From the IMG/VR virus record IMGVR_UViG_3300049043_000233, positions 1 to 63,978 of that record: a stretch of 63,978 nt of DNA. The stretch is one strand, 5' to 3'. The position numbers were made by a program, and so were the translations under genes. This stretch comes from a virus. Below are positions 1-63,978 of this stretch, piece by piece (position 1 is the first letter of the stretch; each line of letters starts with the position of its first letter). The notes beneath the pieces were generated by a model. That model saw nothing but the letters and a program-made list of their open reading frames with translations. It searched no databases and was not told the origin of the DNA.

Positions 1-1885
1 CCAAGGTCGTGCCCCTGCCCGACCCGGCCCGGCTGCGGGTGGCCGCGGCGCGCGAGGCCCGCGTGGCCGTGGAGAGCGGCGTGCTCAGCGCCCTGCACGT
101 GCCTGGCGCCCACGGCGACGCCGCGTGTTACCTGGGCAACGGCATCGACGTGGGCACGCGCGAGGCGGGGGTCGCCCGCACGTGGACGTGAGCTTCGACG
201 TGCAGCTCGCGGAACCGACCTGGGCGGCGTGCGGGCGGACGTGACCGACTTCGGCTTCACGCTGCACGACTTCGGCTTCACGCTGTCGGAAGGACATGAG
301 CCTGGCCGAGTGCGACGACGGCGCGCCGGATTGAAGGAGTGCCGGTACCTGTGCAGCCTCGTCGAGGCCGGCGGGGACGTGCTCGGGAACATCTACGACC
401 TGTTCCAGTCGCAGCTCGACGACCTGCTGCGGCCGGCGCTCCAGAACCTGATCGACAACGTGCTGCAACAGCTCGGCGACCAGCCGCTGGCGGTCGTGGG
501 GCGGCTGCACCTGCACCTGGCCGCCTCGCTGCTGCCGTCGCTGGCCGACGCCTGGCCCTTCGACTTCCTGCTCGCGCCGAGCGCCGGCGGCCTGGTGGTG
601 CAGGCGGGCACCGGCGGCGGTGCCGATGGCGCCGAGCTCATGCTGGACGTGGGCCTGCGCTCGGGCGAGCACCCCTGCGTGCCTGCTCGCCGGCGCGGCG
701 GAGCCGGCGTTCCAGGCCGTGCCCCGCCGGCGCTCACGGGTGTGGGCGTGGACGGCCTGCCCTATCACCTCGGCTTCAGCGTGTCGGACGCCGTGGTCAA
801 CCGGGCGACGCGGGTCGGCTATCGAGCGGGCGCGCTGTGCCTGGTGCTGGACCTGAAGACGCTGGCATCGATCCGCGCGCCGAACCTGGACTCCAGCCTG
901 CTCGACCTGGCGCTGCCGGGCCTGACGGCGCTCACGCGGGGACCGCGACCGTTCATGCTCGTTGTGGAGCTGGGATTCCAGGCCGCCGACTTCGACCTGA
1001 TCCGGTTCCGGGAGGTCGTGCGGGCCGCAGGCGACGTGCTGCCGCGTGTGGGCCTGGACGTGCACCTGCCGCACCTGGTCTGTCGTTCTACGTGATGATT
1101 GAGGAGCGGTGGGTCCGCGTGTTCTCCGTGCGGACGGACGTGGACCTGGGGCTGGAGGTCCAGACGCCGACGCCGACGCAGCTGGCCCTGGCCGCCGCGC
1201 AACCGCAGATCGGAACGCTGGAAACCGCCTACGACGAGCCCGTTGCGGGTCAGAACCTGGATGCGATGCCAGCTTCTGCTGTCCCTGGCGCAGAGCTCGC
1301 TGCTCACGGAGGGCTGGCCTTCGACCTGCCCTTCGCGGGGCTCATCGAGCAGTTCGACGGGCTGTGCATCGACGCGGCATTGTGGATTCGTCGACCGCGG
1401 GCGGGCGACACCTGACGGCCGGGCTGCGACTCGCGGACACGCTCGGCGGCCCGCAACCGCTGGTGCGCGCCGAGGTCGACACGCGGGCCACGCTCGTCGA
1501 GCAGCGCGCCGGCACAGCCGTGGTGCAGGTCGAGGCCCCGGGCACCGCGCGCCCGCTGTATCAGTGGCGCTTCTGCCGCCGGCGGGCCCTGGAGCCCGCT
1601 TTTCACCGCGGACGCCGGGCGCATCGCGCTGCAAGCCGGGCGCCTGTGGCGGACGCCGCGCAGGTCGGTGGAGATCCGCGCTGTGGACGCCGCCGACCCG
1701 GACGCCGCGCCGGACCCGAACTGCGCAGGTCGCGCTCGCTCTGGGCCCGGAGTGGTCGAGCGCCCTGCTGCTGAGCTCCCCGAGCGCCGCCGGCTGCCAG
1801 TCCGGCCCCGGTCGCGGGGGGCCCGCCTCGGCGTTGCTCCTGGCGCTCGCCGTCCTTCTGCGCGGGCGCCGGCGCCGGGCCATGA
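1..1885 (+). pseudogene. Frameshift-broken myxobacterial-type surface protein with MYXO-CTERM-like tail
   Basis: Several long, protein-like stretches in different frames follow one another: one at about 340-690 (hydrophobic helical, containing DVLGNIYDLFQSQLDD), one at about 740-1080, one at about 1084-1370 and one to about 1560. The last stretch, near 1790-1880, gives a Cys/Gly/Pro segment, a hydrophobic helix (ASALLLALAVLL) and an Arg cluster. That is the tripartite layout of MYXO-CTERM sorting signals, which anchor exported proteins in Myxococcota. The function of the body is unknown to me. The 5' end lies outside the window. The switching of frames suggests indel errors in one original gene rather than many small genes. 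Confidence 0.55.
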
Positions 1886-3594
1886 TGCTGGTGGCCGGGA
1901 TCCTCGGGATCAAGCGGTTGCGGCGACAACGCCAAGGCCGACCGCACGCCCTGCACGGACACCTCGGAGTGCCCCGCGGGCCTGGTCTGCCTCGATGGCT
2001 TCTGCGAGCCCGTGCCGCACTGCGCGACCTCGGAGGACCTGCTGCCCGGCCTCGGAGTGCCGGCAGGGCGTGTGCTCGCCCGCCGCGTGCACGCACCGCG
2101 GACGCCGACTGCGCGGCCCCCAGCGAGTTGCTGGACGGCCTGTGCCAGCAGCGCCCCTGCGCCGGCGCGGCCGATTGCCCCCAGGGCGTGGCCGTGGGCG
2201 GTGGTACTGCCACCCCGGCCCCCCTGGCGGCCGGTGCGTCAGCAATCAGGTCTGCTTCGCGGATTCGATGTCTGCGCGCCCGTGGACTGCGCCGCGTGCC
2301 CGCCCGGTCAGGTCAAGCTCGCGGCGAACCCCGGCGACTTCCGCGGCCCGGCCTGCCCGCTGGACGAGGCCACCTGCGAGTGCGTCACCGCCCCGCCCGT
2401 GAACAGCAACGACATCGGCCGCCACGCCAGCATGGCCATCCGCCGTGGCGCTGGTGTTCGCCGCCTGGGACGCCGACTACGGCTATCTGGTGCTCGTCGA
2501 GGGCGTGGAGCGCGGCGAACTGCGCAAGACGTGGCTGGACGGCATCCCCGAGCAGGGCGAGGTGCAGGGCGACCCGGCTGGCCCCCGCCGCGGCATCACC
2601 ACGCCGGGCCCATCGCGGCCGCTACAGCAGCCTGATGGTGGACAACAAGGGCCGGCTGGTCATGGCCGACTACGACGCCAACGAGGGCGACCTGCGCTAC
2701 CTGCGGGACGACGGCGCCGGCAACTTCATCGCGCCCATTGTGGTGGACGCGCCGGCGACGTCCGCCGCTTCGCCCGCGTGCGCACGGACAGCCGGTCGCG
2801 GGTGCACATCGTCGCCCACGCGCCGCGCACGGCGGACGGGCAGACGGGCCTGCGCTACTCCGTCTCGCCGCACGGCGATCCGCAGGGGCCCGCGGACTTC
2901 TTCAACGAGACGATCGAGAGCGTGGCGCCGAGCCTGCCGAGCACCCCGCTCGTGGGCGACCCGGCCGACGGCACGGGCATCGCGCCCTGTCTGGCCATCG
3001 GGCCCGACGACCGCGCTTACGTCGCGTTCTACAACAGCCAGACGCGCCGGCTCACGCTGGCCGTGCAGGCCGCCGCGGGCTTTGCGCTGTATTCGTCGGC
3101 ACGCTCGCGCCCGCGCTGGCCGAGGACCCGAGCGAACGCTACGTGCGCTTCGCCGAGCACGACGTGGGGCGGTACTGCGACCTGATCGTGCGCCCCGACT
3201 CGACGCTCGCGCTGGTCTTCATGGACGCGGACACGCAGGCGCTGCTGCTGTACGAAGGCCCCGTGGAGGGCGGCGGCACGCTCTCGCTGGTGGACGCCGG
3301 CACGCCAGGGCAGCGCGGTTTCCTGGGCGCGGAACTGGCCCTGGCGCTGGACGTGCTCGGCGAGCCCGTCGTCGCGTATCAGGACCAGACGCAGAACGAC
3401 CTGCGCTGGACGGCAGCGGGGGCGTTTTCCTGCCCGGTCGATCCGTCGCGACGCCGGGGGCCCTGGGGTTCTACAATGGGCTGGCGATCGTCGCCGACAA
3501 GGTCGTGCTGGGCACCGTGGAGATGCGGGCCACCGCGACGGGACGCTCCGCGCTGTCGTTCGACGTTTTCCGCCTGGACCCACCGGCCAACTGA
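1882..3594 (+). pseudogene. Frameshift-broken Cys-rich secreted lipoprotein
   Basis: Begins at an ATGATG that overlaps the end of the preceding gene. A hydrophobic start (MLVAGILG) leads to a Cys in a lipobox-like position followed by GDNAKADRTPC, so a lipoprotein is likely. Residues to about 2,400 are Cys-rich (SECPAGLVCLDGFC), as in many myxobacterial exported proteins. From about 2,440 to 3,594 comes a repeat-like beta-rich region (LVMADYDANEGDLRYL; AFYNSQTRRLTLAVQ; GEPVVAYQDQTQNDLRW) resembling a beta-propeller. At least six frame changes are needed to read it through. Ends with FRLDPPAN and a stop. Confidence 0.55.
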
Positions 3595-3595
3595 C

Positions 3596-4401
3596 ATGCC
3601 CTTCTACGAAGTGTCGATTCACGAGTCCGTCGCCACCGTCGAAGCCACCCCGCCGACAAGCTCAACGCGCTCGACGCCGAGGCCTGGAATACCTGGGCCC
3701 CCTGATGCGCACGCTCGACGACGACCGCAGCGTGCGCGCTATTGTGCTGCGCGGGCGCGGCCGCGGTCTTCACCGCCGGCCTGGACGTGATGGACATCAT
3801 GGGCCGCCTGCCCGTGACGCCCGGCGCCCCGCCGGACGGCGAGCGCCAGGCGCGGCTGCAGGCGATGATCCCGCATGCAGGCCGCGGTGACCTCGCTGGA
3901 GCGCGGCGCGGGTGCCCTGCTCATCGCCGCCGTTCACGGCGCGTGCATCGGCGGCGGGGTGATGATCTACGGCCTGCGACATCCGCCTGTGTGCGGCGGA
4001 CGCCCGCTTCGGCGTGCGCGAGACGCGGCTGGCCATGGTGGCCATCTCGGCACGCTGCAGCGGCTGCCGGCGCTCGTCGGTCAGGGCATCGCCCGCGAAC
4101 TGGTGTTCAGCGGCCGGGACTTCGACGCCGCCTACGCCGAGCGCATCGGCCTGGTCAACCGCGTGCTGCCGGACGCCGATGCCTTCGCCGCCGCGGCACG
4201 CGCGCTCGCCCGCGAGATTGCCGACAACCCGCCGCTCGCCGGCAGGGCGCCAAGCAAGTGCTCAACGAGGCGCAACGCGGCATCGACCGGAGTCTGGAAT
4301 ACGTGGCCACGGTGGAACGTGGCGCACCTGCTGCTCCAGGATTCGGCGTCGCCGTGACGGCGTTCGTCACCAAGCAGAAACCCGAATTCGCCGGACGCTG
4401 A
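3596..4401 (+). pseudogene. Frameshift-broken enoyl-CoA hydratase/isomerase (crotonase family)
   Basis: Read across frames this gives a normal-length crotonase (about 268 residues): start MPFYEVSIHESVATVE, then PDKLNALDAEAWN, VRAIVLRGRGR, VFTAGLDVMDIMGRLP, the oxyanion-hole segment AAVHGACIGGGVMI, CDIRLCAADARFGVRE, and GRDFDAAYAERIGLVNRV, ending VTKQKPEFAGR. The family hydrates or isomerises enoyl-CoA esters in fatty-acid and related degradation. Roughly nine frame changes occur within 0.8 kb, far more than in the phage part. The gene would be functional if those were sequence errors. Confidence 0.75.
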
Positions 4402-4418
4402 CCGACAGGAGCCGCCCA

Positions 4419-4790
4419 TGGCCCACTTCATCGACGCCACCGTCATCCCCTCCGCCAAGCCCAAAATCATCCGCGAGTTCGCGCCGTGAACACCGAGACG
4501 GACGCGATCAGCATCGCCCAGATGGAGAGCCCCTCGGGCTGGGTCGAACTGGGCCAGTGCCCGGCCTTCGACGAGTACACCGTCGTCCTGCGGGCATGCT
4601 CCGCTGTCGCTTCGAGCAGAGCCACACGGACGTTTCCACGCTGGGCAGGCCATCCTGGTGGAGGCGGGCGAGTGGGTGCAGTACAGCACCCCGGGACCCG
4701 GACGGCGCGACCTACGTGGCCGTGTGCCGCCGGCCTTCACCCCGGCGTGCGCCCAACGCGACGAGGTCGAACGGACGGGGGTCGGTTTGC
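4419..4790 (+). pseudogene. Frameshift-broken cupin-domain protein
   Basis: ATG after a Shine-Dalgarno-like aggagcc. The reading MAHFIDATVIPSAKPKIIREF, then QMESPSGWVELGQCPAFDEY, RCRFEQSHTDVST, ILVEAGEWVQYSTPGPDGATYVAVC and a Pro/Ala-rich tail fits a small cupin (double-stranded beta-helix) of about 125 residues, probably metal-binding. The usual cupin motif 1 histidines are not evident in this copy. It is the last GC-rich gene before the composition changes, and its natural C-terminus may be cut by the junction. Confidence 0.5.
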
Positions 4791-4825
4791 CCCCATTGTG
4801 CGAATCCCACATTTAGAGGTTAATT
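4785..4825. other. Junction between GC-rich bacterial DNA and phage DNA
   Basis: Composition, codon use and frameshift density all change within about 40 bases: upstream is GC-rich and full of frame breaks, downstream begins AT-rich (atttagaggttaatttaagg). I see no integrase, attachment repeat or insertion-sequence end here. A chimeric join of two source genomes is the simplest explanation. A physical phage end ligated to unrelated DNA is possible. Confidence 0.7.
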
Positions 4826-4849
4826 TAAGGATTGCTACAGATCAGAAGC

Positions 4850-4873
4850 GCTAATCGATTAGCAATGCTAATC
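4850..4873. promoter_or_regulatory. 14-bp perfect palindrome plus extra half-site
   Basis: GCTAATCGATTAGC at 4850-4863 is a perfect palindrome, and a further GCTAATC follows at 4867-4873. The arrangement fits a dimeric DNA-binding protein site. It sits at the start of the non-coding block of the phage part; no partner protein can be named. Confidence 0.35.
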
Positions 4874-4926
4874 ATAGAGCAGTAGTACGCCTGTTCTAGG
4901 CAGGGTGGGGGCGGGGCACCCCTTTC

Positions 4927-5000
4927 AGAAGCGACGTAATTTTTGAATGACTTTTTTCATCTCCCCTCCAGAATCGACGCTATTTTTGAACGACTTTTTT
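4927..5000. repeat. Imperfect tandem direct repeat, about 31 bp, two copies
   Basis: Copies at 4927-4957 and 4970-5000 share the pattern AGAAnCGACGnnATTTTTGAAnGACTTTTTT, with a 43-base period. Each ends in a six-T run. Part of a 400-base non-coding block with further repeats; role unknown (origin, packaging or regulatory). Confidence 0.55.
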
Positions 5001-5048
5001 AGTCCTGTTTACTGCGATACATTTCACGATGGGGGGAGGGGAGAGGCT

Positions 5049-5080
5049 AGTGCGCACTGCGCGAACGAAGTGAGCGCACT
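5049..5080. repeat. Inverted repeat AGTGCGC / GCGCACT
   Basis: A 7-bp perfect stem (5049-5055 with 5074-5080) encloses a GC-rich loop. It lies between the direct repeats and the iteron-like palindromes of the same non-coding block. Confidence 0.35.
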
Positions 5081-5102
5081 GAGATGATCGCGCATTAAAG
5101 AT

Positions 5103-5161
5103 TTACGAGCACGTTCGTAATGGTTACGAGCACGTTTGTAAATTGCTCGTATTGTTCGTAA
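5103..5161. repeat. Iteron-like repeats TTACGA-N6-TCGTAA
   Basis: TTACGAGCACGTTCGTAA (5103-5120) and TTACGAGCACGTTTGTAA (5124-5141) are near-identical 18-bp imperfect palindromes, 21 bases apart (two helical turns). A degenerate third unit with GCTCGTA and GTTCGTAA half-sites runs to 5161. Same-face spacing is typical of operator arrays or replication iterons. Confidence 0.55.
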
Positions 5162-5217
5162 AAGAAGGGGCTTGTTTCAGGAGCCGCCTTAAGCGGCGTT
5201 GCTCGTCGCCCCTTCTT
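5162..5217 (+). other. Long stem-loop preceding the first phage gene
   Basis: AAGAAGGGGC (5162-5171) pairs perfectly with GCCCCTTCTT (5208-5217). The interior can form a smaller CCGC/GCGG hairpin around TTAA. A T-rich tract follows at the start of the next gene. It could act as a terminator or attenuator, or as a structured 5' leader. Confidence 0.45.
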
Positions 5218-5221
5218 CCCA

Positions 5222-5443
5222 TTGTTCTTTTTTAAGCGCCTTCGAGAATTAAGCCCTCCCAAGAGGGCGGTAAATAAAGGCGCTTTGGCTGTTTTCTATG
5301 GTATTGCTTTTGTTTTTTTCTTGGGCTATAGCTGCGCACACTTTCAGCAGCTTTTACTAACGCTCTCGCCGGAAGAAGAAAATGAAAGGATGATTGTGAG
5401 GAGGGAGCCCAGGAACATACGCCTTGGGGGCTATTGCTCGTAG
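5222..5443 (+). CDS. Small membrane protein, unknown
   Basis: A 73-residue protein starting at TTG directly after the long stem-loop. A basic N-terminus (FKRLRELSPPKRAVNKG) is followed by one hydrophobic segment at about residues 21-37 (LAVFYGIAFVFFLGYSC), then a charged C-terminal half. This looks like a single-pass inner-membrane protein. I do not recognise a family. The next reading frame begins 15 bases downstream. Confidence 0.4.
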   Translation: MFFFKRLRELSPPKRAVNKGALAVFYGIAFVFFLGYSCAHFQQLLLTLSPEEENERMIVRREPRNIRLGGYCS

Positions 5444-5458
5444 GGCTCCTGGCGAAGG

Positions 5459-5662
5459 TTGCTTAAAAGAAGTAGTCGAGAGGAAGGTTGTGATGAAGAG
5501 CCGCTACGGAAGGAACGCTTTGGGCTCCCTCTCGAAGCGGCTCGGGCGAAGGTTGCTGAACTGCTCGCTACCAGCCTCTCGCGACAACGTACATACGCTG
5601 CGCCATATAGCTATTGTAATACGGCCCCCACGGTAAGTGGCGGGGAATTGGAGAGGTGGTAA
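5459..5662 (+). CDS. Hypothetical small protein
   Basis: A 67-residue reading from TTG with a charged N-terminal half (LKRSSREEGCDEEPLRKE) and a helix-like centre (PLEAARAKVAELLAT). It lies 15 bases after the small membrane protein. No family recognised; the TTG start and short length leave its reality uncertain. Confidence 0.3.
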   Translation: MLKRSSREEGCDEEPLRKERFGLPLEAARAKVAELLATSLSRQRTYAAPYSYCNTAPTVSGGELERW

Positions 5663-5675
5663 GATTTGAGAGCAT

Positions 5676-6341
5676 TTGGTAAACCATGCAGTGGCCAACG
5701 ACTACGACTGTCTTGATGGGAGGTTTTGTTTTGTTCAATGGGAAAAGGACCAAGGTTTTGTTTGCTGCGTGTGGCGCACGCATGTTGAGGCCCTCAAGGA
5801 AAGCCTGTTCTCCTTTTTGAGCTATTGTCCCCAGCGCTTGGTGGTGCTAAAAGTTGTCAACGTGTCACTGCAGGAAGAGTTGATTCTCACTAAAAACCTT
5901 GACAGCATTGCTCCATCGAGCCCCTTTTCCCCATGGTGGAGGCCGAATAACGCCCTGCTTCAGCAGACCATTAGAGACTTACCTTGCCATTCAAGAGAGG
6001 CTCGTTTTCACATTGGCTACTACCAAGGAAGGCTATTGTGGAGACCAGGCCAAGACAGCAGTATTAGCAAAACGGCAAGGGAAGTCATCCTCGAAACCCT
6101 TGAGAGAATGGAAAGTCCCACAGCCCCTGCATCTCTGCAGCGCCTGTCAACTATTGCGCTGCCTCGCCAAACCATTTACAACACGTTGACTCAGCTTTAC
6201 AAGGAGGGTCTCGTTTATCGCCCAAACGAAGGCCTCTATGCTCTCACGCAAAGCGGATTGGCCTTTTGCCATCGCATGACAAAGGAGGGGCATGTTTGCA
6301 AAGGTGCTCGGTCCCTTAAGCCAGGGGCGGGCTTAGACTAA
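5676..6341 (+). CDS. Probable winged-helix DNA-binding protein
   Basis: About 221 residues from a TTG at 5676 (a GTG lies five codons on). The first two thirds have no recognised domain and several Trp/Cys residues. From about residue 130 the sequence TAREVILETLERM, LPRQTIYNTLTQLYKEGLVYR and EGLYALTQSGLAF matches a winged helix of the PadR/MarR kind: recognition helix, then a wing. It is probably a phage transcription regulator close to the operator-like repeats at 5,103-5,161. Confidence 0.5.
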   Translation: MVNHAVANDYDCLDGRFCFVQWEKDQGFVCCVWRTHVEALKESLFSFLSYCPQRLVVLKVVNVSLQEELILTKNLDSIAPSSPFSPWWRPNNALLQQTIRDLPCHSREARFHIGYYQGRLLWRPGQDSSISKTAREVILETLERMESPTAPASLQRLSTIALPRQTIYNTLTQLYKEGLVYRPNEGLYALTQSGLAFCHRMTKEGHVCKGARSLKPGAGLD

Positions 6342-6352
6342 TTTCCTTTCCC

Positions 6353-6595
6353 ATGGCCTACACAGACAGTCGTTGCGATCTAGTAGAAGTGAGAGAGCAA
6401 TGGAGAGTGTATGTGCCTTCTGAACGCTCTTGGGATAAGGCCGTGAGAGAGCTTGAGCAAGCCATCAGGCCAGGAAAAACAAGCTTCTATCAGGCAGGCG
6501 CTTACACAGGCAGGCAAGGGCACCAAATGGACCTCATGAGCTGGGAGTTGACAAAAGGCGAGAACCAGCTACCCTGCTTGTATCCTGACTGGTGA
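6353..6595 (+). CDS. Hypothetical protein
   Basis: An 80-residue protein starting at ATG, 12 bases after the winged-helix gene. Contains WRVYVPSERSWDKAVRELEQAI and ends LPCLYPDW. No family recognised. Its stop codon lies inside the first of two tandem hairpin repeats. Confidence 0.5.
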   Translation: MAYTDSRCDLVEVREQWRVYVPSERSWDKAVRELEQAIRPGKTSFYQAGAYTGRQGHQMDLMSWELTKGENQLPCLYPDW

Positions 6596-6638
6596 AGCCG
6601 ATCAGGACCCTCTCCTGATTGGTGAAGCCGATCAGGAC
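6584..6638. repeat. Two tandem 25-bp hairpin units
   Basis: Copies at 6584-6608 and 6614-6638 differ at one base and share CCTGAnTGGTGAAGCCGATCAGG. The second has a perfect CCTGAT/ATCAGG stem. They straddle the end of the upstream gene and the 5' leader of the next, so a transcript could form two adjacent hairpins here. Confidence 0.55.
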
Positions 6639-6656
6639 TCCCTCCGCACTTTTACC

Positions 6657-7037
6657 ATGCCTTACGAAGAAGAACTATTTGCTCTTGCCATGGACTTTAG
6701 CAATGATCCCGAGCTTCACGCCTTGAAAAAGCGCTTTAGTGGATGGTCAATTTGCAAGGACCATGCCACTGCTGCTGCTTTCGGCTATCTCGCAGCCATG
6801 CGTGATGTTGAAAAAGAGAGCGAAGAAGAAGACGTTTGTGTTTTTGACCACATTTGCACAATCATGGACCGGGTTCGCGACAAGCAACTAACTTCCGAAG
6901 AAGCCACTGAGCTCTCCTTGGGCTTGGTTTACAACTGGCTCAAAGAAGCCTTCGCTGAAGAAGGCTTTGCAGGTGATATTATTGGCTGTCTCAACGAAAA
7001 GTTTGAGCCGTTTGTGAAACCAGGCGTTATTTCGTAA
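6657..7037 (+). CDS. Hypothetical acidic protein
   Basis: A 126-residue acidic, helix-rich protein (EEELFALAMDFSNDPELHAL; EKESEEEDVCVFDH; CLNEKFEPFVKPG). No catalytic motif visible and no family recognised. Followed by a terminator-like hairpin. Confidence 0.6.
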   Translation: MPYEEELFALAMDFSNDPELHALKKRFSGWSICKDHATAAAFGYLAAMRDVEKESEEEDVCVFDHICTIMDRVRDKQLTSEEATELSLGLVYNWLKEAFAEEGFAGDIIGCLNEKFEPFVKPGVIS

Positions 7038-7066
7038 CGATTGCTTCACTTTCCCTCCATCGTTTT

Positions 7067-7097
7067 GCCCTAGTCTTACTAAAAGACTGGGGCTTTA
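7067..7097 (+). terminator. Intrinsic terminator-like hairpin next to a start codon
   Basis: GCCCTAGTCTT (7067-7077) pairs with AAGACTGGGGC (7083-7093), 11 bp with one T-G, followed by TTTATTG. The start of the next gene is only 7 bases on, so the GGGG of the 3' arm is also the only candidate ribosome binding site. Confidence 0.6.
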
Positions 7098-7099
7098 TT

Positions 7100-7288
7100 G
7101 TGTTTGACGATCTACCAGCGCCTTTCATGGCAGGAGCCATCAAACTATGGCCTGTCCATTCAAGGGCGGAGTTTCAATGGTTTTGTGCTCATGAAGGCAA
7201 GCCTTACTATTTCAAAACCAAAAACGAAGCGTTGCTTTTTGCTCGTGACCGCCAAGCCATTGATGATGCAGAATTTCTTTGTGACTAG
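7100..7288 (+). CDS. Hypothetical small protein
   Basis: A 62-residue protein from GTG: FDDLPAPFMAGAIKLWPVHS, then FKTKNEALLFARDRQAIDDAEF. Compact alpha/beta look; no family recognised. Start chosen because no ATG lies upstream in frame and the hairpin immediately precedes it. Confidence 0.5.
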   Translation: MFDDLPAPFMAGAIKLWPVHSRAEFQWFCAHEGKPYYFKTKNEALLFARDRQAIDDAEFLCD

Positions 7289-7327
7289 CCAGCCCCAATT
7301 TGCGCTAGCCTGCCTTTTGCCAATTGC

Positions 7328-7350
7328 AGCCCGCTAAGCGGGCTTTTGTT
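7328..7350 (+). terminator. Intrinsic terminator upstream of the RNR gene
   Basis: AGCCCGC (7328-7334), loop TAA, GCGGGCT (7338-7344) then TTTTGTTG: a perfect 7-bp GC-rich stem with a U tract. It ends only a few bases before the ribonucleotide reductase start at 7356. Confidence 0.75.
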
Positions 7351-7355
7351 GTCTT

Positions 7356-8804
7356 ATGAAGCTGAAAGAACAGGCAAAGTGCGAAAAGATTGCTCGCACT
7401 GGACGAGTGCAAAGCTGGATGGATGATTTGGAAGGCAGGCTTCCGGTGAGCTGCACTGTCTTCGTGGTGGAAGATTCAATGGAAGGAAAAGATGGCATTG
7501 AAGCATCGTGGCGTTTTGTTTCTCATGGTCTTCGCAATGGTGCTGGCGTTGCAGTGCATTTGTCCGAGCTGCGAGGGAAAGGTGAAGAAAATGGTAAGGG
7601 CCTGGTGGCTAGTGGGCCAGTAAGTTTTGGCAAGATTTATTCTGCGCTCAATGAAATCTTGCGTCGTGGTGGCGTCTACAAAAACGGCGCTGTTGTGCTT
7701 CATCTTGATTACAATCATCCCGACATCATTGATTTCATCAATGCTTCCCGTCAAGAACTTCCGTGGGTGAAGAGATGCGTGAATGTTGATGAGCAATTTC
7801 TTGAACAAGCTTCTGAAGAATTGATTGAGGCCTTGCTGAAAGGCATTGCTTCGGGCGATATTTGGCTAAACAAGATTCGTTACGATCGCAATGGAAAACG
7901 CATTCGTCCAAATGTCTGCCTCGAAGTTTATCTTCCTCATCGTGGCACTTGTCTTCTTCAGCATGTCAACATGGGTGCTTGTGGCATCAATGAACTAACA
8001 AATGTTTTTGTTGAAGGCATGCGGCAGCTTTGCGAGCTTCATGCCAATACTGGCGTGGGAGACACTGGCGAATACCTTCCCCCCTCCATTGACAAACAAG
8101 TGGGATTAGGCATGCTTGGCCTTGCTAATTTCTTGGCCATCCATGGCATCTCCTATAAGGACTTTGGTGATGCCCTGGAAGCCTATCTCGACGACGACCC
8201 CCACCCTTGGTGCCATTATTGGGGTGAGAAGCCTGCTGGAAAGGCCGTAGCAGCCCTTGGTCAAGCCATTCATGCTGCCGCCAATATCGCCAAGGCCCAC
8301 AAGATGGAACGAGCCTTCTGCATTGCCCCCACGGCTTCATGCTCCTATCGCTATCTCGATTCCAAAGGCTTCACGACTGCCCCTGAAATTGCCCCTCCCA
8401 TTGGAAGGCTTGTTGATCGGGACTCTGGCACTTTTGGCGTGGAGAGTTTTGACTATGGGGAAGTGGAAATTGCCGCTGAAGTGGGCTGGAATGTTTTCTT
8501 TAAGGTGGCAAATGGCATTGTTGAACTTTACCGGCGCACTGGTCTTTTCCATGGCTATTCGTTCAACACTTGGGGAGATCTCGTCACTTACGACCGAGAG
8601 TTCCTGGAGGATTGGCTAGAATCTTCTCAGACAAGCATGTACTATTCCCTGCAGGTTCTCCCGGACATGCAAAGGAAAGACGATGCTTATGCTGCCCTAG
8701 ACGACTCCTTTAAGAGCATGTTTGGCTTCGAGGACGACGAAGTCAAGGGAGAGGCTGTCGCTTGCAATGTAGAAGCTGGTTTCTGTAGTGCATGCGCTGA
8801 ATGA
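7356..8804 (+). CDS. nrdA: Class I ribonucleotide reductase alpha subunit, N-terminally minimal
   Basis: A 482-residue catalytic subunit that reduces ribonucleotides to deoxyribonucleotides. Visible landmarks: redox cysteine C33 (LPVSCTVF), the thiyl-radical motif NVCLE with C188, its redox partner in GACGINELTN, the finger loop CIAPTASCSY, a radical-transfer Tyr pair at about 429-430 (SMYYSLQV) and a C-terminal CSACAE tail for re-reduction. E. coli-type NrdA is about 760 residues; here almost everything before the first redox cysteine is absent, including any ATP cone, so allosteric activity control is probably lost. The beta-subunit gene follows. Short phage RNRs are known, but classes are easily confused; the Tyr pair and partner gene favour class I. 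Confidence 0.85.
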   Translation: MKLKEQAKCEKIARTGRVQSWMDDLEGRLPVSCTVFVVEDSMEGKDGIEASWRFVSHGLRNGAGVAVHLSELRGKGEENGKGLVASGPVSFGKIYSALNEILRRGGVYKNGAVVLHLDYNHPDIIDFINASRQELPWVKRCVNVDEQFLEQASEELIEALLKGIASGDIWLNKIRYDRNGKRIRPNVCLEVYLPHRGTCLLQHVNMGACGINELTNVFVEGMRQLCELHANTGVGDTGEYLPPSIDKQVGLGMLGLANFLAIHGISYKDFGDALEAYLDDDPHPWCHYWGEKPAGKAVAALGQAIHAAANIAKAHKMERAFCIAPTASCSYRYLDSKGFTTAPEIAPPIGRLVDRDSGTFGVESFDYGEVEIAAEVGWNVFFKVANGIVELYRRTGLFHGYSFNTWGDLVTYDREFLEDWLESSQTSMYYSLQVLPDMQRKDDAYAALDDSFKSMFGFEDDEVKGEAVACNVEAGFCSACAE

Positions 8805-8830
8805 TTTTCTCTCCATAGTTCGTTTATGAG

Positions 8831-8850
8831 GGGAGTTATCTCCCTTTTTT
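8831..8850 (+). terminator. Intrinsic terminator between RNR genes
   Basis: GGGAG, loop TTAT, CTCCC, then TTTTTT. Short but canonical. It separates the alpha and beta subunit genes and ends about 25 bases before the beta-subunit start. Confidence 0.7.
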
Positions 8851-8875
8851 ATTCCTTCCCATCGCTTAATGAAAA

Positions 8876-9627
8876 ATGGTTGCTGCTGTTCAAGAATCCG
8901 CCCCGTCTCCCTATGCAAATGTTCTTGAGAAAAACGCGCATGGCAGGCCGTACCAGTGGCAAAGGGCACGGTTACGGAAGGAGCCGAGAGCACACTGTTC
9001 AAGGCCCTTGCCTTGCGCCATCTAGAGATTCCAGTGAAGGAGCTGCTCGAAGAAGGCATGCAGCGGGAACTTCCTTCCACGCCTGGCATCATCGAAGCAC
9101 TGCGTTCCAACCAAGAAGACGAAGATCGCCACCTTGAAGCGCTTGATTACGTGGCCATGGCTCACGGAACCAGTGCAAAGGCCGAGCGAGAAGTGCTCAG
9201 CATCTTGAAAGCATGGGAGGATCACCCTGCCCACCCCATCCTTAAGGCAGGCATTCTTGAGCGTTCTGTCTTTTTCGTGGCACTTCCTTTCTTCCGGCAG
9301 ACTGGTGATGTGGGCATGCGCACTGTCTCGCAAGACATTTCGAGAGATGAACGAGTTCATACAGTGATCAATGCCATGGTGAGCAAGGAGCTGGGCGAGA
9401 AAGAAAGCCAGAGCCTCGACAAGCTTCGTGCCGCCACTGTGGCATGGCTCTTCGACGACCTTGGCGCTTCCTCTAATCAATGGTTGGAGAAAGACTTCTG
9501 GCTGCGTCAGTCGCAGAGTTTGTTCTGGACTGGCAAGGCTCCCGAGATGGCTGCCACGCGCAGCAGCCGTTGTCCCGCGTTCTTCGAAAGCCCGAACACT
9601 TCGCTTCCAAATTACTCTAGGCAATAA
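8876..9627 (+). CDS. nrdB: Class I ribonucleotide reductase beta subunit (R2-like)
   Basis: The main frame is open from 8929 (first usable start GTG 8956) and gives 223 residues of ferritin-like fold. It has two ExxH metal motifs, EDRH (about residues 56-59) in the first pair of helices and DERVH in ISRDERVHTVINAMV, plus a further Glu in GILERSVFF. This matches the di-metal, radical-generating subunit of class I RNR, although shorter than the usual 320-375 residues. ATG 8876 opens another frame (VAAVQESAPSPYANVLEKNA) that reads like the missing N-terminus, so a one-base frameshift near 8950 is likely. It partners the alpha subunit just upstream. Confidence 0.7.
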
Positions 9628-9944
9628 TACCTAGCGACAATGCCTCATGGTATGGGCTATAGTGACAAGCGACGGAGGGCAAGCCTCTGCTCGTCACTGG
9701 CGTCCCCATTGCCGGATGACCTTCACGCTTGCTCCATCGTCAACCCTGCGGTAGTCTCACCGTCCCGCGTTCTTTGATCGCCCTAGGGAGAACAAGACAA
9801 ACACCCCCTAAGCCTCTCAACGATGCTCAAACCTGGGGGTCACTGGGAAAGCTAAGACAGCGCTAGGCCCTAGAGCCTAGAAGAGCAGGGTGCAATTCCC
9901 AGCCTTTCCCCTTTTGCTACATTGGAAGCCCAGCTCTTCCTGCA
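9628..9944. other. Structured intergenic region, 317 bases without a gene
   Basis: No credible reading frame. It holds a hairpin with ACCCCC (9803-9808) pairing to GGGGGT (9835-9840), followed directly by a tRNA-like fold at 9845-9910. It is the longest gene-free stretch between 5.2 and 63 kb of the window and may encode a small RNA or a tRNA remnant. Confidence 0.5.
9845..9910 (+). ncRNA. Possible degenerate tRNA or tRNA-like RNA
   Basis: GGGAAAG (9845-9851) pairs with CTTTCCC (9904-9910) as a 7-bp acceptor-like stem. CTAGGC/GCCTAG forms an anticodon-like arm. CAGGG-TGCAATT-CCCAG resembles a T-arm, with an A-A mismatch and G in place of the invariant T55. The D-arm is not recognisable and the anticodon-like loop has the wrong size, so a functional tRNA is unlikely. 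Confidence 0.3.
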
Positions 9945-10163
9945 TTGGTTCGTTATCGAATAAAACAACGGCCATCCCTTATTCGTCCATGGGAGCCAGT
10001 ATTTGACGTGGAAGAGCGAGTGTGGTGGTGGTGGGAGAGTCGAGGATTTGCATTTTTAACTCTCGATGCAGCCCTTGATCGTTTGCAAGAGATTAGTGAA
10101 GCGCCTCCTCCTGTGGAACGCAAGATTATTTATGAAAAGCATGAGCCCCCATTTTTCCTCTAA
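9945..10163 (+). CDS. Hypothetical Trp-rich small protein
   Basis: A 72-residue protein from TTG: VRYRIKQRPSLIRPWEPVFD, VEERVWWWWESRGFAF, LDAALDRLQEISEAPP. The four consecutive Trp are unusual. No family recognised. The phosphoesterase gene starts 4 bases after its stop. Confidence 0.5.
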   Translation: MVRYRIKQRPSLIRPWEPVFDVEERVWWWWESRGFAFLTLDAALDRLQEISEAPPPVERKIIYEKHEPPFFL

Positions 10164-10166
10164 ATC

Positions 10167-10724
10167 ATGAGCGCCTTTGTCACTTCAGACTTACACCTGG
10201 ATCATGCCAAGATCCTGGAGTTTGACAGGCCTGATGGCTCAGCAATGCGTCCATATTCCTGCCTGGAAGAAATGCAGCAGGATTTAGAAGAACGATGGAA
10301 CCGCAAAATTCATAAAGGCGATACTGTGTATTGCCTGGGTGATATTGCCTTTTCCAAAACTGGCCTGCGACTTATGGAGCGGTTCAATGGGAGAAAAGTG
10401 CTCATTGCGGGCAATCATGATCGCCTCCCAGCCAAGCTCTATCTTCAATACTTTGACGACATTCGCGGGGCTTATTTCCATCAAGGGGACAGCACCATGC
10501 TTGGTGGCCTAATCTTCACGCACATTCCCGTGCATCCCGACAATCTGCGCGGCCATTATTTAGGCAACGTGCATGGCCACTTGCATTGTCACCAAGTGAT
10601 AAGGGATGGTCAAGTGGATCGTCGTTATTTCAACGCTTGCTTGGAAAGAAATGACTTTGAGCCGGTAGCATTGGAATGCATAAAGGCTTATTTCAAAGCC
10701 AATGGAAGAGCGTCGGACGTTTGA
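10167..10724 (+). CDS. Calcineurin-like metallophosphoesterase
   Basis: A 185-residue phosphoesterase with the full set of metal-binding motifs: SDLHLDH (DxH), CLGDIAF (GD), AGNHDR (GNHD), FTHIPVH and VHGHLH (GHxH). The family hydrolyses phosphomono- or diesters with two metal ions; phage members are often annotated as phosphatase or 2',3'-cyclic phosphodiesterase. The size fits a minimal single domain. Its 3' end overlaps the next gene by 23 bases, so the two are probably co-translated. Confidence 0.85.
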   Translation: MSAFVTSDLHLDHAKILEFDRPDGSAMRPYSCLEEMQQDLEERWNRKIHKGDTVYCLGDIAFSKTGLRLMERFNGRKVLIAGNHDRLPAKLYLQYFDDIRGAYFHQGDSTMLGGLIFTHIPVHPDNLRGHYLGNVHGHLHCHQVIRDGQVDRRYFNACLERNDFEPVALECIKAYFKANGRASDV

Positions 10725-10920
10725 CACTCCCATCCGCTCACGATGGAACGCGCCCATTCATAATTGCTTGAAAGCCATTGACGCCCACACTGAGCTTTAT
10801 TTCCTCCATCGTGATCCCTGGCATTTAGAAAAGGCTGCAATGCTCAGAAGTTATCTTCATGAGCTTAAAACCTACATTCATCTGCAAGAAGAAAAGGCCC
10901 GCCGAAACGAGCCTCTGTAG
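10702..10920 (+). CDS. Conserved small phage protein
   Basis: A 72-residue protein from ATG overlapping the phosphoesterase. NCLKAIDAHTELYFLHRDPW and ARMLRSYL-like helices followed by LKTYIHLQEEKARR suggest a small helical protein of a type I recall from cyanophages. No known function. Confidence 0.6.
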   Translation: MEERRTFDTPIRSRWNAPIHNCLKAIDAHTELYFLHRDPWHLEKAAMLRSYLHELKTYIHLQEEKARRNEPL

Positions 10921-10961
10921 CTCAAAGACTACAAGCAGAGTGTTCCCGCATTAGGGAATCA

Positions 10962-11135
10962 ATGGGGTGCGGCCCCAACATTCTGAAGGAAGAGACCAAA
11001 CGCTTCTACTCGTCTGATCACGGAATCCACAAGGGAGCAGCATTGACGAGAATGCTGAAAACCATTGGCCAATGGGCTCCGGCCGGAAGCGAAATCAGCA
11101 TAGCACCATTTGAGCATTTGCTGACAACTGGTTAG
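10962..11135 (+). CDS. Hypothetical 57-residue protein
   Basis: ATG preceded by agggaatca. Reads MGCGPNILKEETKRFYSSD, HKGAALTRMLKTIGQWAP, AGSEISIAPFEHLL. Looks protein-like (helix, then a strand and loop), but short and unrecognised. The frame is open upstream into the preceding gene, so the start is uncertain. Confidence 0.35.
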   Translation: MGCGPNILKEETKRFYSSDHGIHKGAALTRMLKTIGQWAPAGSEISIAPFEHLLTTG

Positions 11136-11262
11136 AACACTTCGCTCCAATACACAGCGGCTCCTTCGTGAAACAAGCGTCGATTATGCCTGCGGGCTTC
11201 ATGAAACGGCACGACAAGCTGATGCCTCTGTCCATGGAGGCTATAAAACAAGCGCACCATGG
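11136..11262. other. Convergent intergenic space, nothing evident
   Basis: Between the last rightward small gene and the leftward terminase operon. I see no strong hairpin or reading frame. Confidence 0.4.
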
Positions 11263-11505
11263 CTAGACGTCGTAGTCTTTACAGCCAGGACACCCAGGGC
11301 ATTCTTCACAACGCTTTTTCCAGAAAGAGCCGTCCTGTCCATCGTCGAGCATGGAATGGTAGTCTTCCAGCAGATGTTCGTAGGCGGCCTTGGCGAGGCG
11401 CGATTCTTCGCTCAATGGACCAAAATTCTTGCCAGCCTCTTCTATGGCATCAGCAGCCTGCATGGCCCAGGCCAAGGCATCTTCGGCGGCAGGAGAAAGG
11501 GCCAT
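11263..11505 (-). CDS. Small protein with Cys-rich C-terminus
   Basis: An 80-residue protein at the end of the leftward terminase operon. The N-terminal two thirds is helical (EDALAWAMQAADAIEEAGKN; EESRLAKAAYEHLLEDYH). The end carries KRCEECPGCPGCKDYDV, four Cys in CxxCxxCxxC-like spacing that may bind a metal. No family recognised. Confidence 0.6.
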   Translation of the reverse strand: MALSPAAEDALAWAMQAADAIEEAGKNFGPLSEESRLAKAAYEHLLEDYHSMLDDGQDGSFWKKRCEECPGCPGCKDYDV

Positions 11506-11529
11506 GAAAACAAAAGAATCTCTTACAGT

Positions 11530-11706
11530 TTAAGCCTGCTCCGTTTCATTGCGCTTAAACGTTTTGTGAGCGTCTTCCAACTTGGGCAGCAAGAAGGGAC
11601 GATAAGCATGCTCGGCAGCCAAAAGCTGCAGGGCAGTTTGTCTGTCGCTTTGCAAGAGGGCAAGAAGAAAAGCTAGCTCTTGCCTTGATAATTCAACATT
11701 GATCAT
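11530..11706 (-). CDS. Hypothetical 58-residue helical protein
   Basis: ATG at 11704-11706 on the minus strand, reading INVELSRQELAFLLALLQSD, TALQLLAAEHAYRPF, KLEDAHKTFKRNE. Amphipathic helical, lies 50 bases downstream of the terminase stop and 24 bases before the Cys-rich gene, in the same direction. Function unknown. Confidence 0.55.
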   Translation of the reverse strand: MINVELSRQELAFLLALLQSDRQTALQLLAAEHAYRPFLLPKLEDAHKTFKRNETEQA

Positions 11707-11755
11707 TTTTCACTACTGGTGAAATTTCAGCAATTGTTGAAAATTCTAAGACCAA

Positions 11756-13135
11756 TCATCGAACCAGACTATTCAGCCAATCAATATCGTTGTCTTTTGA
11801 TGCTTCGAGGATGGCGGCGGCAAGCGCAAAGGCATAGTCATCCACGCCCACTTCTTTACCACCAGTGACTGCCCATTGACCACTTGCTCGATAAATGACA
11901 CTTAGGTTTTTGAGTTGAGTGATGGCCTTTTGATGAGGGTAGAGTTCGATAAGGCCTGCGTTAAATAGTTCCTTCATTTTGCTAAATGCCTTCATCTTTG
12001 TGCTCACTGACCAGGCAAGTTCTGCAATGGGAAAATCTTTAGAAAGGTTTTGGATGATAAAGCTGCTGTTGAACTGGTCAAGCACAATGCTTTGGAACTC
12101 ATAAATGCGGTGGTGCTCCTTAATCCATTCCTCCACTTTGGCCATATTCACTTCTTTTTTCCCATTGATCTCAAAATCAGGCTCAAAAGCATGAAACTTG
12201 TCAATGACCAGTCTTTCGCCTTCATAGTGAACAATGCAAGCCGTGTAATCGTCCCTACCTACGCCACCTCGGGCTGGGTCCAAGGAAAGCACATAGGTGC
12301 CAGTAAATTCCTTTTCTGGAAACAGAATGCTACGTTCTTTATTGATTGCAGCCTCCACCACCTCTGAAGCCAACAAGGAGGAATTGTTTTTCGCAAACTG
12401 AGCTCCATATTCCACCCAAAATTTGTCGGGATCTCTTTTGAGTTCGGCATCCAGGAAGGGACATCCCCATGGCAAGTTGATATTGACCTCCCACGTTGGG
12501 AGATTAACGGCTTGCATGAAGGGAAACTCTCCCGATTGGGCTTCGCAGTAGTGCTGGTAAAACAGGCCATCGGTGAGCCATGGAGAGGAAAGCTCTAAGA
12601 TGCGACCGTGCTGTCCAAACTGAGCAATAGAGGGGGAAAGTGCTTGGTAAATGGCGGATGCACCACGGTTTGCATCACCTTCAATGGCGAAACTAAGCTC
12701 GTCCATGATGAGCATGACAACTGCTTTACCACGAGAAGCGCGAGCCGATGCAGGGATGGCCTGAAATACGCAATTGTTGCTCGTCTCGATTTCCGTGGCG
12801 GTTTCCCTTGTGATTTCATTGGCCAGCGGACTGTCCATTAACAACTGGCGAATGTTATTCAGCGCAAGTTTGGCCTGACTTTGGTCGTTGGCGATGGTAA
12901 GGACGTACCACTTTTCCGACTTTCTCACTCTTCGTCGATAATGATCTTCAAGCACAAAGCAAGCGTAAAGAGCAGCAATAGACGCCATAAGCGTTTTACC
13001 GCAGCGTCTTCCAAGCGCCCACACGGCATGGGTTTTATTGCCTCCAAAATAAGCGTCAAGAATACGCTTTTGTTCGGGCCATAGTGTTAAGTGGAGTACA
13101 TGCTGCGCAAAATCGCTGCATTTAAGATCGGCCAT
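11756..13135 (-). CDS. terL: Terminase large subunit
   Basis: A 459-residue packaging motor. The ATPase domain has Walker A GRRCGKT (residues 42-48) and Walker B VVMLIMDE. The C-terminal nuclease domain shows the acidic residues of the RNase H-like fold: LSLDPARGG, IVLDQFNS and VDDYAFALAAA. It cuts and translocates phage DNA into the prohead. Transcribed leftward, opposite to the portal and head genes, which is unusual. It starts 3 bases after a PD-(D/E)XK-like gene; no small terminase subunit was recognised. Confidence 0.92.
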   Translation of the reverse strand: MADLKCSDFAQHVLHLTLWPEQKRILDAYFGGNKTHAVWALGRRCGKTLMASIAALYACFVLEDHYRRRVRKSEKWYVLTIANDQSQAKLALNNIRQLLMDSPLANEITRETATEIETSNNCVFQAIPASARASRGKAVVMLIMDELSFAIEGDANRGASAIYQALSPSIAQFGQHGRILELSSPWLTDGLFYQHYCEAQSGEFPFMQAVNLPTWEVNINLPWGCPFLDAELKRDPDKFWVEYGAQFAKNNSSLLASEVVEAAINKERSILFPEKEFTGTYVLSLDPARGGVGRDDYTACIVHYEGERLVIDKFHAFEPDFEINGKKEVNMAKVEEWIKEHHRIYEFQSIVLDQFNSSFIIQNLSKDFPIAELAWSVSTKMKAFSKMKELFNAGLIELYPHQKAITQLKNLSVIYRASGQWAVTGGKEVGVDDYAFALAAAILEASKDNDIDWLNSLVR

Positions 13136-13138
13136 AAA

Positions 13139-13657
13139 TCATAGAAGGGTGCCAATAGGACGCAGGAATGCTTTTGGAACAAAATACGCCGGGCGCCCTC
13201 GTGCCGGATCGGCCCAGAACTTTTCCTCCATCGCCTCACTTCCCCAGCACCAGCCATGGATGAGAGTCTTTTGGTTTTCAATCGTCACAAGTACAAAACG
13301 CTTTCGAGGATCCTCTTGCCTCTGGACGATAAGATCGTATGAGTGCTTTGAACGGGTTTTCACATCAATGCCAGGGAGATCGTCGCTACCACGCTTAGCC
13401 TCGGTCTCCTTGAAAAGATGCTCTTTCATCCCCAAGTAGCTGGCCACGGCCATTTCGCCTGCCGCTCCAAGCAAATGCACCTCCAAAGCTTTGTCGCCAA
13501 ACCGTGGCCCTTTATTTCGGCCACGAAGCCCTTTTGCTTCATTGACGGCCTGTCGTCTCATTCCCTCCTCCATCGCTTGCTTCCTTTCCTCGTCGGAGAA
13601 GATAAATTCGATGGGGGTGGGCATAAAGAAATCAAACACCGTATCAATGGTAGCCAC
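13139..13657 (-). CDS. PD-(D/E)XK nuclease-like protein in the small-terminase position
   Basis: A 172-residue protein starting at GTG. GAAGEMAVASYLGM (an alpha-helix with a Glu), then PGIDVKTRSKHSYDLIVQ with a D-x-K core and KRFVLVTIE, fits the PD-(D/E)XK nuclease fold. It precedes the large terminase by 3 bases, where a small terminase subunit is normally found. It could be a DNA-recognition or trimming partner of packaging, or an unrelated nuclease. Fold assignment by motif only. Confidence 0.55.
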   Translation of the reverse strand: MATIDTVFDFFMPTPIEFIFSDEERKQAMEEGMRRQAVNEAKGLRGRNKGPRFGDKALEVHLLGAAGEMAVASYLGMKEHLFKETEAKRGSDDLPGIDVKTRSKHSYDLIVQRQEDPRKRFVLVTIENQKTLIHGWCWGSEAMEEKFWADPARGRPAYFVPKAFLRPIGTLL

Positions 13658-13687
13658 ATTTAGAATGAAAGCAAGCCTGTTGTGTGA

Positions 13688-15763
13688 ATGATGTCGGAAG
13701 AATCAATGGATCTGGGGCATGCCACGGCTCTTGGCCTGCGTGCCGATGGCCTTGCCAACGCGCTCACTGGCATGGGCATCGCCGGTCGGGACAAGAGCAT
13801 GTCCACCACGACGCAGCCAATTGTTTTCCTGGCACAAGAGGAGTTAGAGGGGCTTTATGGTGAATGGCTGCCCAGACGCATCGTCGATATTTACGCCGAG
13901 CAAGCCACGCGCAAGGGGTTCAAGGTGCTGTTTGGCGGAGAAGGTGCAGCCGCCGAGGAAGTGGTGGGCATTGAGCAAGTGATCGAGGACTTGTACATCC
14001 TTGAGAACTTCATGCTTGCCGCCAAGAATTCCAGGCTCTATGGCGGAGCAGTGCTGCTTCTATACATTGATGACGGGCGAGCGGCTGACCAGCCAGTGGA
14101 CAAGAGCAAGATTTATCGCGTGGAAGGCATGGAAGTGCTGGATCGTTGGCAGATTGCGCCAATCATCAACGAAGACAATCTCTACGACTATGCCAAGGCA
14201 ACTTATTACCAAATCATCTCTGGCGATCTCATTAACCAACCACAGTTGACAAAAATCCACAAGGATAGGATTTTGAGGTTTGATGGTGACTGGCTTCCCT
14301 ATCGCATTCGACAAAGGAACTATGGGTGGGGAATGAGCAGTTTGCAGACTGTCTATGAGAGCTTTAGACACTATTGGACTGGTCTTAATAGTGCGGCCAC
14401 CCTGCTGAGTGAGTTTGATATTTTTGTGCATAAGATTCGCGGCCTTTCGCAAATGCTTGCTGCAGGAAAAGAAAAGGATGTGCGCGATCGCTTGGTGCTT
14501 AATGATATGAGCAAGAGTGTGTATCGCGGCTATGCCATTGACGCGGAGAAAGAAGAGCTTGCTTTTATCAGCAGGAATTTTGGGGGCGTAGGAGAAATTC
14601 TTGAGAAAATGCGCGTCGATATTATTGGCGCTTCCAAGATTCCTCACACTGTGTTGTTTGGGGAAAGTCCTAGCGGTCTTGGTTCTACCGGCAGGAGCGA
14701 AGAGAGAGACTTTGCCAAGACGCTGGCGGACTACCAACAATCCACTTTCCATCGCCCTCTCAAAAAGCTGATGACTTACATCATGCTGAGCAAAACAGGG
14801 CCGACCAATGGACGAGTGCCGGAATCATGGCGTATCTCCTTCAATGATTTGTTTGAGCTGAATGAAAGGGAAAAGGCCGACGTGAGGGCTCGTGTGGCGG
14901 CCGTAGACGGGCGTTATATCCAGCTTGGCGTGCTGACTCCCAAGGAGGTGGCGGATGCCCGCTATGGGGGCTCTGAGTGGTCAATGGAGCTTACTCTTGA
15001 TCCATCGGTGGTTAGAGAACTGCCGGTTCAAGGAGGGGGTGGTTCCACTCAGAAAGGGGGTGGTTTTGCCGTGCCCCCTGGTGGTCGTGATCCCCTGAAT
15101 CAAGAAAATGGCACACTTCCAATGGATAGGAGCAGGGAGGTTCAAGATGAAGCTGGCCTGTTTCTTGAGCGCGATTTAGAACATGCCCGTGGAGACATTC
15201 AGTTCAAAGACAAAGACCTTCATCAGCAAGCTATTGCAGCGGCCAAGGCTAAGTTCAAGGTGTGGCCAAGCGCTTATGCCAGTGGCTATATGGTTCAAAA
15301 ATATAAAGAACTATACAAGCAAAAGCACGGTTCGGGCAGTGGCTTTAAGGGAGACGATGGTGATATTGCCGTGGATGATCTTGATCAATGGTTCAAGGAA
15401 GAATGGGTGAGGATTGGCGCCAATGGGGAGATTATTGGCGCTTGCGGTGGGCGCAGCGAGAAAGAGGGCAAGCCAAAGTGCTTGCCAAAGGCAAAGGCCG
15501 AAGCGATGAGCAAAGAAGAAAGGCAGACGATCGTGGCTCGCAAGCGCAAGGCCGACCCCAATCCAGAGCGCAAGGGAGCGGCCAAGATGGTCAGCAGCAA
15601 AGTGGACGCCATCGAGCCCGTGAAAGTGGAAGGCCTCATGCTTGGAGACATTGATGAGGCCGCCTTTATTAGCGAAGCTGACATTGATACGGCCTTGAAA
15701 CAATGGAAAGAGGAAGCGCCCGAACGGTTTAAGGACATCCTGGAAGCTAGCGATGCTGAATGA
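13688..15763 (+). CDS. Portal protein (DUF1073-like) with C-terminal extension
   Basis: A 691-residue protein. Residues 1 to about 440 match phage portals of the DUF1073 type: LYGEWLPRRIVDIYAEQATR, NSRLYGGAVLLLYIDDG, FGESPSGLGSTGRSEERDF. The portal forms the dodecameric DNA channel at the head vertex. After a Gly-rich linker, about residues 500-640 form a second domain (KFKVWPSAYASGYMVQKYK; LDQWFKEEWVRIG; GKPKCLPKAKAEAMSKEE) resembling a small domain appended to many phage virion proteins (DUF5872-like by memory). Starts 30 bases from the divergent terminase operon and overlaps the next gene by 11 bases. Confidence 0.85.
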   Translation: MMSEESMDLGHATALGLRADGLANALTGMGIAGRDKSMSTTTQPIVFLAQEELEGLYGEWLPRRIVDIYAEQATRKGFKVLFGGEGAAAEEVVGIEQVIEDLYILENFMLAAKNSRLYGGAVLLLYIDDGRAADQPVDKSKIYRVEGMEVLDRWQIAPIINEDNLYDYAKATYYQIISGDLINQPQLTKIHKDRILRFDGDWLPYRIRQRNYGWGMSSLQTVYESFRHYWTGLNSAATLLSEFDIFVHKIRGLSQMLAAGKEKDVRDRLVLNDMSKSVYRGYAIDAEKEELAFISRNFGGVGEILEKMRVDIIGASKIPHTVLFGESPSGLGSTGRSEERDFAKTLADYQQSTFHRPLKKLMTYIMLSKTGPTNGRVPESWRISFNDLFELNEREKADVRARVAAVDGRYIQLGVLTPKEVADARYGGSEWSMELTLDPSVVRELPVQGGGGSTQKGGGFAVPPGGRDPLNQENGTLPMDRSREVQDEAGLFLERDLEHARGDIQFKDKDLHQQAIAAAKAKFKVWPSAYASGYMVQKYKELYKQKHGSGSGFKGDDGDIAVDDLDQWFKEEWVRIGANGEIIGACGGRSEKEGKPKCLPKAKAEAMSKEERQTIVARKRKADPNPERKGAAKMVSSKVDAIEPVKVEGLMLGDIDEAAFISEADIDTALKQWKEEAPERFKDILEASDAE

Positions 15764-16430
15764 TCTTGCTCACTTCACGGCATCAATACTGGCCAGCAGG
15801 ATGGATGCTGAATGGTCTTATGATCAGCGTTCTGGACGCTATCGCGATGAAAAGGGCAAGTTTCTCAGCAAGGCCGCAGTGGAGAAGCTTGTTGACAGGC
15901 GCATTGACACGCTTGACGCATCATTGCGCCGCTTCACTCGCATGTTGATTGATGAGCAAATTACGCTTGACCAGTGGCAGGGCAGTGTCAGGGAATCGCT
16001 TAAGGCTGCTCATATTCAGACAGCGCTTGTGGGCTATGGCGGTAGAGCCAATATGGGCAGTGCGGAGTATGGGCGCATCGGTCAGCGCCTTCGTGAAGAA
16101 TACACTTATCTTCAAAGTTTTGCTCGGGACCTGCTTTCTGGGAATGTTTCTGCTCCCATGGCTCTGGCTCGCATTGGCTTATACGCTCAAAGCGTTCGTG
16201 GTTCTTACTGGCAGGGAGCCGAGCTTCGGCAGCAGCAGCAAGGCTACAGCCTCATGCAACGCATCCTGGACAGCCAAGCCAAGCACTGCGACGATTGTCT
16301 CCGCTATGCCGCCCAAGGCATAGTTTCCCTTGGAACTTTGCCACTGCCCGGCCGTCGCTGCGAATGCGGGGCCAGATGCCGATGCAGTGTGCGCTATTTC
16401 AGGCAGCAACCAGCCACGGTGCCAGTTTGA
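15753..16430 (+). CDS. MuF-like head morphogenesis protein
   Basis: A 225-residue protein overlapping the portal gene. The N-terminal part is helical. The C-terminus has the Cys-rich signature of SPP1 gp7/Mu gpF proteins: DSQAKHCDDCLRYA, TLPLPGRRCECGARCRCSV. Such proteins bind the portal and are injected or help head assembly. Its position right after the portal supports this. Confidence 0.75.
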   Translation: MLNDLAHFTASILASRMDAEWSYDQRSGRYRDEKGKFLSKAAVEKLVDRRIDTLDASLRRFTRMLIDEQITLDQWQGSVRESLKAAHIQTALVGYGGRANMGSAEYGRIGQRLREEYTYLQSFARDLLSGNVSAPMALARIGLYAQSVRGSYWQGAELRQQQQGYSLMQRILDSQAKHCDDCLRYAAQGIVSLGTLPLPGRRCECGARCRCSVRYFRQQPATVPV

Positions 16431-16466
16431 ACTTGCCCACTAGGATCTAGCGAGATTCTTTTCCTT

Positions 16467-18362
16467 GTGGCTACTATTCTTTACGCTGGTGATGCAGGGT
16501 GTCAAACGGGCTTTGGGCGTGTGGCCGAATATCTGCTTCCGGCGCTTGCCGAAAAGCATGACGTGCATGTACTTGCCGTAAATTGGCACGGGGACCCATC
16601 GCCACTGCAGAAATGCTGCAAGATGTATCCCGCCATGGCTCATGGCACCGATCCCTTTGGCTCTCATCGCATTGGCGAACTGCTGCAGGTGATCAAACCA
16701 GACTTGGTGTGGGTGACAAATGACATTTGGTGCGCCATCAATCTATGGGAGGCGGCTAAACCATTCCAGGAAAGCCTTGGCTTCAAATGGTTTGTCTACA
16801 CGCCGATCGACAGTTATGGCATCTTTCCCGAGCTGCTTCCAGCGCTTGAACAGTGGGACGGCATTGCCACCTACACTCGTTTTGGCGCCGAAGAAATTGA
16901 AAAGATTGGTTACAAGGATACAATCCGCATCATCGGCCACGGCACCGACTTTTCAAAATTCTTCCCACTAGACCGAGCTGCATGCCGCAAAGAGCTTGGA
17001 GTGCCGGAGGATGTCTTTATTGTGTTCAATGGCAACAGGAACCAACCTCGCAAGCGCATTGATCTGACCATCAAGGGCTTCGTCAAGTTTGCAAAAGACA
17101 AGCCCGATGCTCGACTGTGGCTCAATATGGGCAAAAAAGACATGGGCTGGGACCTCGTGCCACTATTCAAGAGAGTGGCAAGAGACGAGGGTTACGATCC
17201 TACTGGCAAGCTCATTCTTACCAGTCCGCATTTTTCAACAGACAACTGCCTTCCCATTGAACAGCTCAACAAGGTGTACAACGCAGTGGACATTGGCGTG
17301 AACACCTGCATTGGCGAGGGTTGGGGGCTGGTTAATACGGAGCATGCTGCCACGGGGGTGGCTCAATTGGTGCCGGATCATACCAGCCTCAAAGAAATCT
17401 TTTACGACGTGCCCAGAATTGCCTGTCATGGTTCGGAAACCGACAGGAACTATGGTCTTGAAAGGCCCTTGCCAGAGCCTGATAGCATGGCCCTGCTTCT
17501 CGATCACTACTATCGCGATCGCAGTCTCCTGAAGCAGGCAGGGGATTGGTGCTATCAGCGCATGCACGAAGAACCGCTCACCTGGCCCTTCATTCAAAAG
17601 CAAATGCTCGCCACTATCAGGGAACTGCTCGTCAAAACCAAGAAAACCGCCGTCAAGGGCTTCGCAAAAAAGACTGAGGGCCAGGGAACCACGCACTTCC
17701 CTGGCCGCTCTTCTCAGTGGCTTGACTTCAGCGAAGGCCAAGCCGTGTTTTGCATTAGCCTGCTAAACGATGAAAGGCGTCCTAGATTCGCGGCGTCCAT
17801 GGAAAAAATTGGACAACAGTTTGTATGGTGGACGGCCGTAGATGGTCGAGGGCTATCTAGGAAGGAGATGAGTGCCATGAGTCAGGTGCCAATTGAATGG
17901 GAGATAGACGACGACAAAGATGTGTTGCATCGCGTGGGAGAGGCCGCATTGATTGCCTCTTCCATTGGCCTCTGGACCCATGCCAAGGAGCAAGGTTTGG
18001 ACCATTTAGTGGTCCTTGAGGATGACACAGAGGTGATGCGTAAGCTAGTGCTCGAAGTGCCGGATGATGCTGATTTGGTGTTCTTTAATGATCGCAGCGT
18101 GCGAAACAAGGAAGGGCTCACTTGGGGATATGTTTGCGGCACCGATGGCTATTTGGTGACGAAGCAAGGTCTTGATAAGCTTTTGAAGATTTTTTCAACA
18201 ATGTACTTGCCACTTGATTTGCAAATGATCGCCAACATGGAAAGCATGCGCGATTCCAACCATCATCTTTTTGGTTATAGGCGAGAGCACCTGCCTCTTT
18301 TGAAAAGCTATACGCATCCCCCCATTGCATTTCACAAAGATTCACCATCACGCATCCGATGA
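16467..18362 (+). CDS. Two-domain glycosyltransferase (GT4-like plus GT25-like)
   Basis: A 631-residue fusion. Residues 1 to about 400 are a GT-B fold of the GT4 kind: DAGCQTGFGRVAEYLLPAL, FNGNRNQPRKRIDLTIKGF, then GEGWGLVNTEHAATGV as the donor-binding EX7E-like segment. Residues about 415-631 resemble GT25 (LOS galactosyltransferase type): CISLLNDERRPRFAASMEKI, WWTAVDGRGLS, LVVLEDDTEVM. The head-gene position and the ATGA overlap with the radical SAM gene suggest virion modification, but surface glycan or DNA glycosylation is possible. The substrates cannot be told. Confidence 0.85.
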   Translation: MATILYAGDAGCQTGFGRVAEYLLPALAEKHDVHVLAVNWHGDPSPLQKCCKMYPAMAHGTDPFGSHRIGELLQVIKPDLVWVTNDIWCAINLWEAAKPFQESLGFKWFVYTPIDSYGIFPELLPALEQWDGIATYTRFGAEEIEKIGYKDTIRIIGHGTDFSKFFPLDRAACRKELGVPEDVFIVFNGNRNQPRKRIDLTIKGFVKFAKDKPDARLWLNMGKKDMGWDLVPLFKRVARDEGYDPTGKLILTSPHFSTDNCLPIEQLNKVYNAVDIGVNTCIGEGWGLVNTEHAATGVAQLVPDHTSLKEIFYDVPRIACHGSETDRNYGLERPLPEPDSMALLLDHYYRDRSLLKQAGDWCYQRMHEEPLTWPFIQKQMLATIRELLVKTKKTAVKGFAKKTEGQGTTHFPGRSSQWLDFSEGQAVFCISLLNDERRPRFAASMEKIGQQFVWWTAVDGRGLSRKEMSAMSQVPIEWEIDDDKDVLHRVGEAALIASSIGLWTHAKEQGLDHLVVLEDDTEVMRKLVLEVPDDADLVFFNDRSVRNKEGLTWGYVCGTDGYLVTKQGLDKLLKIFSTMYLPLDLQMIANMESMRDSNHHLFGYRREHLPLLKSYTHPPIAFHKDSPSRIR

Positions 18363-20005
18363 ATTCCCGTCTCAAGAACGTTCAAATTCAAACACAAGCA
18401 GCATGCAATGCAAATTGTGTGTTTTGTCCATGGATAGAAAGTTGGCATCATTCCAACTATGGAGTGATGGATAGGCAATTGTTTTCGCGGATTCTCGACA
18501 TGCTTTTGCCATGGAAAGCCAACATTGAAGATGGAGGAAAGATTTGCCCCTATCTCATGCAAGAGCCTTTTGTTGATAAACGCATTTTTGAACTGTGCGA
18601 AGAAATTCAAGAGAAGTTTCCAGGGGCACTTCTAGAGCTTTCAACAAATGGAGCTCTACTATCAAAAGATAATACTGATCGTCTAATTCCTTTGCTTGAG
18701 GGCAGGCCCCACGAGATTTGGGTGAGCCATCATGGCATTGATAAAGCGTCGCATGAGGAGATTATGAAGATCAATCATGAGCGATCCACTGCCAATCTTC
18801 TCCATTTGATCAAAGAAGCCAAGGGAAGGCTCAACGTTCGAGTGCGTGGCAGCGGTTCTTCTCGCACGGGCATTGGACGTCATTGGTTCTCTCGGCAGGA
18901 ATACTTTGCTTATTGGTATAAGCTCTCGCAAGATCATGGCTTTGATTTGTCTTGGATTGATCTTGACTATTTCACCTACCATGATCGGGCGGGCACAATC
19001 AAGCGGGATGAACGCAGTGCAGGGGACAATAATTTTGGCATTGTGAGAGACATTGGTCCCAATGCTCCTTTCCATTGCAGCCGTCTTGACGAATGGCTTC
19101 ACATCATGTGGAATGGTGACATTCGCTTGTGCTGCATGGATTACCACGCAGAAGTGAAATTGCCCAACCTCAATGAAATGACGATTGAGGAATACTATCG
19201 AGGGAATGATTTTGCTGGCATTGCCGCACAAGTGACAGGGCGGCAGCAGAGTGCCGATGATTTCATTTGCAAAAGATGCACTGAGCCCGGGAGGCTAAAA
19301 TACAATGCAAAGCCAGACTTCGCCTTGACCATGGAGTGTCCTTCTTGCATTGTTGACTCCTCGGTCAACCGTGAACACCATCGATATGCCATTGCCAACG
19401 CAATGCTTGGCCCCGCTGATCCATCGCTCCCTAATGCCGCCTTCTGGAAAGAACTGGCAAAGCGATGGGAAGTGGGGCTGGCAGATGCTCTTTCTCGTCG
19501 TTGCAACAACTGCGAAAACTATATTGACACGCAGCAAATTCAAGAATGTATTCAACGACATGGATCGTTTGACATTACAAGTCTTGGTGGTGCCTTTCGC
19601 GACATGGGAGACGCTAGTGGATATTGCACGCTTTATGACATCACCTGTACAGCAAGCAGGGTTTGTGTAGACTGGGAAGCTGGTGGACCCATTACCACTT
19701 TTAAAGAAGGATCAAGCGCCATGGAAGAAGCGACAAACGATCGCGCAGACGCCAAAAAGATGTCTGCAAAGCAGAAGAAGATTTCTGAGGTTATGCGTGA
19801 GTTCAAAGAGGGAAAACTTAAAAGCAGCAGCGGTCAACCAATTACTAATTACAAACAGGCCGTGGCCGTAGCCCTGTCAGAAGCGGGCATGGCAATGAAG
19901 AAAAAGGACGCCAGTGAAGACTATTTGCGTGGATTCATCCAGCAAATTTTACAGGAAGAAGAGGCCATGCAGGAAGAAGGCGATAATACCTGCCCAAAGG
20001 ACTGA
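18359..20005 (+). CDS. Radical SAM/SPASM protein fused to phage-virion domains
   Basis: 548 residues. The radical SAM cluster motif CNANCVFC (C16, C20, C23) binds a 4Fe-4S cluster and S-adenosylmethionine. A SPASM-like set follows (CSRLDEWLHIM, GDIRLCCMDY, DFICKRC), typical of enzymes that modify peptides. From about residue 320 there is a second Cys-rich region (MECPSCIV; RRCNNCENYI; GYCTLYDITC; RVCVDWEAGGP) of a kind seen in phage head proteins. It is followed by KISEVMREFKEGKLKSS, a short basic domain common in phage structural proteins. Starts by ATGA overlap with the glycosyltransferase. A likely -1 frameshift at about 19,985 would add another domain. Confidence 0.8.
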   Translation: MNSRLKNVQIQTQAACNANCVFCPWIESWHHSNYGVMDRQLFSRILDMLLPWKANIEDGGKICPYLMQEPFVDKRIFELCEEIQEKFPGALLELSTNGALLSKDNTDRLIPLLEGRPHEIWVSHHGIDKASHEEIMKINHERSTANLLHLIKEAKGRLNVRVRGSGSSRTGIGRHWFSRQEYFAYWYKLSQDHGFDLSWIDLDYFTYHDRAGTIKRDERSAGDNNFGIVRDIGPNAPFHCSRLDEWLHIMWNGDIRLCCMDYHAEVKLPNLNEMTIEEYYRGNDFAGIAAQVTGRQQSADDFICKRCTEPGRLKYNAKPDFALTMECPSCIVDSSVNREHHRYAIANAMLGPADPSLPNAAFWKELAKRWEVGLADALSRRCNNCENYIDTQQIQECIQRHGSFDITSLGGAFRDMGDASGYCTLYDITCTASRVCVDWEAGGPITTFKEGSSAMEEATNDRADAKKMSAKQKKISEVMREFKEGKLKSSSGQPITNYKQAVAVALSEAGMAMKKKDASEDYLRGFIQQILQEEEAMQEEGDNTCPKD

Positions 20006-20139
20006 GGGGCGACGCCGAATCATTTTCCCCTCCATCGTCTGTTCGTGCCGCAGCGCGTCGTGGCCTCGAACTTCGCAGGAAATATGGCAAAGGCGGACTG
20101 ACCACTCAGGAGGCAGGCAAGCAGGGCATTGGTAGTGGC

Positions 20140-20352
20140 GTGGCAAGAGCCACTAGCTTGGCCAATGGCGAAGCCGTGAGTTACGAGACGATTAAGCGCA
20201 TGGCCGCATTCTTCTCTCGCCACGAAAAGAATAAAGGTGGAGGAGAAAATGACGCTGGATATATAGCGTGGGAATTATGGGGCGGAAACGCGGGAAGGTC
20301 GTGGGCGTCACGCATCATTAAGATGGTGGAAAGTCGTCGTCAAGGACAATGA
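20140..20352 (+). CDS. Head-protein-type C-terminal domain, probably frameshifted from the radical SAM gene
   Basis: This frame is open from about 19,988 and reads LPKGLRGDAESFSPPSSVR, AAARRGLELRRKYGKGG, VSYETIKRMAAFFSRHEKN, GYIAWELWGGNAGRSWASR. The latter is a domain I associate with phage head and protease proteins. The first in-frame start (GTG 20140) would cut the domain in half. If one base is missing in the C-run of aatacctg near 19,985, the radical SAM protein continues into this domain. It ends with an ATGA overlap to the next gene. Confidence 0.55.
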   Translation: MARATSLANGEAVSYETIKRMAAFFSRHEKNKGGGENDAGYIAWELWGGNAGRSWASRIIKMVESRRQGQ

Positions 20353-20657
20353 GCGAATACGTCCGGGTGATTGAGGAAGAAGAAGAAGATGGCATTGGCC
20401 TAATGAAGGCGCTTGCCATTTTGTCCGCTCACGAACATCGCGGCACTTCTCATTGGCGATTGATTGAACAACAGCATTTCAAGAATGGGCGTCTTGACGA
20501 AACTCATATTTTTGTGGAAACCTTCTACGAGAAGCCCGACGAACACTTTGAACCAGTAAAGATGCTTACCTTCGAGGCCGAGGCCATTGCCAAGGCTTAT
20601 GTCATGGAAAGCATTGAGGCTCAAATTCGTGATCTTCAAGACGATGACGATGACTGA
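20349..20657 (+). CDS. Hypothetical acidic protein
   Basis: A 102-residue acidic protein with EEEEEDGIGLMKALAILSAH, ETFYEKPDEHFEPVKMLTF and a C-terminal run of five Asp. Starts by ATGA overlap with the preceding frame and overlaps convergently with the 3' end of the XRE regulator. Function unknown. Confidence 0.6.
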   Translation: MSEYVRVIEEEEEDGIGLMKALAILSAHEHRGTSHWRLIEQQHFKNGRLDETHIFVETFYEKPDEHFEPVKMLTFEAEAIAKAYVMESIEAQIRDLQDDDDD

Positions 20658-20932
20658 CCAGCGTTCAAAACAAAACTAGGCATTCCCAATAGCCAAAGCA
20701 CCGACACTCCATATACGCCACTGAGGGTGGCAAGTTGCACTGCCGAGGGTTCTGTTTCGGCTCGTTCCATGCGGCAGTAAGTGCTTGCCCCAATATGAAG
20801 CTCCTTGGCAATGGCTCGCTGAGAAAGTCCACTGTTTAGTCGCGCATCTCGTAGCCGTTCGGCCACGACTAGCTTGCGCTGGTGATGAGGCATCCGCAGA
20901 GCGTTGGTGCTGCTGGCCATCAAAAACCGCAT
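20636..20932 (-). CDS. XRE/Cro-type helix-turn-helix regulator
   Basis: A 98-residue protein on the minus strand inside the head module. AERLRDARLNSGLSQRAIAK, ELHIGASTYCRMERAETEP, AVQLATLSGVYGVSVLWLLG is a classic Cro/CI-family helix-turn-helix. It lacks a peptidase or dimerisation domain, so it is Cro-like in size. It faces the protease/capsid operon across a 62-base intergenic region and could control itself and that operon. A second in-frame ATG four codons in is an alternative start. Confidence 0.8.
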   Translation of the reverse strand: MRFLMASSTNALRMPHHQRKLVVAERLRDARLNSGLSQRAIAKELHIGASTYCRMERAETEPSAVQLATLSGVYGVSVLWLLGMPSFVLNAGQSSSSS

Positions 20933-20994
20933 TTTCTGTGCCGCCTATGGGACAAATGTTTTGATTATTGTAAACCATTGGCTAGTTTTATACC
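20933..20994. promoter_or_regulatory. Divergent promoter/operator region between the XRE and head genes
   Basis: A 62-base AT-rich space. A possible rightward promoter is TTGTAA with TTATAC about 16 bases on, just before the ATG at 20995. An imperfect palindrome TTGATTATTGTAA is a candidate operator for the XRE protein. Confidence 0.35.
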
Positions 20995-22185
20995 ATGAGC
21001 GAAACTTCTTTTCGTTACGATGTTGCGCCGATCGAGCGTTATGAGATGACCCCTGAGGGTTATCTCCGCGCTTGGGCAACCATCGCACGCACTGGTGTGC
21101 AAATGTACACCGATGCCGATGGTTCCGTTCGTCGCGAATATCGTCCAGCGGAAGAAGTAAGTTCGCCAGAGAGCCTCGCTTCCTTTGCGGGCAAGGCTGT
21201 CACTCTCGAACATCCCCCCATTCTTCTTGATAGCGCCAACACGAAAAACTATCAAATTGGTTTTTCTGGCACTGAAGTGGTTTATGACAACGGCTTTGTT
21301 CGTGCTGTCATGACCATTACGGATAAGGACGCCATCGAAAAGATCATGCGCGGCGATGCAAAAGAAGTCAGTGCCGGCTATAGGGTTGAATTTGACCCTA
21401 CGCCCGGCGTTGCGGATACAGGCGAGAATTACGATGGCATCCAACGGATGATCAATGGTAATCACATTGCCGTGGTTCGCAGGGGTCGGGCTGGCCCACA
21501 GGTGAAGCTTCATCTAGATCGTCTAGATGCCGCAGATCCATCATTACTTTCCATTGAGGACCCATCTATGACTGCAAAAGTCAATTTTGATGGCGCCGAG
21601 TTTGAGGTGAGCGAGAGCGTTGCTCTGGCGATCACTAAAGAACGCGAAGACGCCAAGATGTCCTACGAGGACATGAAGAAGAAGTACGATGCCATGATGG
21701 CCGAAGCTTCCAAAATGAAGGAAGAAATGGATGCCATGGGCAAAGAGATGAAGGGCAAATGCGATGCCGCTGAAGGTCGCGCTGATGCCTTGGAGCAAGA
21801 ACTGGAAGCCGCCAAGGCCGATCTGGAAGCTGCTGCTCAAGTGAATGTTGATTCGCTTGTTGAGGAGCGTTTTGCTCTGATTGATAAAGCTCGCGCCACC
21901 CTGGATAGCGAGTTTGATTTCACCGGCAAAAAAGCTCGTGAAATCATGGAAGCCGCCATTAAGGCGGTGCGTGGCGACTCTTTTGATCTGTCGGAGCGTT
22001 CCGACGATTACGTGGAAGCCATGTTTGACACTCTGGCCGAGTCCGCTCATAGCGATTCTGCCACCACCGATGAGCTGCGCAAAGCCGTTGCTTCCATCGC
22101 CACTCCTGCTTCTGCACCGTCTTCCTACATGGAGCGCCTGCAGAACGCCTGGAAGACCCCCCTTTCCATCTCCAAGGAGCGCTGA
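20995..22185 (+). CDS. Prohead protease (DUF2213-like) fused to scaffold
   Basis: 396 residues. The first about 180 match the DUF2213 prohead protease type: GYLRAWATIARTGVQMYTD, FAGKAVTLEHPPIL, DAKEVSAGYRVEFD, INGNHIAVVRRGRAG. Residues about 215-300 are a long acidic coiled coil (KKKYDAMMAEASKMKEEMD; DALEQELEAAKADLEAAAQ) typical of scaffolding protein. One polypeptide probably scaffolds the procapsid and then cleaves itself. Directly precedes the cement and capsid genes. Confidence 0.8.
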   Translation: MSETSFRYDVAPIERYEMTPEGYLRAWATIARTGVQMYTDADGSVRREYRPAEEVSSPESLASFAGKAVTLEHPPILLDSANTKNYQIGFSGTEVVYDNGFVRAVMTITDKDAIEKIMRGDAKEVSAGYRVEFDPTPGVADTGENYDGIQRMINGNHIAVVRRGRAGPQVKLHLDRLDAADPSLLSIEDPSMTAKVNFDGAEFEVSESVALAITKEREDAKMSYEDMKKKYDAMMAEASKMKEEMDAMGKEMKGKCDAAEGRADALEQELEAAKADLEAAAQVNVDSLVEERFALIDKARATLDSEFDFTGKKAREIMEAAIKAVRGDSFDLSERSDDYVEAMFDTLAESAHSDSATTDELRKAVASIATPASAPSSYMERLQNAWKTPLSISKER

Positions 22186-22188
22186 TCC

Positions 22189-22752
22189 ATGGCCGTCACT
22201 TTTACCCCTTCGGGCACGGCTGCTGCAGGTGGTGTTCAGCAAAGCTATGCGCTTGAGCTGACTGCCCTTCAGGAAGGCCAACTGTCCGACATCCGCGACA
22301 ACACCATTGGCACCTATATCAATGAGACGGGTGCTGTCATTCCCTTTGGCAATATCGTCACCTTTGCTAGTGGCGGCACTGTTGCCAACTCCGCTAAGAC
22401 CATCAGTGGCACCTCTGAAACCGTGGTGGGTGTTAATGTTCTCACCTATGTAGACGAGAAAGCTGCCGACGCCAACAGCCGTCCCGGCGTGAAAGCCGCT
22501 CAGGCAATGAACGTGGCTAACGAAGGTGCAGTGGCCATGTATGTGCATGGTTCCGTCACCCCGGCTACTGCCGTGCGTGTGATCCACACAGCCACTGGCG
22601 TGCAGTACGCGGGTCAACTGCGTAGCGCATCGCTTTCGGGCAAGACTGCTGTTCTCTCGAACGCTCGTTATCTCACTTCCGTCACCGGCTCTGGCCTGGC
22701 GATCGTTGAGTTTAACGGTCCTGCCTTCACCCTCACCGCTGACAATTCCTGA
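22189..22752 (+). CDS. Capsid cement/decoration protein (DUF2190-like)
   Basis: A 187-residue beta-rich, Gly/Ala/Thr-rich protein (GAVIPFGNIVTFASGGTV; PGVKAAQAMNVANEGAVAMY) between the scaffold and the capsid gene. This is the position and look of the structural cement proteins that stabilise expanded capsids. Confidence 0.65.
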   Translation: MAVTFTPSGTAAAGGVQQSYALELTALQEGQLSDIRDNTIGTYINETGAVIPFGNIVTFASGGTVANSAKTISGTSETVVGVNVLTYVDEKAADANSRPGVKAAQAMNVANEGAVAMYVHGSVTPATAVRVIHTATGVQYAGQLRSASLSGKTAVLSNARYLTSVTGSGLAIVEFNGPAFTLTADNS

Positions 22753-22766
22753 TAGGAGGCCCTCCC

Positions 22767-23672
22767 ATGTCTGATTTTCGTATGGATGAAGCGGGTCTGT
22801 TTCTCTCGCGTCAGCTTGAGTACATCCGCCCGCAGGTGTTTGAGATTCAGTACGCTGACATCAAATACCCCACTATCCTGCCCGTGACCAGCGAGGCTGG
22901 TCCTGGCGCACAAACCTTCACCTACCGCATCATGGATGCCACGGGTGATTTCAAGGTGATTTCCGACGCCGCCGATGATCTGCCTCGTGCCGACATCAGC
23001 CAAACCGAGAAGAGCATCAACATCCGCTCGATCGGTGGTTCGTTTGGCTACACCGTTCAAGAACTTCGTGCTGCACAAATGGCGAATATCGCCCTTGAGC
23101 AGCGTCGCGCTTCCGCCGTTCGTCGTGCTTACGAAGAAAAAGTGGAAGGCATTGCCATGTTCGGTGAGTCCTCCGTTGGCTTGGCTGGTTTCTTCAACAA
23201 TTCCACGGTTGACCTTGTGGTTGCCGATAAGTGGTTCACCGATAGCGGCACCACTGCTCAGGAAATGCTTGAGCTTTTGAACTATGGCGTGACTGCCATT
23301 GTCAATGGCTCGCAAATGAAAGAAGAGCCCGACACTATCCTCATGCCCTTTGAGGATTACAGCAAGGTGAGCACCACTCGTAATAGCGATTCTTCGGATG
23401 TCACTGTGCTGGAATATTTCCTGCGCACCAACCCTTACATCCGCAACGTTGAGCCCATCAACCAGCTCAAAGCTGGCAACGGCTCGCTTACCAAGAACCG
23501 CATGGTCGTGTACAAGCGCGATCCTCAGAAGGTGCAACTGCACCTGCCCCAACCCCTTGAACTGTTCCCCCCTCAACAGCGCGGTCTGGAATTCATCGTT
23601 CCCGCCCATGCTCGCGTGGGTGGCGTGGCCCTCTACTACCCCAAGAGCGTCATTTACGTTCAAGATAACTGA
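22767..23672 (+). CDS. Major capsid protein (DUF2184-like)
   Basis: 301 residues with strong Shine-Dalgarno (ataggaggccctcccatg). SDFRMDEAGLFLSRQLEYI, SIGGSFGYTVQELRAAQM, RRAYEEKVEGIAMFGE, EFIVPAHARVGGVALYYP fit DUF2184 capsid proteins with an HK97 fold. The phage head shell is built from this protein. Context (scaffold, cement, connectors) agrees. Confidence 0.85.
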   Translation: MSDFRMDEAGLFLSRQLEYIRPQVFEIQYADIKYPTILPVTSEAGPGAQTFTYRIMDATGDFKVISDAADDLPRADISQTEKSINIRSIGGSFGYTVQELRAAQMANIALEQRRASAVRRAYEEKVEGIAMFGESSVGLAGFFNNSTVDLVVADKWFTDSGTTAQEMLELLNYGVTAIVNGSQMKEEPDTILMPFEDYSKVSTTRNSDSSDVTVLEYFLRTNPYIRNVEPINQLKAGNGSLTKNRMVVYKRDPQKVQLHLPQPLELFPPQQRGLEFIVPAHARVGGVALYYPKSVIYVQDN

Positions 23673-23720
23673 GCATGAAAGGGGCGTTAAGCTGATTAGC
23701 AGTTCTTATCGAACATTTCC

Positions 23721-24107
23721 ATGTTGATCGCTTATCGCCCCGAGCTCGAAAATCCGCCTCGTGAAGGGGGACTCGGCGTCATTACAGACGTTGGCATGAT
23801 CCAGCTCAGTCCGGGAGTGAATTCAGACGTGCCAGAAACCAAATGGGCTCAGGCACGTAGCAATGCAACCGTCAAGCGTCTTCTGGCGATTGGCGCCATT
23901 GAAGAGCTGAAAGACACTCCCACTGTTCAGGACATCCCCCAGAAGGTATCCACCCTTGTCGATCTTTCACTTTCCGACGCAATCCGCATGATTGAAATCA
24001 TGCACGATGAAGAACAGCTTCAAAGCTGGAAAAAAGTGGAAGGGCGGGTGAGGGTGCGCAATGCCATCAGCAAGCGTCTTGAGGCCATTCGCATTGGGAA
24101 AGCCTAA
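23721..24107 (+). CDS. Putative head-tail connector-region protein
   Basis: 128 residues after the capsid gene: GVITDVGMIQLSPGVNSDVP, VKRLLAIGAIEELKD, LSDAIRMIEIMHDEEQLQSW. A helical C-terminus. It probably belongs to the neck by position. The next gene begins 2 bases after its stop. Confidence 0.55.
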   Translation: MLIAYRPELENPPREGGLGVITDVGMIQLSPGVNSDVPETKWAQARSNATVKRLLAIGAIEELKDTPTVQDIPQKVSTLVDLSLSDAIRMIEIMHDEEQLQSWKKVEGRVRVRNAISKRLEAIRIGKA

Positions 24108-24109
24108 TC

Positions 24110-24421
24110 ATGGCCGTCACCTATGCCAGCTTCTTAGATCGCTTCCCCGAATTCACTCCCCATCCATCGGGCATTGTGAATGGGGCCATCACAGAGGCAG
24201 CGGCTGATGTTGGCGACGTTTTCGGCAATCAAGCCGATCGCGCAACCAAGCACCTAGCCGCACACATTATTGCCATTCAACTTGCACAAATGGGCATTCA
24301 AATTGGTGCCACGGATGGCAAGGTTTATGGCAAAGGACTTGAAGCCACTCAATATGGCCAAGAGTTCAAACGCATGCTTGAAACCGTCGTTGGTGCTTCT
24401 TCAATTGGTTTTGTTGTATGA
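24110..24421 (+). CDS. Head-tail connector (DUF4054-like adaptor)
   Basis: 103 residues: YASFLDRFPEFTPHPSGIV, ITEAAADVGDVFGNQADRAT, HLAAHIIAIQLAQMG. This matches the helical adaptor proteins (DUF4054/gp6-like) that sit under the portal. ATGA overlap with the next gene. Confidence 0.75.
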   Translation: MAVTYASFLDRFPEFTPHPSGIVNGAITEAAADVGDVFGNQADRATKHLAAHIIAIQLAQMGIQIGATDGKVYGKGLEATQYGQEFKRMLETVVGASSIGFVV

Positions 24422-24807
24422 CCAACTCCCTTGCGCCACTTGCTAATGCCACCCTGGTGTGGCAAGTTGCGTCTGGGTATGTGGCCGACAATACCACTGG
24501 CAATTATGTGGCCATGGCAACTGGCATCACATACCATGCCTCGTTGAAGCAAAAGCAGAATCCTCGTTTTGATTATTTGCTTGGGGCTGATAATACGGCA
24601 GTGTACATGGAAGGAAGGCTAACTTCACCATTAGCCCTTTCCGGCATCACTCCTGGAAGCTCCGCTGCAGCAACAATCAATGGGAGGGAAGGACGGTTTG
24701 AACTGTTGCCCAACGAGCAAATTGCTGAACACTATTGGCAGTTTCTCGGCACGCCAATCCGGGGCATTTTTAGACTGGTTGGCAAAGGAAGCGTTCAGAA
24801 CGTCTGA
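24418..24807 (+). CDS. Putative head-closure protein
   Basis: 129 residues, beta-rich: LVWQVASGYVADNTTGNYVA, YLLGADNTAVYMEGRL, LPNEQIAEHYWQFLGTPIRG. Size and place after the adaptor suggest the stopper/head-closure role; no direct motif. Confidence 0.5.
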   Translation: MTNSLAPLANATLVWQVASGYVADNTTGNYVAMATGITYHASLKQKQNPRFDYLLGADNTAVYMEGRLTSPLALSGITPGSSAAATINGREGRFELLPNEQIAEHYWQFLGTPIRGIFRLVGKGSVQNV

Positions 24808-24844
24808 CGCTTAACCACTTTCTCTTTCCATTGAGGATCTTCTC

Positions 24845-25423
24845 ATGCTCTATCATCCCACCGAGCTGGTTAAGAGCCAAGACGTTATTGTGCGCGTTGG
24901 CTCCGTTATCACTGCTTCTGGTCGTCCCGTTATCACCCAGAGTGGCGCCACTTTTACTGTTAGCGGCGCTCCCACCCTCTACACTCTTCAAGCTGCCACC
25001 ACAGCTTCTGTTGCCTTCAACGATGGCAACACAGAGTTCTATCTGCTGGGCGGCGGCGGCTTCTCGGACAGCGTGATCGTCACTTCGCAGGCCACTGCCT
25101 CTATCACTTCTTATTTTCAGAAGGATGTGGACGGTACGACCTTCGTACCCGATAGTTTCGACGAAGCCTTCCAGGTGATCGCCACCGGTCGTTACGACAA
25201 GACTGCTGAAGTGTATGTCGAAATCAACAAGCAACTTGGCTCAAGCGGCACCACGTTTTACTACGATCGCGTGGCCTATGTGGGTCGCGTGATGAACTAC
25301 AACGAGAATTATCCTGCCGATAACCTCGTGGAGGTCACCTTTGATTTGATCAGTCGCGGTCGTATTGGCATTCACCAGGCCGCCACCTCATCGGGCAGCA
25401 TCATTCCGTCAGCTCCCAACTGA
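24845..25423 (+). CDS. Putative tail or neck structural protein
   Basis: 192 residues from ATG after ggatcttctc. Beta-rich with IVRVGSVITASGRPVITQSG, TSYFQKDVDGTTFVPDSFD, YVEINKQLGSSGTTFYYDR. Resembles tail-tube/neck proteins by composition and place. A terminator-like hairpin follows. Confidence 0.5.
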   Translation: MLYHPTELVKSQDVIVRVGSVITASGRPVITQSGATFTVSGAPTLYTLQAATTASVAFNDGNTEFYLLGGGGFSDSVIVTSQATASITSYFQKDVDGTTFVPDSFDEAFQVIATGRYDKTAEVYVEINKQLGSSGTTFYYDRVAYVGRVMNYNENYPADNLVEVTFDLISRGRIGIHQAATSSGSIIPSAPN

Positions 25424-25445
25424 TCTTTCCATCGTTTTTCTTGCT

Positions 25446-25473
25446 AGCCTCTCCATATGGAGGGGCTTTTTTT
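25446..25473 (+). terminator. Terminator-like hairpin abutting a start codon
   Basis: AGCCTCTCCA (25446-25455), TA, TGGAGGGGCT (25458-25467), then a run of T up to the ATG at 25474. The GGAGG of the 3' arm would also be the ribosome binding site for the next gene, so folding would both stop transcription and hide the site. Confidence 0.7.
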
Positions 25474-25884
25474 ATGAACATTCTTCAGCTTAGGGAGGTG
25501 GTCACCGATCTCCTTGGCGCCGCCCCTAATTTAATCGGCACCTATATCCTCCCCAACAACAGCACGATTCCGGCAGTGTATGTGGTGGGACAAAAAAGCG
25601 TGCCTTCAGAGTGGAAGGTGACTGGCCTAGAGGTGACCATGCGTCAATATCCAGAGCCGCGTCCGCGTTCGCCCATGGGCGGGACAGTGAAGGTGCGGCA
25701 ATTGTGGGAAGTTGTTCTTATGCAATATGAACCAAGTGGCAAACAAATCAGTGATGCTATGGACCGAATGGTTAGGCGGTTTCCAGATTGTAATTTGCGA
25801 TTTTTTCCTGGCAATGATGTGGCTTATGAGCGCTGTCGCATTGTCATTCCAGACTTGATTTTGCGCCCTCTTTATCGCGAATGA
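25474..25884 (+). CDS. Putative tail terminator/completion protein
   Basis: 136 residues: NILQLREVVTDLLGAAPNLI, VKVRQLWEVVLMQYEPSGKQ, DAMDRMVRRFPDCNLRFFPG. Size and order (before an HK97-gp10-like gene and the tape-measure chaperones) suggest tail completion. ATGA overlap with the next gene. Confidence 0.5.
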   Translation: MNILQLREVVTDLLGAAPNLIGTYILPNNSTIPAVYVVGQKSVPSEWKVTGLEVTMRQYPEPRPRSPMGGTVKVRQLWEVVLMQYEPSGKQISDAMDRMVRRFPDCNLRFFPGNDVAYERCRIVIPDLILRPLYRE

Positions 25885-26360
25885 GTATTTTTACAATTAC
25901 AGGGGCAAGGGTGATCAATGCTCAAGTGATTGAGCGCAAGTTAGCTCAGGCTTTTAATGCTTGGACCAGGGAAAATGTGAACGATCATTTTTATGATCAA
26001 TTCCACAATCCAATCTGGGCCTACGATAGGGAAACGAAGCGCAAAAATCCCAATGCCCCTATAAGACTTGCGCAAGCCGGAGCTCTTAGGGATATTGTCG
26101 ATTATGGTGAGCTCTACAAGAGTGGCGAAAGAAGCTATGCGATTAGCGAGACAGGCTCAGGACCTTCTGCACACTGGAGTTGGGATGCTCGCGGAGATTC
26201 TGGCTATTACTATGCCCGAGATGTACACGAAGGAGAGGGCACCAGTGCTGGCAATCCACGACAATGGACTGATGACGTGGCAATGCCATTGAAATTTAAC
26301 AGTAGTTTGCTCAGAAAGGAACTGTTAGACCGCATTCGCGCAACTTTCTTGGGATCATGA
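25881..26360 (+). CDS. Putative minor tail/neck protein
   Basis: 159 residues: VIERKLAQAFNAWTRENVND, GALRDIVDYGELYKSGERSY, HWSWDARGDSGYYYARDVHE. The glycine/aromatic central part resembles HK97 gp10-type neck proteins. Overlaps the next gene by 4 bases. Confidence 0.5.
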   Translation: MSIFTITGARVINAQVIERKLAQAFNAWTRENVNDHFYDQFHNPIWAYDRETKRKNPNAPIRLAQAGALRDIVDYGELYKSGERSYAISETGSGPSAHWSWDARGDSGYYYARDVHEGEGTSAGNPRQWTDDVAMPLKFNSSLLRKELLDRIRATFLGS

Positions 26361-26608
26361 AAATTGATTACCTGCACAGCCTCGACGAGACGGTTCACGC
26401 AATTAACTGCGTCGCTGATGGCGCCGCCATGGAGGTGGGTATTCTCTGTCTTATTTCCTGCAAGCGGCCGACCATTAGAATTGCGAACGACTACCATTCT
26501 TTTCTCGTTGAAGTGCCTCCTCAGTTTCGCTCAAGCTTTGAGCGAGTGAAGGTATTCAACGCTCTCCTTAACATTCTCGATCATGAGCAAGTACAGTTTT
26601 CTGCTTGA
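26357..26608 (+). CDS. Hypothetical small tail-region protein
   Basis: 83 residues from ATG by ATGA overlap: KIDYLHSLDETVHAINCVAD, EVPPQFRSSFERVKVFNALL. Overlaps the next gene by 26 bases. Function unknown. Confidence 0.5.
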   Translation: MKIDYLHSLDETVHAINCVADGAAMEVGILCLISCKRPTIRIANDYHSFLVEVPPQFRSSFERVKVFNALLNILDHEQVQFSA

Positions 26609-27128
26609 GACCAAAGAAGAAGGCTTTTGCGAGCTGTCGCCCAGTCTTCGTCTTAAAAAATTTGGCGGATGGTTAGTGGCCGAAGCAATCGAGCAAGAAG
26701 AAATTGGCCGCATTCAGAGCCAGGCAACAATCAAGGCCGTGCAACTAGCAAAACGCATTGCCACTGTTAAGGGCATTGACCTGGACGAAGCTTTCACCCT
26801 TCTTCAGGGCGGTGGGCATATTTCCGAGGCTGAACTGCTTGCAGATTTCACGGAAGAAACCCTGGGCATGCTGTCCAATAGCTCGTCTGTAGAAGCGACC
26901 AACGCACGCATGGTCACCGCCTTCATTCGTTCTCGGGGGCAAGGGTTGATTGACGGAGAGTGGCAAGATATTGCGGACTGGAGTAGTGAGGATACGGCTA
27001 TGCTACCGCGTCGCGTCACCGCACAAGTGGTTGATTTTATTGCCTCCGAGCAGGCGGCTGAAGTCAAGGAGGCTGGAGAAGCAAAAAAAGCGCAGAAGAA
27101 AACTACGGTTCAGTCGCGGAACAGTTAG
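26583..27128 (+). CDS. Tail assembly chaperone (gpG-like)
   Basis: 181 residues just before the tape measure gene. FGGWLVAEAIEQEEIGRIQS, GHISEAELLADFTEETLGML and a Lys-rich tail (EAGEAKKAQKKT). In long-tailed phages this position encodes two overlapping chaperones made by ribosomal frameshifting. An A7 slippery site lies at 27083-27089, and the -1 frame continues into an open reading frame to 27550. Confidence 0.75.
   Translation: MSKYSFLLETKEEGFCELSPSLRLKKFGGWLVAEAIEQEEIGRIQSQATIKAVQLAKRIATVKGIDLDEAFTLLQGGGHISEAELLADFTEETLGMLSNSSSVEATNARMVTAFIRSRGQGLIDGEWQDIADWSSEDTAMLPRRVTAQVVDFIASEQAAEVKEAGEAKKAQKKTTVQSRNS
27083..27089 (+). promoter_or_regulatory. Programmed -1 frameshift site, A AAA AAA
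   Basis: In the zero frame the sequence is GCA AAA AAA GCG, a canonical X XXY YYZ heptamer. A -1 slip continues AGC GCA GAA GAA and stays open for 153 codons. It is located in the second-last position before the tape measure, exactly as in lambda gpG/gpGT. Confidence 0.85.
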
Positions 27129-27550
27129 AGGCAAGGGCTAGAAAGTTTCTGGCCTCGTTGACCAACTGGAACGATTTGTACTTTCGCCTGTCTTCATCCG
27201 ACTTCAGGGATGATCGATGGAGCGCAAAGAATTTTGGCAGGCAGCGAATGACCGACGTTCAAGCTGCATTGAAATATCTTGAAAAGCACGAAGCCGCAAA
27301 GTATAACATTCAAAGCATAGCCGTGGCAAAACTAGGTACAATGGCATCCGGCATGATGGGAGGCAAGAAAAGCGCCATCAAGCCAGAGCATTTCTTGCCC
27401 TTTGATACCAAAGCAATACGCAAGGATGATGGCGTGACAGATGAAAGTCTGTTAGTGCTACAGCGTTTAATGAAGACGAGAATACTTAATGGAAAGATAA
27501 TCGCCCTACTGGCTGATGAGCTCAAGGCCTTTGCTGGGCGAAATCAATAG
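27089..27550 (+). CDS. Tail assembly chaperone frameshift extension (gpT-like)
   Basis: Read in the -1 frame from the slippery site: SAEENYGSVAEQLEARARKF, LASLTNWNDLYFRLSSSDF, DDRWSAKNFGRQRMTDVQ, KIIALLADELKAFAGRN. No good independent start (a TTG at 27158 only), so it is most likely made as a gpGT fusion that recruits tube protein to the tape measure. Confidence 0.8.
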   Translation, partial: SAEENYGSVAEQLEARARKFLASLTNWNDLYFRLSSSDFRDDRWSAKNFGRQRMTDVQAALKYLEKHEAAKYNIQSIAVAKLGTMASGMMGGKKSAIKPEHFLPFDTKAIRKDDGVTDESLLVLQRLMKTRILNGKIIALLADELKAFAGRNQ

Positions 27551-27587
27551 TGGCGACTATAGAATGAAAGCATAGTGGTCGTGTAAA

Positions 27588-29441
27588 ATGGCAGCCGAAA
27601 GCGCAGAACTTCAGCTAAGGGTAAGTCTTGACCTTACAACACTGCGTCGTCAACTTGCCGGCATTGGCACCGAACTGAGCGGGCAAGGCCTTAATCTGCC
27701 TATTGGGTTTGACAGAAAAAGTATTAGTTCTGAATTTCAACGACTCCGCACGTATGTAGGCAATAAAAAATTCAACATTGAAATCAATACAAATTTAAGC
27801 GGTGAAATTGATAAGGCTAAAAATCTAGCCGAAGCAATCAATCAACTTTCAAAAGCTACGCGGGGATTATCTGGTATCAGCAGTGCCGCTGGACCACAGG
27901 GGTTGCGTGGCCTGATTCTTGATGAAAATACCTCACGCAAACAACTTCAAGCACTATACAAATTTGCGCGAGCAGCAAACCTTCCTTTTCAGGAATTAGC
28001 GCGAGGAGCAGCTTCGTCTACCGAAGATTTGAAGCGAGTTTTATTTGCCGGTTTTGGTTCTATTGGTGATGATGCAAAGGCGGGGATTTCCAATGCCCTC
28101 AAAGATGCCGATAGCACGCTGGCTAAACTTGGCCGCGATATGGGAGAGGCATTACTTGGAGGTCTTAGGACTGATCTCGGCATTGCTTCGCCATCAAAAG
28201 AAACTGCAAAATTAGGCAAATTTGCTGCCGAAGGTTTCGAAAAAGGCTTTATAGCCGGCATGATCAAAGCCGAACGCACTATTGCCAGAGCAGTAAGCAA
28301 TGCAGTGATTGGCGCTATTTATGAGGGTTTGACTACTGCTGGCAACATCGCTCCGGCGTTTGCTCCACTAGAACGAGCTCTGGCAGCGCAGATTAGACAG
28401 TCATTCCAACGCGCAATGCACGACGGCATAAAGGGATCAATCTTGCCCGGTGCTCAAGGTGGATTGCTTGGATTGCTTGGTGGCGGGGCGACTGGTGCAG
28501 CCATTGGCGGAGCACGCGCACTTGGAGGGGCGGCGACCGCTGGCCTATCCAGTCTGGCAGGTGGTGGTAGGTTTGAGATGGCCAAGCAACTAGGGCGTCT
28601 AACCATTGGCGATACCTCTGGTTTGACCAACTTTGTGCAAGATGCCACCGCTCAGGCGATGCACCAAGCATTTAGCACGGGCACATTAGGGGCATTGATT
28701 GGCGCTGCTGCAGTGGGCGGAGTGGCTGGTTCTTCCGGCTTTGTCCGAGGGGCCATTGGCTCTTTAACGCGCCAGATTCTTGAAGGCATTGCCGACAGGA
28801 TTCTAGCTGGCATCGCTTCAATTACTAGCGGCGATATTGGCCCCGCAATGGGGCGATTATCACAGGCAATTATCAACGTATTGGTCAGAGACCTGGAAAG
28901 ACGTGTTCAGTCAATGAACATTTCTTTCCCATCGATGCTTCCCGCCCTGCCTCCGGCTTATAGAGGGCTCCCTCAAGCCGGCGGCAATGCCTTTGGCGCT
29001 CTGCCCCCGGCATATCGAGGACTTCCGGGAAGAACCACTTCTGCGTTGCCTCCAGCTTACAGAGGTTTGCCGATGGGAGGGTTTGATTTTGCGGCAATGG
29101 GTGCAATGCCGCAAGGTGGCACAGGCGATAATCAAGGAGGTAAAATCGTCTCCCTTCAAAGTGGATTTATTGTTTCCATGCGCGAGCGTTTTGCTCGTGC
29201 TGCGGAACGCTATTTATTTGGCATTGAAACACAAGTAGTTGACTTGTTTGATTCAGCAGAAGCTGCTGTGCGTGTAAAGATAGATCAGGCTATGGCTCGC
29301 CTTGAATCGCAAATCAGGGCAGGTATGGCGCAAAAAGTTTCCGTGCGCGATTTGGGTAATGTTGTCCAGCCTGCCCTGCCTGGTGCTGTCCCGAAACGTC
29401 AACTAGCACTTCCCGCTGCGGGAGGAACGGGGGAGGTGGAA
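27588..29441 (+). CDS. Tail tape measure protein, N-terminal part
   Basis: First part of a roughly 1,990-residue tape measure protein that sets tail length. AELQLRVSLDLTTLRRQLAG begins a helical region. Gly/Ala-rich hydrophobic segments occupy about residues 290-400 (LLGLLGGGATGAAIGGARAL). Three PPAYRGLP repeats lie at about residues 453-495. The frame breaks at a G5 run near 29,430; the open frame after it (to 29,618) is spurious. A missing G would join this part to the next. Confidence 0.8.
28944..29073 (+). repeat. Threefold ALPPAYRGLP coding repeat
   Basis: Decapeptide ALPPAYRGLP is encoded at 28944-28973, 28998-29027 and 29044-29073 with different codons in each copy, so it is kept at the protein level. 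Pro/Tyr-rich repeats in the middle of a tape measure may form a flexible or binding segment. Confidence 0.75.
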
Positions 29442-29443
29442 AG

Positions 29444-30661
29444 ATGCCACCCGCAGGAGGAGGATTTGTTCCGCCCGATGGTTTTCCTGTCGAAGGCATG
29501 CTTGCTCCTAGCCGCCCATATAGACCGGCCCAAACAGAATTGGGCACAGGTTATTTTGCGGCGGGAAAGGCAATCAAGTCTTTTGGGGAAGAATATAATA
29601 AAATTAGGGGTTTTTTGAATCAAAATAAACTTCCGCTGGGAGGCGCCATTGCGGAGGTTGGGGATGAGTTTGGGGTGGCACTAAAGCAGGTTTTCTTGTA
29701 TGGTGCTGCTTACAAAGCGTTGGCTTTCTTTACTGATCTACCAAATCAAGCTTTTGACGCCGCAAAGGCATTAGCCACGTATCAGAATCAACTTAAAGCA
29801 GTTACTAGTGCTACAGGCACTTTTGAGCAATCTACCGCTTTTGTTGAAAATTTGGCTCAGCGTTTTAACGTGCCCCTCGAAAGTGCGCGTCAAGGCTTTG
29901 TCAAACTATATGCTTCAATGGAGCCCGCTGGATTTAGCCAGCAAGAAATCGAAGGATTGTTTACAGGAATTTCCAAGGCAACGGCTGCTTTTGGTCTAAG
30001 CGCAGATCAGGTGGATCGGGTTAATTATGCTTTTGCGCAAATGGCTAGCAAAGGCCAAATCATGGCCGAGGAAGTCAAGGGGCAACTTGGTGACGTGCTT
30101 CCGGGAGCCTTGGCATTGTTTGCCAAGGCTGCCCAAATGAGCATCCCAGAATTTTCCAAGGCGATGGAAGATGGGGCCTTCAAGGCGCAAGCAATGCAAC
30201 AGGTGTTGGGAAATGTCGCAATTTTAATGAACAATAAATTCGGCCCTGCCGCGCAATTGGCCTCCAAAACCCTGCAGGGTGCGTTGAATGAAATACAAAA
30301 TAATTTGAAATTGATGTACGAAAGCTTTACTCCTATTGTGAATGGTTTTGCTTCTGCATTTGGCCCGGCCGCAAATAGTTTGATCAAAGATATTACCACT
30401 ACCATCAAGGTTCTCACTGGCTCTTTTGTCAAGGGTGGCGACGGCCTCGCAACACTTTCTCCGCGAGCTCTGGCTTTTTATGGCATCATTCAACAACTAA
30501 AACCAGCAATTCAAGCTGCGGCAATTTCAATAGGCAATTTGGCATCAACATTTGCACAGCTTGCCCCGCTAATTTTTACTACCATTGAAGCCGTCTTGAG
30601 ATTTATCGCTTCCCCCTGGGTCGCTTTGCAATTATTGCGACTGCGGCTATTACTGCATTAA
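29444..30661 (+). CDS. Tail tape measure protein, middle part
   Basis: Opens with PPAGGGFVPPDGFPVEGM in the frame following the break at 29,430. About residues 80-330 are the conserved tape-measure core (TYQNQLKAVTSATGTFEQS; LSADQVDRVNYAFAQMASKG; EVKGQLGDVLPGALALFAKA). Its last 14 residues are out of frame: a C5 run at about 30,611-30,615 needs one more C to continue (GRFAIIATAAITALNGA) into the third part. Confidence 0.8.
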   Translation: MPPAGGGFVPPDGFPVEGMLAPSRPYRPAQTELGTGYFAAGKAIKSFGEEYNKIRGFLNQNKLPLGGAIAEVGDEFGVALKQVFLYGAAYKALAFFTDLPNQAFDAAKALATYQNQLKAVTSATGTFEQSTAFVENLAQRFNVPLESARQGFVKLYASMEPAGFSQQEIEGLFTGISKATAAFGLSADQVDRVNYAFAQMASKGQIMAEEVKGQLGDVLPGALALFAKAAQMSIPEFSKAMEDGAFKAQAMQQVLGNVAILMNNKFGPAAQLASKTLQGALNEIQNNLKLMYESFTPIVNGFASAFGPAANSLIKDITTTIKVLTGSFVKGGDGLATLSPRALAFYGIIQQLKPAIQAAAISIGNLASTFAQLAPLIFTTIEAVLRFIASPWVALQLLRLRLLLH

Positions 30662-30696
30662 ATGGTGCCATTACGCTGCTCACCAACGTTGGTCTT

Positions 30697-33558
30697 TTGC
30701 CAGCGTTAAGTGCTGTTTACAAATTTATCGGTAGCCTCATGGCGATTCCTGCTGCTTCTGGTATCGCTCGACTTGCCTTGGTTGGCCTCAAACTTGCCAT
30801 AACTGGACTATTTGTTGGAGCGATACTCATTGGCCTTGATTTTGTCATTGGAAAGATTTTTGGGATCGGGGAAGCCGCCAACGAAGCGAAGGGTAAAACG
30901 AGAGAATTGGCTTACACCTTAAACGAAATGGCAAACCTCGGGGATATTCCGGGATTGGCCCGTAAAAGGCAAGAAGCGGAGAATGAGGTAATTATTGCCG
31001 AAAGATTGCTGCAGACTTACCAAAAAATGCAGAAGGTTGGTGCGATGATGGGCTGGCAGTCTCTGACCCAACAAGAAAAACAATTTCTCAAAGAGTTTGG
31101 GGCCAAGGATATTGTTGGACAAGCTCGAGGAATTACGCCGGAAGCAGGTGTTGCGTTTGCGGAAAACAAGCTTACTGCGGCCATGGAGAAGAGAGGTCTT
31201 GCGCAAAAAGCCCTGGAAGCGGCGCAGCGAGCGTCCGATCGTGAACGTCAAAAATCAGAACAACAATTACAAAAAATTACCTTTTCGGGTGAAGACCAAA
31301 AGAAAAAATCTCTTGAAAGCTATTACAGCCTTCAGGATCAACTTGCCAAGAATTTTACCCAAGCAGAGATTGAGCGCATTGAAGGTTCTCATGAGCACAG
31401 GGTGAAAATGATGAATCTTTTCTATGACTTGGAAGAGGCTCGGGCAAATAGTTTTCAAAAGGAAACCATTCGTTTCCATAAAGAAGTGTTTAACATCTTG
31501 GCTGATCAAAACTCAATGATGCTGAAGGCTTCCAGTCGAGTTATGGAAGCACGTGGCAGCGTTTCCGGGGCGTATTTGCAAGGAAATATTGGCCCCACCA
31601 GTACCGGCCCCCATTTTGACGTGAAAAAAGTTGGTGGAGGATACTTTCCAAGAAATTATCTTGATCCCTACGTGCAAGTTAACGGACGACCACTTTCCAG
31701 TGGCACGACGGTGCCAGGAGGCACTTTTGCTGGCCATCAGAGGAGAGGTAGCCATGGGTGGGACTATGCATTTGGCGAGGGGCGCTTTGCGGCCACCCTG
31801 GCCGGTGGTGCTCAATGGATGGAAGGCTCCAAAACTGCGCATGGCGAACAGCGACGATTCAAGCTTCCGTCTGGCGAAGAGTTTCAATTTCTTCATGGGC
31901 GTTCGGAAGGCATTGGAGCAGGTGCCCCCAGGCGCGTACCCGGCAGCGAAAAGCGTGATGTTATTGCACAACAAAAAGAACAACTTGCGCTTCAAAGTCA
32001 AATTAACGTAGGCAGGCAGCAGGAGGCGCAAACGATTGAGCGCCTTAAATTGGCCATTGAAAATTATGTGGCCTCTTTAGTGCCAACTGCCGAGCAAGAG
32101 CTACAAAATCAAATTTTGCAAAAGCGACTTGAGCTAACCTCTTCCATTGCCTCCCCTGAAATTCTTGCGGCGCAAACCAGTTACGCTGAGCAGGAAATGA
32201 AAATTGCAACCGCTATTGAGCTTAACAATCAGAGGATCGCTAAACTTTCAACGGAAGTTGACAAGAATGGAAACCTCTATCCAAGTGCGGCGCAAAAAAT
32301 TGCAGTTTTCAGTAAGGCAAATGTTGATCTTCAGCGGTCTCTTCCTGCTTCGCAAATTCAACTTTTAACCAACGAAATACTAAAGCAGTCACTCGCCCTG
32401 AAGGAAAGACTGCAATCCTCCCAGCGAGACGCGGAAGATAGAAGAAAGCTTAACCAGCTAATTATTGGAGGACTCTCGGAAGAGGCGGCTCAGGCAAAAA
32501 TCACGGCCGATCGATTAAGAGAAGACTACGCGACAGCTTTAGGAATTGCCAATGAAGTGGTCAAAAAATACTCTGATGAGCTTGAGATTTTGAATTTGCG
32601 AAAAGCGCAGGGTATTGCATTGACAAAAGGAGAAACAGACGAATACAATCGCCTCAGTGAAATTCTCGGGAAAGCCTTGCGGGCTCGGCAAGACTTGCAA
32701 GGGAAGGGGCCGGGAATCGCAAGCACGGCTCAAGGCATAGAACAGGTAGCAAAACCAAAGCCTGGGGATGCGATTGCCCAGGGTATTGCAGATGCTCAGA
32801 AAAAATTAAATGACCTGACGAATGTAGAAAAGCAAGTGGTTGCTGGAGCCAATGCCATTGGCGGAGCTTTTGGTCAAGCATTTAAGGACATCGCTAGTGG
32901 TTCAAAAACCGTGCAAGAATCCCTCGCCTCGATGTTCCAGAGCATTGCTGATCATTTCATTGACATGGCCGCGCAAATTATCACGCAAATGCTGGTTATG
33001 TACACGCTTAAGGCAGTTCTTGGCCTCTTTGGCGCTGTCGGTGGTCTTGGCTCGTTAGGAGGGGGTGGCGGTTTTGGCGATTTTACGGGTGGTTCGTTCT
33101 CCGCCGGAACCATGACCGTTCCTGGACTGGAAGGGGCTGGCGCACTCTCGGGAATATCCCCATTTAGTTATGCCGGTGTTAAGTTTGCCGACGGTGGCTT
33201 CGTTACCGGCCCAACGCAAGCACTAATTGGCGAAGGTGGTCAGCCCGAATACATCATCCCCGCCAGCAAAATGCAAGCCGCCATGTCGCGCTATTCTGCT
33301 GGTGCTCGCGGGGCCGCCGTCATCCCAGGCGGTGGAGAAAGCAATGGAGGGCCAACGAGCGGGCTTCCCCTTGATGCCTCCTCCATTGACATTCGTTATA
33401 GCGTGGAGCGCATCAACAGCGTTGATTATGTGACCGCAGACCAGTTCCAGCGTGGCATGGCCCAAGCTGCCCAGCAAGGCGCTCAGCAAGGCGAACAGCG
33501 CACACTCCGCCGCCTGCAGCAATCGCGCTCCACCCGTAGCCGCCTTGGCATGAGCTAA
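30697..33558 (+). CDS. Tail tape measure protein, C-terminal part with degenerate M23-like domain
   Basis: 953 residues; the frame is open from about 30,615. Starts with hydrophobic helices (IPAASGIARLALVGLKLAIT), continues with long coiled coil (EQQLQKITFSGEDQKKKSLE). At about residues 310-410 there is a segment RRGSHGWDYAFGEGRF, AATLAGGAQW, FKLPSGEEFQFLHG that resembles an M23/LytM peptidase fold, but the terminal HxH is reduced to one His, so activity is doubtful. The C-terminus (GGFVTGPTQALIGEGGQPEY) is typical of tape measure ends. Confidence 0.8.
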   Translation: MPALSAVYKFIGSLMAIPAASGIARLALVGLKLAITGLFVGAILIGLDFVIGKIFGIGEAANEAKGKTRELAYTLNEMANLGDIPGLARKRQEAENEVIIAERLLQTYQKMQKVGAMMGWQSLTQQEKQFLKEFGAKDIVGQARGITPEAGVAFAENKLTAAMEKRGLAQKALEAAQRASDRERQKSEQQLQKITFSGEDQKKKSLESYYSLQDQLAKNFTQAEIERIEGSHEHRVKMMNLFYDLEEARANSFQKETIRFHKEVFNILADQNSMMLKASSRVMEARGSVSGAYLQGNIGPTSTGPHFDVKKVGGGYFPRNYLDPYVQVNGRPLSSGTTVPGGTFAGHQRRGSHGWDYAFGEGRFAATLAGGAQWMEGSKTAHGEQRRFKLPSGEEFQFLHGRSEGIGAGAPRRVPGSEKRDVIAQQKEQLALQSQINVGRQQEAQTIERLKLAIENYVASLVPTAEQELQNQILQKRLELTSSIASPEILAAQTSYAEQEMKIATAIELNNQRIAKLSTEVDKNGNLYPSAAQKIAVFSKANVDLQRSLPASQIQLLTNEILKQSLALKERLQSSQRDAEDRRKLNQLIIGGLSEEAAQAKITADRLREDYATALGIANEVVKKYSDELEILNLRKAQGIALTKGETDEYNRLSEILGKALRARQDLQGKGPGIASTAQGIEQVAKPKPGDAIAQGIADAQKKLNDLTNVEKQVVAGANAIGGAFGQAFKDIASGSKTVQESLASMFQSIADHFIDMAAQIITQMLVMYTLKAVLGLFGAVGGLGSLGGGGGFGDFTGGSFSAGTMTVPGLEGAGALSGISPFSYAGVKFADGGFVTGPTQALIGEGGQPEYIIPASKMQAAMSRYSAGARGAAVIPGGGESNGGPTSGLPLDASSIDIRYSVERINSVDYVTADQFQRGMAQAAQQGAQQGEQRTLRRLQQSRSTRSRLGMS

Positions 33559-34046
33559 TGGACACTAGCTTCCGCTCCGAGATTGCCCTCGGCCACATGC
33601 TCACCTTCAAGCCACGCACAGACGGTGCTGCGCCGCTGTATTTCCAGAACTTCTGGATGAACGAAAACGTAAGTTACAACGGCAACAGTCACGGCTTCCT
33701 GCCTTTTGGCTTCTCTGGCATGACGGTCAACCGCAGCGGCGACAACCAGTCCACGCAACTTGGACTACCAAACAACTCACTCAGCCGGAGTTGGTCGTCC
33801 ACGATCGTCGAGGGCGCCTGGGTGGTGCTAGTGGACATGCTCATGCTCAACCCTGACAACAAGGCCGACTACCGCCTGCTCAGCTCCTACGCCGGGCAGG
33901 TGTCTGGCGCCATTTGGAGCGACAGTGATCTGCGCCTGGAGGTGTCGTCTGTGCTGGATGCCGTAGGGGGTGACGTGCCACGCCGCCGTATCACGGAGGA
34001 TGTTTTCGGGCCGCTGCCAACAACAGCGCAAGTCCGTCTGGGGTGA
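33558..34046 (+). CDS. Minor tail protein (DUF1833/gpL-like)
   Basis: 162 residues beginning at an ATG that shares the last base of the tape measure stop. FRSEIALGHMLTFKPRTDGA, WMNENVSYNGNSHGFLPFGF, SWSSTIVEGAWVVLVDMLML. Tail-tip proteins of this kind link tube to baseplate. Overlaps the NlpC/P60-like gene by 4 bases. Confidence 0.6.
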   Translation: MDTSFRSEIALGHMLTFKPRTDGAAPLYFQNFWMNENVSYNGNSHGFLPFGFSGMTVNRSGDNQSTQLGLPNNSLSRSWSSTIVEGAWVVLVDMLMLNPDNKADYRLLSSYAGQVSGAIWSDSDLRLEVSSVLDAVGGDVPRRRITEDVFGPLPTTAQVRLG

Positions 34047-34426
34047 TGTACGACCTCATCGGACGGCCGTACAGGCTAGGCGCTGACGGCACCGACGCCG
34101 ATGGTGCGCTCGACTGCATCCACCTCGTTTATGCCGTGCTGGAGCGCCTCTCCATTGCCACACCAGCATTTAACCCGGCCTGGTACGACGGTAGTCCTCG
34201 TCTTGTGTTGACGGCGCTTGCCAAATGGGGCCACCGCATCAAGGAGCCAGCGTATAATGGGGATGTGGTCCTTGTATCACAACAGAATTACGCTTTTGGT
34301 GTGGCTTGGCAGGACGGCATTTTACTGACGGCAGCAATGGTCAACCGCGTGGAATGGCGCCCATTTCGAGCCATACCAGTTTGCCGCTGCTATCGCAGCA
34401 ACTGCTTCCCTATGAGCACGACCTAA
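34043..34426 (+). CDS. NlpC/P60-like tail-tip protein (gpK-like)
   Basis: 127 residues. LIGRPYRLGADGTDADGALD followed by CIHLVYAVLER places a candidate catalytic Cys at the start of a helix as in NlpC/P60 peptidases. The family's His segment aligns with NYAFGVAWQDG and has no His, so peptidase activity is uncertain. Order L-K-J is conserved with lambda. Confidence 0.6.
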   Translation: MMYDLIGRPYRLGADGTDADGALDCIHLVYAVLERLSIATPAFNPAWYDGSPRLVLTALAKWGHRIKEPAYNGDVVLVSQQNYAFGVAWQDGILLTAAMVNRVEWRPFRAIPVCRCYRSNCFPMSTT

Positions 34427-36609
34427 TCGCCCAACTGGGCTGTAGCAAAGAAGAATATCTTCAATTTAAGGAGCAGATTGCTTGGCTCAGCCGCGAACGC
34501 CCGGCCGAGTATGCGCACATTCCAGACGTACAGAACGAGACTACAGCAATCGTCTTGTTTATTGTCGGGCTTGTTTTGCAAGGCGCTTCATATTTGCTTG
34601 CCCCAAAACCGCCAGCGGCTCAAAAGCAAATTGAAAACCGCAGCCTTGACAGCATCGTCGGCCGGGATCGCTTTGCCCCCACCTACGGCTTTCAAAGCAA
34701 CCAAGAACTAACGCGCTACGGCGAAACGATTCCCATTGTCTTCGCCCGGCAGCGATACCTCCAACTGCCGCCCAACCGCAGCGACTTTTCCTACGTCGGC
34801 GGCATCATGATCAGCCCCAAGCTGGTCTGGAGCCGCATGTACTCATGGGGCGGCTACCAAGCTGTCGAACTGGTGTTTGCAGTGGGGCAATCGCCCATTT
34901 CACGAGGCCCGTACGACTCAGAAGCCGCACGCAACGAGGACCGCGCTGGCATCTACCTTGGCCAGTCCCCCCTCGACACGCTGCAAGAGTCTGATTTTCG
35001 CTGGTACTACTACTCAGGCGGTGAGCCTGTACCAGGCGGCTCCATCTATCGCCCCACCACCTACGACAACAACCCCAATACCACGGGCGAGAGTCGTCTA
35101 CTGGGCCGCCACAATCGCTACGGCACCTTTTGGATTGGCGAGGCCGCCACTGACGATGCCTTCCGCATCCACGCATCCAGCGGCTCCGAAAGCGCAGGCT
35201 TCAGCCATAGTTATTCGCTCACCAACCGCGCCACCTTCGGCGTATACAACGGTTTGCCCAACGGCACGCCTTACCGCTTGAACTGGGAAGATCGTCCCCT
35301 ACCCCTGGCGCATCCTCTGAGCAAGCTGGCCAAGCGCCATACGGCCAAACGATTCCAGATTGCAGGCAACCCCAAGATGGCTGGCGTGGGACGCAACTAC
35401 GCCCGGCAGTTTGGCATTATCGCGTTCAATGGGCAAGAAATTGCACCAGCAGATCGTAACCACGGCGTCAAGGCAGACGTGCGTGTTGGAGACAAAATCA
35501 CAATCATCTACAACGAAGGCCGCGTTCGAGACGAACTATATTACGACATCAACAATCCAGATATTGTCAGAAACAGAAAAGACGGCTATGCCAACCCCGA
35601 TGTCAATTCTCTCGACAACAAACAAATCCGCGATGCCATTCAGGCGGAGCACGAGCAACAAGACGACTTGCTAAAAGTTGGCACCAAATGGATGATTGGC
35701 AACTGCATCTTCCAAGTGGAATCAAGGAGCCCAGCAAATGCCGTTTACGATCGCCTAGATACAGACGCACGTAATGTAATTCTTGTGTGCAAAGAAGTGT
35801 TTGATGGCGACGTTGGCAAAGTTGGAGTTTGCCACCGAGGTTTTATCAACACCGACACTAATTTGCCAGAAGGTCCAGAAGGACGCATTTACGACATCGG
35901 CCAGTCCTGGTTCCCCGTCTGCAAAGCAGACATTGCCTCATTCCAGAACAGCAGAAGCTGCAACGTAACGGAAATCGGCATCAAGAGCAACGTCTGGAAC
36001 AAACTCAACGGCATCTGCAACTTTAAGTCGGTGCCGTCAGTTGAAAAACTGCGGGCATACGACGTTCAAAACATTGCCCTAACTGCCGGAACGAACCAGT
36101 CTTACATTCAGCGAGCTTCATTCTTCGACGTATATGTCAGGCCAGCAAATCAATCGTATGCCTTCAACTCGGGCTGGGAAAAACTCAACGACTTTCCCAT
36201 TGCCATTGTTGGCTCCGCCCCGCAGGATCAGTTCAACTCAATTCGCATTGCCCATACATTTGGCCAGTACGAGTTTCGTCTGCGCCCCATCACTTCTGGC
36301 GAGCTGAACCACGTGCGGAATGACGATGGCGCCTATACCACGGCGGTCATCAATGGGAAGTCTGTGCTTGGCCCTTGCTACAGACTTTACACGGAAGGTG
36401 CCATTGCTCCAGACAAAACTGAATACATTTCCTATGTAAAGGCAACCAAGTATGGCGCCTTCACTTTGTTCATGATGGCAAAAGCAGAGAGCCTTAGGAA
36501 TCTCGCTCTGGCGCCAGAAATGATTCAGCAACCCCAGCACTTCGGGCTCCATCACAGTTTCCACACCGGCTCCATCTCGCGTGAAGTTCTTGAGAGCCGT
36601 CGCCTCTGA
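34354..36609 (+). CDS. Host-specificity/tail tip protein J-like, N-terminal part
   Basis: 751 residues from ATG 34354 (a TTG at 34306 is less likely), overlapping the K-like gene. A hydrophobic segment near residue 65 (TAIVLFIVGLVLQGASYLLA) is typical of J-type proteins, followed by NRSLDSIVGRDRFAPTYGFQ and the large beta-rich hub domains (YLGQSPLDTLQESDFRWYYY). The J-like reading breaks near 36,600 and continues in the next two entries. Confidence 0.75.
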   Translation: MAPISSHTSLPLLSQQLLPYEHDLIAQLGCSKEEYLQFKEQIAWLSRERPAEYAHIPDVQNETTAIVLFIVGLVLQGASYLLAPKPPAAQKQIENRSLDSIVGRDRFAPTYGFQSNQELTRYGETIPIVFARQRYLQLPPNRSDFSYVGGIMISPKLVWSRMYSWGGYQAVELVFAVGQSPISRGPYDSEAARNEDRAGIYLGQSPLDTLQESDFRWYYYSGGEPVPGGSIYRPTTYDNNPNTTGESRLLGRHNRYGTFWIGEAATDDAFRIHASSGSESAGFSHSYSLTNRATFGVYNGLPNGTPYRLNWEDRPLPLAHPLSKLAKRHTAKRFQIAGNPKMAGVGRNYARQFGIIAFNGQEIAPADRNHGVKADVRVGDKITIIYNEGRVRDELYYDINNPDIVRNRKDGYANPDVNSLDNKQIRDAIQAEHEQQDDLLKVGTKWMIGNCIFQVESRSPANAVYDRLDTDARNVILVCKEVFDGDVGKVGVCHRGFINTDTNLPEGPEGRIYDIGQSWFPVCKADIASFQNSRSCNVTEIGIKSNVWNKLNGICNFKSVPSVEKLRAYDVQNIALTAGTNQSYIQRASFFDVYVRPANQSYAFNSGWEKLNDFPIAIVGSAPQDQFNSIRIAHTFGQYEFRLRPITSGELNHVRNDDGAYTTAVINGKSVLGPCYRLYTEGAIAPDKTEYISYVKATKYGAFTLFMMAKAESLRNLALAPEMIQQPQHFGLHHSFHTGSISREVLESRRL

Positions 36610-37502
36610 TGCTCCTGATGTTAGTGCCACTCCATTCAGAATTCAGTAACGGCATCACAAAAACAATCGACAAAGATCCAGACCCCCGTGGCGCAGAACA
36701 CGACCGTTTTTACAACGTTCCAACAACGCCTTACTTCCCCATTAATGTAGGAGACACATATACCTTTTCGGATGCAGATAGCACCGCCCTTAGCTACAAC
36801 CAAGGTGGACGAATTGTCCGTTTGAAAATGAAACTGCGTGTATTCAATACCCCTGAAACATACAATCCTCCAGCCAACTATCTAAGCTATTGGTGGGAAA
36901 TCCTAGAGCCAGACAACATTGAAATCTTGCAACTTACCGGCTCGTGGAATGGTGGCGATACGTTTGCAATCCGTGGAACATTGCGCAATCAAAAGCCAAT
37001 TGATTATTTATTCGAGATTGTTCCGCCAGTTCCAATCACAATTAACCAAACACTGACTGGCGATCGCGTGTTTGAAGGCAACGTTGGCATTGCCGAGGTG
37101 TCGCACTATGGCTCGCTCATCTCGCGCAGTTGTGACAATGGGCCAGAGCATGAGATTGTCTATATCAACGAAGCAGTGGCGGTGCGCAATAACACGCCCG
37201 CAAGCTACACCGGCTGCGCCATGGCTGGCCTCAAGCTCCGCAGCACGCCCGAACTAAACCAGCTCGAACAGCTCCATATCTACGCCAAGTACGGCATGGC
37301 CGTAGTAAACCTACGCCGCACATCTGCGGGCAATGTCATTGAAACGGGGCCAGACTCATCCAATATCTTCACCGATCTTGCCTACTACCTGCTCACTAAC
37401 ACGCAAACAGGCGCCGGTAGCCTCGTCAGCGACTCCCTGATTGACAAGGCTCAATTTGCCCGCACTGGTTCATTCCTGAGAAGCCAATTTCCTGTTCTTT
37501 GA
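36609..37502 (+). CDS. Host-specificity protein J-like, middle part
   Basis: Continuation in another frame: NGITKTIDKDPDPRGAEHDR, YWWEILEPDNIEILQLTGSW, GNVGIAEVSHYGSLISRSCD. A third frame at about 36,590-36,650 (LRAVASDAPDVSATPFRIQ) probably bridges it to the upstream part, so two frame changes within 70 bases are needed. The start MLLMLVPL is probably not used. Confidence 0.6.
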   Translation: MLLMLVPLHSEFSNGITKTIDKDPDPRGAEHDRFYNVPTTPYFPINVGDTYTFSDADSTALSYNQGGRIVRLKMKLRVFNTPETYNPPANYLSYWWEILEPDNIEILQLTGSWNGGDTFAIRGTLRNQKPIDYLFEIVPPVPITINQTLTGDRVFEGNVGIAEVSHYGSLISRSCDNGPEHEIVYINEAVAVRNNTPASYTGCAMAGLKLRSTPELNQLEQLHIYAKYGMAVVNLRRTSAGNVIETGPDSSNIFTDLAYYLLTNTQTGAGSLVSDSLIDKAQFARTGSFLRSQFPVL

Positions 37503-38391
37503 TGATGTCATCACAGAACCACAAAACCTGCGCGAATACCTAGCCCGCATCAGCACATCTCTCCTCTGCAATCTCGTCATGCGCGGCGGCAAGTTTTCAA
37601 TTGAACCAGCCCTTCCCATTGACCCATCCCGCAACTACACCATGTTTGACGTGCCGGTGCCAATCTCCGGCATCTTCACCGAGGGCAACATCATTGAAGA
37701 TTCGTTCCAGTTGGAATATGTGCCCGCGCAGGAGCGACTGCCCATTCGAGCAGCAGTGCGCTATCGCACGGAACTGCCCAACCGCTTCCCGCAAGAGCAA
37801 ACCACAGTCGTCTATTACACCGACCAGCCCAACGGCCCGCTGGAAGATTTCAATTTCACCCACATCACCAGCCGTTACCACGCCGAACTGTTCGCCAAAT
37901 ACGCCCTGAGTGCCCGCCGCAACCGCACCCACGCCGTCACCTTCCAGACCTTGCCCTACGGCCTGTCGCTGGCACCTGGTGACTTCATCCGCGTGGTCAC
38001 GCAATCTGGCTACTACGAGCCCGGCAGTTCAGGCATCATTAAAAACGATGGAGCCATCATCACGCCCGCCACGCTCACCAACGGCCAGTCGCTGCAGGTG
38101 TACTTCTGGGACCGCAGCGACAATCAAGTGAATGAGAGTTCGATCACTGTCACGCTGCGCGACGGTCAACCTTTTGCAGACAAACTATTTGGCTCCATCT
38201 TTGCCATCAGAAATACAACCACGCGCAATCTTGTGTATATGGTTGACTCTATTGACCTTGACGAAGATGGCTTGGCTCGCATTACTGCCAGCTACTTCCC
38301 CGTGGATAGCAATGGGTACAGCGTTGTCGCTAATGAGCTAAAACCTTCTTACAATGGATTTACGGTGGTAAGTGACCTGTCGCCGGATTGA
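37501..38391 (+). CDS. Host-specificity protein J-like, C-terminal part
   Basis: Frame open from about 37,480: FLFFDDVITEPQNLREYLAR, LLCNLVMRGGKFSIEPALPI, then beta-rich tail-hub domain (FRQEQTTVVYYTDQ-like, YGLSLAPGDFIRVVTQSG). Skipping one base near 37,490 joins it to the preceding frame. An ATG at 37579 could be an internal start but cuts a continuous domain. Confidence 0.65.
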   Translation, partial: DDVITEPQNLREYLARISTSLLCNLVMRGGKFSIEPALPIDPSRNYTMFDVPVPISGIFTEGNIIEDSFQLEYVPAQERLPIRAAVRYRTELPNRFPQEQTTVVYYTDQPNGPLEDFNFTHITSRYHAELFAKYALSARRNRTHAVTFQTLPYGLSLAPGDFIRVVTQSGYYEPGSSGIIKNDGAIITPATLTNGQSLQVYFWDRSDNQVNESSITVTLRDGQPFADKLFGSIFAIRNTTTRNLVYMVDSIDLDEDGLARITASYFPVDSNGYSVVANELKPSYNGFTVVSDLSPD

Positions 38392-38768
38392 TGACGCTTC
38401 CCAACCTCCGACCATCAAGCCGCACCTTCACGCCTGGTGACTACCCGGTGAAACTGTTCCGCAGCCAAAACGGCGCCGAGGCCCGCATCCTCTACGGCAA
38501 CAAGCGCATTGGCGGCACCCTCGAACTCACCTACCAAAACATCAGCGACTCCGACGCCGACTCGTTCCTTTCTGGTTACGACACCGCCAAAGGCACCTTC
38601 GCCTCGTTTGATCTGCCCGAAAACGCTCGTGCTGGCTGGACCGGCAGCTCTTCGTTTTTTGTGCCACAGGCAGGGCTGCGTTATCGTTATGCAGAGAGCC
38701 CCGACATTGCCAGCGTCAAGCCAGGTAGAAGCACCGTCACCGTTCGCCTCATCGTCACCACGTCATGA
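38391..38768 (+). CDS. Minor tail protein
   Basis: 125 residues from ATG overlapping the upstream stop (TGATG). FTPGDYPVKLFRSQNGAEAR, ILYGNKRIGGTLELTYQNIS, GTFASFDLPENARAGWTG. Beta-rich tail-tip component. ATGA overlap with the next gene. Confidence 0.6.
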   Translation: MTLPNLRPSSRTFTPGDYPVKLFRSQNGAEARILYGNKRIGGTLELTYQNISDSDADSFLSGYDTAKGTFASFDLPENARAGWTGSSSFFVPQAGLRYRYAESPDIASVKPGRSTVTVRLIVTTS

Positions 38769-39175
38769 GCAAGTTCTACACCGGCAAAGACGGCACACTC
38801 AGCATTGCTGGAGCCAGCCAAGTAAAGGTGACCACCTGGTCACTGCAAGCCGACTTGGACATGCTCGAAACCACCACGCTTGGTGACGACAACCGCAGCT
38901 ATACGCCTGGCATCCGTGCATTCAGTGGATCAGCCACGCTGTTGTATTACGCCGACGATGCAGGCCGCAACGATGCCGCCACGCAAGTGCAGCGCGTCAT
39001 CAGCACTGGCGCCCCCAGCACTTCCCCCATTGCTCTTGTTCTTGGCCTTGCGGGCAAAACCGTATCCCTTAATGCCTTTATCACCAGCGCATCGTATGGC
39101 GCAAGCGTGGGCGAAGTGGTAAGCGCCCAGATTAGCTTCCAAGGCACTGGCGCATTGACGGGAGTGGCCTTGTAA
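38765..39175 (+). CDS. Tail tube-like protein
   Basis: 136 residues: KFYTGKDGTLSIAGASQVKV, WSLQADLDMLETTTLGDDNR, VGEVVSAQISFQGTGALTGV. This pattern is typical of siphovirus tube/major tail proteins with a beta-sandwich, although it sits after the J-like gene rather than before the chaperones. Confidence 0.65.
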   Translation: MSKFYTGKDGTLSIAGASQVKVTTWSLQADLDMLETTTLGDDNRSYTPGIRAFSGSATLLYYADDAGRNDAATQVQRVISTGAPSTSPIALVLGLAGKTVSLNAFITSASYGASVGEVVSAQISFQGTGALTGVAL

Positions 39176-40059
39176 TGTCCACCTACCTCGGCGCCTACGG
39201 CCGCGTGGCGCTCCGCCGCAAAAGCACCGCAGGCGAATACCAATCCACCATCAACCCCAGCGATGTCAACGCCACTCGCCGCCGGTTCAGTTTTGACTTC
39301 GAGCCTGGGTTTCTGATTAGTGGCGATCAAGTGGAGATTGCCAGCACCAACGGCGCGGTGCTGGATTTTGTTGGCACCGATGGATGGGCCAATGGCACCA
39401 AGCAAAAAGCAGGCAAGTGGTTTGTCTTCGTTGACGACCTTGGCGGCATCAGGCTTTACAGCACCTTCACAGCTTCCCTCGATGGTGAAGTGAATACAGC
39501 CATCACGCTTTCCTCCATCGCCACTGCCATTCCCATTCGCGTGAAGGTGGAAAATGCCAGCTTCCGCTTGCTTGGAGCTGTCAGCTCTTACGAGATCAAC
39601 ACCAACCGTGAAGTGATTGACGTGACGGCGCTGTCGGAAGAGTTCCGCACGCAGTACAGCAGCCTCATGTCCGGCTCGGGCCGTCTTTCCTGCCACTGGG
39701 ACTACCTCGACTCCACCGTCGAAACCGGCAATTATCTGCTCCAACTGATCCTGCGCACGGAAGTGGGCAGCGAGTTTGACGCAGAACTATTCGTCAAAAC
39801 GGAAAACTATTCACCAACGGGCCAACAAAACGAACTGAACGATAAAATCTACTACAGTATTAGTGGTGTCATTACAAATGCAGCAGTTGCATTTCAGCCT
39901 GGCACGATCGTCGAGGTGACGGCAGACTTCATCACCACCGGCCCCATCCACCTCCGCACTGGCGTTGGAGCACTCAGCTACCTGCTGCAGGAGAACGGCG
40001 ATAGACTGAAACTAGAGCAAGATGCCAGCTCGTATTTGCTTCTGGAGCAGGAGGCTTAA
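39175..40059 (+). CDS. Tail protein, second tube-like domain protein
   Basis: 294 residues overlapping the upstream stop by one base. VSSYEINTNREVIDVTALSE and VEVTADFITTGPIHLRTG echo the smaller tube-like protein upstream. The C-terminus repeats SYLLQENGDRLKLEQ and SYLLLEQE, short duplicated units seen in marine phage tail proteins. Confidence 0.6.
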   Translation: MSTYLGAYGRVALRRKSTAGEYQSTINPSDVNATRRRFSFDFEPGFLISGDQVEIASTNGAVLDFVGTDGWANGTKQKAGKWFVFVDDLGGIRLYSTFTASLDGEVNTAITLSSIATAIPIRVKVENASFRLLGAVSSYEINTNREVIDVTALSEEFRTQYSSLMSGSGRLSCHWDYLDSTVETGNYLLQLILRTEVGSEFDAELFVKTENYSPTGQQNELNDKIYYSISGVITNAAVAFQPGTIVEVTADFITTGPIHLRTGVGALSYLLQENGDRLKLEQDASSYLLLEQEA

Positions 40060-40062
40060 CCC

Positions 40063-42717
40063 TTGTCCGACCTGAAAATTACTGAGCTTCAGGCGCTTGC
40101 CGGGGCAGACCTCGCCGCTACTGACGCGCTGGCTGTTGCCGATCTTAGCGCTAGTGAAACCAAGAAGATCACGGTTGCCGACCTGATTGCTTACGGCGCC
40201 GACCTCATCAGCAACGCTGAAATCCCAAGCGCCAAGATCAGCTTTGCTGCTGGCTCGATCGTTGCAGCGTCCTTGGCATCTGATTCGGTGACGACGGCCA
40301 AGATTGCCGCCGATGCCGTTACTGCCGCCAAACTAGCCGACCAATCCTCTTGCATTGTCGCCGCTGATCTCGCAGCTCTCCAAGCAGTCACGGGCGACTT
40401 TATCGGCCAACTCGGCCTGGCCATTGACACCACCAAGATCTATCTCTGGCGCAACTCCACGTGGAACGCCGTCAAGGCCGCTGGTTCGATCAATACCATC
40501 TCGGCCGATACCAGCGGCATCGTCAATATCACAGTAAGCACCAGCGGCGACACGGCCACCGTCGGCACCAGCCTCGACAACACTGGGGCTGCGGGACAGT
40601 TTCTTGCGGGCCCCACTGGTTCGGCGGGCGCCGTCAGCTACCGCACCATCGCTGGCGCTGATCTGCCCACGGCCACAACAAGCGCCAAGGGCGGGGTGAT
40701 CATCAATGGTGGCGGCCTGACGATGAGCGGCGACACGGCCGTCATCAACAACACTGTCACGCCCGTCACCGACGCGCTGCGGAAGATCAGTTACAACGCC
40801 CAGGGCCTCATCACTGCCAGCACGGCAGTGGCTGGCACGGACCTGCCTCTCGCAACAAGCGTCCTCACTGGCGCCATGCGTCCCGGCACCGGCCTGAGCG
40901 TCAACGGCAGCGGCGTGCTCAATCATGCCAATAGCGTTGCAGGCGCCACGCAAAACGGCATCACCTTTGATGCCCAGGGCCATATCACTAGTGCCACGGC
41001 TTTGGTGGCAGCCGATATTCCTGAGATTCCGGCGTCCAAGATCACAAGTGGCACGCTCGCGGTCAATTTGATCGGCACCAATGCCATTACTGGTGCAAAA
41101 CTCGCCAACTACTCAACAGTTAAGTTTGGCGGCGCTGGCTCGACTGCAGGCGTTGTTACATTCCCAACGCCCGACTTTAACGGCCAGCAGTTCTTTGACA
41201 CGACAAACGGCGACCTCTATCTGTTCGACGGTAACGCCTGGCAGCCAATTACCGTCATCTCCGGCGACTTGGTGTATGCAGGTGCTTATAACGCCAATAC
41301 TAATCGAGTGATTAGCGTTACCACGCAGGGCTCTGCCGCTGGTTTTGTCGTTGGTAGTGCGCTGCCTGCTGCATCAGCAAGCAACCTCCGTTACTACGTG
41401 GTGGTTTCGGATTCTGGCACAGGCGTGGCTCCGGCACCGTCAGTGGCCTTGGCCCCGCCTGACATGCTGGTGTCTAACGGCGCCACGTATGACCACATTG
41501 ACGTGTCGAACGCTATTGCGGGCCAAACTGCCAGCAACATCAGCGTCATCCCTTATGGCAACATCGCCGCCACCAATGCGCAAACTGCTATTCAGGAGCT
41601 TGACGATGAAAAGCTAGCCAAAGCCGGAGGTGTGGTCACTGGCGAACTGCTCATTGGCACAACCGGCACATTCGGCTTTGAAGGTTCCACTGCCAATGCC
41701 TACGAAACCTATTTGGCGGTCGTCGATCCCACGGCAGACCGGACTATTACTTTTCCTGATGCCACCGGCACGGTTGTGCTTTCTGGCGCCATCGTCAATG
41801 CCGACATCAACGCCAGTGCCGCCATTGCCTATAGCAAACTTAGCCTGACTGGCTCAATCGTCAATGCCGACATTAATGCCAGTGCAGCAATCACCTACGG
41901 CAAGCTCAGTCTCACTGGAAGCATCGTCAACGCCGATGTCAATGCCTCTGCCGCCATTGCCTATAGCAAACTCAGTTTGACGGGCAGTATCGTCAATGCT
42001 GACATTGGTGCTTCTGCAGCCATTGCCGACACCAAGCTCGCCACCATCTCAACAGCGGGCAAGGTCAGCAACTCGGCTACGACCGCCACCAATGCGAACA
42101 CGGCCAGCGCGATTGTCGCCCGCGATGCCTCAGGCAACTTCTCCGCTGGCACCATCTCTGCAGCCCTGACGGGCAATGCCAGCACAGCCACGGCACTGGC
42201 CACGGCTCGCAACATCCAGGGCGTTGCGTTCGATGGCACCGCTGCAATCACCGTTGTCACGGCTGGCTCGGGCATCTCAGTAGCAGGCACCGCTGTGACC
42301 AACACCGGCGTGTTGAGTGTCAATGGCAACACGGGCGCCATCACCAACGTGGCGGTCACCAACACGGCGCAGTCGTTCACGGCTGCCCAACGAGGCACCA
42401 TCAGCGCCCTCGGCGCCCTGTCGGCTGGAACAACAACGCTGGACTTTGCCACAGCCAATAACTTTAGCTTCAGCCTTCCCGCTGGAGGCACTGTGACCTT
42501 GGCCACGCCAAGCAATATCACCGCTGGTCAAAGTGGATGTATTGTCATCACGCAAAACTCTGGCACTGCCGCCACCGTTGCTTATTCGACTGCATGGAAA
42601 TGGAAAGGCGGTGCACCGTCTGTAAGTACGACGCTCAGCAGTGTCAATGTGATTGCCTACTTTGTAGAATCCACTAGCCGTATTACGGCACAACTCCTCG
42701 ACAACACCGTCACCTGA
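40063..42717 (+). CDS. Tail fibre protein with 22-residue repeats
   Basis: 884 residues from TTG. KITELQALAGADLAATDALA is a common phage-fibre N-terminus. Ala/Thr/Gly-rich low-complexity trimeric-fibre sequence follows, with four tandem repeats SIVNADINASAAIAYSKLSL at residues about 576-663. Ends near WKWKGGAPSVSTTLSSVNVI. It probably binds the host surface. The stop overlaps an ATG that starts a truncated fibre copy. Confidence 0.75.
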   Translation: MSDLKITELQALAGADLAATDALAVADLSASETKKITVADLIAYGADLISNAEIPSAKISFAAGSIVAASLASDSVTTAKIAADAVTAAKLADQSSCIVAADLAALQAVTGDFIGQLGLAIDTTKIYLWRNSTWNAVKAAGSINTISADTSGIVNITVSTSGDTATVGTSLDNTGAAGQFLAGPTGSAGAVSYRTIAGADLPTATTSAKGGVIINGGGLTMSGDTAVINNTVTPVTDALRKISYNAQGLITASTAVAGTDLPLATSVLTGAMRPGTGLSVNGSGVLNHANSVAGATQNGITFDAQGHITSATALVAADIPEIPASKITSGTLAVNLIGTNAITGAKLANYSTVKFGGAGSTAGVVTFPTPDFNGQQFFDTTNGDLYLFDGNAWQPITVISGDLVYAGAYNANTNRVISVTTQGSAAGFVVGSALPAASASNLRYYVVVSDSGTGVAPAPSVALAPPDMLVSNGATYDHIDVSNAIAGQTASNISVIPYGNIAATNAQTAIQELDDEKLAKAGGVVTGELLIGTTGTFGFEGSTANAYETYLAVVDPTADRTITFPDATGTVVLSGAIVNADINASAAIAYSKLSLTGSIVNADINASAAITYGKLSLTGSIVNADVNASAAIAYSKLSLTGSIVNADIGASAAIADTKLATISTAGKVSNSATTATNANTASAIVARDASGNFSAGTISAALTGNASTATALATARNIQGVAFDGTAAITVVTAGSGISVAGTAVTNTGVLSVNGNTGAITNVAVTNTAQSFTAAQRGTISALGALSAGTTTLDFATANNFSFSLPAGGTVTLATPSNITAGQSGCIVITQNSGTAATVAYSTAWKWKGGAPSVSTTLSSVNVIAYFVESTSRITAQLLDNTVT
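41788..42051 (+). repeat. Four tandem 66-bp fibre repeats
   Basis: Units begin at 41788, 41854, 41920 and 41986. Each encodes about (S/A)IVNADxxASAAIxxxKLSLTG. The last copy is most diverged. Such in-frame repeats can expand or contract and change fibre length. Confidence 0.8.
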
Positions 42718-42856
42718 TGCTGGTCCCGGAAGCGCCAATCCTCTTCTGCTGCAAAGCACTGCTGCTGCGGCTGGCTACAGCATCCCCAGAAGCCTGAGAT
42801 TCAATAGTAGTGACAGTGGTTACGAGCCTCAAGAAACTGTTAATCGCATCCGCAAG
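42717..42856 (+). pseudogene. Truncated 5' copy of the LamG-type fibre gene fused ahead of the HNH gene
   Basis: The frame of the HNH gene is open upstream and reads GPGSANPLLLQSTAAAAGYS then IPRSLRFNSSDSGY. The intact fibre at 43366 begins IPGSANPLLLTAAATAGGYS then ISRSLRFNSADSAY. The copy stops matching at the point where HNH sequence begins. ATG 42717 is one base out of frame with it. An HNH gene appears to have been inserted into a fibre gene. Confidence 0.65.
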
Positions 42857-43369
42857 ATGCCTCCACTCGGCTTCTTTCAAGAGCGACTGGAATACAACGC
42901 GGAAACTGGTAAGTTCACTTGGTTGGGCGATTTCAATGCCAAGCGCGTTGGTCGGAGGGCTGGTACGACTGTTGGGGTCAAGGGCTACAGAACAATTACA
43001 ATCAAAAAGCGCCGCTTTTACGAGCACCGGATTGCGTGGTACATGATGACCGGCGAAGATCCTACGAGTTTTGAAATTGATCACATTAACGGTGACAAAA
43101 CTGACAACCGTTTTTGTAACCTGCGGCTTGCCACCAGTCAAACAAACAAAGCTAACTGCAAGTTGACTGCAAACAACAGTTCTGGCTTCAAGGGAGTTCA
43201 TGCCCGTGGATCTCGCTGGATCGCTGGCATTACTCATAACCGCAAAATGATTCACATCGGCATGTTCAAAACTGCAGAAGAGGCTGCCCGTGCTTACGAC
43301 GCCAAAGCCGTTGAACTTTTTGGTGAATACGCTTTGACAAACGCTCAACTGCAGGAGGTGGCAGCATGA
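42857..43369 (+). CDS. HNH homing endonuclease with AP2 domain
   Basis: 170 residues. GFFQERLEYNAETGKFTWLG and AWYMMTGEDPTSFEIDHING followed by DNRFCNLRLATSQTN are the NUMOD4/HNH core: ExDHxnG...N motif. GFKGVHARGSRWIAGITHNR and TAEEAARAYDAKAVELFGEY form an AP2-type DNA-binding domain. Such free-standing endonucleases spread by cutting genomes lacking them. It sits between two fibre sequences and overlaps the next start (ATGA). Confidence 0.9.
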   Translation: MPPLGFFQERLEYNAETGKFTWLGDFNAKRVGRRAGTTVGVKGYRTITIKKRRFYEHRIAWYMMTGEDPTSFEIDHINGDKTDNRFCNLRLATSQTNKANCKLTANNSSGFKGVHARGSRWIAGITHNRKMIHIGMFKTAEEAARAYDAKAVELFGEYALTNAQLQEVAA

Positions 43370-45810
43370 CTATTCCAGGAAGCGCAAATCCCCTGCTCTT
43401 GACAGCCGCCGCAACTGCGGGAGGCTATTCAATTTCTCGATCCTTGCGGTTCAATTCCGCAGACTCGGCGTATTTGTCCCGCACCCCGGCATCGGCGGGC
43501 AACAGGCGCACTTGGACCTGGGCGGGGTGGGTGAAGCGGAGTGCGTTGGGCAGCATTCAAATCTTGATGAGTGTTGAGGGTAATTCAGACAGCACGACCG
43601 CACAGTTTTGGTTTAGCTCTGACGATAAATTTCGATTTGGCATTGAAACCGCTGATATTTTTGCTTCAAACGCGGTTTTTCGTGATTGCTCCGCCTGGTA
43701 TCACATAATTTTTGCGTTTGACGCTACAAATGCAACAAGCGCGGACAGAATGATTTTGTATGTAAATAACGTCCGTCAAACAACGTCAACATATACAGCC
43801 CCGAGCAACACTGATTATGGATTCAATAGGGCATCAGCAATTCATGTAATAGGCAGGCGCCAAAACAATGCGGACTGGTATTTCAATGGATACTTGGCCG
43901 ACGTATTTATGGTGGATGGCCTCCAACTTGCTCCCAGCAGCTTCGGTGCATTTGACGCCAACGGCATCTGGCAGCCCAAGGCCTACACTGGCACCTACGG
44001 CACCAACGGCTTCCAACTCAAGTTTGCCGACAACAGCAACAACACCGCCACCACATTAGGGAAGGACACTAGTCCCAATGGGAACAACTGGACGCCGAAT
44101 AATTTCCAGGTTTCTAATACTCCTTACGCAAGTTATGCCACTGGAGGCACAAATGTAAAAGCAGTATTTGATGGCTATGCCGACCTTGATCATCGCAATT
44201 TTTTAAGCAGTTCACAAGTTTTTGAATTTGCTTATACACCGGGGCTTGCGTACTCATCAAAAATTGAAATATGGGCATACACAGGTAACGCAACGGACGG
44301 AGCAACAAGTTATCAAATTAATAACAGCGGTTCTTACACAAACTTTAGCGCCGATGGTACATGGGGATGGCTGACAGTAGCAACCGGAAGCGGAACCTTA
44401 ACAAACTTAAAGTACAAAAACAATGCAAACGGAACCGGCATATCTTTTATTGCGGCTATTCGTATTGACTCGACAACGATATTGATTGATGATTCGAGCC
44501 GCATCGACTCCCTCGTGGATTCGCCTACGAATGGCACCGCATCCAGCGGCGGCGATGCTGGTGGAACCGTGGTGGGGAATTACTGCTGCTGGAACGCACT
44601 TGATAATGCGGGAACTCTTGCCAATGGGAACCTTGACTTCAGCCAAAGTTCAGCGGCGTTTAGAAATGTTCGCTCAACGTTTGCCATGTCTTCAGGCAAG
44701 TGGTACTGGGAAGGAACTTTATCCACACTTGGCGGCGCTGCTTATATTGGTATTGGCACAGCAGCAGCAAGTCTCACCGTAAATATTGGCGCATCAGATA
44801 CTTGGGGCTATGTAAATGATGGCAAAAAACAATCAGGCAACACGGCTTCTGTTACCTATGGAGCAAGCTATACAACAGGCGACATAATTGGTGTTGCATT
44901 TGACGCAGACAACGGCACGCTTACATTTTACAAAAACGGAACAAGCCAAGGGCAAGCATATTCTGGCCTCACCTCTGGACCATACTTTTTTATGGTCACT
45001 GGATATAACGGAACGTTATGGGCTGCAAATTTTGGGCAAAGGGCATTTCAAACAGCAGCGCCTGCGAACCATAAAGGAGTCTGCACCGCCAACCTGCCCA
45101 CGCCCACGATCCTTAAGGGCAGCGATTACTTCGACACCAAGCTCTACACCGGCAACGGCAGCACCCAGACAATTAGTGGGCTTGCCTTCGAGCCTGACTT
45201 TGTTTGGGTAAAAAATAGAAGCAGAAGTAGCTATAACGCGCTCCAAGATATTGTCAGAGGATTTGGCAATACATTATTATCTTCAAATGCCACCAATGCA
45301 GAAGCATTTAGCGACGACGGCACAATTAGTGCTGCTACTTCTAATGGTTTTACAGTTTATTATGGTGGCGGCGGCAATACCGGAACAAATACAAACAAGA
45401 ACAATGATAGTTATGTTGGATGGGCGTGGGACGCTGGAACTACAACATCGTCCAACGGATCAGGCAGCATCACTTCTACGGTGAGGGCTAACGCTAGTGC
45501 GGGGTTTAGTGTTGTCGGGTGGACCGGGAATGGTTCGAGTGGGGCGACTGTCGGCCACGGACTAGGTGTAACACCTGGAATGGTAATTATCAAAAACAGA
45601 GACAGCACGGCTTCATTTCGGTGGATCGTCTGGCATCAGTCAATTTCTCAGGCCGTACAATCCAGTTCAACCATTCAACTAACTTCGATAAATAATGTCC
45701 TGTTCTTAGACACAACGTTGGGGCAGTACAATTATTCATTTGACGGCCAGATAAACGGCAGCGCTCAAAATGATCGCCTACTGCTTCGCCCCAGTAGTCG
45801 GGTACAGTAA
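43366..45810 (+). CDS. Receptor-binding/fibre protein with LamG-like and SPRY-like domains
   Basis: 814 residues. About residues 30-210 are a concanavalin/LamG-like fold (TWTWAGWVKRSALGSIQILM; DWYFNGYLADVFMVDGLQLA). About 420-570 are SPRY-like (SSGKWYWEGTLSTLGGAAYI; DIIGVAFDADNGTLTFYKNG). Later repeats contain GNGSTQTISGLAFEPDFVWV. These are carbohydrate- or protein-binding folds at the tip of marine phage tails. The last 15 residues are out of frame: at about 45,766 (an A4 run) the correct reading moves to the next entry. Confidence 0.8.
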   Translation: MTIPGSANPLLLTAAATAGGYSISRSLRFNSADSAYLSRTPASAGNRRTWTWAGWVKRSALGSIQILMSVEGNSDSTTAQFWFSSDDKFRFGIETADIFASNAVFRDCSAWYHIIFAFDATNATSADRMILYVNNVRQTTSTYTAPSNTDYGFNRASAIHVIGRRQNNADWYFNGYLADVFMVDGLQLAPSSFGAFDANGIWQPKAYTGTYGTNGFQLKFADNSNNTATTLGKDTSPNGNNWTPNNFQVSNTPYASYATGGTNVKAVFDGYADLDHRNFLSSSQVFEFAYTPGLAYSSKIEIWAYTGNATDGATSYQINNSGSYTNFSADGTWGWLTVATGSGTLTNLKYKNNANGTGISFIAAIRIDSTTILIDDSSRIDSLVDSPTNGTASSGGDAGGTVVGNYCCWNALDNAGTLANGNLDFSQSSAAFRNVRSTFAMSSGKWYWEGTLSTLGGAAYIGIGTAAASLTVNIGASDTWGYVNDGKKQSGNTASVTYGASYTTGDIIGVAFDADNGTLTFYKNGTSQGQAYSGLTSGPYFFMVTGYNGTLWAANFGQRAFQTAAPANHKGVCTANLPTPTILKGSDYFDTKLYTGNGSTQTISGLAFEPDFVWVKNRSRSSYNALQDIVRGFGNTLLSSNATNAEAFSDDGTISAATSNGFTVYYGGGGNTGTNTNKNNDSYVGWAWDAGTTTSSNGSGSITSTVRANASAGFSVVGWTGNGSSGATVGHGLGVTPGMVIIKNRDSTASFRWIVWHQSISQAVQSSSTIQLTSINNVLFLDTTLGQYNYSFDGQINGSAQNDRLLLRPSSRVQ

Positions 45811-46129
45811 TGGGTTCAGCTACACAGGCAACGGATCGACAGATGGCAGCTTTGTGTATCTCGGATTTAGGCCCAAGCTGGTGTTAATTAAAAGAAGCGA
45901 TTCAACTGGCAACTGGTACTTATGGGATACCGTGCGAAATACGTACAACGTTGTTGGCGAGGAGCTGTATCCAAACCTTTCTAATGCAGCAGCAACAGCA
46001 ACGGATTTAGATCTTCTGAGTAACGGATTTAAACTGCGAAGCACTACCGCTGATTTCAATGCTTCAGGCGGTACTTTTATTGGATTTGCGTGGGCGGAAA
46101 ATCCGTTTAGTATCAGCCGTGCCCGTTAA
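45770..46129 (+). CDS. Fibre protein C-terminal continuation
   Basis: IAYCFAPVVGYSNGFSYTGN, GSTDGSFVYLGFRPKLVLIK, STGNWYLWDTVRNTYNVVGE, GTFIGFAWAENPFSISRAR is the usual C-terminal module of this fibre family. It is one frame away from the preceding gene, so the true fibre probably spans 43366-46129 (about 920 residues) with one indel near 45,766. Confidence 0.7.
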   Translation: MIAYCFAPVVGYSNGFSYTGNGSTDGSFVYLGFRPKLVLIKRSDSTGNWYLWDTVRNTYNVVGEELYPNLSNAAATATDLDLLSNGFKLRSTTADFNASGGTFIGFAWAENPFSISRAR

Positions 46130-46853
46130 AGACCTTGCCGGACAACGTTTTGGCAAAATTCGCGTAATCAATCGCGCTCCTAGCGGTTCACGTTGGCAGA
46201 CGCGCTGGAACTGCATTTGCGATTGCGGCAATGCAAAAGTAATGCAAGCCAGCAACTTGACCACTGGAAAAAGCAAAAGCTGTGGTTGTGAATCTGAAAA
46301 AGCAAGGTACACGAATAACGCAAAGGCAAAACTTAGCGAAAAACAAGTGCGTGAAAAATGCAACAAACATGGATTCGACTACCTGCGCGGCTTTAACGGA
46401 ATCCAGAAAAAGGCTTGGTTCCGATGCCAAGAGTGTGAACACGAGTTTGCCATGAAGGCCGAAAAAGTAATTTATGGCGTCAATCAGTGCCCTCAGTGCA
46501 GCATTGGTAGCCACGGATACCTGAACGAAAAGTTTTTTGATGAACGCCCCGAACTTCGTGATATTCCCTGCACGGTTTACCTACTAAAGCTGCGCAACAA
46601 AGACGAAGAATTTTGGAAAATAGGCATCACAAGGCGCACGGTTGCCAAACGTATGTACCAGATTCCCTACGAACTGGTCGAAAGCGAAACCGTCGAAACG
46701 ACTTTTTGGAACGCCTACCTGCTAGAAAAAGATTTCAAGCGGGCAATCAAACGGTATCGCTACACTCCAGCCATTGACTTTGGGGGCTGGACCGAGTGTT
46801 TTCAGCCCGCCCCACAAGAGAACAAGACCAGTGGGGGCTTGACACCGTGGTAA
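46119..46853 (+). CDS. GIY-YIG homing endonuclease with zinc-binding domains
   Basis: 244 residues from a GTG that overlaps the fibre stop. The first domain (GQRFGKIRVINRAPSGSRWQ; CICDCGNA; SKSCGCESEK) is a Cys-rich DNA-binding module common in phage homing enzymes. A second zinc site follows (FRCQECEHEF; CPQCSIGSHG). The C-terminal CTVYLLKLRNKDEEFWKIGI with ITRRTVAKRM is a GIY-YIG nuclease variant (VYLLK for GIY, WKIG for YIG). The second mobile endonuclease around the same fibre gene. Confidence 0.8.
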   Translation: MPVKDLAGQRFGKIRVINRAPSGSRWQTRWNCICDCGNAKVMQASNLTTGKSKSCGCESEKARYTNNAKAKLSEKQVREKCNKHGFDYLRGFNGIQKKAWFRCQECEHEFAMKAEKVIYGVNQCPQCSIGSHGYLNEKFFDERPELRDIPCTVYLLKLRNKDEEFWKIGITRRTVAKRMYQIPYELVESETVETTFWNAYLLEKDFKRAIKRYRYTPAIDFGGWTECFQPAPQENKTSGGLTPW

Positions 46854-46913
46854 TGTGGTAAGGCAGCGGCGCGTCAACGCCCTGCCCCATGACCGCCGAT
46901 TGGAGGATCGACG

Positions 46914-47186
46914 ATGACCCAAGATTACACGCATCCCATTACGCCACTGCCAGAGCTGGTGCAGCAGTGGTATGACAAAGCCAAAAAGGACCCATGTGGC
47001 CCAATTAACTGGATTGCCGTTAAGGCTGCACAGTGGGGATCGGACCAGGAGCTGGAGGCGTGCGTTGAATGGCTAGATCGAGAGGGTTGGTCTGGTGAAT
47101 CTAGGCAACTCCGCGCCGCCCGCCGTCCTCTTACTCCCCCTGAGACTATTGAAGTCGACGGATTTACATACAAGCTTGTGCGATGA
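46914..47186 (+). CDS. Conserved small cyanophage-type protein
   Basis: 90 residues after a good ribosome site (ggaggatcgacg). TPLPELVQQWYDKAKKDPCG, AAQWGSDQELEACVEWLDRE, ETIEVDGFTYKLVR. I recall similar short proteins in Synechococcus and its phages; function unknown. The stop overlaps a short leader-like reading frame. Confidence 0.6.
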   Translation: MTQDYTHPITPLPELVQQWYDKAKKDPCGPINWIAVKAAQWGSDQELEACVEWLDREGWSGESRQLRAARRPLTPPETIEVDGFTYKLVR

Positions 47187-47251
47187 TTATCACCTATGAA
47201 GCTCACATAGCTGCACTCGCCCACCGACTTGAGCATCATTGGAATCCATGA
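47183..47251 (+). CDS. 22-codon coupling reading frame
   Basis: ATG at 47183 overlaps the upstream stop (ATGA). It reads IITYEAHIAALAHRLEHHWN and its TGA overlaps the ATG of the next gene at 47248. Perfect overlap on both sides suggests it is translated, as a coupling peptide or a tiny protein. Confidence 0.35.
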   Translation: MIITYEAHIAALAHRLEHHWNP

Positions 47252-47763
47252 CTGATCCACGCGACTTGATCCAGCGGTTGGCTGATGAGCTGGAAAAACT
47301 TGACGATCATTATTCTGCCCAGTTGTTTGATCTGCTTGACGAAGCCCGCGCATACCTCGCCCAACCGGAGCCCGAGGGTCCAACGGATGAAGAGATTCTT
47401 GCGCTATCTGGTAAGTACTTTATTTACAGAGGCGACTCGATGGGTGACCGGTTTATTCCAATATCTATCGGCCCTTCATTTGAGCTAAGTCAACAGATGG
47501 TTGATTTTGCCCGCGCCATCCTTGCTTGTTACGGCCACCAGCGCCCCACGCCCCTCTCTCTCACTGAGCGCCAGCCGACTGAAGCGGACTGCGATGCGAA
47601 GGGTAGGTGCTGGTGGGGGCGTTCATCGGATGAGATGTGCAATCCCGATTGGTTTCTAGCGAGTCGCGCTGAAGTTGAGAAGTTTTGCGATGGCTGGCCT
47701 CCCAGCGTGTTTCTCCCCCACTGGGCGCTGCCGACGCCTAACCCCACTAGCGAAACACACTAA
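47248..47763 (+). CDS. Hypothetical cyanophage-type protein
   Basis: 171 residues. TDPRDLIQRLADELEKLDDH, QPEPEGPTDEEILALSGKYF, LTERQPTEADCDAKGRCWWG, AEVEKFCDGWPPSVFLPHWA. A modular small protein of a kind frequent in cyanobacterial phages; no known function. Stop overlaps the next start by one base. Confidence 0.6.
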   Translation: MTDPRDLIQRLADELEKLDDHYSAQLFDLLDEARAYLAQPEPEGPTDEEILALSGKYFIYRGDSMGDRFIPISIGPSFELSQQMVDFARAILACYGHQRPTPLSLTERQPTEADCDAKGRCWWGRSSDEMCNPDWFLASRAEVEKFCDGWPPSVFLPHWALPTPNPTSETH

Positions 47764-47954
47764 TGACTACAACTACCAGCGACCTTCTTGAAAAACTATC
47801 TGACGCATGGTGTAATGCTTTGCAGTCGGATCTAGAGCACGGTGTTAGTTGCTTAAATGCAAGGGCCGCCACTGAGTTCCATCAGAAATACAAAGCAATC
47901 TCAGCGTTTGGAGAGATGCTTAATGACCTTTACATCGAGTATTGCGATGACTGA
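47763..47954 (+). CDS. Hypothetical small protein
   Basis: 63 residues: TTSDLLEKLSDAWCNALQSD, EFHQKYKAISAFGEMLNDLY. Helical. Overlaps its neighbours on both sides by a few bases, part of one translationally coupled set. Confidence 0.5.
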   Translation: MTTTTSDLLEKLSDAWCNALQSDLEHGVSCLNARAATEFHQKYKAISAFGEMLNDLYIEYCDD

Positions 47955-48222
47955 ACTTTCACCAGCAGCGCAGGCAGTGCTTGATGGCGCCAAGCGTGCC
48001 AACTGTTATCGAGACGTTGATTTTATGGATGAATCTCGCTGGATTGCCGCCGCCGCCCTTGAGGCACTGGCGGATCAGGTGGTGCCGCATGAACACGAAC
48101 CACCATGTGGAGAAGGTGAGCCGTGGCCCCAGGGTTACCAATTGATGCGCGATGCCCAATGGGAAAAGTGCCAACAGCTTCGCGCCAAAATCCTCGCCAT
48201 CGCCGCCGAGCTGCGCCAATGA
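47947..48222 (+). CDS. Hypothetical small protein
   Basis: 91 residues from ATG 47947: TELSPAAQAVLDGAKRANCY, AAAALEALADQVVPHEHEPP, AQWEKCQQLRAKILAIAAEL. Similar small helical proteins occur repeatedly in cyanophage genomes; function unknown. Confidence 0.55.
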   Translation: MTELSPAAQAVLDGAKRANCYRDVDFMDESRWIAAAALEALADQVVPHEHEPPCGEGEPWPQGYQLMRDAQWEKCQQLRAKILAIAAELRQ

Positions 48223-48282
48223 TTTTTCGACGATTGAACTGAGTCGCTAACCCTGTTCTAAACTTCTACACAACACACAACA

Positions 48283-48609
48283 ATGTCTGAAACTGTTTCT
48301 GTGACCACTATTTGTATTAACGGCGTTGACTATGTTCGCGCTGATTCTGTGCCTGCTGCTCAGCCCAATGGCAACCGCGCCGTGGTTGTTGTTGATCGTG
48401 GCTGGATTTTTGCTGGTGATGTGAGCCGTGAAGACGGTCGCATTCGTCTGAGTCGTGCTGTATGGGTGTTCCGCTGGGAATCTTGCGGTTTTGCCAAGGT
48501 GATTGAGGACCCCTCTAATGCCGATGTCCGCCCTATGGCTGACGTGGACATTCCCGAAGGAGCTGAAATCTTTTGCGTACCCGTAAGCGATAATTGGGGG
48601 CTTGGTTGA
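48283..48609 (+). CDS. Conserved phage protein preceding the GYG repeat
   Basis: 108 residues: SETVSVTTICINGVDYVRAD, NRAVVVVDRGWIFAGDVSRE, LSRAVWVFRWESCGFAKVIE, DVDIPEGAEIFCVPV. Beta-rich, of a type (DUF6948-like by memory) that often carries Gly/Tyr/Asp/Ser-rich repeats at its end. Here the stop overlaps the start of a separate repeat peptide (TGATG). Confidence 0.6.
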   Translation: MSETVSVTTICINGVDYVRADSVPAAQPNGNRAVVVVDRGWIFAGDVSREDGRIRLSRAVWVFRWESCGFAKVIEDPSNADVRPMADVDIPEGAEIFCVPVSDNWGLG

Positions 48610-48812
48610 TGTTTAGGCCAATCGGCTACGGCAACGGCTACGGCTACGGCTACGGCGACGGCAACGGCTACGGCTACGGCAACGGCTACGGCAACGGCTA
48701 CGGCTACGGCTACGGCAACGGCTACGGCTACGGCTACGGCAACGGCAACGGCAACGGCAGCGGCAACGGCAGCGGCACGTGCAGTCCTAATCGCGGCAGG
48801 AGGATAAAATGA
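48609..48812 (+). CDS. Gly-Tyr-Gly-Asn repeat peptide
   Basis: 67 residues starting FRPIG, then a nearly pure GY/GN/GD/GS dipeptide repeat of about 50 residues and a short basic end (NRGRRIK). Low-complexity, probably unstructured; Tyr/Gly-rich sequences can phase-separate or adhere. It may be a natural continuation of the upstream gene in relatives. Confidence 0.5.
   Translation: MFRPIGYGNGYGYGYGDGNGYGYGNGYGNGYGYGYGNGYGYGYGNGNGNGSGNGSGTCSPNRGRRIK
48624..48773 (+). repeat. Hexameric GGCTAC/GGCAAC microsatellite
   Basis: About 25 tandem six-base units (GGCTAC, GGCAAC, plus a few GGCGAC and GGCAGC). The array is in frame and prone to slippage, so its length should vary between phage copies. 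Confidence 0.9.
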
Positions 48813-48839
48813 TCAACCCCAGAAGACGCTTCCACTTCT

Positions 48840-49396
48840 ATGCGTGTTCTTATTGCTTGTGAATACAGCGGGCGTGTACGCGACGCTTTTGCCGCCAAGG
48901 GCTGGGACGCTTGGAGCTGTGATCTACTTCCTTCAGAGAGAGAGGTAATCATTACCAGGGACCAGTCGAAGAGATCCTCAGTCAGCACTGGGATTTACTA
49001 ATTGCCCATCCACCTTGTACACATCTGGCCGTCAGCGGTGCTCGCTGGTTCAAAGACAAACAGGCCGAACAACAGACAGCACTGGATTTTGTGCGGCTAC
49101 TACTCAACGCACCAGTGAAACGCATTGCTCTTGAAAATCCGGTTTCAATAATTTCAAGTCGCATCCGTAAACCTGACCAAATCATTCAACCTTGGCAATT
49201 TGGTCACGGTGAGACAAAAGCCACCTGTTTATGGCTTAAAAATCTGCCTAAGTTAAAGCCTACATGCGTCGTTGATGGACGCGAAAATAGAGTTCACAGG
49301 ATGCCCCCTAGTCCAGATCGCTGGAAAGAGCGAAGTCGCACTTACACTGGAATTGCAGAAGCCATGGCGGCTCAATGGGGCAGCCAGCCCTCCTAG
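48840..49396 (+). CDS. DNA methyltransferase-like phage protein, frameshifted
   Basis: Starts MRVLIACEYSGRVRDAFAAK then GWDAWSCDLLPSE in one frame; continues GNHYQGPVEEIL, WDLLIAHPPCTHLAVSGARW, RIALENPVSIISSRIRKPDQ, PWQFGHGETKATCLWLKNLP in another. The frame changes in a GA-rich run at about 48,940-48,955. Phage proteins with ACExSG and HPPC motifs are usually annotated as DNA cytosine methyltransferases; the fold is Rossmann-like. Whether this copy is active depends on the indel being an error. Confidence 0.65.
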
Positions 49397-49405
49397 TCAC
49401 CCTCC

Positions 49406-50260
49406 CTACAGAGTCGGCATTTCATATTCTTGCGTTGTGTTGCAATAGTGTTTCCAGATCACCTCTGCACTATTGCCAGCCCACTTTGCCACCTGTGCCA
49501 CTGGAATGCCGGCTTCAATCCAGCGGCTGATTGCCGTGTGACGCAAGTCGTATGGCCTGTAACGATGCGTGGTTAAACCTGCAGCATGAAGCTCTTTGGC
49601 TCGATCGTAGAAGTAACTCTGAAATGAATAACGGTTGTATGGAAACACATATTCATCATTTTTCTCCATCGCATCCAATATCTCAAGCGTCCTACCGTTT
49701 AACGGCACGAGCCTTTTTTTGTTTGTTTTTGTTGAGTTTTTGAGACCATGGGTGAGAGTGTAGTTGCAGTGAACAAGTAATTTCTCATCTTTTACGTCTT
49801 CCCATCGAACCGCTCTCACCTCACCAGTGCGCATGGCCGTTTGAAGCATGAACTCTGCAAACAACGACCATCGTGCTCCCCCTGGGATTTGCTTCGCCTC
49901 CAAGGCGGCCATGAGCACGGAGGTTTCATTGCGAGGAATGACAATCACCTCCTCGTCTGTCTGCGGAGGCTTGGGCATGCGAAAAGTGGTAATTGGATTG
50001 CGCTCAAGATAAGCAATATCCTCGCTGCTCACCCATCGATACAGACTTTTAATGTACATGGCCACCCTTCTGCTTGACTTTACGGGCTTCTGCCCCAGCA
50101 CCCATGCCATCACCTGCCTGCCTTCCTTCAGGTCGGTAATTGGGCAACGGGCCAACCATTTATCCATTTGCCGATAGTCGGCTATCAAACTTGTAGGACA
50201 CAGGGTCACTGCTCGCTCTGCCTTGAAAGCACTCCAGGCCTCTTGCAGGGTGGGTGTCAT
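49406..50260 (-). CDS. int: Tyrosine recombinase/integrase
   Basis: 284 residues from ATG 50260; a 41-residue upstream extension overlaps the divergent gene and is unlikely. N-terminal SAM-like domain (TLQEAWSAFKAERAVTLCPT), catalytic domain with Arg I in AMRTGEVRAVRW, Lys in NKKRLVPL, box II YDLRHTAISRW and Tyr nucleophile in EVIWKHY. The first His of box II is Tyr and the GHS motif is GNS, both tolerated in phage integrases. It should integrate phage DNA at an att site; the attP could not be identified. Confidence 0.85.
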   Translation of the reverse strand: MTPTLQEAWSAFKAERAVTLCPTSLIADYRQMDKWLARCPITDLKEGRQVMAWVLGQKPVKSSRRVAMYIKSLYRWVSSEDIAYLERNPITTFRMPKPPQTDEEVIVIPRNETSVLMAALEAKQIPGGARWSLFAEFMLQTAMRTGEVRAVRWEDVKDEKLLVHCNYTLTHGLKNSTKTNKKRLVPLNGRTLEILDAMEKNDEYVFPYNRYSFQSYFYDRAKELHAAGLTTHRYRPYDLRHTAISRWIEAGIPVAQVAKWAGNSAEVIWKHYCNTTQEYEMPTL

Positions 50261-50324
50261 TTTGAATGTGTTAGCGTGGAATGCAAGTAGAATACAGCCA
50301 CAGGTTCCCGCCGTCCACACTTCT

Positions 50325-50831
50325 ATGTTCATTCTTGATGGCCGCCCGCTGAGCCCAGACGTGCCCTTCACGCACGACGACATTCAATATCCGGCTAACT
50401 GGGTCAGACTCGCTACGCCCGAAGAGCGCGAGGCCATCGGCATCACCGAGGTGCCCGACCCTGAGCCTTACGACCAGCGGTTCTACTGGGGACCCGGACT
50501 GCCCAAGGATCACGATCAACTCGTCGAGCAGTGGACCGCTACCACACGCACCACCGCCAACACCCTGCTGCAGCCAACGGACTGGGTGATTATCCGCGAG
50601 GCCGATAACGGCAAACCCGCTGATCCAGCGATAAAAGCCTGGCGCGAAGACATCCGCCTAGCCACGGGCGTCAAGGTCACGGCCATCAAACAAACAGCCG
50701 ACACCGACGCGCTTGCCGCATACATTACAAGCGCCGCCTACAGCACCTGGCCCAACAATTCTGATGTTCCCATTGCCCCTCCCTCCGGTGGCGATGAATT
50801 TTCCACTAACAGCGTGAGCGGTGGTTTCTGA
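50325..50831 (+). CDS. Tail-fibre-assembly-like cyanophage protein
   Basis: 168 residues from ATG 50325, divergent from the integrase. FILDGRPLSPDVPFTHDDIQ, TEVPDPEPYDQRFYWGPGLP, TDWVIIREADNGKPADPAIK, WREDIRLATGVKVTAIKQTA. This layout (short beta start, then the ADNG and WREDIR helix) matches DUF4376/fibre-associated proteins common in cyanobacterial prophages and cyanophages. Confidence 0.6.
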   Translation: MFILDGRPLSPDVPFTHDDIQYPANWVRLATPEEREAIGITEVPDPEPYDQRFYWGPGLPKDHDQLVEQWTATTRTTANTLLQPTDWVIIREADNGKPADPAIKAWREDIRLATGVKVTAIKQTADTDALAAYITSAAYSTWPNNSDVPIAPPSGGDEFSTNSVSGGF

Positions 50832-50965
50832 TGGCAGTCAAAAGCAAGGCAGGAGCGGCAAGCTCAAAGCGAATTATCATTAGCAAACCCAAGAAAACCA
50901 AACAAGGCAATGGCCAGCACAGCAAGCCAAGCCATGGGAGAAAGTTAAAGATTGGTCAAGGCTGA
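50831..50965 (+). CDS. Small basic phage protein
   Basis: 44 residues starting by TGATG overlap: AVKSKAGAASSKRIIISKPK then KTKQGNGQHSKPSHGRKLKI. The QGNGQHSKPSHGRK motif recurs in tiny basic proteins of many marine phages. It may bind nucleic acid; function not known. Confidence 0.7.
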   Translation: MAVKSKAGAASSKRIIISKPKKTKQGNGQHSKPSHGRKLKIGQG

Positions 50966-51015
50966 TTGACGATGGTCAAACGAGGGACTAGGCTTTACCC
51001 TGGTCCTTTTTTACG

Positions 51016-51273
51016 ATGACCCTCGTAAACTCCATTTCCTTTTCCCATCGCTTTTCTGACAATAAGCTCGGCCGAGATACTTGCGCCTACCAAGAAATCA
51101 ATCACACATATAGTGGCGACACTGCCACTGCCATCACCCGTGCATATTTTCAGTTCATGATGGCTTGCGGATATGCCCAGCAAAGCGTTATTGAAGCAAT
51201 GTTTTCCATTGCCACTGAATACGAGGAAGCGTATTTGCCTGAAAAGACTAGGATGGATGTAAGTGATGATTGA
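51016..51273 (+). CDS. Hypothetical protein
   Basis: 85 residues: TLVNSISFSHRFSDNKLGRD, AITRAYFQFMMACGYAQQSV, EAMFSIATEYEEAYLPEKTR. Helical. ATGA-type overlap (TTGA) with the next gene. No family recognised. Confidence 0.55.
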   Translation: MTLVNSISFSHRFSDNKLGRDTCAYQEINHTYSGDTATAITRAYFQFMMACGYAQQSVIEAMFSIATEYEEAYLPEKTRMDVSDD

Positions 51274-52511
51274 ACACCGTGGGACAAGTAAAGCGCAACG
51301 GCGAGCAGTTTGAGACGCACATAGAAGCGGATCATCGCGGGCAAGTGTTACAAAGTGGCCCCGATAGTGGCATGTTTGATGCCTTTGCTCGCCAGCGCTT
51401 TAGCCAGCCATACACACTGTTTGAAAGTATGATGCGCCATTCCAAGCGCACTGATTTATGGGCCGAACAGTTGGTTGGCAGTGGTAGCGTAAGCTTTATC
51501 GCCGCTGAAAGCTCTGCTGAACTCAGAACCACCACTGCATCTGGCGATACAGTCATTCGCAGGAGCAGGAGGTATTTGCCTTACCAGCCCGGCAAGAGCC
51601 TATTGATTTTTGCCAGTTTCGTGGGCAATGCGCCAACGGCTGGATTGGTGCAGGAAATAGGGTATTTTGATGGGAGCAATGGCATCATTCTTAGAGCCAG
51701 TGGCACCACTCTTCAGCTTGTCATTCGCAGTTCAGCGAGCGGGAGTGTTCAGGAAACCGTTGTCAATCAAGCATCTTGGAACATTGACACTTTTGATGCA
51801 CTGAACTTTGCCAAGGCCAACATTTTTGTGGCCGATTTGGAATGGTTAGGAGTGGGACGTGTGAGGGCTGGCTTTGTCGTTGATGGCGAAATCCGCTATT
51901 GCCATGAGTTCAATCATGCCAATTCAGTGGATGCCGTTTATATGAGCTCGGCTATTTTGCCAGTTTCCTACCGCATTTACAATTCCTCCTCCATTGCTTC
52001 TAACGCTGCGCTCACGCAAATTTGCTCAACCGTGATCAGTGAAGGTGGCTACCAGCCAGTGGGAGCCATTTATCTTGGCGGAAGGGGAGCAGGCACGTTT
52101 TCTGCCATTTCCAGCGAAACACTTGTTGCTGCCATTCGTATGGCCAGTGGCCGCACCGACAATGTGATCATGCCAGCACAGGTGGACGTGAGCCTTGGTG
52201 GCAATCCGGCGTCGAATGTGGTGGCGGAATGGCGACTGCGTCTCAATCCAACGATTAGCGGCTCTTGGAGCGCCGCTGCCAACGGTCGAGGCAACGTGGA
52301 AGTTATGAGTAGCGGCACGGTGAGCGGAGGCACAATTGTTGGAGGAGGGTTGGTGGCGTCACGATCGGACGTGGCCTTTAGCCCCGAAAACGCTTTGGCA
52401 CTAAGCCTGGGAAGGGAGGTCGATGGCACAAGTGATGTGTTGGCCTTGACTGTTCAATGCAGTTCCTCGGAAAACGCAACAGGTTTGCTTGGCTGGAGAG
52501 AGCTGGTATAG
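51270..52511 (+). CDS. Phage structural protein (fibre/adhesin-like)
   Basis: 413 residues from TTG. GMFDAFARQRFSQPYTLFES, SVSFIAAESSAELRTTTASG, RRYLPYQPGKSLLIFASFVG, GEIRYCHEFNHANSVDAVYM. This matches a widespread phage virion protein family (xRVSxPxTLFDS start, then YQPGKSQ). It probably forms a fibre or head/tail appendage. Separated from the main structural genes by the integrase. Confidence 0.65.
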   Translation: MNTVGQVKRNGEQFETHIEADHRGQVLQSGPDSGMFDAFARQRFSQPYTLFESMMRHSKRTDLWAEQLVGSGSVSFIAAESSAELRTTTASGDTVIRRSRRYLPYQPGKSLLIFASFVGNAPTAGLVQEIGYFDGSNGIILRASGTTLQLVIRSSASGSVQETVVNQASWNIDTFDALNFAKANIFVADLEWLGVGRVRAGFVVDGEIRYCHEFNHANSVDAVYMSSAILPVSYRIYNSSSIASNAALTQICSTVISEGGYQPVGAIYLGGRGAGTFSAISSETLVAAIRMASGRTDNVIMPAQVDVSLGGNPASNVVAEWRLRLNPTISGSWSAAANGRGNVEVMSSGTVSGGTIVGGGLVASRSDVAFSPENALALSLGREVDGTSDVLALTVQCSSSENATGLLGWRELV

Positions 52512-52533
52512 TTGAGCTTCTTACTGGACTGCC

Positions 52534-52797
52534 ATGCTTGAAGACGCACGCTATGACCACAAAAAAGCCCAAGAAGAGGCCATTGGCGAAGCATTGATGG
52601 AGCTTCTTGGTTGTTCTGGAGGCAGCAGCGAAGCAGCATATGAAGCGATTGTTGCTGCGATTGATGGGTGGCTAAAGTACCACCAAACGGAAATGAACAA
52701 GTGGAAAGCTCTTCTGCAGATGGTGACCGGCCCGACGGACGAGCGTTGCTTGACTCCCCAGAATTCAAGCAATTGCAAGCATCTCTTAGAGCTTTGA
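52534..52797 (+). CDS. Hypothetical protein, possibly frameshifted into the next
   Basis: 87 residues: EDARYDHKKAQEEAIGEALM, EAAYEAIVAAIDGWLKYHQT, MNKWKALLQMVTGPTDER. The last 15 residues look non-native. The next frame continues ALLDSPEFKQLQASLRALSA, so one missing base near 52,745 could merge the two genes. Confidence 0.45.
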   Translation: MLEDARYDHKKAQEEAIGEALMELLGCSGGSSEAAYEAIVAAIDGWLKYHQTEMNKWKALLQMVTGPTDERCLTPQNSSNCKHLLEL

Positions 52798-53039
52798 GCG
52801 CACAACAGTGCGCCGAGGATCAAGCGTGGTGGGACAGTCTTGATTACAACTCACGAGCGCAAGCATTTCGCCAGATTTGCAAACTTATTCACAAGGCTGA
52901 AGTGGAGAAGCGCAGCACCTACCGTTTTGCCATGTATGAGGTATTTGATCTGGACTATGGGGATGGGCTAGACCACTATATGACTTTACATAATTTGCTT
53001 AGCAGGGCCACGGACTCGCCCGGTTATTCCAGCTTGTAA
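52668..53039 (+). CDS. Conserved helical phage protein
   Basis: About 123 residues from GTG 52668 (another GTG at 52701). LLDSPEFKQLQASLRALSAQ, AWWDSLDYNSRAQAFRQICK, EVEKRSTYRFAMYEVFDLDY, GLDHYMTLHNLLSRATD. A helical protein of a type I recall from cyanophages, function unknown. Overlaps the lysis cassette convergently by 16 bases. Confidence 0.55.
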   Translation: MAKVPPNGNEQVESSSADGDRPDGRALLDSPEFKQLQASLRALSAQQCAEDQAWWDSLDYNSRAQAFRQICKLIHKAEVEKRSTYRFAMYEVFDLDYGDGLDHYMTLHNLLSRATDSPGYSSL

Positions 53040-53413
53040 GTGATGCGCAGCTCCCCTCCGAGAGCTTTCACTTCATCAGAAGCATCGGCGGCGGCTTCGG
53101 TGATGATCATCACGCTTGGCACTGAAGCATCTGGCACTGGAATGATTGTGGACCTCGGGAAAAGCTCCTGAGCCTTTGCTGCGAGCCTTTCTGAGCGCTG
53201 CTGCTTCTCTTCTTTGTCCCATTGCTCCACCAATGCCTTAGCTTGCTTGTCAACGGCTTGGAGCGTGGCCTGGGTTTTCCATTCTGTCCATGCAGGACGG
53301 CACCAATCAAGCAGTTGCTTGTACCACCATTTAGAGACAATGGAAGGGAAGCGTTTGGCTGTTTCAAGGGCCAGTTCGTAACAAACGGCCAAAAACCAAC
53401 GTTCCCTCTCCAT
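53024..53413 (-). CDS. Hypothetical protein downstream of lysin
   Basis: 129 residues from ATG 53413, 4 bases after the lysin stop. RERWFLAVCYELALETAKRF, WWYKQLLDWCRPAWTEWKTQ, EEKQQRSERLAAKAQELFPR, TEAAADASDEVKALGGELRI. Long basic/acidic helices, no signal peptide. Possibly a lysis accessory by position only. Confidence 0.5.
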   Translation of the reverse strand: MERERWFLAVCYELALETAKRFPSIVSKWWYKQLLDWCRPAWTEWKTQATLQAVDKQAKALVEQWDKEEKQQRSERLAAKAQELFPRSTIIPVPDASVPSVMIITEAAADASDEVKALGGELRITYKLE

Positions 53414-53417
53414 TGCT

Positions 53418-54359
53418 CTATCCCTCTTGATAGACGCTGACAAAAATTGTTCCTTTCTTCGCGAGAGGAAGGATTTTGTCGCGCAAATCAATGTTATGAG
53501 CGCGAACGCAACCATAAGTTGGGAATAGTTTCTGCTCTGGAGCCCATGCACCAGGCCATCCACATGCAGAGCCCCCACCATGAATCATGATTCCAGCCCT
53601 TCCATTATCAGCTTCTTGATTCTCTAGCTCAATCAAATCAAAGCTATACCAGCCATAGGCCATGAGAGTGCGATCGTATTGGGTTTTTTCTCGATTGATC
53701 TCATAGTCCTTGTAGATGGTGCCCACTTTATACAGGCCAGGAGGCGTGTCAGAATTTTGAACCTTCCATTCAGAATCGCTATGCTGCCCACGAGCGAGGC
53801 ATGGAATCATCCACAAAAGACTGCCATCAAAGGCAAACGCCTTCATTGTTTCACTAGCATCATTGACAATCAAATGAGAATCACCAGCCTTAAAGCCAAA
53901 ATCTTGGGGACGTCTCTTGGGACCAATCATTGTAGTTTTTGTGGATTCGGGAGAGTATTCTTTCATTAGCCTTGAGAGCTTTGCTGGATACCCGGGATCA
54001 GTGGCATAGCTTTGCTGATAAAGCATGCGAGCCGCTGCATAGCGATTGGGAGCATTATTGACTCCCTTGAACTGGCGATAGTCTTTGTACCAGCGAGTGA
54101 TGAGAAATTCAATGCAGGCTTCAAGGCTCGGAAAGTCAATGAAACCCGCCTTAATTACCACCCATTTCCCATCGTAAAACTCCTTTGTCGAGACAGTTGT
54201 ACCGTCTCCTTTGAGGCCAAGGAAGTTGTTTTGACCAGAAGTGTGCTTGCCAAAACCACTTTCAAGGCAGCATTGAGCCGCCACGAGCTCTGGGAAGCGA
54301 GCGCCGCGATAGCGGGCCACTTCAAAGCATCGATTCCAGAAAGCCTGTTCGGCTGACAC
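53418..54359 (-). CDS. Two-domain endolysin: glucosaminidase plus YkuD-like L,D-transpeptidase
   Basis: 313 residues. Residues about 1-150: AFWNRCFEVARYRGARFPEL, AQCCLESGFGKHTSGQNNFL, YRQFKGVNNAPNRYAAARML, LYQQSYATDPGYPAKLSRLM, a GH73-type N-acetylglucosaminidase with catalytic Glu in CLESGFG. Residues about 165-313 carry the YkuD signature: AGIMIHGGG and FPTYGCVRAHNIDL, i.e. His and a Cys-Arg pair (S/TxGCxR). YkuD enzymes make or cut peptidoglycan cross-links. A cutting role in lysis is an inference. A TM peptide is encoded 3 bases upstream. Confidence 0.8.
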   Translation of the reverse strand: MSAEQAFWNRCFEVARYRGARFPELVAAQCCLESGFGKHTSGQNNFLGLKGDGTTVSTKEFYDGKWVVIKAGFIDFPSLEACIEFLITRWYKDYRQFKGVNNAPNRYAAARMLYQQSYATDPGYPAKLSRLMKEYSPESTKTTMIGPKRRPQDFGFKAGDSHLIVNDASETMKAFAFDGSLLWMIPCLARGQHSDSEWKVQNSDTPPGLYKVGTIYKDYEINREKTQYDRTLMAYGWYSFDLIELENQEADNGRAGIMIHGGGSACGWPGAWAPEQKLFPTYGCVRAHNIDLRDKILPLAKKGTIFVSVYQEG

Positions 54360-54362
54360 TGC

Positions 54363-54506
54363 TCAGTCCTTCACGCGAAAGACGGCCTTCAGACCAGCCA
54401 TGGAAAGCTGGATGAGGTTGTTGCTCTTCCAGGGAGTGTGTTGAATCACTTGGTCCAGGGCGGCAATGATGATGCCACCAACAACGAACCATTCAGCGCC
54501 GGACAT
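54363..54506 (-). CDS. Candidate small holin
   Basis: 47 residues ending 3 bases before the endolysin start. SGAEWFVVGGIIIAALDQVI gives one hydrophobic helix, then NNLIQLSMAGLKAVFRVKD with a basic end. Size, a single membrane helix and position fit a small holin. Confidence 0.6.
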   Translation of the reverse strand: MSGAEWFVVGGIIIAALDQVIQHTPWKSNNLIQLSMAGLKAVFRVKD

Positions 54507-54530
54507 GAGAAGAAAAGCGTTTCTTTCAGC

Positions 54531-54740
54531 TTAGCGGTTGATTTCAAGCGAGCGCACCCTGGCCTCCAGCTCTTTCATATTGTTCGTCAGTGCATCTAGC
54601 TTTTCAATGACAGTTTCCACTTGTTCGGCAATGCGAGCCTGCTGCATGCCAATGCCAACCATCGTTCCTCCAGTGGCCAGAAGCATGCCGGCCGTCACAC
54701 TTACTGCCAAATTGGCGAGCTGCTCTTGCCAGCTTTTCAC
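54531..54740 (-). CDS. Membrane protein with coiled coil (lysis cassette)
   Basis: 69 residues. WQEQLANLAVSVTAGMLLAT then GGTMVGIGM is a transmembrane helix, followed by a coiled coil (ARIAEQVETVIEKLDALTNN; MKELEARVRSLEINR). The layout is like small inner-membrane lysis partners (i-spanin or holin-associated). Confidence 0.65.
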   Translation of the reverse strand: MKSWQEQLANLAVSVTAGMLLATGGTMVGIGMQQARIAEQVETVIEKLDALTNNMKELEARVRSLEINR

Positions 54741-54830
54741 TGTTTCCGGGCGATTGTCCTTTACATTCTAGGGCCATCACAAAGATGATCCTGGGCGTTT
54801 AGGCTAAGAGCAGGACAGCTATTTGCTGCT

Positions 54831-55313
54831 ATGAAGCAAAACAATGGCACTGAAGATCTTCTCTTTTCACTGTCTGTTTTGCGCCCTGGAGAGGCCAAGC
54901 GCCGCTTTCGAAAAAGCATTTTTGAAGATTATCCGCTGCGAGGCCCTTTGGGCCATTGCGCCTGTGCCTATTGCGGCAAGTGGAACGAGAAACTAACCAT
55001 TGATCATATTGTTCCAAAAAGCAAAGGAGGGCCACATTTTGCTAAGTGGAACAGTGCTCCTTGTTGCCTCACTTGCAATGCGGCCAAGAGCAATTTGCCC
55101 TTGTTTGAATGGTGGAGGCCTCAGGCGTTTTGGACAGTCCAGCGCGAAGAGGCGCTGATGAGCTGGATACATGCTCATAGTTTCATTAGCGCACATAGTC
55201 CCATTGGCAGTTGGGAAGAATGGATGCAAGAAACACAACGCATTGTGCCCATTCATGAAGCCAAAGAAAAAGCGGCTCGATTGTGGCCGCTTTCTTTATG
55301 CTTGGCTAGTTAA
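54831..55313 (+). CDS. HNH endonuclease
   Basis: 160 residues. CACAYCGKW, LTIDHIVPKSKGGPHFAKWN and CCLTCNAAKSNLPLFEWWRP give the zinc-ribbon HNH layout: two CxxC pairs around DH. Encoded rightward between leftward genes, so it looks inserted. May be a homing enzyme or a packaging nuclease. Its last codons overlap a terminator. Confidence 0.85.
   Translation: MKQNNGTEDLLFSLSVLRPGEAKRRFRKSIFEDYPLRGPLGHCACAYCGKWNEKLTIDHIVPKSKGGPHFAKWNSAPCCLTCNAAKSNLPLFEWWRPQAFWTVQREEALMSWIHAHSFISAHSPIGSWEEWMQETQRIVPIHEAKEKAARLWPLSLCLAS
55263..55298. terminator. Bidirectional terminator between convergent genes
   Basis: AAAGCGGC (55269-55276) pairs with GCCGCTTT (55286-55293), with A-rich DNA before and T-rich after. 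It works for the HNH gene on the plus strand and for the DUF3310 operon on the minus strand. Confidence 0.75.
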
Positions 55314-55654
55314 TAGGCGAAAACATTTCAGGCGGCCCTTGTCTAACAGTGGGCAATGGACAGAAACCGTCGGGACATCCGCTAATCATATAGTCATCGG
55401 GATCGTGGCGGCTGATATATTCGCTCACGCTTCTGCCTCGCTCATCGTCTTCCTTGAGAGCAATGAGGCGGTCCAGATACCATCGTGCCTTCTTCAAATC
55501 TTCACTGCCTCTTTTTCTCGAACCGCCAAAGGTATTTGATGCAATTGCCCTTGAGAAAGCCCTTGAATGCTTCGGGGCTCATGGAAGCCTCCAATGCTTC
55601 AATACATTCAATGGCGCCAGAGGTGTAGTGCGATGGATTGATGGGATCGTTCAT
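55306..55654 (-). CDS. DUF3310-like protein, frameshifted
   Basis: Read from ATG 55654: NDPINPSHYTSGAIECIEAL, MSPEAFKGFLKGNCIKYLWR, FEKKR; then in another frame GSEDLKKARWYLDRLIALKE. This is the conserved NPxHY...GIECI...F..GN.IKY.WR...ED..KA.WYLD pattern of DUF3310, small phage proteins linked with nucleotide metabolism. One extra A in the A5 run near 55,515 explains the break. Follows thyX with 2 bases between. Confidence 0.7.
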
Positions 55655-55656
55655 GA

Positions 55657-56355
55657 TCAAAATTGGTAGTTGTTGGCAGAAAAAGCATAGAAGGCCTCGG
55701 GGGCCACATCTCTGCCGAGTTCAATCAAGGCGTCGGCATAGGCCACGATTTCTCCCTGTGCTCCGTCTCCCTTGCGAAGACTGATGAAATGAAACAACGC
55801 TTGTAGGGAACAGGTCCAGACAAAACTTGTATAGAGAGCAGAGGGAAGAACGGCGCGAGCCTGCTCCTTGCTCACCCCCATTGCCAAAAGCTCTTCGTAA
55901 GCGGCTTTGGAGGTGCTGAGGGCCTCGCGAAAGAAGAAAGAGGCACGATCCTGTGCTGCTGCGGGGAGGGGGCCTGCAGAGGCTTGGCGGTTGCTTTCGC
56001 TTTGTCGCAGGAACTGACGAGGCACGTAAAACTCTGCATCTTCCGCTGAGCAATAGCGAAAGCTTTTTTCGTTCCAGCCCAGTTGATCATCCACGTAGGT
56101 GGAGGCAACCGTGTGCTTCCACCATTGCCTGGCGACGAAGAGAGGAGCCTTCACTTTCCATTTGAACACCACCCCTCGAAACGGGCTGGTATGGTGCTCG
56201 CGAGCTAGGTAGGACAAAAGCTTCGCGTCTCGTTCTGTCCACTGCCTGGATTGAGCTTCAAAGCTTTGTCTAGCATCATTGACCACAGACAAGCTATTGC
56301 CCATGGAGTCAATGAGCATCAGATGGCTTTTGCCATCTCGCAAGGGATCAATCAT
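55657..56355 (-). CDS. thyX: FAD-dependent thymidylate synthase
   Basis: 232 residues from ATG 56355 (longer starts at 56370 and 56391 overlap the upstream gene more). MGNSLSVVNDARQSFEAQSR, REHHTSPFRGVVFKWKVKAP, LFVARQWWKHTVASTYVDDQ, WNEKSFRYC, VPRQFLRQSESNRQASAGPL. The usual RHRxxSxNExSxR motif appears as RQWWKHTVAST with NEKSFRY. ThyX makes dTMP from dUMP using FAD and folate, independent of the host enzyme; it complements RNR and the Dcd-like protein. Confidence 0.9.
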   Translation of the reverse strand: MIDPLRDGKSHLMLIDSMGNSLSVVNDARQSFEAQSRQWTERDAKLLSYLAREHHTSPFRGVVFKWKVKAPLFVARQWWKHTVASTYVDDQLGWNEKSFRYCSAEDAEFYVPRQFLRQSESNRQASAGPLPAAAQDRASFFFREALSTSKAAYEELLAMGVSKEQARAVLPSALYTSFVWTCSLQALFHFISLRKGDGAQGEIVAYADALIELGRDVAPEAFYAFSANNYQF

Positions 56356-56545
56356 TCTTTGATGAGGCATTGGCCGATGGAACGGGAGCAATCAGAGAGC
56401 GAAATGAAAGGACAACCACCACCCACTGCCAATAGGCCAAGGTCAAGCCAGGCAGCAGCCACGAGGCGCATAAAGATAGCAGCCATGCTCTAAGACAGAG
56501 AATGAGCACGCCAGCAATCAACACGCCAATCTCAGGGGAGCTCAT
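56348..56545 (-). CDS. Small two-helix membrane protein
   Basis: 65 residues: SSPEIGVLIAGVLILCLRAW, LLSLCASWLLPGLTLAYWQW, VVVVLSFRSLIAPV. Two or three hydrophobic helices. Overlaps thyX by 8 bases and the upstream small gene by 14 bases. Unknown role, possibly membrane-associated. Confidence 0.6.
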   Translation of the reverse strand: MSSPEIGVLIAGVLILCLRAWLLSLCASWLLPGLTLAYWQWVVVVLSFRSLIAPVPSANASSKND

Positions 56546-56687
56546 GGTTCATTGGTTGAAATTGCCACTGTACCAGCTTGACAAGCAAATGCTTGCTCGC
56601 CTCTGGCATTTTCACTTTCTTTTCCATTGTCTGCTCTTTCATGCGCAAATTCTCCCAGGAAATCAAGGGCATCAATGGCTTTTCCAT
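56532..56687 (-). CDS. Hypothetical 51-residue protein
   Basis: From ATG 56687: EKPLMPLISWENLRMKEQTM, EKKVKMPEASKHLLVKLVQW. Met- and Lys-rich. First gene of the thyX operon on this side; upstream is a 130-base divergent space. Longer starts exist but look less protein-like. Confidence 0.4.
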   Translation of the reverse strand: MEKPLMPLISWENLRMKEQTMEKKVKMPEASKHLLVKLVQWQFQPMNHELP

Positions 56688-56818
56688 TGCACGGTTTGGA
56701 CGGCCGGAGCACTGTACGGCTTCCACGCCATTTTCGCAACGACCGACCAGGGTGGTTCGGCATCTTTCACCGCCGCCAAAGCGCCATCCTCTAGCCTATA
56801 ACCAAGGAGGCATTAGCA
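56688..56818. promoter_or_regulatory. Divergent intergenic region
   Basis: 131 bases between the leftward thyX operon and a rightward gene that has a strong ribosome site (aaggaggcattagcaatg). Should hold promoters for both directions; no clear consensus boxes seen. Confidence 0.3.
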
Positions 56819-57181
56819 ATGAAATTCATGATTCCCGTGGATGTGGTTGGTTACAATGGCCAAAAGTATCATGCGGCCATGGGACCCTTTGAGCATTCGC
56901 CGGAGAGGGAATTTGCTTTAACGGTGAACAAGAAGGCCATTGAAGAGTGCAGTGACTTGCGCCAACTTAAGCCAGTGGCACAAAATCTGCTGGAAGGATG
57001 GTCTTCCATGCATACGGCCCTGCAATCAATGATGCTAGAAAACATGCAGCTTCGGCAAGCCTTGGCCAAAAAGGATCTTGATCTCAAGGCCGCTGATCAG
57101 CTTATGAATGAGGCCGCTGAGATTGTGCAGCGATGTGCGAAGCAATCACAGCGAGCCAGGCCGCGTCTTTGGCCATGGTAG
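56819..57181 (+). CDS. Hypothetical protein
   Basis: 120 residues with a strong Shine-Dalgarno (AAGGAGG). KFMIPVDVVGYNGQKYHAAM, FEHSPEREFALTVNKKAIEE, LRQLKPVAQNLLEGWSSMHT, LKAADQLMNEAAEIVQRCAK. Strand-poor start then helices. Overlaps the end of the convergent nuclease gene by 80 bases. No family recognised. Confidence 0.55.
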   Translation: MKFMIPVDVVGYNGQKYHAAMGPFEHSPEREFALTVNKKAIEECSDLRQLKPVAQNLLEGWSSMHTALQSMMLENMQLRQALAKKDLDLKAADQLMNEAAEIVQRCAKQSQRARPRLWPW

Positions 57182-57482
57182 ACGTGAGGAGAAAAATTGT
57201 CCAGCCACTCGTATAGGCAAGATTATATTTCTTGCAATCTCGCTCATAGCCAGAGCCAGTGACGTGGCGGCCACGACTATAAACACCACCCTGTATTTCG
57301 ATGCCAGTGCGAGAGTCGGGGTGAGCAAAGTCAAGACGATACCTCTTTGAGCGTTTACTTCGGGAATAGCGCTCTTGATAGTCCAGTTCCCATGCCGTAA
57401 TGTCTGAGAATTCTCTTTCAAGAATCAAGCGGGGATAATGCGCTTGCCAAAGGCTGAGAAATTGGTCTTCAAGAGCGCTCAA
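57102..57482 (-). CDS. VSR/PD-(D/E)XK-like endonuclease
   Basis: 126 residues. FLSLWQAHYPRLILEREFSD, KRYRLDFAHPDSRTGIEIQG, GVYSRGRHVTGSGYERDCKK, YNLAYTSGWTIFLLT. This matches the Vsr/DUF559-like fold: Asp in RLDFA, then IEIQG as the E-x-Q/K core, RH and a YERDCKKYN helix. Probably a DNA nicking or resolving enzyme. Downstream of the Dcd-like gene with 3 bases between. Confidence 0.7.
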   Translation of the reverse strand: MSALEDQFLSLWQAHYPRLILEREFSDITAWELDYQERYSRSKRSKRYRLDFAHPDSRTGIEIQGGVYSRGRHVTGSGYERDCKKYNLAYTSGWTIFLLTSTMAKDAAWLAVIASHIAAQSQRPHS

Positions 57483-57485
57483 AGC

Positions 57486-58073
57486 CTAAACGGCAGCTAG
57501 ATGCACCTTAGCGCCCTGTTTTTGGTAATGACCCTCGTAAGGCCTGTCAACAGTGCCACAACGGAAAAACACCACTTGTGCAATGCCTTCATTAGCATAG
57601 ATGCGCATGGGAAATGATGTGGGGTTGACGAGGCACATGGTCAAATGACCAGACCAGCCGGGTTCAATGGGAAGAATGTTGGCAATGAGACCAATGCGAC
57701 CATAGGTGCTTTTGCCTTCGCACAAGGCAAAAATGTCATTGGGCATGCAGAAATGTTCAAGACTTACACCAAGGCCAAAGCTATTGGGAGGCAAAACGAA
57801 CCATGCACCATCCGTTCCGTGGTTGAGAATGGCGGGATAGGGACTGGCTTCTTGCAACTTCGGGTTGAGGGTGGGCTTGTCTTGTTTCCTGAATGATTTC
57901 CCATCGAAAACCATGAGTTCACGAGGCGAAAGCCTGATGTCATATCCGGCTTGCGACAAGCCATAGCTAATGGCCTTTGTGCCGTCATCAAGCGTGCGAC
58001 GCTTTTCGCCCACGTAGGGCATGAGAAGATCGTTTTCAGCAAGAAGGCTGATTTCGCGGTCGTTGAGGAGCAT
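57486..58073 (-). CDS. dcd: dCTP deaminase/dUTPase-superfamily protein
   Basis: 195 residues from ATG 58073. SQAGYDIRLSPRELMVFDGK, PPNSFGLGVSLEHFCMPNDI, CEGKSTYGRIGLIANILPIE, PGWSGHLTMCLVN, YANEGIAQVVFFRCG match bacterial Dcd, which turns dCTP into dUTP to feed thymidylate synthesis. The catalytic Glu in the usual VTLEFSN/VLEFYN segment is Cys here (LTMCLVN), so deaminase activity is questionable; Ser in GKST and Arg in GRIG remain. It fits functionally with ThyX. Confidence 0.8.
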   Translation of the reverse strand: MLLNDREISLLAENDLLMPYVGEKRRTLDDGTKAISYGLSQAGYDIRLSPRELMVFDGKSFRKQDKPTLNPKLQEASPYPAILNHGTDGAWFVLPPNSFGLGVSLEHFCMPNDIFALCEGKSTYGRIGLIANILPIEPGWSGHLTMCLVNPTSFPMRIYANEGIAQVVFFRCGTVDRPYEGHYQKQGAKVHLAAV

Positions 58074-58075
58074 GG

Positions 58076-58150
58076 TCAATTTGGGAGGACGAGAGAAATC
58101 AAGAAATAGCCAATCAGAAAGCCAATAGCAAAAGCAAGCATGTATTCCAT
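58076..58150 (-). CDS. 24-residue single-helix membrane peptide
   Basis: EYMLAFAIGFLIGYFLISLV then LPN. Almost entirely one transmembrane helix. Lies between a terminator and the Dcd-like gene, whose ATG begins 2 bases after its stop. Micro-membrane peptides are common in phages; not proven. Confidence 0.45.
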   Translation of the reverse strand: MEYMLAFAIGFLIGYFLISLVLPN

Positions 58151-58156
58151 GAAAAG

Positions 58157-58176
58157 AAAGGGCGCCGAAGCGCCCT
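58157..58176 (-). terminator. Intrinsic terminator on the minus strand
   Basis: On the minus strand GGGCGC, loop TTCG, GCGCCC then TTTCTTTTC. The TTCG tetraloop is especially stable. It lies 9 bases after the stop of the upstream gene and just before a micro-ORF start. Confidence 0.8.
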
Positions 58177-58184
58177 GGCGATCT

Positions 58185-58439
58185 TCAGAAAAAGTCGTTG
58201 CCGCCGCCCGTGGCTTCATTCACCCAGACGCTGGCATAGCCCTTGGCGCCGTCTTTCTGGCCCTTGAGCTTGACGCTGCCGGTGTAGCCAGGGGCGCGAT
58301 CAGAAGTGCGCTTGGTGTTTTCCCACACGGCCATGTCGAGGGAATAGTTGCCACGCTCGTTGGGACCGGCTTGTTTCAGAGCGTTGAGCACATCGGGGGT
58401 GAGGTCGATGGCGGCAGTAATGGGAGGCTTTCCAGCCAT
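58185..58439 (-). CDS. Hypothetical protein with SSB-like acidic tail
   Basis: 84 residues. AGKPPITAAIDLTPDVLNAL, NERGNYSLDMAVWENTKRTS, YTGSVKLKG, GYASVWVNEATGGGNDFF. Beta-rich body and a Gly-rich linker ending in NDFF resemble the tip of single-stranded DNA-binding proteins. Genomic context (recombination genes) agrees, but no true OB-fold motif is visible. Confidence 0.5.
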   Translation of the reverse strand: MAGKPPITAAIDLTPDVLNALKQAGPNERGNYSLDMAVWENTKRTSDRAPGYTGSVKLKGQKDGAKGYASVWVNEATGGGNDFF

Positions 58440-58510
58440 GGTGTTTCTCCTTGGGAGTAATGGAGCCCCTGTTCAGGGCCTGCTCATCTTACCGTCAATG
58501 AATCAGTTTG

Positions 58511-59275
58511 TCACCCTCTGTCCATTGTGAGCGTAAAGGCCTTGTCCCCTGGATAAAAGGCCTGGAAGTAGCGCTTGACGGTGTCCTCCATAATCCGCTG
58601 CTGACTCACTAGCTCAAAGCCATTCAAATGGACCGTCTGCAACGAGGGCTGACTGTTTTCATCTTCTGGATCAAAGCAGGCAATTGCGCACCAGGCCTCA
58701 TCAATAGGCGTGTCGTACATTTGCTCTGCTGCCATTGAATAGGCTCCCAACTGCCGCTTGTAATCAGCCAGTTGATAATCAGGTTTCTCCTTGTAGCTGG
58801 TTTTCCAGTCGATCAATGCAACTGAGCCATCATTCATTTTTGCCACCATATCTAGCGTGCCGCTATATCCTCGTTGCTGATCAAGATCAAACCAGGACAC
58901 AGCACTTTCGACAAGCACTGGTTCTTTAATGTGTTCAAGAAAGGGATCAATGGCAGTGAAATATGGTTTCCAATCCAATGCCTTTTCGAGATGGTGTTCA
59001 ATGTCTTCTCCATTGAACCAATCCTCGAGAACACCATGAAGCCAGGTGCCACGATTAGCGGCAAGGCGGGTGCGACGGTTTGCTTCGTCATCTCCAACGC
59101 GCTTGCGCCAATTGACCAGAGCCATAATTTTTGCCACTGGTGCCATGGAAGAGAGCACGGTGGTCACGGAGGGAAGCACCATGCCTTCGGGCACATTTGG
59201 AAAACTTTCGCAAATATAGTGGCGCTTACCATTGAGGCTAATGCGCTTGGGCTCGAAGCGTTCAAACGAGGGCAT
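58511..59275 (-). CDS. RecB-like/Cas4-like PD-(D/E)XK exonuclease
   Basis: 254 residues from ATG 59275. LPSVTTVLSSMAPVAKIMAL, ANRGTWLHGVLEDWFNGEDI (His/Glu of motif I), GYSGTLDMVAKMNDGSVALI and DWKTSYKEKPDYQLADYKRQ (D, DxK and QxxxY motifs), LGAYSMAAEQMYD. This is the single-domain RecB nuclease family, which resects double-strand ends. It is encoded downstream of a DUF1071 annealing protein, a classic SSAP-exonuclease pair. Confidence 0.85.
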   Translation of the reverse strand: MPSFERFEPKRISLNGKRHYICESFPNVPEGMVLPSVTTVLSSMAPVAKIMALVNWRKRVGDDEANRRTRLAANRGTWLHGVLEDWFNGEDIEHHLEKALDWKPYFTAIDPFLEHIKEPVLVESAVSWFDLDQQRGYSGTLDMVAKMNDGSVALIDWKTSYKEKPDYQLADYKRQLGAYSMAAEQMYDTPIDEAWCAIACFDPEDENSQPSLQTVHLNGFELVSQQRIMEDTVKRYFQAFYPGDKAFTLTMDRG

Positions 59276-59316
59276 GGTCCCGGCCAGGGCAAGATCGTAG
59301 CAAGCCACTATGGCCC

Positions 59317-59448
59317 CTATCGGTTGGGAATGCAATAGCCTCCACTGCTGTAATAGCCGAGAGGGCACGATCCATTTTTAATAATGGGCTGCTGACAGGC
59401 GATTGCTGGGGCGCAAAGCAGAACGATGGAAATGAGAATGGTTTTCAT
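59317..59448 (-). CDS. Small secreted Cys-rich peptide
   Basis: 43 residues. A signal peptide (KTILISIVLLCAPAIAC) is followed by a mature part of about 27 residues: QQPIIKNGSCPLGYYSSGG then YCIPNR. The CPxGYYxSGxYC motif occurs in tiny exported proteins of phages and cyanobacteria. The first Cys may be lipidated or the two later Cys may form a disulfide. It lies between nuclease and zinc-ribbon genes. Confidence 0.65.
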   Translation of the reverse strand: MKTILISIVLLCAPAIACQQPIIKNGSCPLGYYSSGGYCIPNR

Positions 59449-59687
59449 GATGAAACGGAGGAAAGGTCGTAGGAATCAACAATGGCACCAGTGTCCCTGT
59501 TCCAGCAGGTGTTGCAGTCGGGGCATTGATAGGCAATGCAGCGATCCTGCTGTAATGAGCTAATGGCAATCACCCTTGAGAACCATTCGCTATTTCCAAA
59601 TAGCCAACGACTTTTCTTGGGGATGCGCTTGTCGTGCCAAAGCGATCCGCACTCTGGACAGTGTTTCAAATCAGGCAAAGAGATCAT
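59445..59687 (-). CDS. Zinc-ribbon protein
   Basis: 80 residues from ATG 59687: ISLPDLKHCPECGSLWHDKR, WLFGNSEWFSRVIAISSLQQ, YQCPDCNTCWNRDTG. CPEC and CPDCNTC pairs fit a zinc ribbon. ATGA overlap with the secreted peptide gene. May contact DNA or RNA polymerase; unproven. Confidence 0.6.
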   Translation of the reverse strand: MISLPDLKHCPECGSLWHDKRIPKKSRWLFGNSEWFSRVIAISSLQQDRCIAYQCPDCNTCWNRDTGAIVDSYDLSSVSS

Positions 59688-59771
59688 CGAAATTCTCTTG
59701 TAGGGGATGGTTGAGGCGATCGGCCACCACTGCGCCCGCAAACACTGTTGCGAGCGCGGCTGCTGCCAGGT

Positions 59772-60727
59772 CTACTTTTTTCCCTCCACAAACACCTCCA
59801 CGCCTTTGATGGCTGCAGCAACATCCCCCTCAATGCAAATGGCACGCAGGCAGTCAATCTCCTTAGCCATGTCCGTCTTGGTGATTTTGATGCCCTGATT
59901 TTTTGTCCAAGCGGTGACCATGGTGGTCACGACATTGGCAAACATGGCCTTATCCTGAATGTCATCGCCTTTTGCAAGTCCCAGGGCCTCAAGAGCATTC
60001 TTGCAGGCCATCATGCTTGTGCGCCGATCTGCCAGGCCCAGGGGGTTGGCCTCTCCGAAGCTAAGAAGCGCTGCCTTGCCATCAAACTCACTGGCTCCAT
60101 TGGCGGGAGTAATCCCTCCTTCTCCAGCAGTTGAAACAGGAGCTTTAGCTCCTTCCGTCTCCTTCTTTGTCCGCGAAGGAGGCTTCGGGCCTTCCTGTTG
60201 GAGCGGGAGTTTGGGCGTTGCTTCTTCATCGGCTTTGGGAATGTCTTCACCTGCGTAGAGTTTGAGGCCAAGGCCTGTGAAGGTGGCAATGGCCTTTACG
60301 CTGGCGCGTTGGATGTTGTCGCTGACAGCACGAGCATCGAGTTGCTTAAGGGCCTTGTGCGTGTTGTCCATGAGCGGAAACACCAGCGCAGGCGTGCGCT
60401 TGATGCCGTCCGTCAGATAGGGACGCAGCAGCCAACAGCCCTCTTGGCCAAATACGGGCCAACCAGCACTGCTTTGCTCAAAGGCCACGAAAAAGCCAGG
60501 GAATTGCTCCTTGAGGTAGCGAAAGGCAAAGGGCCATGACAAATAGGATAGGCCTTTGTAGTTCTTTTCTACGTGCTCTCCAATGGGAAGCTCGTAGGCC
60601 TTCGTGAAGGCTTCTGGACTGATCTCCAAGGGGCGAAAATGCCGAGATGGCGCTCGGTCATCATTGCAATTGATGTTTCATCCATGGAAAAATCCTCAGG
60701 GCGATAGGTGAGCATGGTGTGTTTCAT
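59772..60727 (-). CDS. Single-strand annealing protein (DUF1071/Sak-like)
   Basis: The main frame (start ATG 60629, 285 residues) reads NYKGLSYLSWPFAFRYLKEQ, GWPVFGQEGCWLLRPYLTDG, DARAVSDNIQRASVKAIATF, TGLGLKLYAGEDIPKADEEA; a Pro/Lys linker and an acidic helical C-terminus follow. DUF1071 proteins are Rad52-like annealing recombinases. ATG 60727 overlaps the upstream stop (ATGA) and opens KHTMLTYRPEDFSMDETSIA, so the real start is probably 60727 with one base missing in the C4 run at about 60,625. It pairs with the RecB-like exonuclease downstream. Confidence 0.75.
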
Positions 60728-60906
60728 TCGGCCTCTTGGGGCTCCGGGAAGTTAAGACCAGTGAACACTTCGTAAACGCCGTCTTGGTTGATTTCCACCA
60801 CGGCGGTACCAATTTTTACGCCAGTGTCCTCCTCAAACATGCGCAACACGGCAACCAAATGCGTGTCGAGCTCATTGAGCCTGATAGTAAATTCTTCAAG
60901 ATTCAT
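60724..60906 (-). CDS. Hypothetical small protein
   Basis: 60 residues: NLEEFTIRLNELDTHLVAVL, RMFEEDTGVKIGTAVVEINQ, GVYEVFTGLNFPEPQE. Alpha then beta. ATGA overlaps on both sides, part of the recombination operon. Confidence 0.55.
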   Translation of the reverse strand: MNLEEFTIRLNELDTHLVAVLRMFEEDTGVKIGTAVVEINQDGVYEVFTGLNFPEPQEAE

Positions 60907-61169
60907 GATGCCTCCTTGTCGGAATCAAGCTTGTAGTGATTGTCATAAAAGATGACCACCTTTTGCGCCTTTTCGCCTTCATAAAAGGACAGGCTCTTGC
61001 CGGGCAGGGGCCAGTCATCAACAAGGCGAATGTCGCTGATGCCTTCAGTGGCATCTTCGTCGTAACCCTCATCGAGGGCCGTTTCTTCAAAGCACAGAAG
61101 CACTTCGGCATCGGGACCGGCTTGCGTGACTGCTTTATTCAAAAGCTCCAACAGTTCTTTAAGAATCAT
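60903..61169 (-). CDS. Hypothetical acidic protein
   Basis: 88 residues: ILKELLELLNKAVTQAGPDA, EVLLCFEETALDEGYDEDAT, DIRLVDDWPLPGKSLSFYEG, KVVIFYDNHYKLDSD. Small alpha/beta phage protein. Part of a coupled operon; starts 3 bases after the preceding stop. Confidence 0.55.
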   Translation of the reverse strand: MILKELLELLNKAVTQAGPDAEVLLCFEETALDEGYDEDATEGISDIRLVDDWPLPGKSLSFYEGEKAQKVVIFYDNHYKLDSDKEAS

Positions 61170-61172
61170 TGT

Positions 61173-61412
61173 TCAATCCTGATAAAAAAGGCAGGCAAAA
61201 TGAGACGGAATGCTTTCGTCCGCATCCTCTTCCTCCGCCAATGAATCGCCCGGCAGATCATCGCCACCACGCAAAATGCGAAGTTTCAGGCTGTGCATTT
61301 CGCTCTCTTCGTCTATATCGCGAGCATAGGCTTCCGAATAGGCGCCAACAGTCATGTCGCCATATTTTTCAATGGCTTTGTTGCAAAGAGAAATGAGTTT
61401 AGAGAGTTTCAT
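61173..61412 (-). CDS. Hypothetical acidic small protein
   Basis: 79 residues from ATG 61412: KLSKLISLCNKAIEKYGDMT, VGAYSEAYARDIDEESEMHS, DSLAEEEDADESIPSHFACL. It resembles the next gene in layout (short helical start, alpha/beta, acidic end), so the two may be paralogues. Longer upstream reading is out of the natural start. Confidence 0.5.
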   Translation of the reverse strand: MKLSKLISLCNKAIEKYGDMTVGAYSEAYARDIDEESEMHSLKLRILRGGDDLPGDSLAEEEDADESIPSHFACLFYQD

Positions 61413-61692
61413 GGGGAACAATGGAGAAATCAGTGACCTCAGGCCAGGCACCATCAGAAAAGACAAACCGCCCTTCTGAAATGTGCTGGCAGCGAATGAG
61501 GCGCTCAAGGGTTTCTGAGCGAGACAAGCCGGCCTCTTGGGCAATGAGACCAAGATGGCCATAGGCTTGGTTTGATAGCGTGAAGTGACGGCGTTGCTTG
61601 CCGCCTTCATAGGGGCTCTTGGGCAATGGCGCTCCCACGGGGAACTTGCCCACAATAGGCCCACCATGCCCCTGTGCAAGCCCTGCTCCCAT
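61399..61692 (-). CDS. Putative ribbon-helix-helix DNA-binding protein
   Basis: About 97 residues; the exact start is uncertain (GTG at VGKFPVGAPLPKSPYEGG is an option). QRRHFTLSNQAYGHLGLIAQ then EAGLSRSETLERLIR is a strand plus helix-turn-helix typical of CopG-like ribbon-helix-helix regulators. First gene of the leftward early operon, opposite the primase. A possible autoregulator. Confidence 0.55.
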   Translation of the reverse strand: MGAGLAQGHGGPIVGKFPVGAPLPKSPYEGGKQRRHFTLSNQAYGHLGLIAQEAGLSRSETLERLIRCQHISEGRFVFSDGAWPEVTDFSIVPHETL

Positions 61693-61799
61693 TAGCGCTG
61701 CTTATGCAGGGGCCGCTTTGATCAGTGGCTCTGCTGGTTTGGTTGCAACTGCTCGGCCTGGCTGCCATGATGGGGAGCGCTTCCTCTTGCCCTTGCTGG
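61693..61799. promoter_or_regulatory. Divergent early promoter region
   Basis: 107 bases between the leftward recombination operon and the rightward primase. GCCCCTG-type and CAGGGGC segments form an inverted repeat (about 61,668-61,712). Expected site of early promoters; no consensus boxes fixed. Confidence 0.35.
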
Positions 61800-62600
61800 A
61801 TGGCTTTTTCCATTCTTGACCACCTCGAACAGCTCGAAGCCAGCAACGAGCCAGGAAAATTCGTTTGCCCAGCGTGTGGCGGCAACGACTTCACTGTCAA
61901 CAAGAACACTGGCGGCTACAACTGTTGGCACGATCCCTCTCCCGCCCACAGGGCCGAAATCAGGGACAAGCTCGCTCCCCTCACGCGCTGGGAGAAGCCA
62001 CCCCGCGAGGCTGGTCTTCATCACTTCCCCTATTTCAACAGAAAAGGAGAGGAGATTGTCATTGTCCATCGTGATGATTCGTCCGGCAGCAAACGCATTT
62101 GGCAAGATTTTCCAACCATCGAGGCTGGCGCGGCCAACCACAAAACTCAGCTTCAAGAAATAAAGGCCAACATTCTGCCCTATCGCTTTCTGGAGGCTAA
62201 GGCCGAAAGCGACAAGAGCGGACTGCCTATTTTCATTGTCGAAGGAGAGCTCACTTGTGAGGCCGTTTGGGCCGTTGGACTGCCTGCCGTCACCTTCCTT
62301 GGTGGCAGCAAACAATACCGCACCAACGGCGACTATTCCTCTCTGTTTCGGAATTGCAAAATTGTCCTGTGTCCAGACAGGGATGAGCAGGGCGTGGCCT
62401 TCATGGCCGAAATCGCTTCCGATAATCCAGGGGCAAGCTGGCTTTATGCCGATCCTCGCTCATGGGAATGGGAAAACCTTCCATCGGGCAACGGCTACGA
62501 CCTTGCTGACTACATTGAAGAGGGCGTCACCAAAGGACGATTTACTTTCCTCCATTGGACCATGCCGCCACAAGGGACGAGATGGCAAGCCCTCCTATGA
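61800..62600 (+). CDS. DNA primase-helicase, primase part
   Basis: From ATG 61800: AFSILDHLEQLEASNEPGKF, VCPACGGNDFTVNKNTGGYN (zinc finger CPAC, then CW), FNRKGEEIVIVHRDDSSGSK, IFIVEGELTCEAVWAVGLPA and VLCPDRDEQGVAFM (TOPRIM E and DxD). The protein lays RNA primers. The frame breaks near 62,575 and the helicase part follows in another frame; a one-base indel at CAAGGGACG would join them. Confidence 0.8.
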   Translation: MAFSILDHLEQLEASNEPGKFVCPACGGNDFTVNKNTGGYNCWHDPSPAHRAEIRDKLAPLTRWEKPPREAGLHHFPYFNRKGEEIVIVHRDDSSGSKRIWQDFPTIEAGAANHKTQLQEIKANILPYRFLEAKAESDKSGLPIFIVEGELTCEAVWAVGLPAVTFLGGSKQYRTNGDYSSLFRNCKIVLCPDRDEQGVAFMAEIASDNPGASWLYADPRSWEWENLPSGNGYDLADYIEEGVTKGRFTFLHWTMPPQGTRWQALL

Positions 62601-63759
62601 AGAAATCATTTCTACCATTGAGAACTTCGTCGGTCTGTATGCCAACGATGCTCGTATTGCCTACGAGGCGGCCAATTGGCTAGAGCAACGTGGGCTCAAG
62701 ATGAGCCAGCAAAACATTGACAAAATCGTCGAGGAGGCCAAGGGTCGCATTCATGGTCGCGAAGAAATTGAAACCATTGACGCCTTGACCATCGCCCAAG
62801 CAGACAAGGCTAGGGAATGGTTGATTGCTGGCATCATGCCCCTTGGAAGCGTGATGCTACTGGCAGCATCGGGCGGCACTGGTAAAAGCACCGTTGCTTA
62901 CAACTGGGCTCTCAACGTGGCATTGGGAGAGCGATGGAGCGGAAGAAGGTGCATGCAGGGCAAGAGCCTCATCATTCAAAGCGACGAGCCCCTCGTGGAC
63001 ACCAGCGAGAAACTGGGCGTCATTGGCTATCAAGACGCTGGTCTGGAGCCCGGCACGATTGCCTTCTGGGAGAACTGGCGCTTCGCCCATATGAAACAGC
63101 TCGAAGACTACGTGAGGAAACACCGCCCCTTGTTCGTCACCATTGATTCCCTTACTGCCTGCCTTGCCGGCATGAACGTGGACCTCGTGAAGAGCAACGC
63201 TGGTGATGTCATTTATGGTCTTCGGGACATTGCCAACACTTACAAATGCTCCATCCTCATCCTTCACCATTTGAACAAAAGCGGAGGCTTGCGAGATTCA
63301 ACTAGCTTCGTAGATAATGTGAGCGAAGTGGTGAAACTCACCCGCGATGAACAAAATTACGACCCCAATCAGTTCATTCTTGAATGGATGAAGAGCAGGA
63401 GTGGACTCACTGGTAAGCATGTGCTGAAGCGGGATAGCTTGAACTATGGCTGGCAATACGCTGGACCCATTGGCGGATCTCTAGAGGAACTAGACAAGGT
63501 GGTCAGTGCCATTGAAATGCGAAAGAACGAGCGCTTCAGTAAACAGCAAGTTTCGAGCCTCACGGGGTCATGGGATATTGCCTCGACGGCAAAGATGCTT
63601 GAAGTGGCAAGAAGGCAAGGTCTAATTACTAGCAGTTTTGTTAATGGTCTCAATGGAGAAAAGACAAGGATGTACCACTCGTGGGACTTCGTTGAGCCTG
63701 ATTTTTCCATTGACACTGCTTCGGCTGCAAGCAAGCCTGACGATGATGAATTTTTCTAG
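62581..63759 (+). CDS. DNA primase-helicase, RecA-like ATPase part
   Basis: The open part of this frame starts at about 62,575 (GRDGKPSYEEIISTIENFVG). NWLEQRGLKMSQQNIDKIVE, then GSVMLLAASGGTGKSTVAYN (Walker A), KSLIIQSDEPLVDTSEKLGV, HRPLFVTIDSLTACLAG (Walker B), CSILILHHLNKSGGLRDSTS. This fits AAA_25/RepA-like replicative helicases. C-terminal helical/winged region (NERFSKQQVSSLTGSWDIAS), ending DDDEFF, an SSB-tail-like end. Confidence 0.8.
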   Translation, partial: DGKPSYEEIISTIENFVGLYANDARIAYEAANWLEQRGLKMSQQNIDKIVEEAKGRIHGREEIETIDALTIAQADKAREWLIAGIMPLGSVMLLAASGGTGKSTVAYNWALNVALGERWSGRRCMQGKSLIIQSDEPLVDTSEKLGVIGYQDAGLEPGTIAFWENWRFAHMKQLEDYVRKHRPLFVTIDSLTACLAGMNVDLVKSNAGDVIYGLRDIANTYKCSILILHHLNKSGGLRDSTSFVDNVSEVVKLTRDEQNYDPNQFILEWMKSRSGLTGKHVLKRDSLNYGWQYAGPIGGSLEELDKVVSAIEMRKNERFSKQQVSSLTGSWDIASTAKMLEVARRQGLITSSFVNGLNGEKTRMYHSWDFVEPDFSIDTASAASKPDDDEFF

Positions 63760-63782
63760 ACTGTTGACAAAGCAAAATCATC

Positions 63783-63923
63783 ATGAAACTCTGGCAATCG
63801 GAAGATCAAAGCAATCAGGAAGCGTCCCCAGCAATTGATGTGCCCAAGGAAATCATCGAGGCCGTTGTTGAAGAAGAACAAAATGAAGAAGCCTCGGGCA
63901 TGGGGTTTGGACTGGGAAAGTAG
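63783..63923 (+). CDS. Small acidic protein
   Basis: 46 residues from ATG 63783: KLWQSEDQSNQEASPAIDVP, KEIIEAVVEEEQNEEASGMG, FGLGK. Acidic helix. Lies 23 bases after the helicase stop. Function unknown. Confidence 0.45.
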   Translation: MKLWQSEDQSNQEASPAIDVPKEIIEAVVEEEQNEEASGMGFGLGK

Positions 63924-63932
63924 GCTTCTGTC

Positions 63933-63978
63933 GTGCCTGATCTTCCTTTTCTTGTTGCTTCATGCTCTGGAGGATGGT
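63933..63978 (+). CDS. Possible start of next gene (partial)
   Basis: GTG 63933 opens PDLPFLVASCSGGW to the window end, 9 bases after the preceding stop. Too short to assign. Confidence 0.25.
   Translation, partial: MPDLPFLVASCSGGW

Follow-up and report, generated by a model that had tools for sequence, protein, structure and literature searches.

We tentatively favour the view that the slot between the MuF-position and protease genes in the window, the stretch of 63,978 bases analysed here, holds a cassette with which S-CBS4-like phages assemble and tailor a glycan and which they can swap, in which a virion protein would be a likelier acceptor than the host surface and a radical SAM enzyme would act on a sugar. 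The cassette would be a variant of already known phage glycosylation. The window is close to Synechococcus phage S-CBS4 (capsid protein identity 86%), and the virus is, judging by sequence, a relative of a phage infecting aquatic cyanobacteria. The window encodes an integrase, and one of its ORFs was judged to be a repressor-like gene.

A variable slot among head genes

All features of the window given with coordinates here lie on the plus strand. The upstream anchor of the slot is a portal protein gene (13688..15763; PF06381, E=2.5e-62) with a C-terminal DUF5872 (PF19197, E=1.6e-10), and its upstream border is a gene in the MuF position (15753..16430), which matches phrog_24776, a family of unknown function (E=4.9e-79), and no Pfam family. 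The GT4-GT25 and radical SAM genes and a gene for a HiPIP-like cysteine domain follow, and after them comes a conserved head-module gene (20005..20352; phrog_2859, E=7.7e-14), whose upstream segment is conserved in relatives; the conserved codons at 20005-20139 suggest that its start lies upstream of 20140. The downstream border of the variable part is a conserved small gene (20349..20657) with no match in Pfam or PHROGs, present in 23/23 slots. The downstream anchor is the DUF2213 head maturation protease/scaffold (20995..22185; PF09979, E=5.2e-43; phrog_530, E=2.2e-104), followed by the major capsid protein (22767..23672; PF09950, E=2.7e-59).

Relatives were collected with a capsid-protein scan, from which the best 80 of 174 were retained, and with a GT25 scan. 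Of the 26 loci spanning the slot, L008, L026 and L098 were removed because they duplicate the contigs of L016, L005 and L090, and the slots of the remaining 23 records include three pairs at least 99% identical, i.e. 20 distinct slots. The capsid protein alone retrieved 21 of the 23 records; the other two, L096 and L100, were retrieved with GT25 and therefore do not constitute independent evidence for GT25. The count covers only contigs long enough to span the slot, which was delimited by the flanking head genes.

Within this sample (the best 80 capsid relatives plus the GT25 scan) the GT4 gene is present in all 23 related complete slots as well as in the window, while its neighbours vary. Among the variable genes, 19 representatives were compared with Pfam, and the remaining members were labelled by clustering. 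The tested set comprises Gly_transf_sug, GT2-like (below the cut-off), DUF4422 and FkbM proteins, CmcI-type and C-methyltransferases, a xylose-isomerase-like barrel and a DAO-like protein; some variable genes, e.g. L017_25, L090_1931, L050_3833 and L070_2441, lack a family match. Comparison of 18 capsid proteins revealed different cassettes beside near-identical capsids, namely in the window and L016 (100%), L009 and L017 (99.3%), and L050 and L070 (97.3%). At the DNA level the window and L016 are 78% identical at 13171-17462, the following segment 17463-19325 is unmatched, and identity rises to 99.0% at 19326-25832. Such diversity next to an unchanged capsid is compatible with either a virion or a host-surface target. 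In 10 of the 23 slots one cassette gene lies on the opposite strand, which argues against a single transcript there.

The initial annotation expected these genes to be linked to head genes, and this is true of the close relatives, where GT4 occupies 23/23 slots, but not of the distant phage S-EIVl, whose GT4 homolog (43% identical) lies beside a primase gene in a 19-kb stretch with no annotated head gene. Elsewhere, the homolog in TJE1 is found among sugar-nucleotide genes upstream of the terminase, and that of Mae-JY09 adjoins the capsid gene.

The glycosyltransferases and the radical SAM enzyme

The fusion of two glycosyltransferases proposed in the initial annotation is confirmed: GT4 and GT25 form one ORF (16467-18362, 631 aa), both halves match glycosyltransferases, and they are fused in six of the seven contigs in which the radical SAM gene also occurs. 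A single frame is found in L002, L005, L006 and L007, and also in L003 and L009 as far as these fragments reach; in L004 a small deletion throws the two domains out of frame. In L090, L096 and L100 GT25 is in a different frame from GT4.

The GT4 half (16467..17699) matches phrog_2170 over aa 5-387 (E=1.8e-48), among solved structures it is nearest to B736L, a chlorovirus transferase (PDB 3oy2, E=3.4e-14), and its match to Pfam Glycos_transf_1 (E=1.8e-4) falls under the cut-off. The E-X7-E motif of retaining GT-B GT4 glycosyltransferases was recognised by eye in 17/17 GT4 rows of our alignment A2, in which GT25-only rows were misplaced onto the GT4 half and only GT4 rows were used. The GT25 half (17700..18362) matches PF01755 (E=1.9e-10, 41.4 bits against a cut-off of 24) over profile positions 4-101 of 199, and the EDD motif characteristic of GT25 is invariant in 11/11 sequences. 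Its fold predicted with AF2 (pLDDT 80.6) retrieves COLGALT1 as the best PDB match in Foldseek (E=2.2e-9, query TM 0.65-0.70, rmsd 4.4-5.2), and the PDB list includes PBCV-1 entries whose titles refer to glycosylation of the major capsid.

The radical SAM gene is coupled to the transferase gene as initially annotated: the stop of the latter and the start of the former overlap as ATGA, and the ORF (18359-20005, 548 aa) lies between the MuF-position gene and the DUF2213 protease/scaffold. Its SPASM region matches PF13186 above the cut-off and its radical SAM region matches PF04055 below the curated cut-off (E=1.5e-5); the radical SAM motif CX3CX2C (C16, C20 and C23) and the SPASM-half cysteines, both noted initially, are invariant in 7/7 sequences including the window. 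The conserved cysteines beyond C23 are those at positions 63, 80, 240, 258, 259, 304 and 307, among which C240-X17-C258 and C304-X2-C307, again invariant in 7/7, make up an auxiliary-cluster set. The pattern CX2CX5CX3C, which provides the second auxiliary cluster in two-cluster SPASM peptide maturases, is absent, and in the relatives the protein stops four residues past C307. Between relatives the dN/dS ratios are 0.017 and 0.022 (these are quoted relative to relative, dS against the window being near or at saturation); the gene is real, and purifying selection acts on it. A viral scan with the radical SAM alignment recovered the seven contigs of an earlier viral scan and no others, and genome-contig scans, which detect close relatives only, yielded no cellular relatives.

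The sole PDB match at E<=0.1 is a weak one to BtrN (4m7s, E=6.7e-5), in which residues 6-109 have an independent E of 0.016 and residues 245-308 one of 43, not significant alone. The alignment places the three radical SAM cysteines and three of the four auxiliary cysteines (C258, C304 and C307) in register, with C240 outside the aligned stretch. BtrN is a cyclitol dehydrogenase of an antibiotic pathway (2-deoxy-scyllo-inosamine dehydrogenase) with a single four-cysteine auxiliary cluster of the pattern C-X17-C and C-X2-C, and the same spacing is present in the window enzyme. Structure prediction from seven near-identical sequences was poor (pLDDT 49.8). The Pfam results contained no peptide-recognition domain. 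The earlier suggestion of thioether or epimer chemistry on peptides is disfavoured, because the enzyme has one auxiliary-cluster set and BtrN as its sole PDB match, and because methyltransferases and other transferases take its place in related slots, but the best NCBIfam match of the ORF is a maturase model, at a score far under that model's cut-off. In the reading we favour, the enzyme would most likely act on a sugar, oxidising or epimerising a hydroxyl in the manner of BtrN.

One extra base near the end of the radical SAM gene

The 548-aa ORF had been read as a radical SAM enzyme with virion-type domains appended, a reading that comparison with the relatives does not support. All six relatives that show the 3' end have a stop at about residue 311, with DUF6496 downstream in another frame. 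The window carries a single extra base relative to these six near 19282 (its exact place depends on the alignment), which shifts the homologous stop out of frame, and the read-through ORF results from this base. By homology the enzyme would thus have about 311 aa (18359..19301). The remainder (19331..20005), which comprises the HiPIP-like cysteine domain and DUF6496 (PF20106, E=2e-6), is probably a separate gene: it has its own ATG at 19331, the DNA shared with L016 (99%) starts five bases before that ATG, and in L008/L016 the same ATG follows a different gene. The apparent attachment of a radical enzyme to shell-type domains is thus probably not real, and the idea that C-terminal domains anchor the enzyme to the particle loses its support, because a single base makes the fusion. 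What looked like a striking joining of an enzyme to virion domains goes back to a one-base difference in a single metagenome record.

The downstream gene is homologous to phage proteins annotated as "high potential iron-sulfur protein"; its HiPIP-like label derives from this annotation of relatives and from cysteines conserved in three sequences, as Pfam gave no HiPIP match. A PDB search returned nothing meaningful, and a viral scan found only L101, which is the contig of L008/L016.

A natural, recent fusion in one virus, in which recombination joined a head block starting with the HiPIP-like gene to the radical SAM lineage and a one-base insertion followed, is unlikely in our estimation. The shared block does have two ends, from five bases before the HiPIP ATG to near 25832, and by eye we saw no clear ribosome-binding site before this ATG. 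Against this, the record contains three further frameshifts in two conserved genes, the tape measure (two) and a RecA-family ATPase (one), detected in a test covering 48 of 105 annotated S-CBS4 features, so that an assembly indel is an equally likely or likelier cause. We consider it extremely improbable that a virion-tethered radical SAM enzyme introduces thioether or epimer changes into a capsid or tail protein. The radical SAM and SPASM matches and the continuous ORF running into DUF6496 would fit such an enzyme, as would the best NCBIfam matches, which are maturase models (TIGR04317 at E=3.9e-11, with 42.7 bits where the cut-off is 380, as well as HxsC models), all far below their cut-offs; the base that makes the ORF continuous is absent from 6/6 relatives, and both the single cysteine set and the match to BtrN speak against it.

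Known glycosylation systems and the proposed acceptor

Among the closest known counterparts is the gp014-gp018 slot of S-CBS4 (NC_016766), which lies in the same position, with portal, MuF-position gene, GT4, DUF6496, conserved small genes, protease and capsid. It differs in having a GT2-like second transferase that is not fused to the first, a methyltransferase and an HNH gene in place of the radical SAM gene, and a free-standing DUF6496. In the open-licence literature, part of which was available to us in excerpt, we found no description of a radical SAM gene together with transferases in an S-CBS4-like head module, and no report there of a radical SAM enzyme tailoring a virion glycan.

Virion glycosylation by phage-encoded glycosyltransferases has been described in mycobacteriophages, where Che8 gp110 and Corndog gp38 modify capsid and tail-tube proteins; the likeness is one of description, and the available portion of that source mentions no radical SAM enzyme (PMC12363180). 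Chloroviruses, which infect algae, unlike the virus studied here, offer relatives of both transferases: the GT4 half matches B736L, and the fold list of the GT25 half contains, as a distant match (TM about 0.4), the PBCV-1 capsid transferase 2p6w, which we take to be A64R. According to excerpts of PMC4691112, A64R itself combines a methyltransferase-like domain with a transferase, and the role of B736L is a proposed one.

Glycosylation of phage DNA bases is a very unlikely function of the cassette. Phage transferases that glycosylate DNA are known (PMC12619734, seen in part), but the partners in the slots are further transferases and methyltransferases of sugar-type families, and the slot genes tested included none recognisable as a base-hypermodification gene.

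A possible alternative, which we rate as less probable than a virion target, is that the cassette remodels a host surface polysaccharide, e.g. the lipopolysaccharide O-chain, and thereby blocks other phages. There is a precedent in the host recognition cluster of pelagimyophages, likewise hypervariable and containing glycosyltransferases and radical SAM cassettes, for which the survey authors propose host O-chain modification (PMC7029224, in the part available); that cluster sits with the tail-fibre genes of T4-like phages, not in a head module. Pfam describes GT25 as a lipopolysaccharide biosynthesis family, the S-EIVl homolog lies outside head genes, and the window holds an integrase and a repressor-like gene, the integrase in particular keeping host-surface modification open. 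This alternative is weakened by the location of the genes inside the head-gene block of S-CBS4 and the other close relatives (21 of the 23 records having been found via the capsid alone) and by the chlorovirus relatives of both transferases in the PDB lists.

According to the reading we favour, with a virion protein as the more likely acceptor, the cassette would be expressed together with the head genes. GT4 would be the constant transferase of the slot, a variable transferase, which in the window is the GT25 fused to GT4, would act second and extend the glycan, and a variable tailoring enzyme would then decorate the sugar: here a stand-alone radical SAM enzyme, probably by BtrN-style oxidation or epimerisation of a hydroxyl, and elsewhere methyltransferases or other enzymes. 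A bolder and rather doubtful proposition is that the head operon harbours a serotype-switching locus, at which phages with the same capsid would swap whole glycan cassettes; the sugar coat of the particle would then vary independently of the capsid, and one of its sugars would be altered by the radical SAM enzyme. The cultured relative S-CBS4 makes the sugar-coat model testable. If it is right, cyanobacterial phages would vary their sugar coat by cassette swaps inside the head-gene block, and the chemistry of virus glycans would come to include the alteration of sugars by a radical enzyme.

Gene content of the slot between the MuF-position gene and the protease

In this single virus record of 63,978 bases, the portal gene (13688-15763) is followed by a MuF-position gene (15753-16430, phrog_24776), a glycosyltransferase ORF (16467-18362), a radical SAM ORF (18359-20005), two small conserved genes, and the genes for the DUF2213 protease (20995-22185), the cement protein (22189-22752) and the major capsid protein (22767-23672). 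The nearest annotated phage that we found, Synechococcus phage S-CBS4, has the same flanking gene order and a capsid protein 86% identical to that of the window.

We compared 23 related records that cover the whole slot, with the MuF-position gene and the protease at its two ends; 21 were fetched via the capsid protein (S-CBS4, and IMG/VR contigs taken from the best 80 of 174 relatives) and two (L096 and L100) via the GT25 domain. The expectation of the initial annotation, that the modification genes stand beside head genes in relatives, is supported in these close relatives: GT4 is present in 23/23 slots (frameshift-broken in the noisy record L016), GT25 in 4/23 and the radical SAM enzyme in 1/23 (L005; the other six contigs with this gene do not span the slot). 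The remaining content is varied: a Gly_transf_sug-type transferase in 12/23 slots, DUF4422 in 11/23, a set of three genes in 10/23 (an unassigned ORF of 249 aa, a xylose-isomerase-like barrel and, on the opposite strand, a DAO-like protein), and methyltransferases of the FkbM type (6/23), the CmcI type (4/23) and the C-methyltransferase type (1/23). The S-CBS4 slot contains a GT2-like transferase and a methyltransferase, and that of L016 a HiPIP-like gene. On sequence comparison, the type of cassette, i.e. the exchangeable genes of the slot, does not follow the capsid protein: among 18 capsid proteins compared, pairs with unlike cassettes are as much as 100% (window/L016), 99.3% (L009/L017) and 97.3% (L050/L070) identical. 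An HNH endonuclease in the S-CBS4 slot (L010:12317-12832) and an unassigned ORF of 171 aa that recurs in L045 (3790-4305), L046 and L059 (3796-4311) at the slot are possible drivers of cassette exchange.

Several other features of the region and the genome were recorded. The gene listed as starting at 20140 probably begins further upstream, because the codons 5' of this start (20005-20139) show 76-100% conservation in 22/23 slots. A repressor-like gene (20636-20932, minus strand; identity read from the ORF) lies within the head module, and S-CBS4 has an annotated repressor in the matching position; together with a phage integrase (49406-50383, minus strand, PF00589) it suggests that the phage may be temperate. 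A protein of 814 aa (43366-45810), in which SPRY and DUF7483 domains were recognized, is possibly a tail fibre or spike.

The fused transferases and the radical SAM enzyme

The proposed GT4-GT25 fusion is borne out by matches of both halves to transferases and by relatives in which they share one frame. The first half matches the phage glycosyltransferase family phrog_2170 over its length (E=1.8e-48); among solved structures, it matches chlorovirus B736L best (3oy2, E=3.4e-14). The second half matches PF01755 above the curated cut-off; its structure model, built from 11 sequences (pLDDT 80.6), is closest in the PDB to COLGALT1, a human GT25 enzyme (E=2.2e-9), and matches numerous viral GT25 proteins in BFVD. 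Among the seven contigs with the radical SAM core, GT4 and GT25 share a single frame in L002, L005, L006, L007 and the fragments L003 and L009, while in L004 a small deletion puts them out of frame. The GT25 of L090, L096 and L100 (~50% identical) lies in a frame other than that of GT4, and is therefore a separate gene in those records.

The radical SAM assignment is likewise confirmed: the CX3CX2C motif (C16, C20, C23) is invariant in 7/7 sequences, and dN/dS values between relatives of 0.017 and 0.022 indicate strong purifying selection. One auxiliary cysteine set, C240 and C258 (17 residues between) with C304 and C307, is also invariant in 7/7. Full SPASM peptide maturases have a second such set, for which there is no space, because the relatives' protein stops at about 311 residues. 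At E<=0.1 the PDB gave no match except two entries for BtrN (E=6.7e-5), an enzyme that oxidizes a cyclitol alcohol; C258, C304 and C307 align in register, as do the three cysteines of the radical SAM motif, with C240 outside the aligned stretch, and the second stretch of the alignment is insignificant alone (independent E 43). Peptide chemistry, as originally suggested, is thus disfavoured by the single auxiliary set and the sole PDB match, although the best NCBIfam match is the maturase model TIGR04317 (E=3.9e-11; 42.7 bits vs a cut-off of 380); this match and the weaker ones to HxsC and "twitch domain" models are all far from their cut-offs. Two scans of genome contigs, which detect close relatives only, yielded no cellular relatives.

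Apparent read-through of the radical SAM gene and a possibly recombinant head block

The claim that this enzyme is fused to virion-type domains, and so tethered to the particle, is not supported. A protein scan with the ORF found eight loci, seven with the radical SAM core (L002-L007, L009); in the six whose 3' end is visible (L002, L003, L004, L005, L006, L009) the gene stops near residue 311, with DUF6496 encoded downstream of it in a different frame. DNA alignment reveals a single extra base in the window at ~19282, missing in 6/6 relatives, which shifts the frame at the stop codon used by the relatives, so that the window ORF extends across the former spacer and into the HiPIP-DUF6496 ORF, which has its own ATG at 19331. 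In the eighth locus, L008, which comes from the same contig as L016, the match is confined to this downstream part, and a Gly_transf_sug-type transferase precedes the HiPIP ORF and terminates before it begins. DUF6496 occurs in 22/23 related slots (missing in L100), 21 of which lack the radical SAM gene.

The fusion may be a real mutation; an assembly indel is its simplest source, because further conserved genes of the window are frameshifted too. We compared 48 S-CBS4 proteins with the window; 27 match, two of them in more than one frame: the tape measure gene (27588-33558) is broken by two frameshifts and the RecA-family ATPase (61725-63759) by one, probably indels of this record.

Similarity to relatives also changes where the radical SAM gene meets the HiPIP ORF. 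DNA identity to L016 is 78% at 13171-17462, no match exists at 17463-19325, and from 19326, five bases 5' of the ATG, to 25832 it is 99.0%, while in L005 and L009 the match to the window ends at 19302 and resumes from 19996-20005. These break points indicate that the window combines a lineage carrying the radical SAM gene with a head block starting at the HiPIP-DUF6496 gene. As judged from sequence, the near-identical 6.5-kb block, shared with the noisy record L016 (IMGVR_UViG_3300049043_000241), whose matched flanks are 71-80% identical, reflects either recent recombination or chimeric assembly. HiPIP-like cysteine proteins are again found near head or terminase genes of other phages (L014:5656-6390 and L015:5123-5533), in L015 with an annotated mannosyltransferase and methyltransferase nearby.

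A putative glycan cassette and its possible target

The invariant GT4 enzyme would attach a sugar to an acceptor that stays fixed, whereas the transferase that extends the glycan and the tailoring enzyme that decorates it would both be swappable; decoration would be by radical oxidation or epimerization in the window and by O- or C-methylation elsewhere among relatives. Distant GT4 homologs occur in other contexts: that of S-EIVl (43% identical) adjoins primase, with no annotated head gene within the 19-kb stretch; that of Tetrasphaera phage TJE1 (31%) lies upstream of terminase, with a nucleotide-sugar epimerase and a methyltransferase; and that of Microcystis phage Mae-JY09 (26%) directly follows the capsid gene region. 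Head linkage is thus kept in the close group and mixed beyond it.

We favour an acceptor on the virion because of this linkage in the close group and because chlorovirus enzymes (background in PMC4691112) appear in the PDB lists of both transferases; in mycobacteriophages, phage transferases are described as glycosylating capsid and tail-tube proteins (PMC12363180). Action on the host surface is a plausible alternative: such genes are interpreted as host-surface modification in a pelagimyophage survey (PMC7029224), and the window bears an integrase. The gene content of the close group gives good support to a swappable glycan cassette linked to the head genes, while its target and chemistry are inferred.

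Follow-up and report, generated by a model that had tools for sequence, protein, structure and literature searches.

Our findings point to a bifunctional cyanophage endolysin in which a GH73 glucosaminidase head would cut the glycan strands and a transpeptidase-fold YkuD domain would, in the reading that we favor, weaken the wall through its peptides by hydrolysis. The gene lies in the window, by which we mean the whole stretch of viral DNA analyzed here (63,978 nucleotides; IMG/VR record IMGVR_UViG_3300049043_000233). An earlier note had read the open reading frame as an endolysin joining a glucosaminidase to a YkuD L,D-transpeptidase domain, on the basis of the motifs CLESGFG, MIHGGG and TYGCVRAHN. 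All three motifs are present in its translation. The glucosaminidase assignment is upheld by Pfam, and the YkuD assignment by a structural model with the YkuD fold and by fold matches in the PDB. The gene and its parts are as follows.

53418..54359, minus strand: GH73-YkuD endolysin gene, 313 amino acids with a GTG start (open reading frame, Pfam, PHROGs, homology to S-CBS4 gp063)
53946..54338, minus strand: GH73 (glucosaminidase) head, residues 8-138 (PF01832, phmmer matches)
53421..53930, minus strand: YkuD domain, residues 144-313 (PF03734, model and fold search, invariant His and Cys)
53580-53582, minus strand: His260, the YkuD catalytic His
53508-53510, minus strand: Cys284, the YkuD catalytic Cys, followed by Arg286 and Asn289

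GH73-YkuD lysins are abundant in cyanophage contigs: the architecture occurs in the window, in phage S-CBS4 and in more than 100 distinct IMG/VR proteins. Since there are more than 100 distinct relatives over the full length, a chance origin of the fusion can be dismissed. Purifying selection is equal on the two domains, with dN/dS of about 0.10 (medians of 0.107 for YkuD and 0.104 for GH73 in 65 full-length viral lysins). The GH73 head matches the Glucosaminidase profile PF01832 above the Pfam cut-off (E 1.5e-16, residues 23-136) and, in phmmer searches, the structures of AtlA, the autolysin Auto and FlgJ. Glu33 of LESGFG, within the LESxxG motif, is invariant in two alignments (A2 and A6) and is the residue expected to be the catalytic acid.

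The YkuD domain of the window matches PF03734 (E 1e-3, residues 162-293) at 20.1 bits, slightly short of the cut-off of 23.4, a threshold that is passed by relatives 58-76% identical to it, namely those of S-CBS4 (28.0 bits), B23 (35.4) and S-CRM01 (37.9). Because a profile built from the sequence of this domain met only chance matches in the PDB, we adopted a fold search with an AlphaFold2 model (pLDDT 89, pTM 0.87). The best matches were the YkuD-fold enzymes 7o21, 6xj6 and 1y7m, with probability 1.00. The L,D-carboxypeptidases Bd1075 and Pgp2 came out on top, with TM scores of 0.53-0.57; B. subtilis YkuD reached 0.50, so that the ranking of this predicted model towards carboxypeptidases is shallow.

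The active-site residues argue that this domain works as an enzyme. The catalytic motif His...[S/T]-x-G-C is present as H260 and T281-Y-G-C284; the 20 residues between His260 and Thr281 make a longer gap than the roughly 15-18 residues quoted for the family (PMC9638812), and an invariant GWPGAW lies between His260 and Cys284. Both catalytic residues are found in 106 of 106 distinct domains (69 viral and 37 cellular) while flanking positions vary, and downstream of the cysteine Arg286 is kept in 105 and Asn289 in all 106. Among 65 viral lysins the Cys284 codon alternates between TGC (36) and TGT (29) and the cysteine is never lost. From this pattern the domain is very probably a live enzyme acting on stem peptides, and because His and Cys are invariant, a tail that is inactive or only binds the wall appears unlikely.

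The genes on either side of the lysin form a cassette that resembles a lysis module and contains three further members.

54363..54506, minus strand: 47-residue one-helix membrane protein, holin-like (sequence reading, hydropathy, synteny, homologue S-CBS4 gp064)
54531..54740, minus strand: 69-residue protein resembling a holin or spanin, with a single transmembrane helix and a coiled coil (open reading frame, synteny)
53024..53413, minus strand: 129-residue phrog_6464 protein, last gene of the cassette (phrog_6464, E 1.4e-8)

Both small membrane-protein genes sit directly upstream of the lysin in all 86 related viral loci of this cassette that have enough upstream sequence, and we infer that their products are holins. 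The lysin itself lacks a signal-peptide-like N-terminus by simple hydropathy (maximum 0.48 over 19 residues). These features, together with the PHROGs and S-CBS4 annotations, agree with the endolysin assignment of the earlier note, with lysis itself predicted from sequence. PHROGs contained no clear spanin for the cassette, the closest being a weak match of the 69-residue protein to the Rz-like spanin family phrog_739 (E 0.028). The phrog_6464 gene follows the lysin directly in 89 loci, and its product is likely to be part of lysis. S-CBS4 shares these lysis genes as well as the neighboring genes for thymidylate synthase and dCTP deaminase. The phrog_6464 protein of the window ends in LGGELRI, and its gene, which lies behind the lysin at nearly all loci, is also found behind a standalone YkuD gene in two contigs (L237 and L274), the latter of which carries psbA.

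Comparison with relatives shows how freely the rest of the lysin changes around YkuD. In a sample of the best 80 matches per scan, from which counts of architectures are not to be read as frequencies, YkuD is also joined to glycosidases other than GH73: GH19, in the order YkuD-GH19, in B23 gp319 and at least three IMG/VR proteins; GH24, as GH24-YkuD, in picocyanobacterial genomes and, as two overlapping frames, in S-CRM01 (g113 for GH24 and g112 for YkuD); and, in one Cyanobium genome, a lysozyme domain matching phrog_90, which we name and take to be lambda-R-like. In S-CRM01 the overlap lies at 2701-2830 of locus L026 and the end of GH24 is read in the g112 frame, which represents either a programmed frameshift or a sequencing error. 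Elsewhere YkuD has a gene of its own, with a separate gene for GH24 or GH19 directly behind it, in at least 15 distinct cases. The fusions and adjacent genes together suggest, by Rosetta-stone linkage, that YkuD is functionally tied to glycosidases. A helical module of about 45 residues ('...AAKYF...AW.WLE...EF...YR') lies beside GH73, GH19, GH24 and C39 domains in cyanophage lysins (L025, L020, L022 and L027) and is a candidate wall-binding module.

The GH73 head in turn has other partners. Heads 47-64% identical to that of the window carry a C39-type cysteine peptidase where the window lysin has YkuD, as in S-EIVl, S-CBS1, S-CBP3, PSS2 and IMG/VR proteins, and in S-RIM2 a GH73 head is joined to an M15 peptidase. 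At least 12 distinct GH73-C39 lysins from IMG/VR (including L020-L022) occupy exactly the cassette of the GH73-YkuD lysins. YkuD therefore fills a place that is taken by a peptidase in these sister lysins, and because YkuD is exchanged with C39 and M15 peptidases its role is likely to be directed at the wall peptides. The earlier note had suggested that the YkuD domain may cut cross-links or block repair during lysis; of this the exchange makes the peptide target likely, and both hydrolysis and transfer would fit the sequence.

In some phages the endolysin slot is taken by YkuD alone. Seven contigs from different metagenomes (L356, L357, L358 and L390-L393) have an intact cassette in which this slot encodes only a YkuD protein of 170-172 residues, amounting to at least five distinct proteins in two lineages. 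One of them is L392, which is 98.3% and 98.1% identical in DNA to the GH73-bearing L387 on the two sides of 441 nucleotides that are absent from L392; the missing stretch holds the GH73 head of L387, and the YkuD frame of L392 starts directly after the stop codon of the small membrane-protein gene. In a tree that included the window sequence (of which L023 is a duplicate), the two YkuD-alone groups sit apart within the GH73-YkuD lysins. A single grouping of the five YkuD-alone cassette sequences tested was rejected (p-AU 0.003), with the standalone YkuD of L388, next to a GH19 gene, counted among the fused lysins. The tree thus indicates at least two independent losses of the GH73 head. Searches with PF01832, PF00959 and PF01464, whose positive controls worked, found no GH73, GH24 or SLT domain elsewhere in the YkuD-alone contigs searched; these are fragments, none longer than 22 kb, and another glycosidase may be encoded beyond them. 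That the glycan cutter can be swapped, split off or dropped while YkuD stays in the slot suggests that YkuD has a working role in lysis. It is conceivable, if doubtful, that the essential muralytic activity belongs to YkuD and that the glycosidase is an optional helper, such that a holin-delivered YkuD would lyse the host alone by cutting L,D bonds. The YkuD-alone lineages are a natural test of this idea which, if true, would define a new catalytic class of endolysin.

How the two activities might combine can be outlined from the cassette and from what is known of the YkuD family. We envision a scenario in which the lysin, having no signal peptide, would accumulate in the cytoplasm until the holin-like proteins encoded upstream release it to the periplasm, where the GH73 head would cleave the glycan strand. 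Cys284, activated by His260, would attack the carbonyl of the third stem residue (meso-DAP), as enzymes of this family do, to give an acyl-enzyme. Its resolution by water would cut 3-3 cross-links (L,D-endopeptidase), trim tetrapeptides to tripeptides (L,D-carboxypeptidase), or both, and the tripeptide stems left by trimming could not be cross-linked again. Carboxypeptidase activity alone would open no cross-link. Both the bond specificity and hydrolysis as the net reaction are what we infer for the YkuD tail.

Such chemistry has precedents. In YkuD enzymes the acyl-enzyme forms at the third stem residue and the acceptor decides between transpeptidation, L,D-carboxypeptidase and L,D-endopeptidase activity, LdtCd2 being an L,D-endopeptidase and thus a hydrolytic member (PMC12729407). 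Bd1075, Pgp2 and Csd6 are L,D-carboxypeptidases (PMC8938487; PMC10653827), and the toxin Tlde1a owes its killing to two activities, L,D-carboxypeptidase and D-amino acid exchange (PMC9638812). For the cyanophage domain, hydrolysis is favored by its replacement with C39 or M15 peptidases in other lysins, by its use as or in a lysin and by the fold matches to Bd1075 and Pgp2, whereas Arg286, the residue of most transpeptidases, is a pointer towards transfer; this active-site residue is transpeptidase-like while the nearest folds, as modeled, are L,D-carboxypeptidases. The arginine two residues past the cysteine is shared with LdtD and LdtB and is replaced by Ala or Val in Csd6, Pgp2, DpaA and Bd1075 (PMC8938487, PMC10653827). 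Bd1075 and Pgp2, of the Csd6 group, share the fold and the His-Cys pair with the window domain but have Val or Ala where it has Arg, and are secreted shape enzymes of cells (PMC8938487); retention of Arg286 accordingly sets the window protein outside this L,D-carboxypeptidase group. Tlde1a likewise uses a YkuD-type fold as a weapon against the bacterial wall, but it is a single-domain T6SS effector of the PF10908 family (PMC9638812), a family to which the window protein has no match and B23 only one of E 0.15. Wall weakening through the peptides is the most likely function because C39 and M15 peptidases take the place of YkuD in sister lysins, and on this comparative evidence we consider net hydrolysis during lysis somewhat probable.

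An alternative that we regard as unlikely, although it deserves attention, is that the tail acts as a transpeptidase during lysis and moves stems onto other stems or free D-amino acids, either using up the donor stems and thereby blocking wall repair by the host or editing the wall to suit the attached glycosidase. The presence of the transpeptidase-type arginine in nearly all domains fits this idea, as do the lysin-type muramidase TtsA, which cuts solely wall edited by YcbB (PMC6996933), and the D-amino acid exchange by which Tlde1a kills in part (PMC9638812). New 3-3 links, however, should strengthen a wall under lysis, peptidases otherwise occupy the slot, and in the two YkuD-alone lineages the cassette has no glycosidase for an editing enzyme to serve.

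It is far less probable that the YkuD fold serves purely as a wall-binding module, aiming GH73 at peptide stems with its chemistry dispensable. Many Gram-negative lysins do pair a binding with a catalytic domain, and Pfam recognizes no other binding domain in this one. Such a role is nevertheless hard to reconcile with a His and a Cys that stay fixed while their flanks vary, with a cysteine codon that is free to change synonymously, or with YkuD genes that stand by themselves next to GH24 or GH19 genes or alone in the lysis cassette.

Least probable of all is a spanin-like or DpaA-like amidase role in outer-membrane disruption, in which the tail would cut links between wall and envelope proteins: we know of no wall-anchored lipoprotein in picocyanobacteria that could be its substrate, and the cyanophage domains have Arg where DpaA has Ala, which disfavors this activity for the window protein even though the YkuD enzyme DpaA does detach Braun's lipoprotein (PMC10653827) and the cassette has no clear spanin.

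Parts of this picture were already known. The endolysin of S-CBS4 (gp063, AEX56030.1, annotated as N-acetylmuramidase / endolysin) is 76% identical to the window lysin over the full length and has the same two domains in the same cassette (gp064 and gp065), although its annotation omits the YkuD part, and the profile of PHROGs family 3513 ("endolysin") matches both GH73 and YkuD. PhaLP lists YkuD in its Table 1 as a rare phage-lysin domain with 10 entries and places it in the activity group of the C39, M15 and M23 peptidases (PMC8310338); a gut lysin with the order GH25-choline binding-YkuD has been described (PMC13284279) and YkuD is counted in the lysin domain list used in PMC5017753. The earlier note had called YkuD unusual as a lysin module, which holds for its rarity in PhaLP but not for cyanophage contigs, where it is abundant, and the domain had already been listed. 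In these three catalogues YkuD appears as a domain count or a single gut example, and we found in them no biochemical test of YkuD, no swaps among GH73, GH24 and GH19 and no slot with YkuD alone. Nor did we find, in a literature search that covered work outside subscription papers, any functional study or biochemistry of cyanophage GH73-YkuD lysins. Relative to the literature searched, what appears new from sequence comparison is that these lysins are abundant in cyanophages, that glycosidases of four kinds trade places beside YkuD, that C39 can stand in for YkuD within a single cassette and that the glycosidase has been lost repeatedly.

Endolysins are classed by the bond they cut, as glycosidases, amidases or endopeptidases. 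A transpeptidase-fold domain that is strongly selected, exchanged with peptidases and sometimes the sole occupant of the slot raises the question of whether a YkuD enzyme can lyse cells. Lysis by YkuD would extend the chemistry of lysins and has a bearing on the cross-linking of picocyanobacterial walls.

Related genes also occur in cellular genomes. GH24-YkuD genes lie at L109 and nine more picocyanobacterial loci (Cyanobium/Synechococcus genomes), and these loci have a conserved gene for a protein with two predicted membrane helices some 350 bases upstream of GH24, a holin-lysin-like pair that is perhaps domesticated. A further 18 genome loci (L120 and 17 more) encode a short N-terminal domain joined to YkuD with no recognized glycosidase; the same short domain is N-terminal in S-CRM01 g113. 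The lambda-R-like-YkuD gene (276-2279 of the Cyanobium contig L130) has a gene for a tail baseplate hub (PF05954) nearby and may be borne by a prophage or an injection system. Open reading frames upstream of the genome loci P0001 and P0004 were set aside as spurious frames of high-GC DNA. A viral structure library contains more distant YkuD-like folds, one in a 623-residue protein of Prochlorococcus phage P-TIM68 and another in a 933-residue GH19 protein from Synechococcus phage S-N03.

Two other regions of the window stand out. Within positions 1-5000, the first 4 kb have a G+C content of about 73% versus about 52% elsewhere, and three long open reading frames tested there have no Pfam match; the region may be host flank, a foreign insert or an assembly join. 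At 7356-8804 an open reading frame of 482 residues matches the ribonucleotide reductase barrel domain at the first 107 positions only and is perhaps an interrupted gene.
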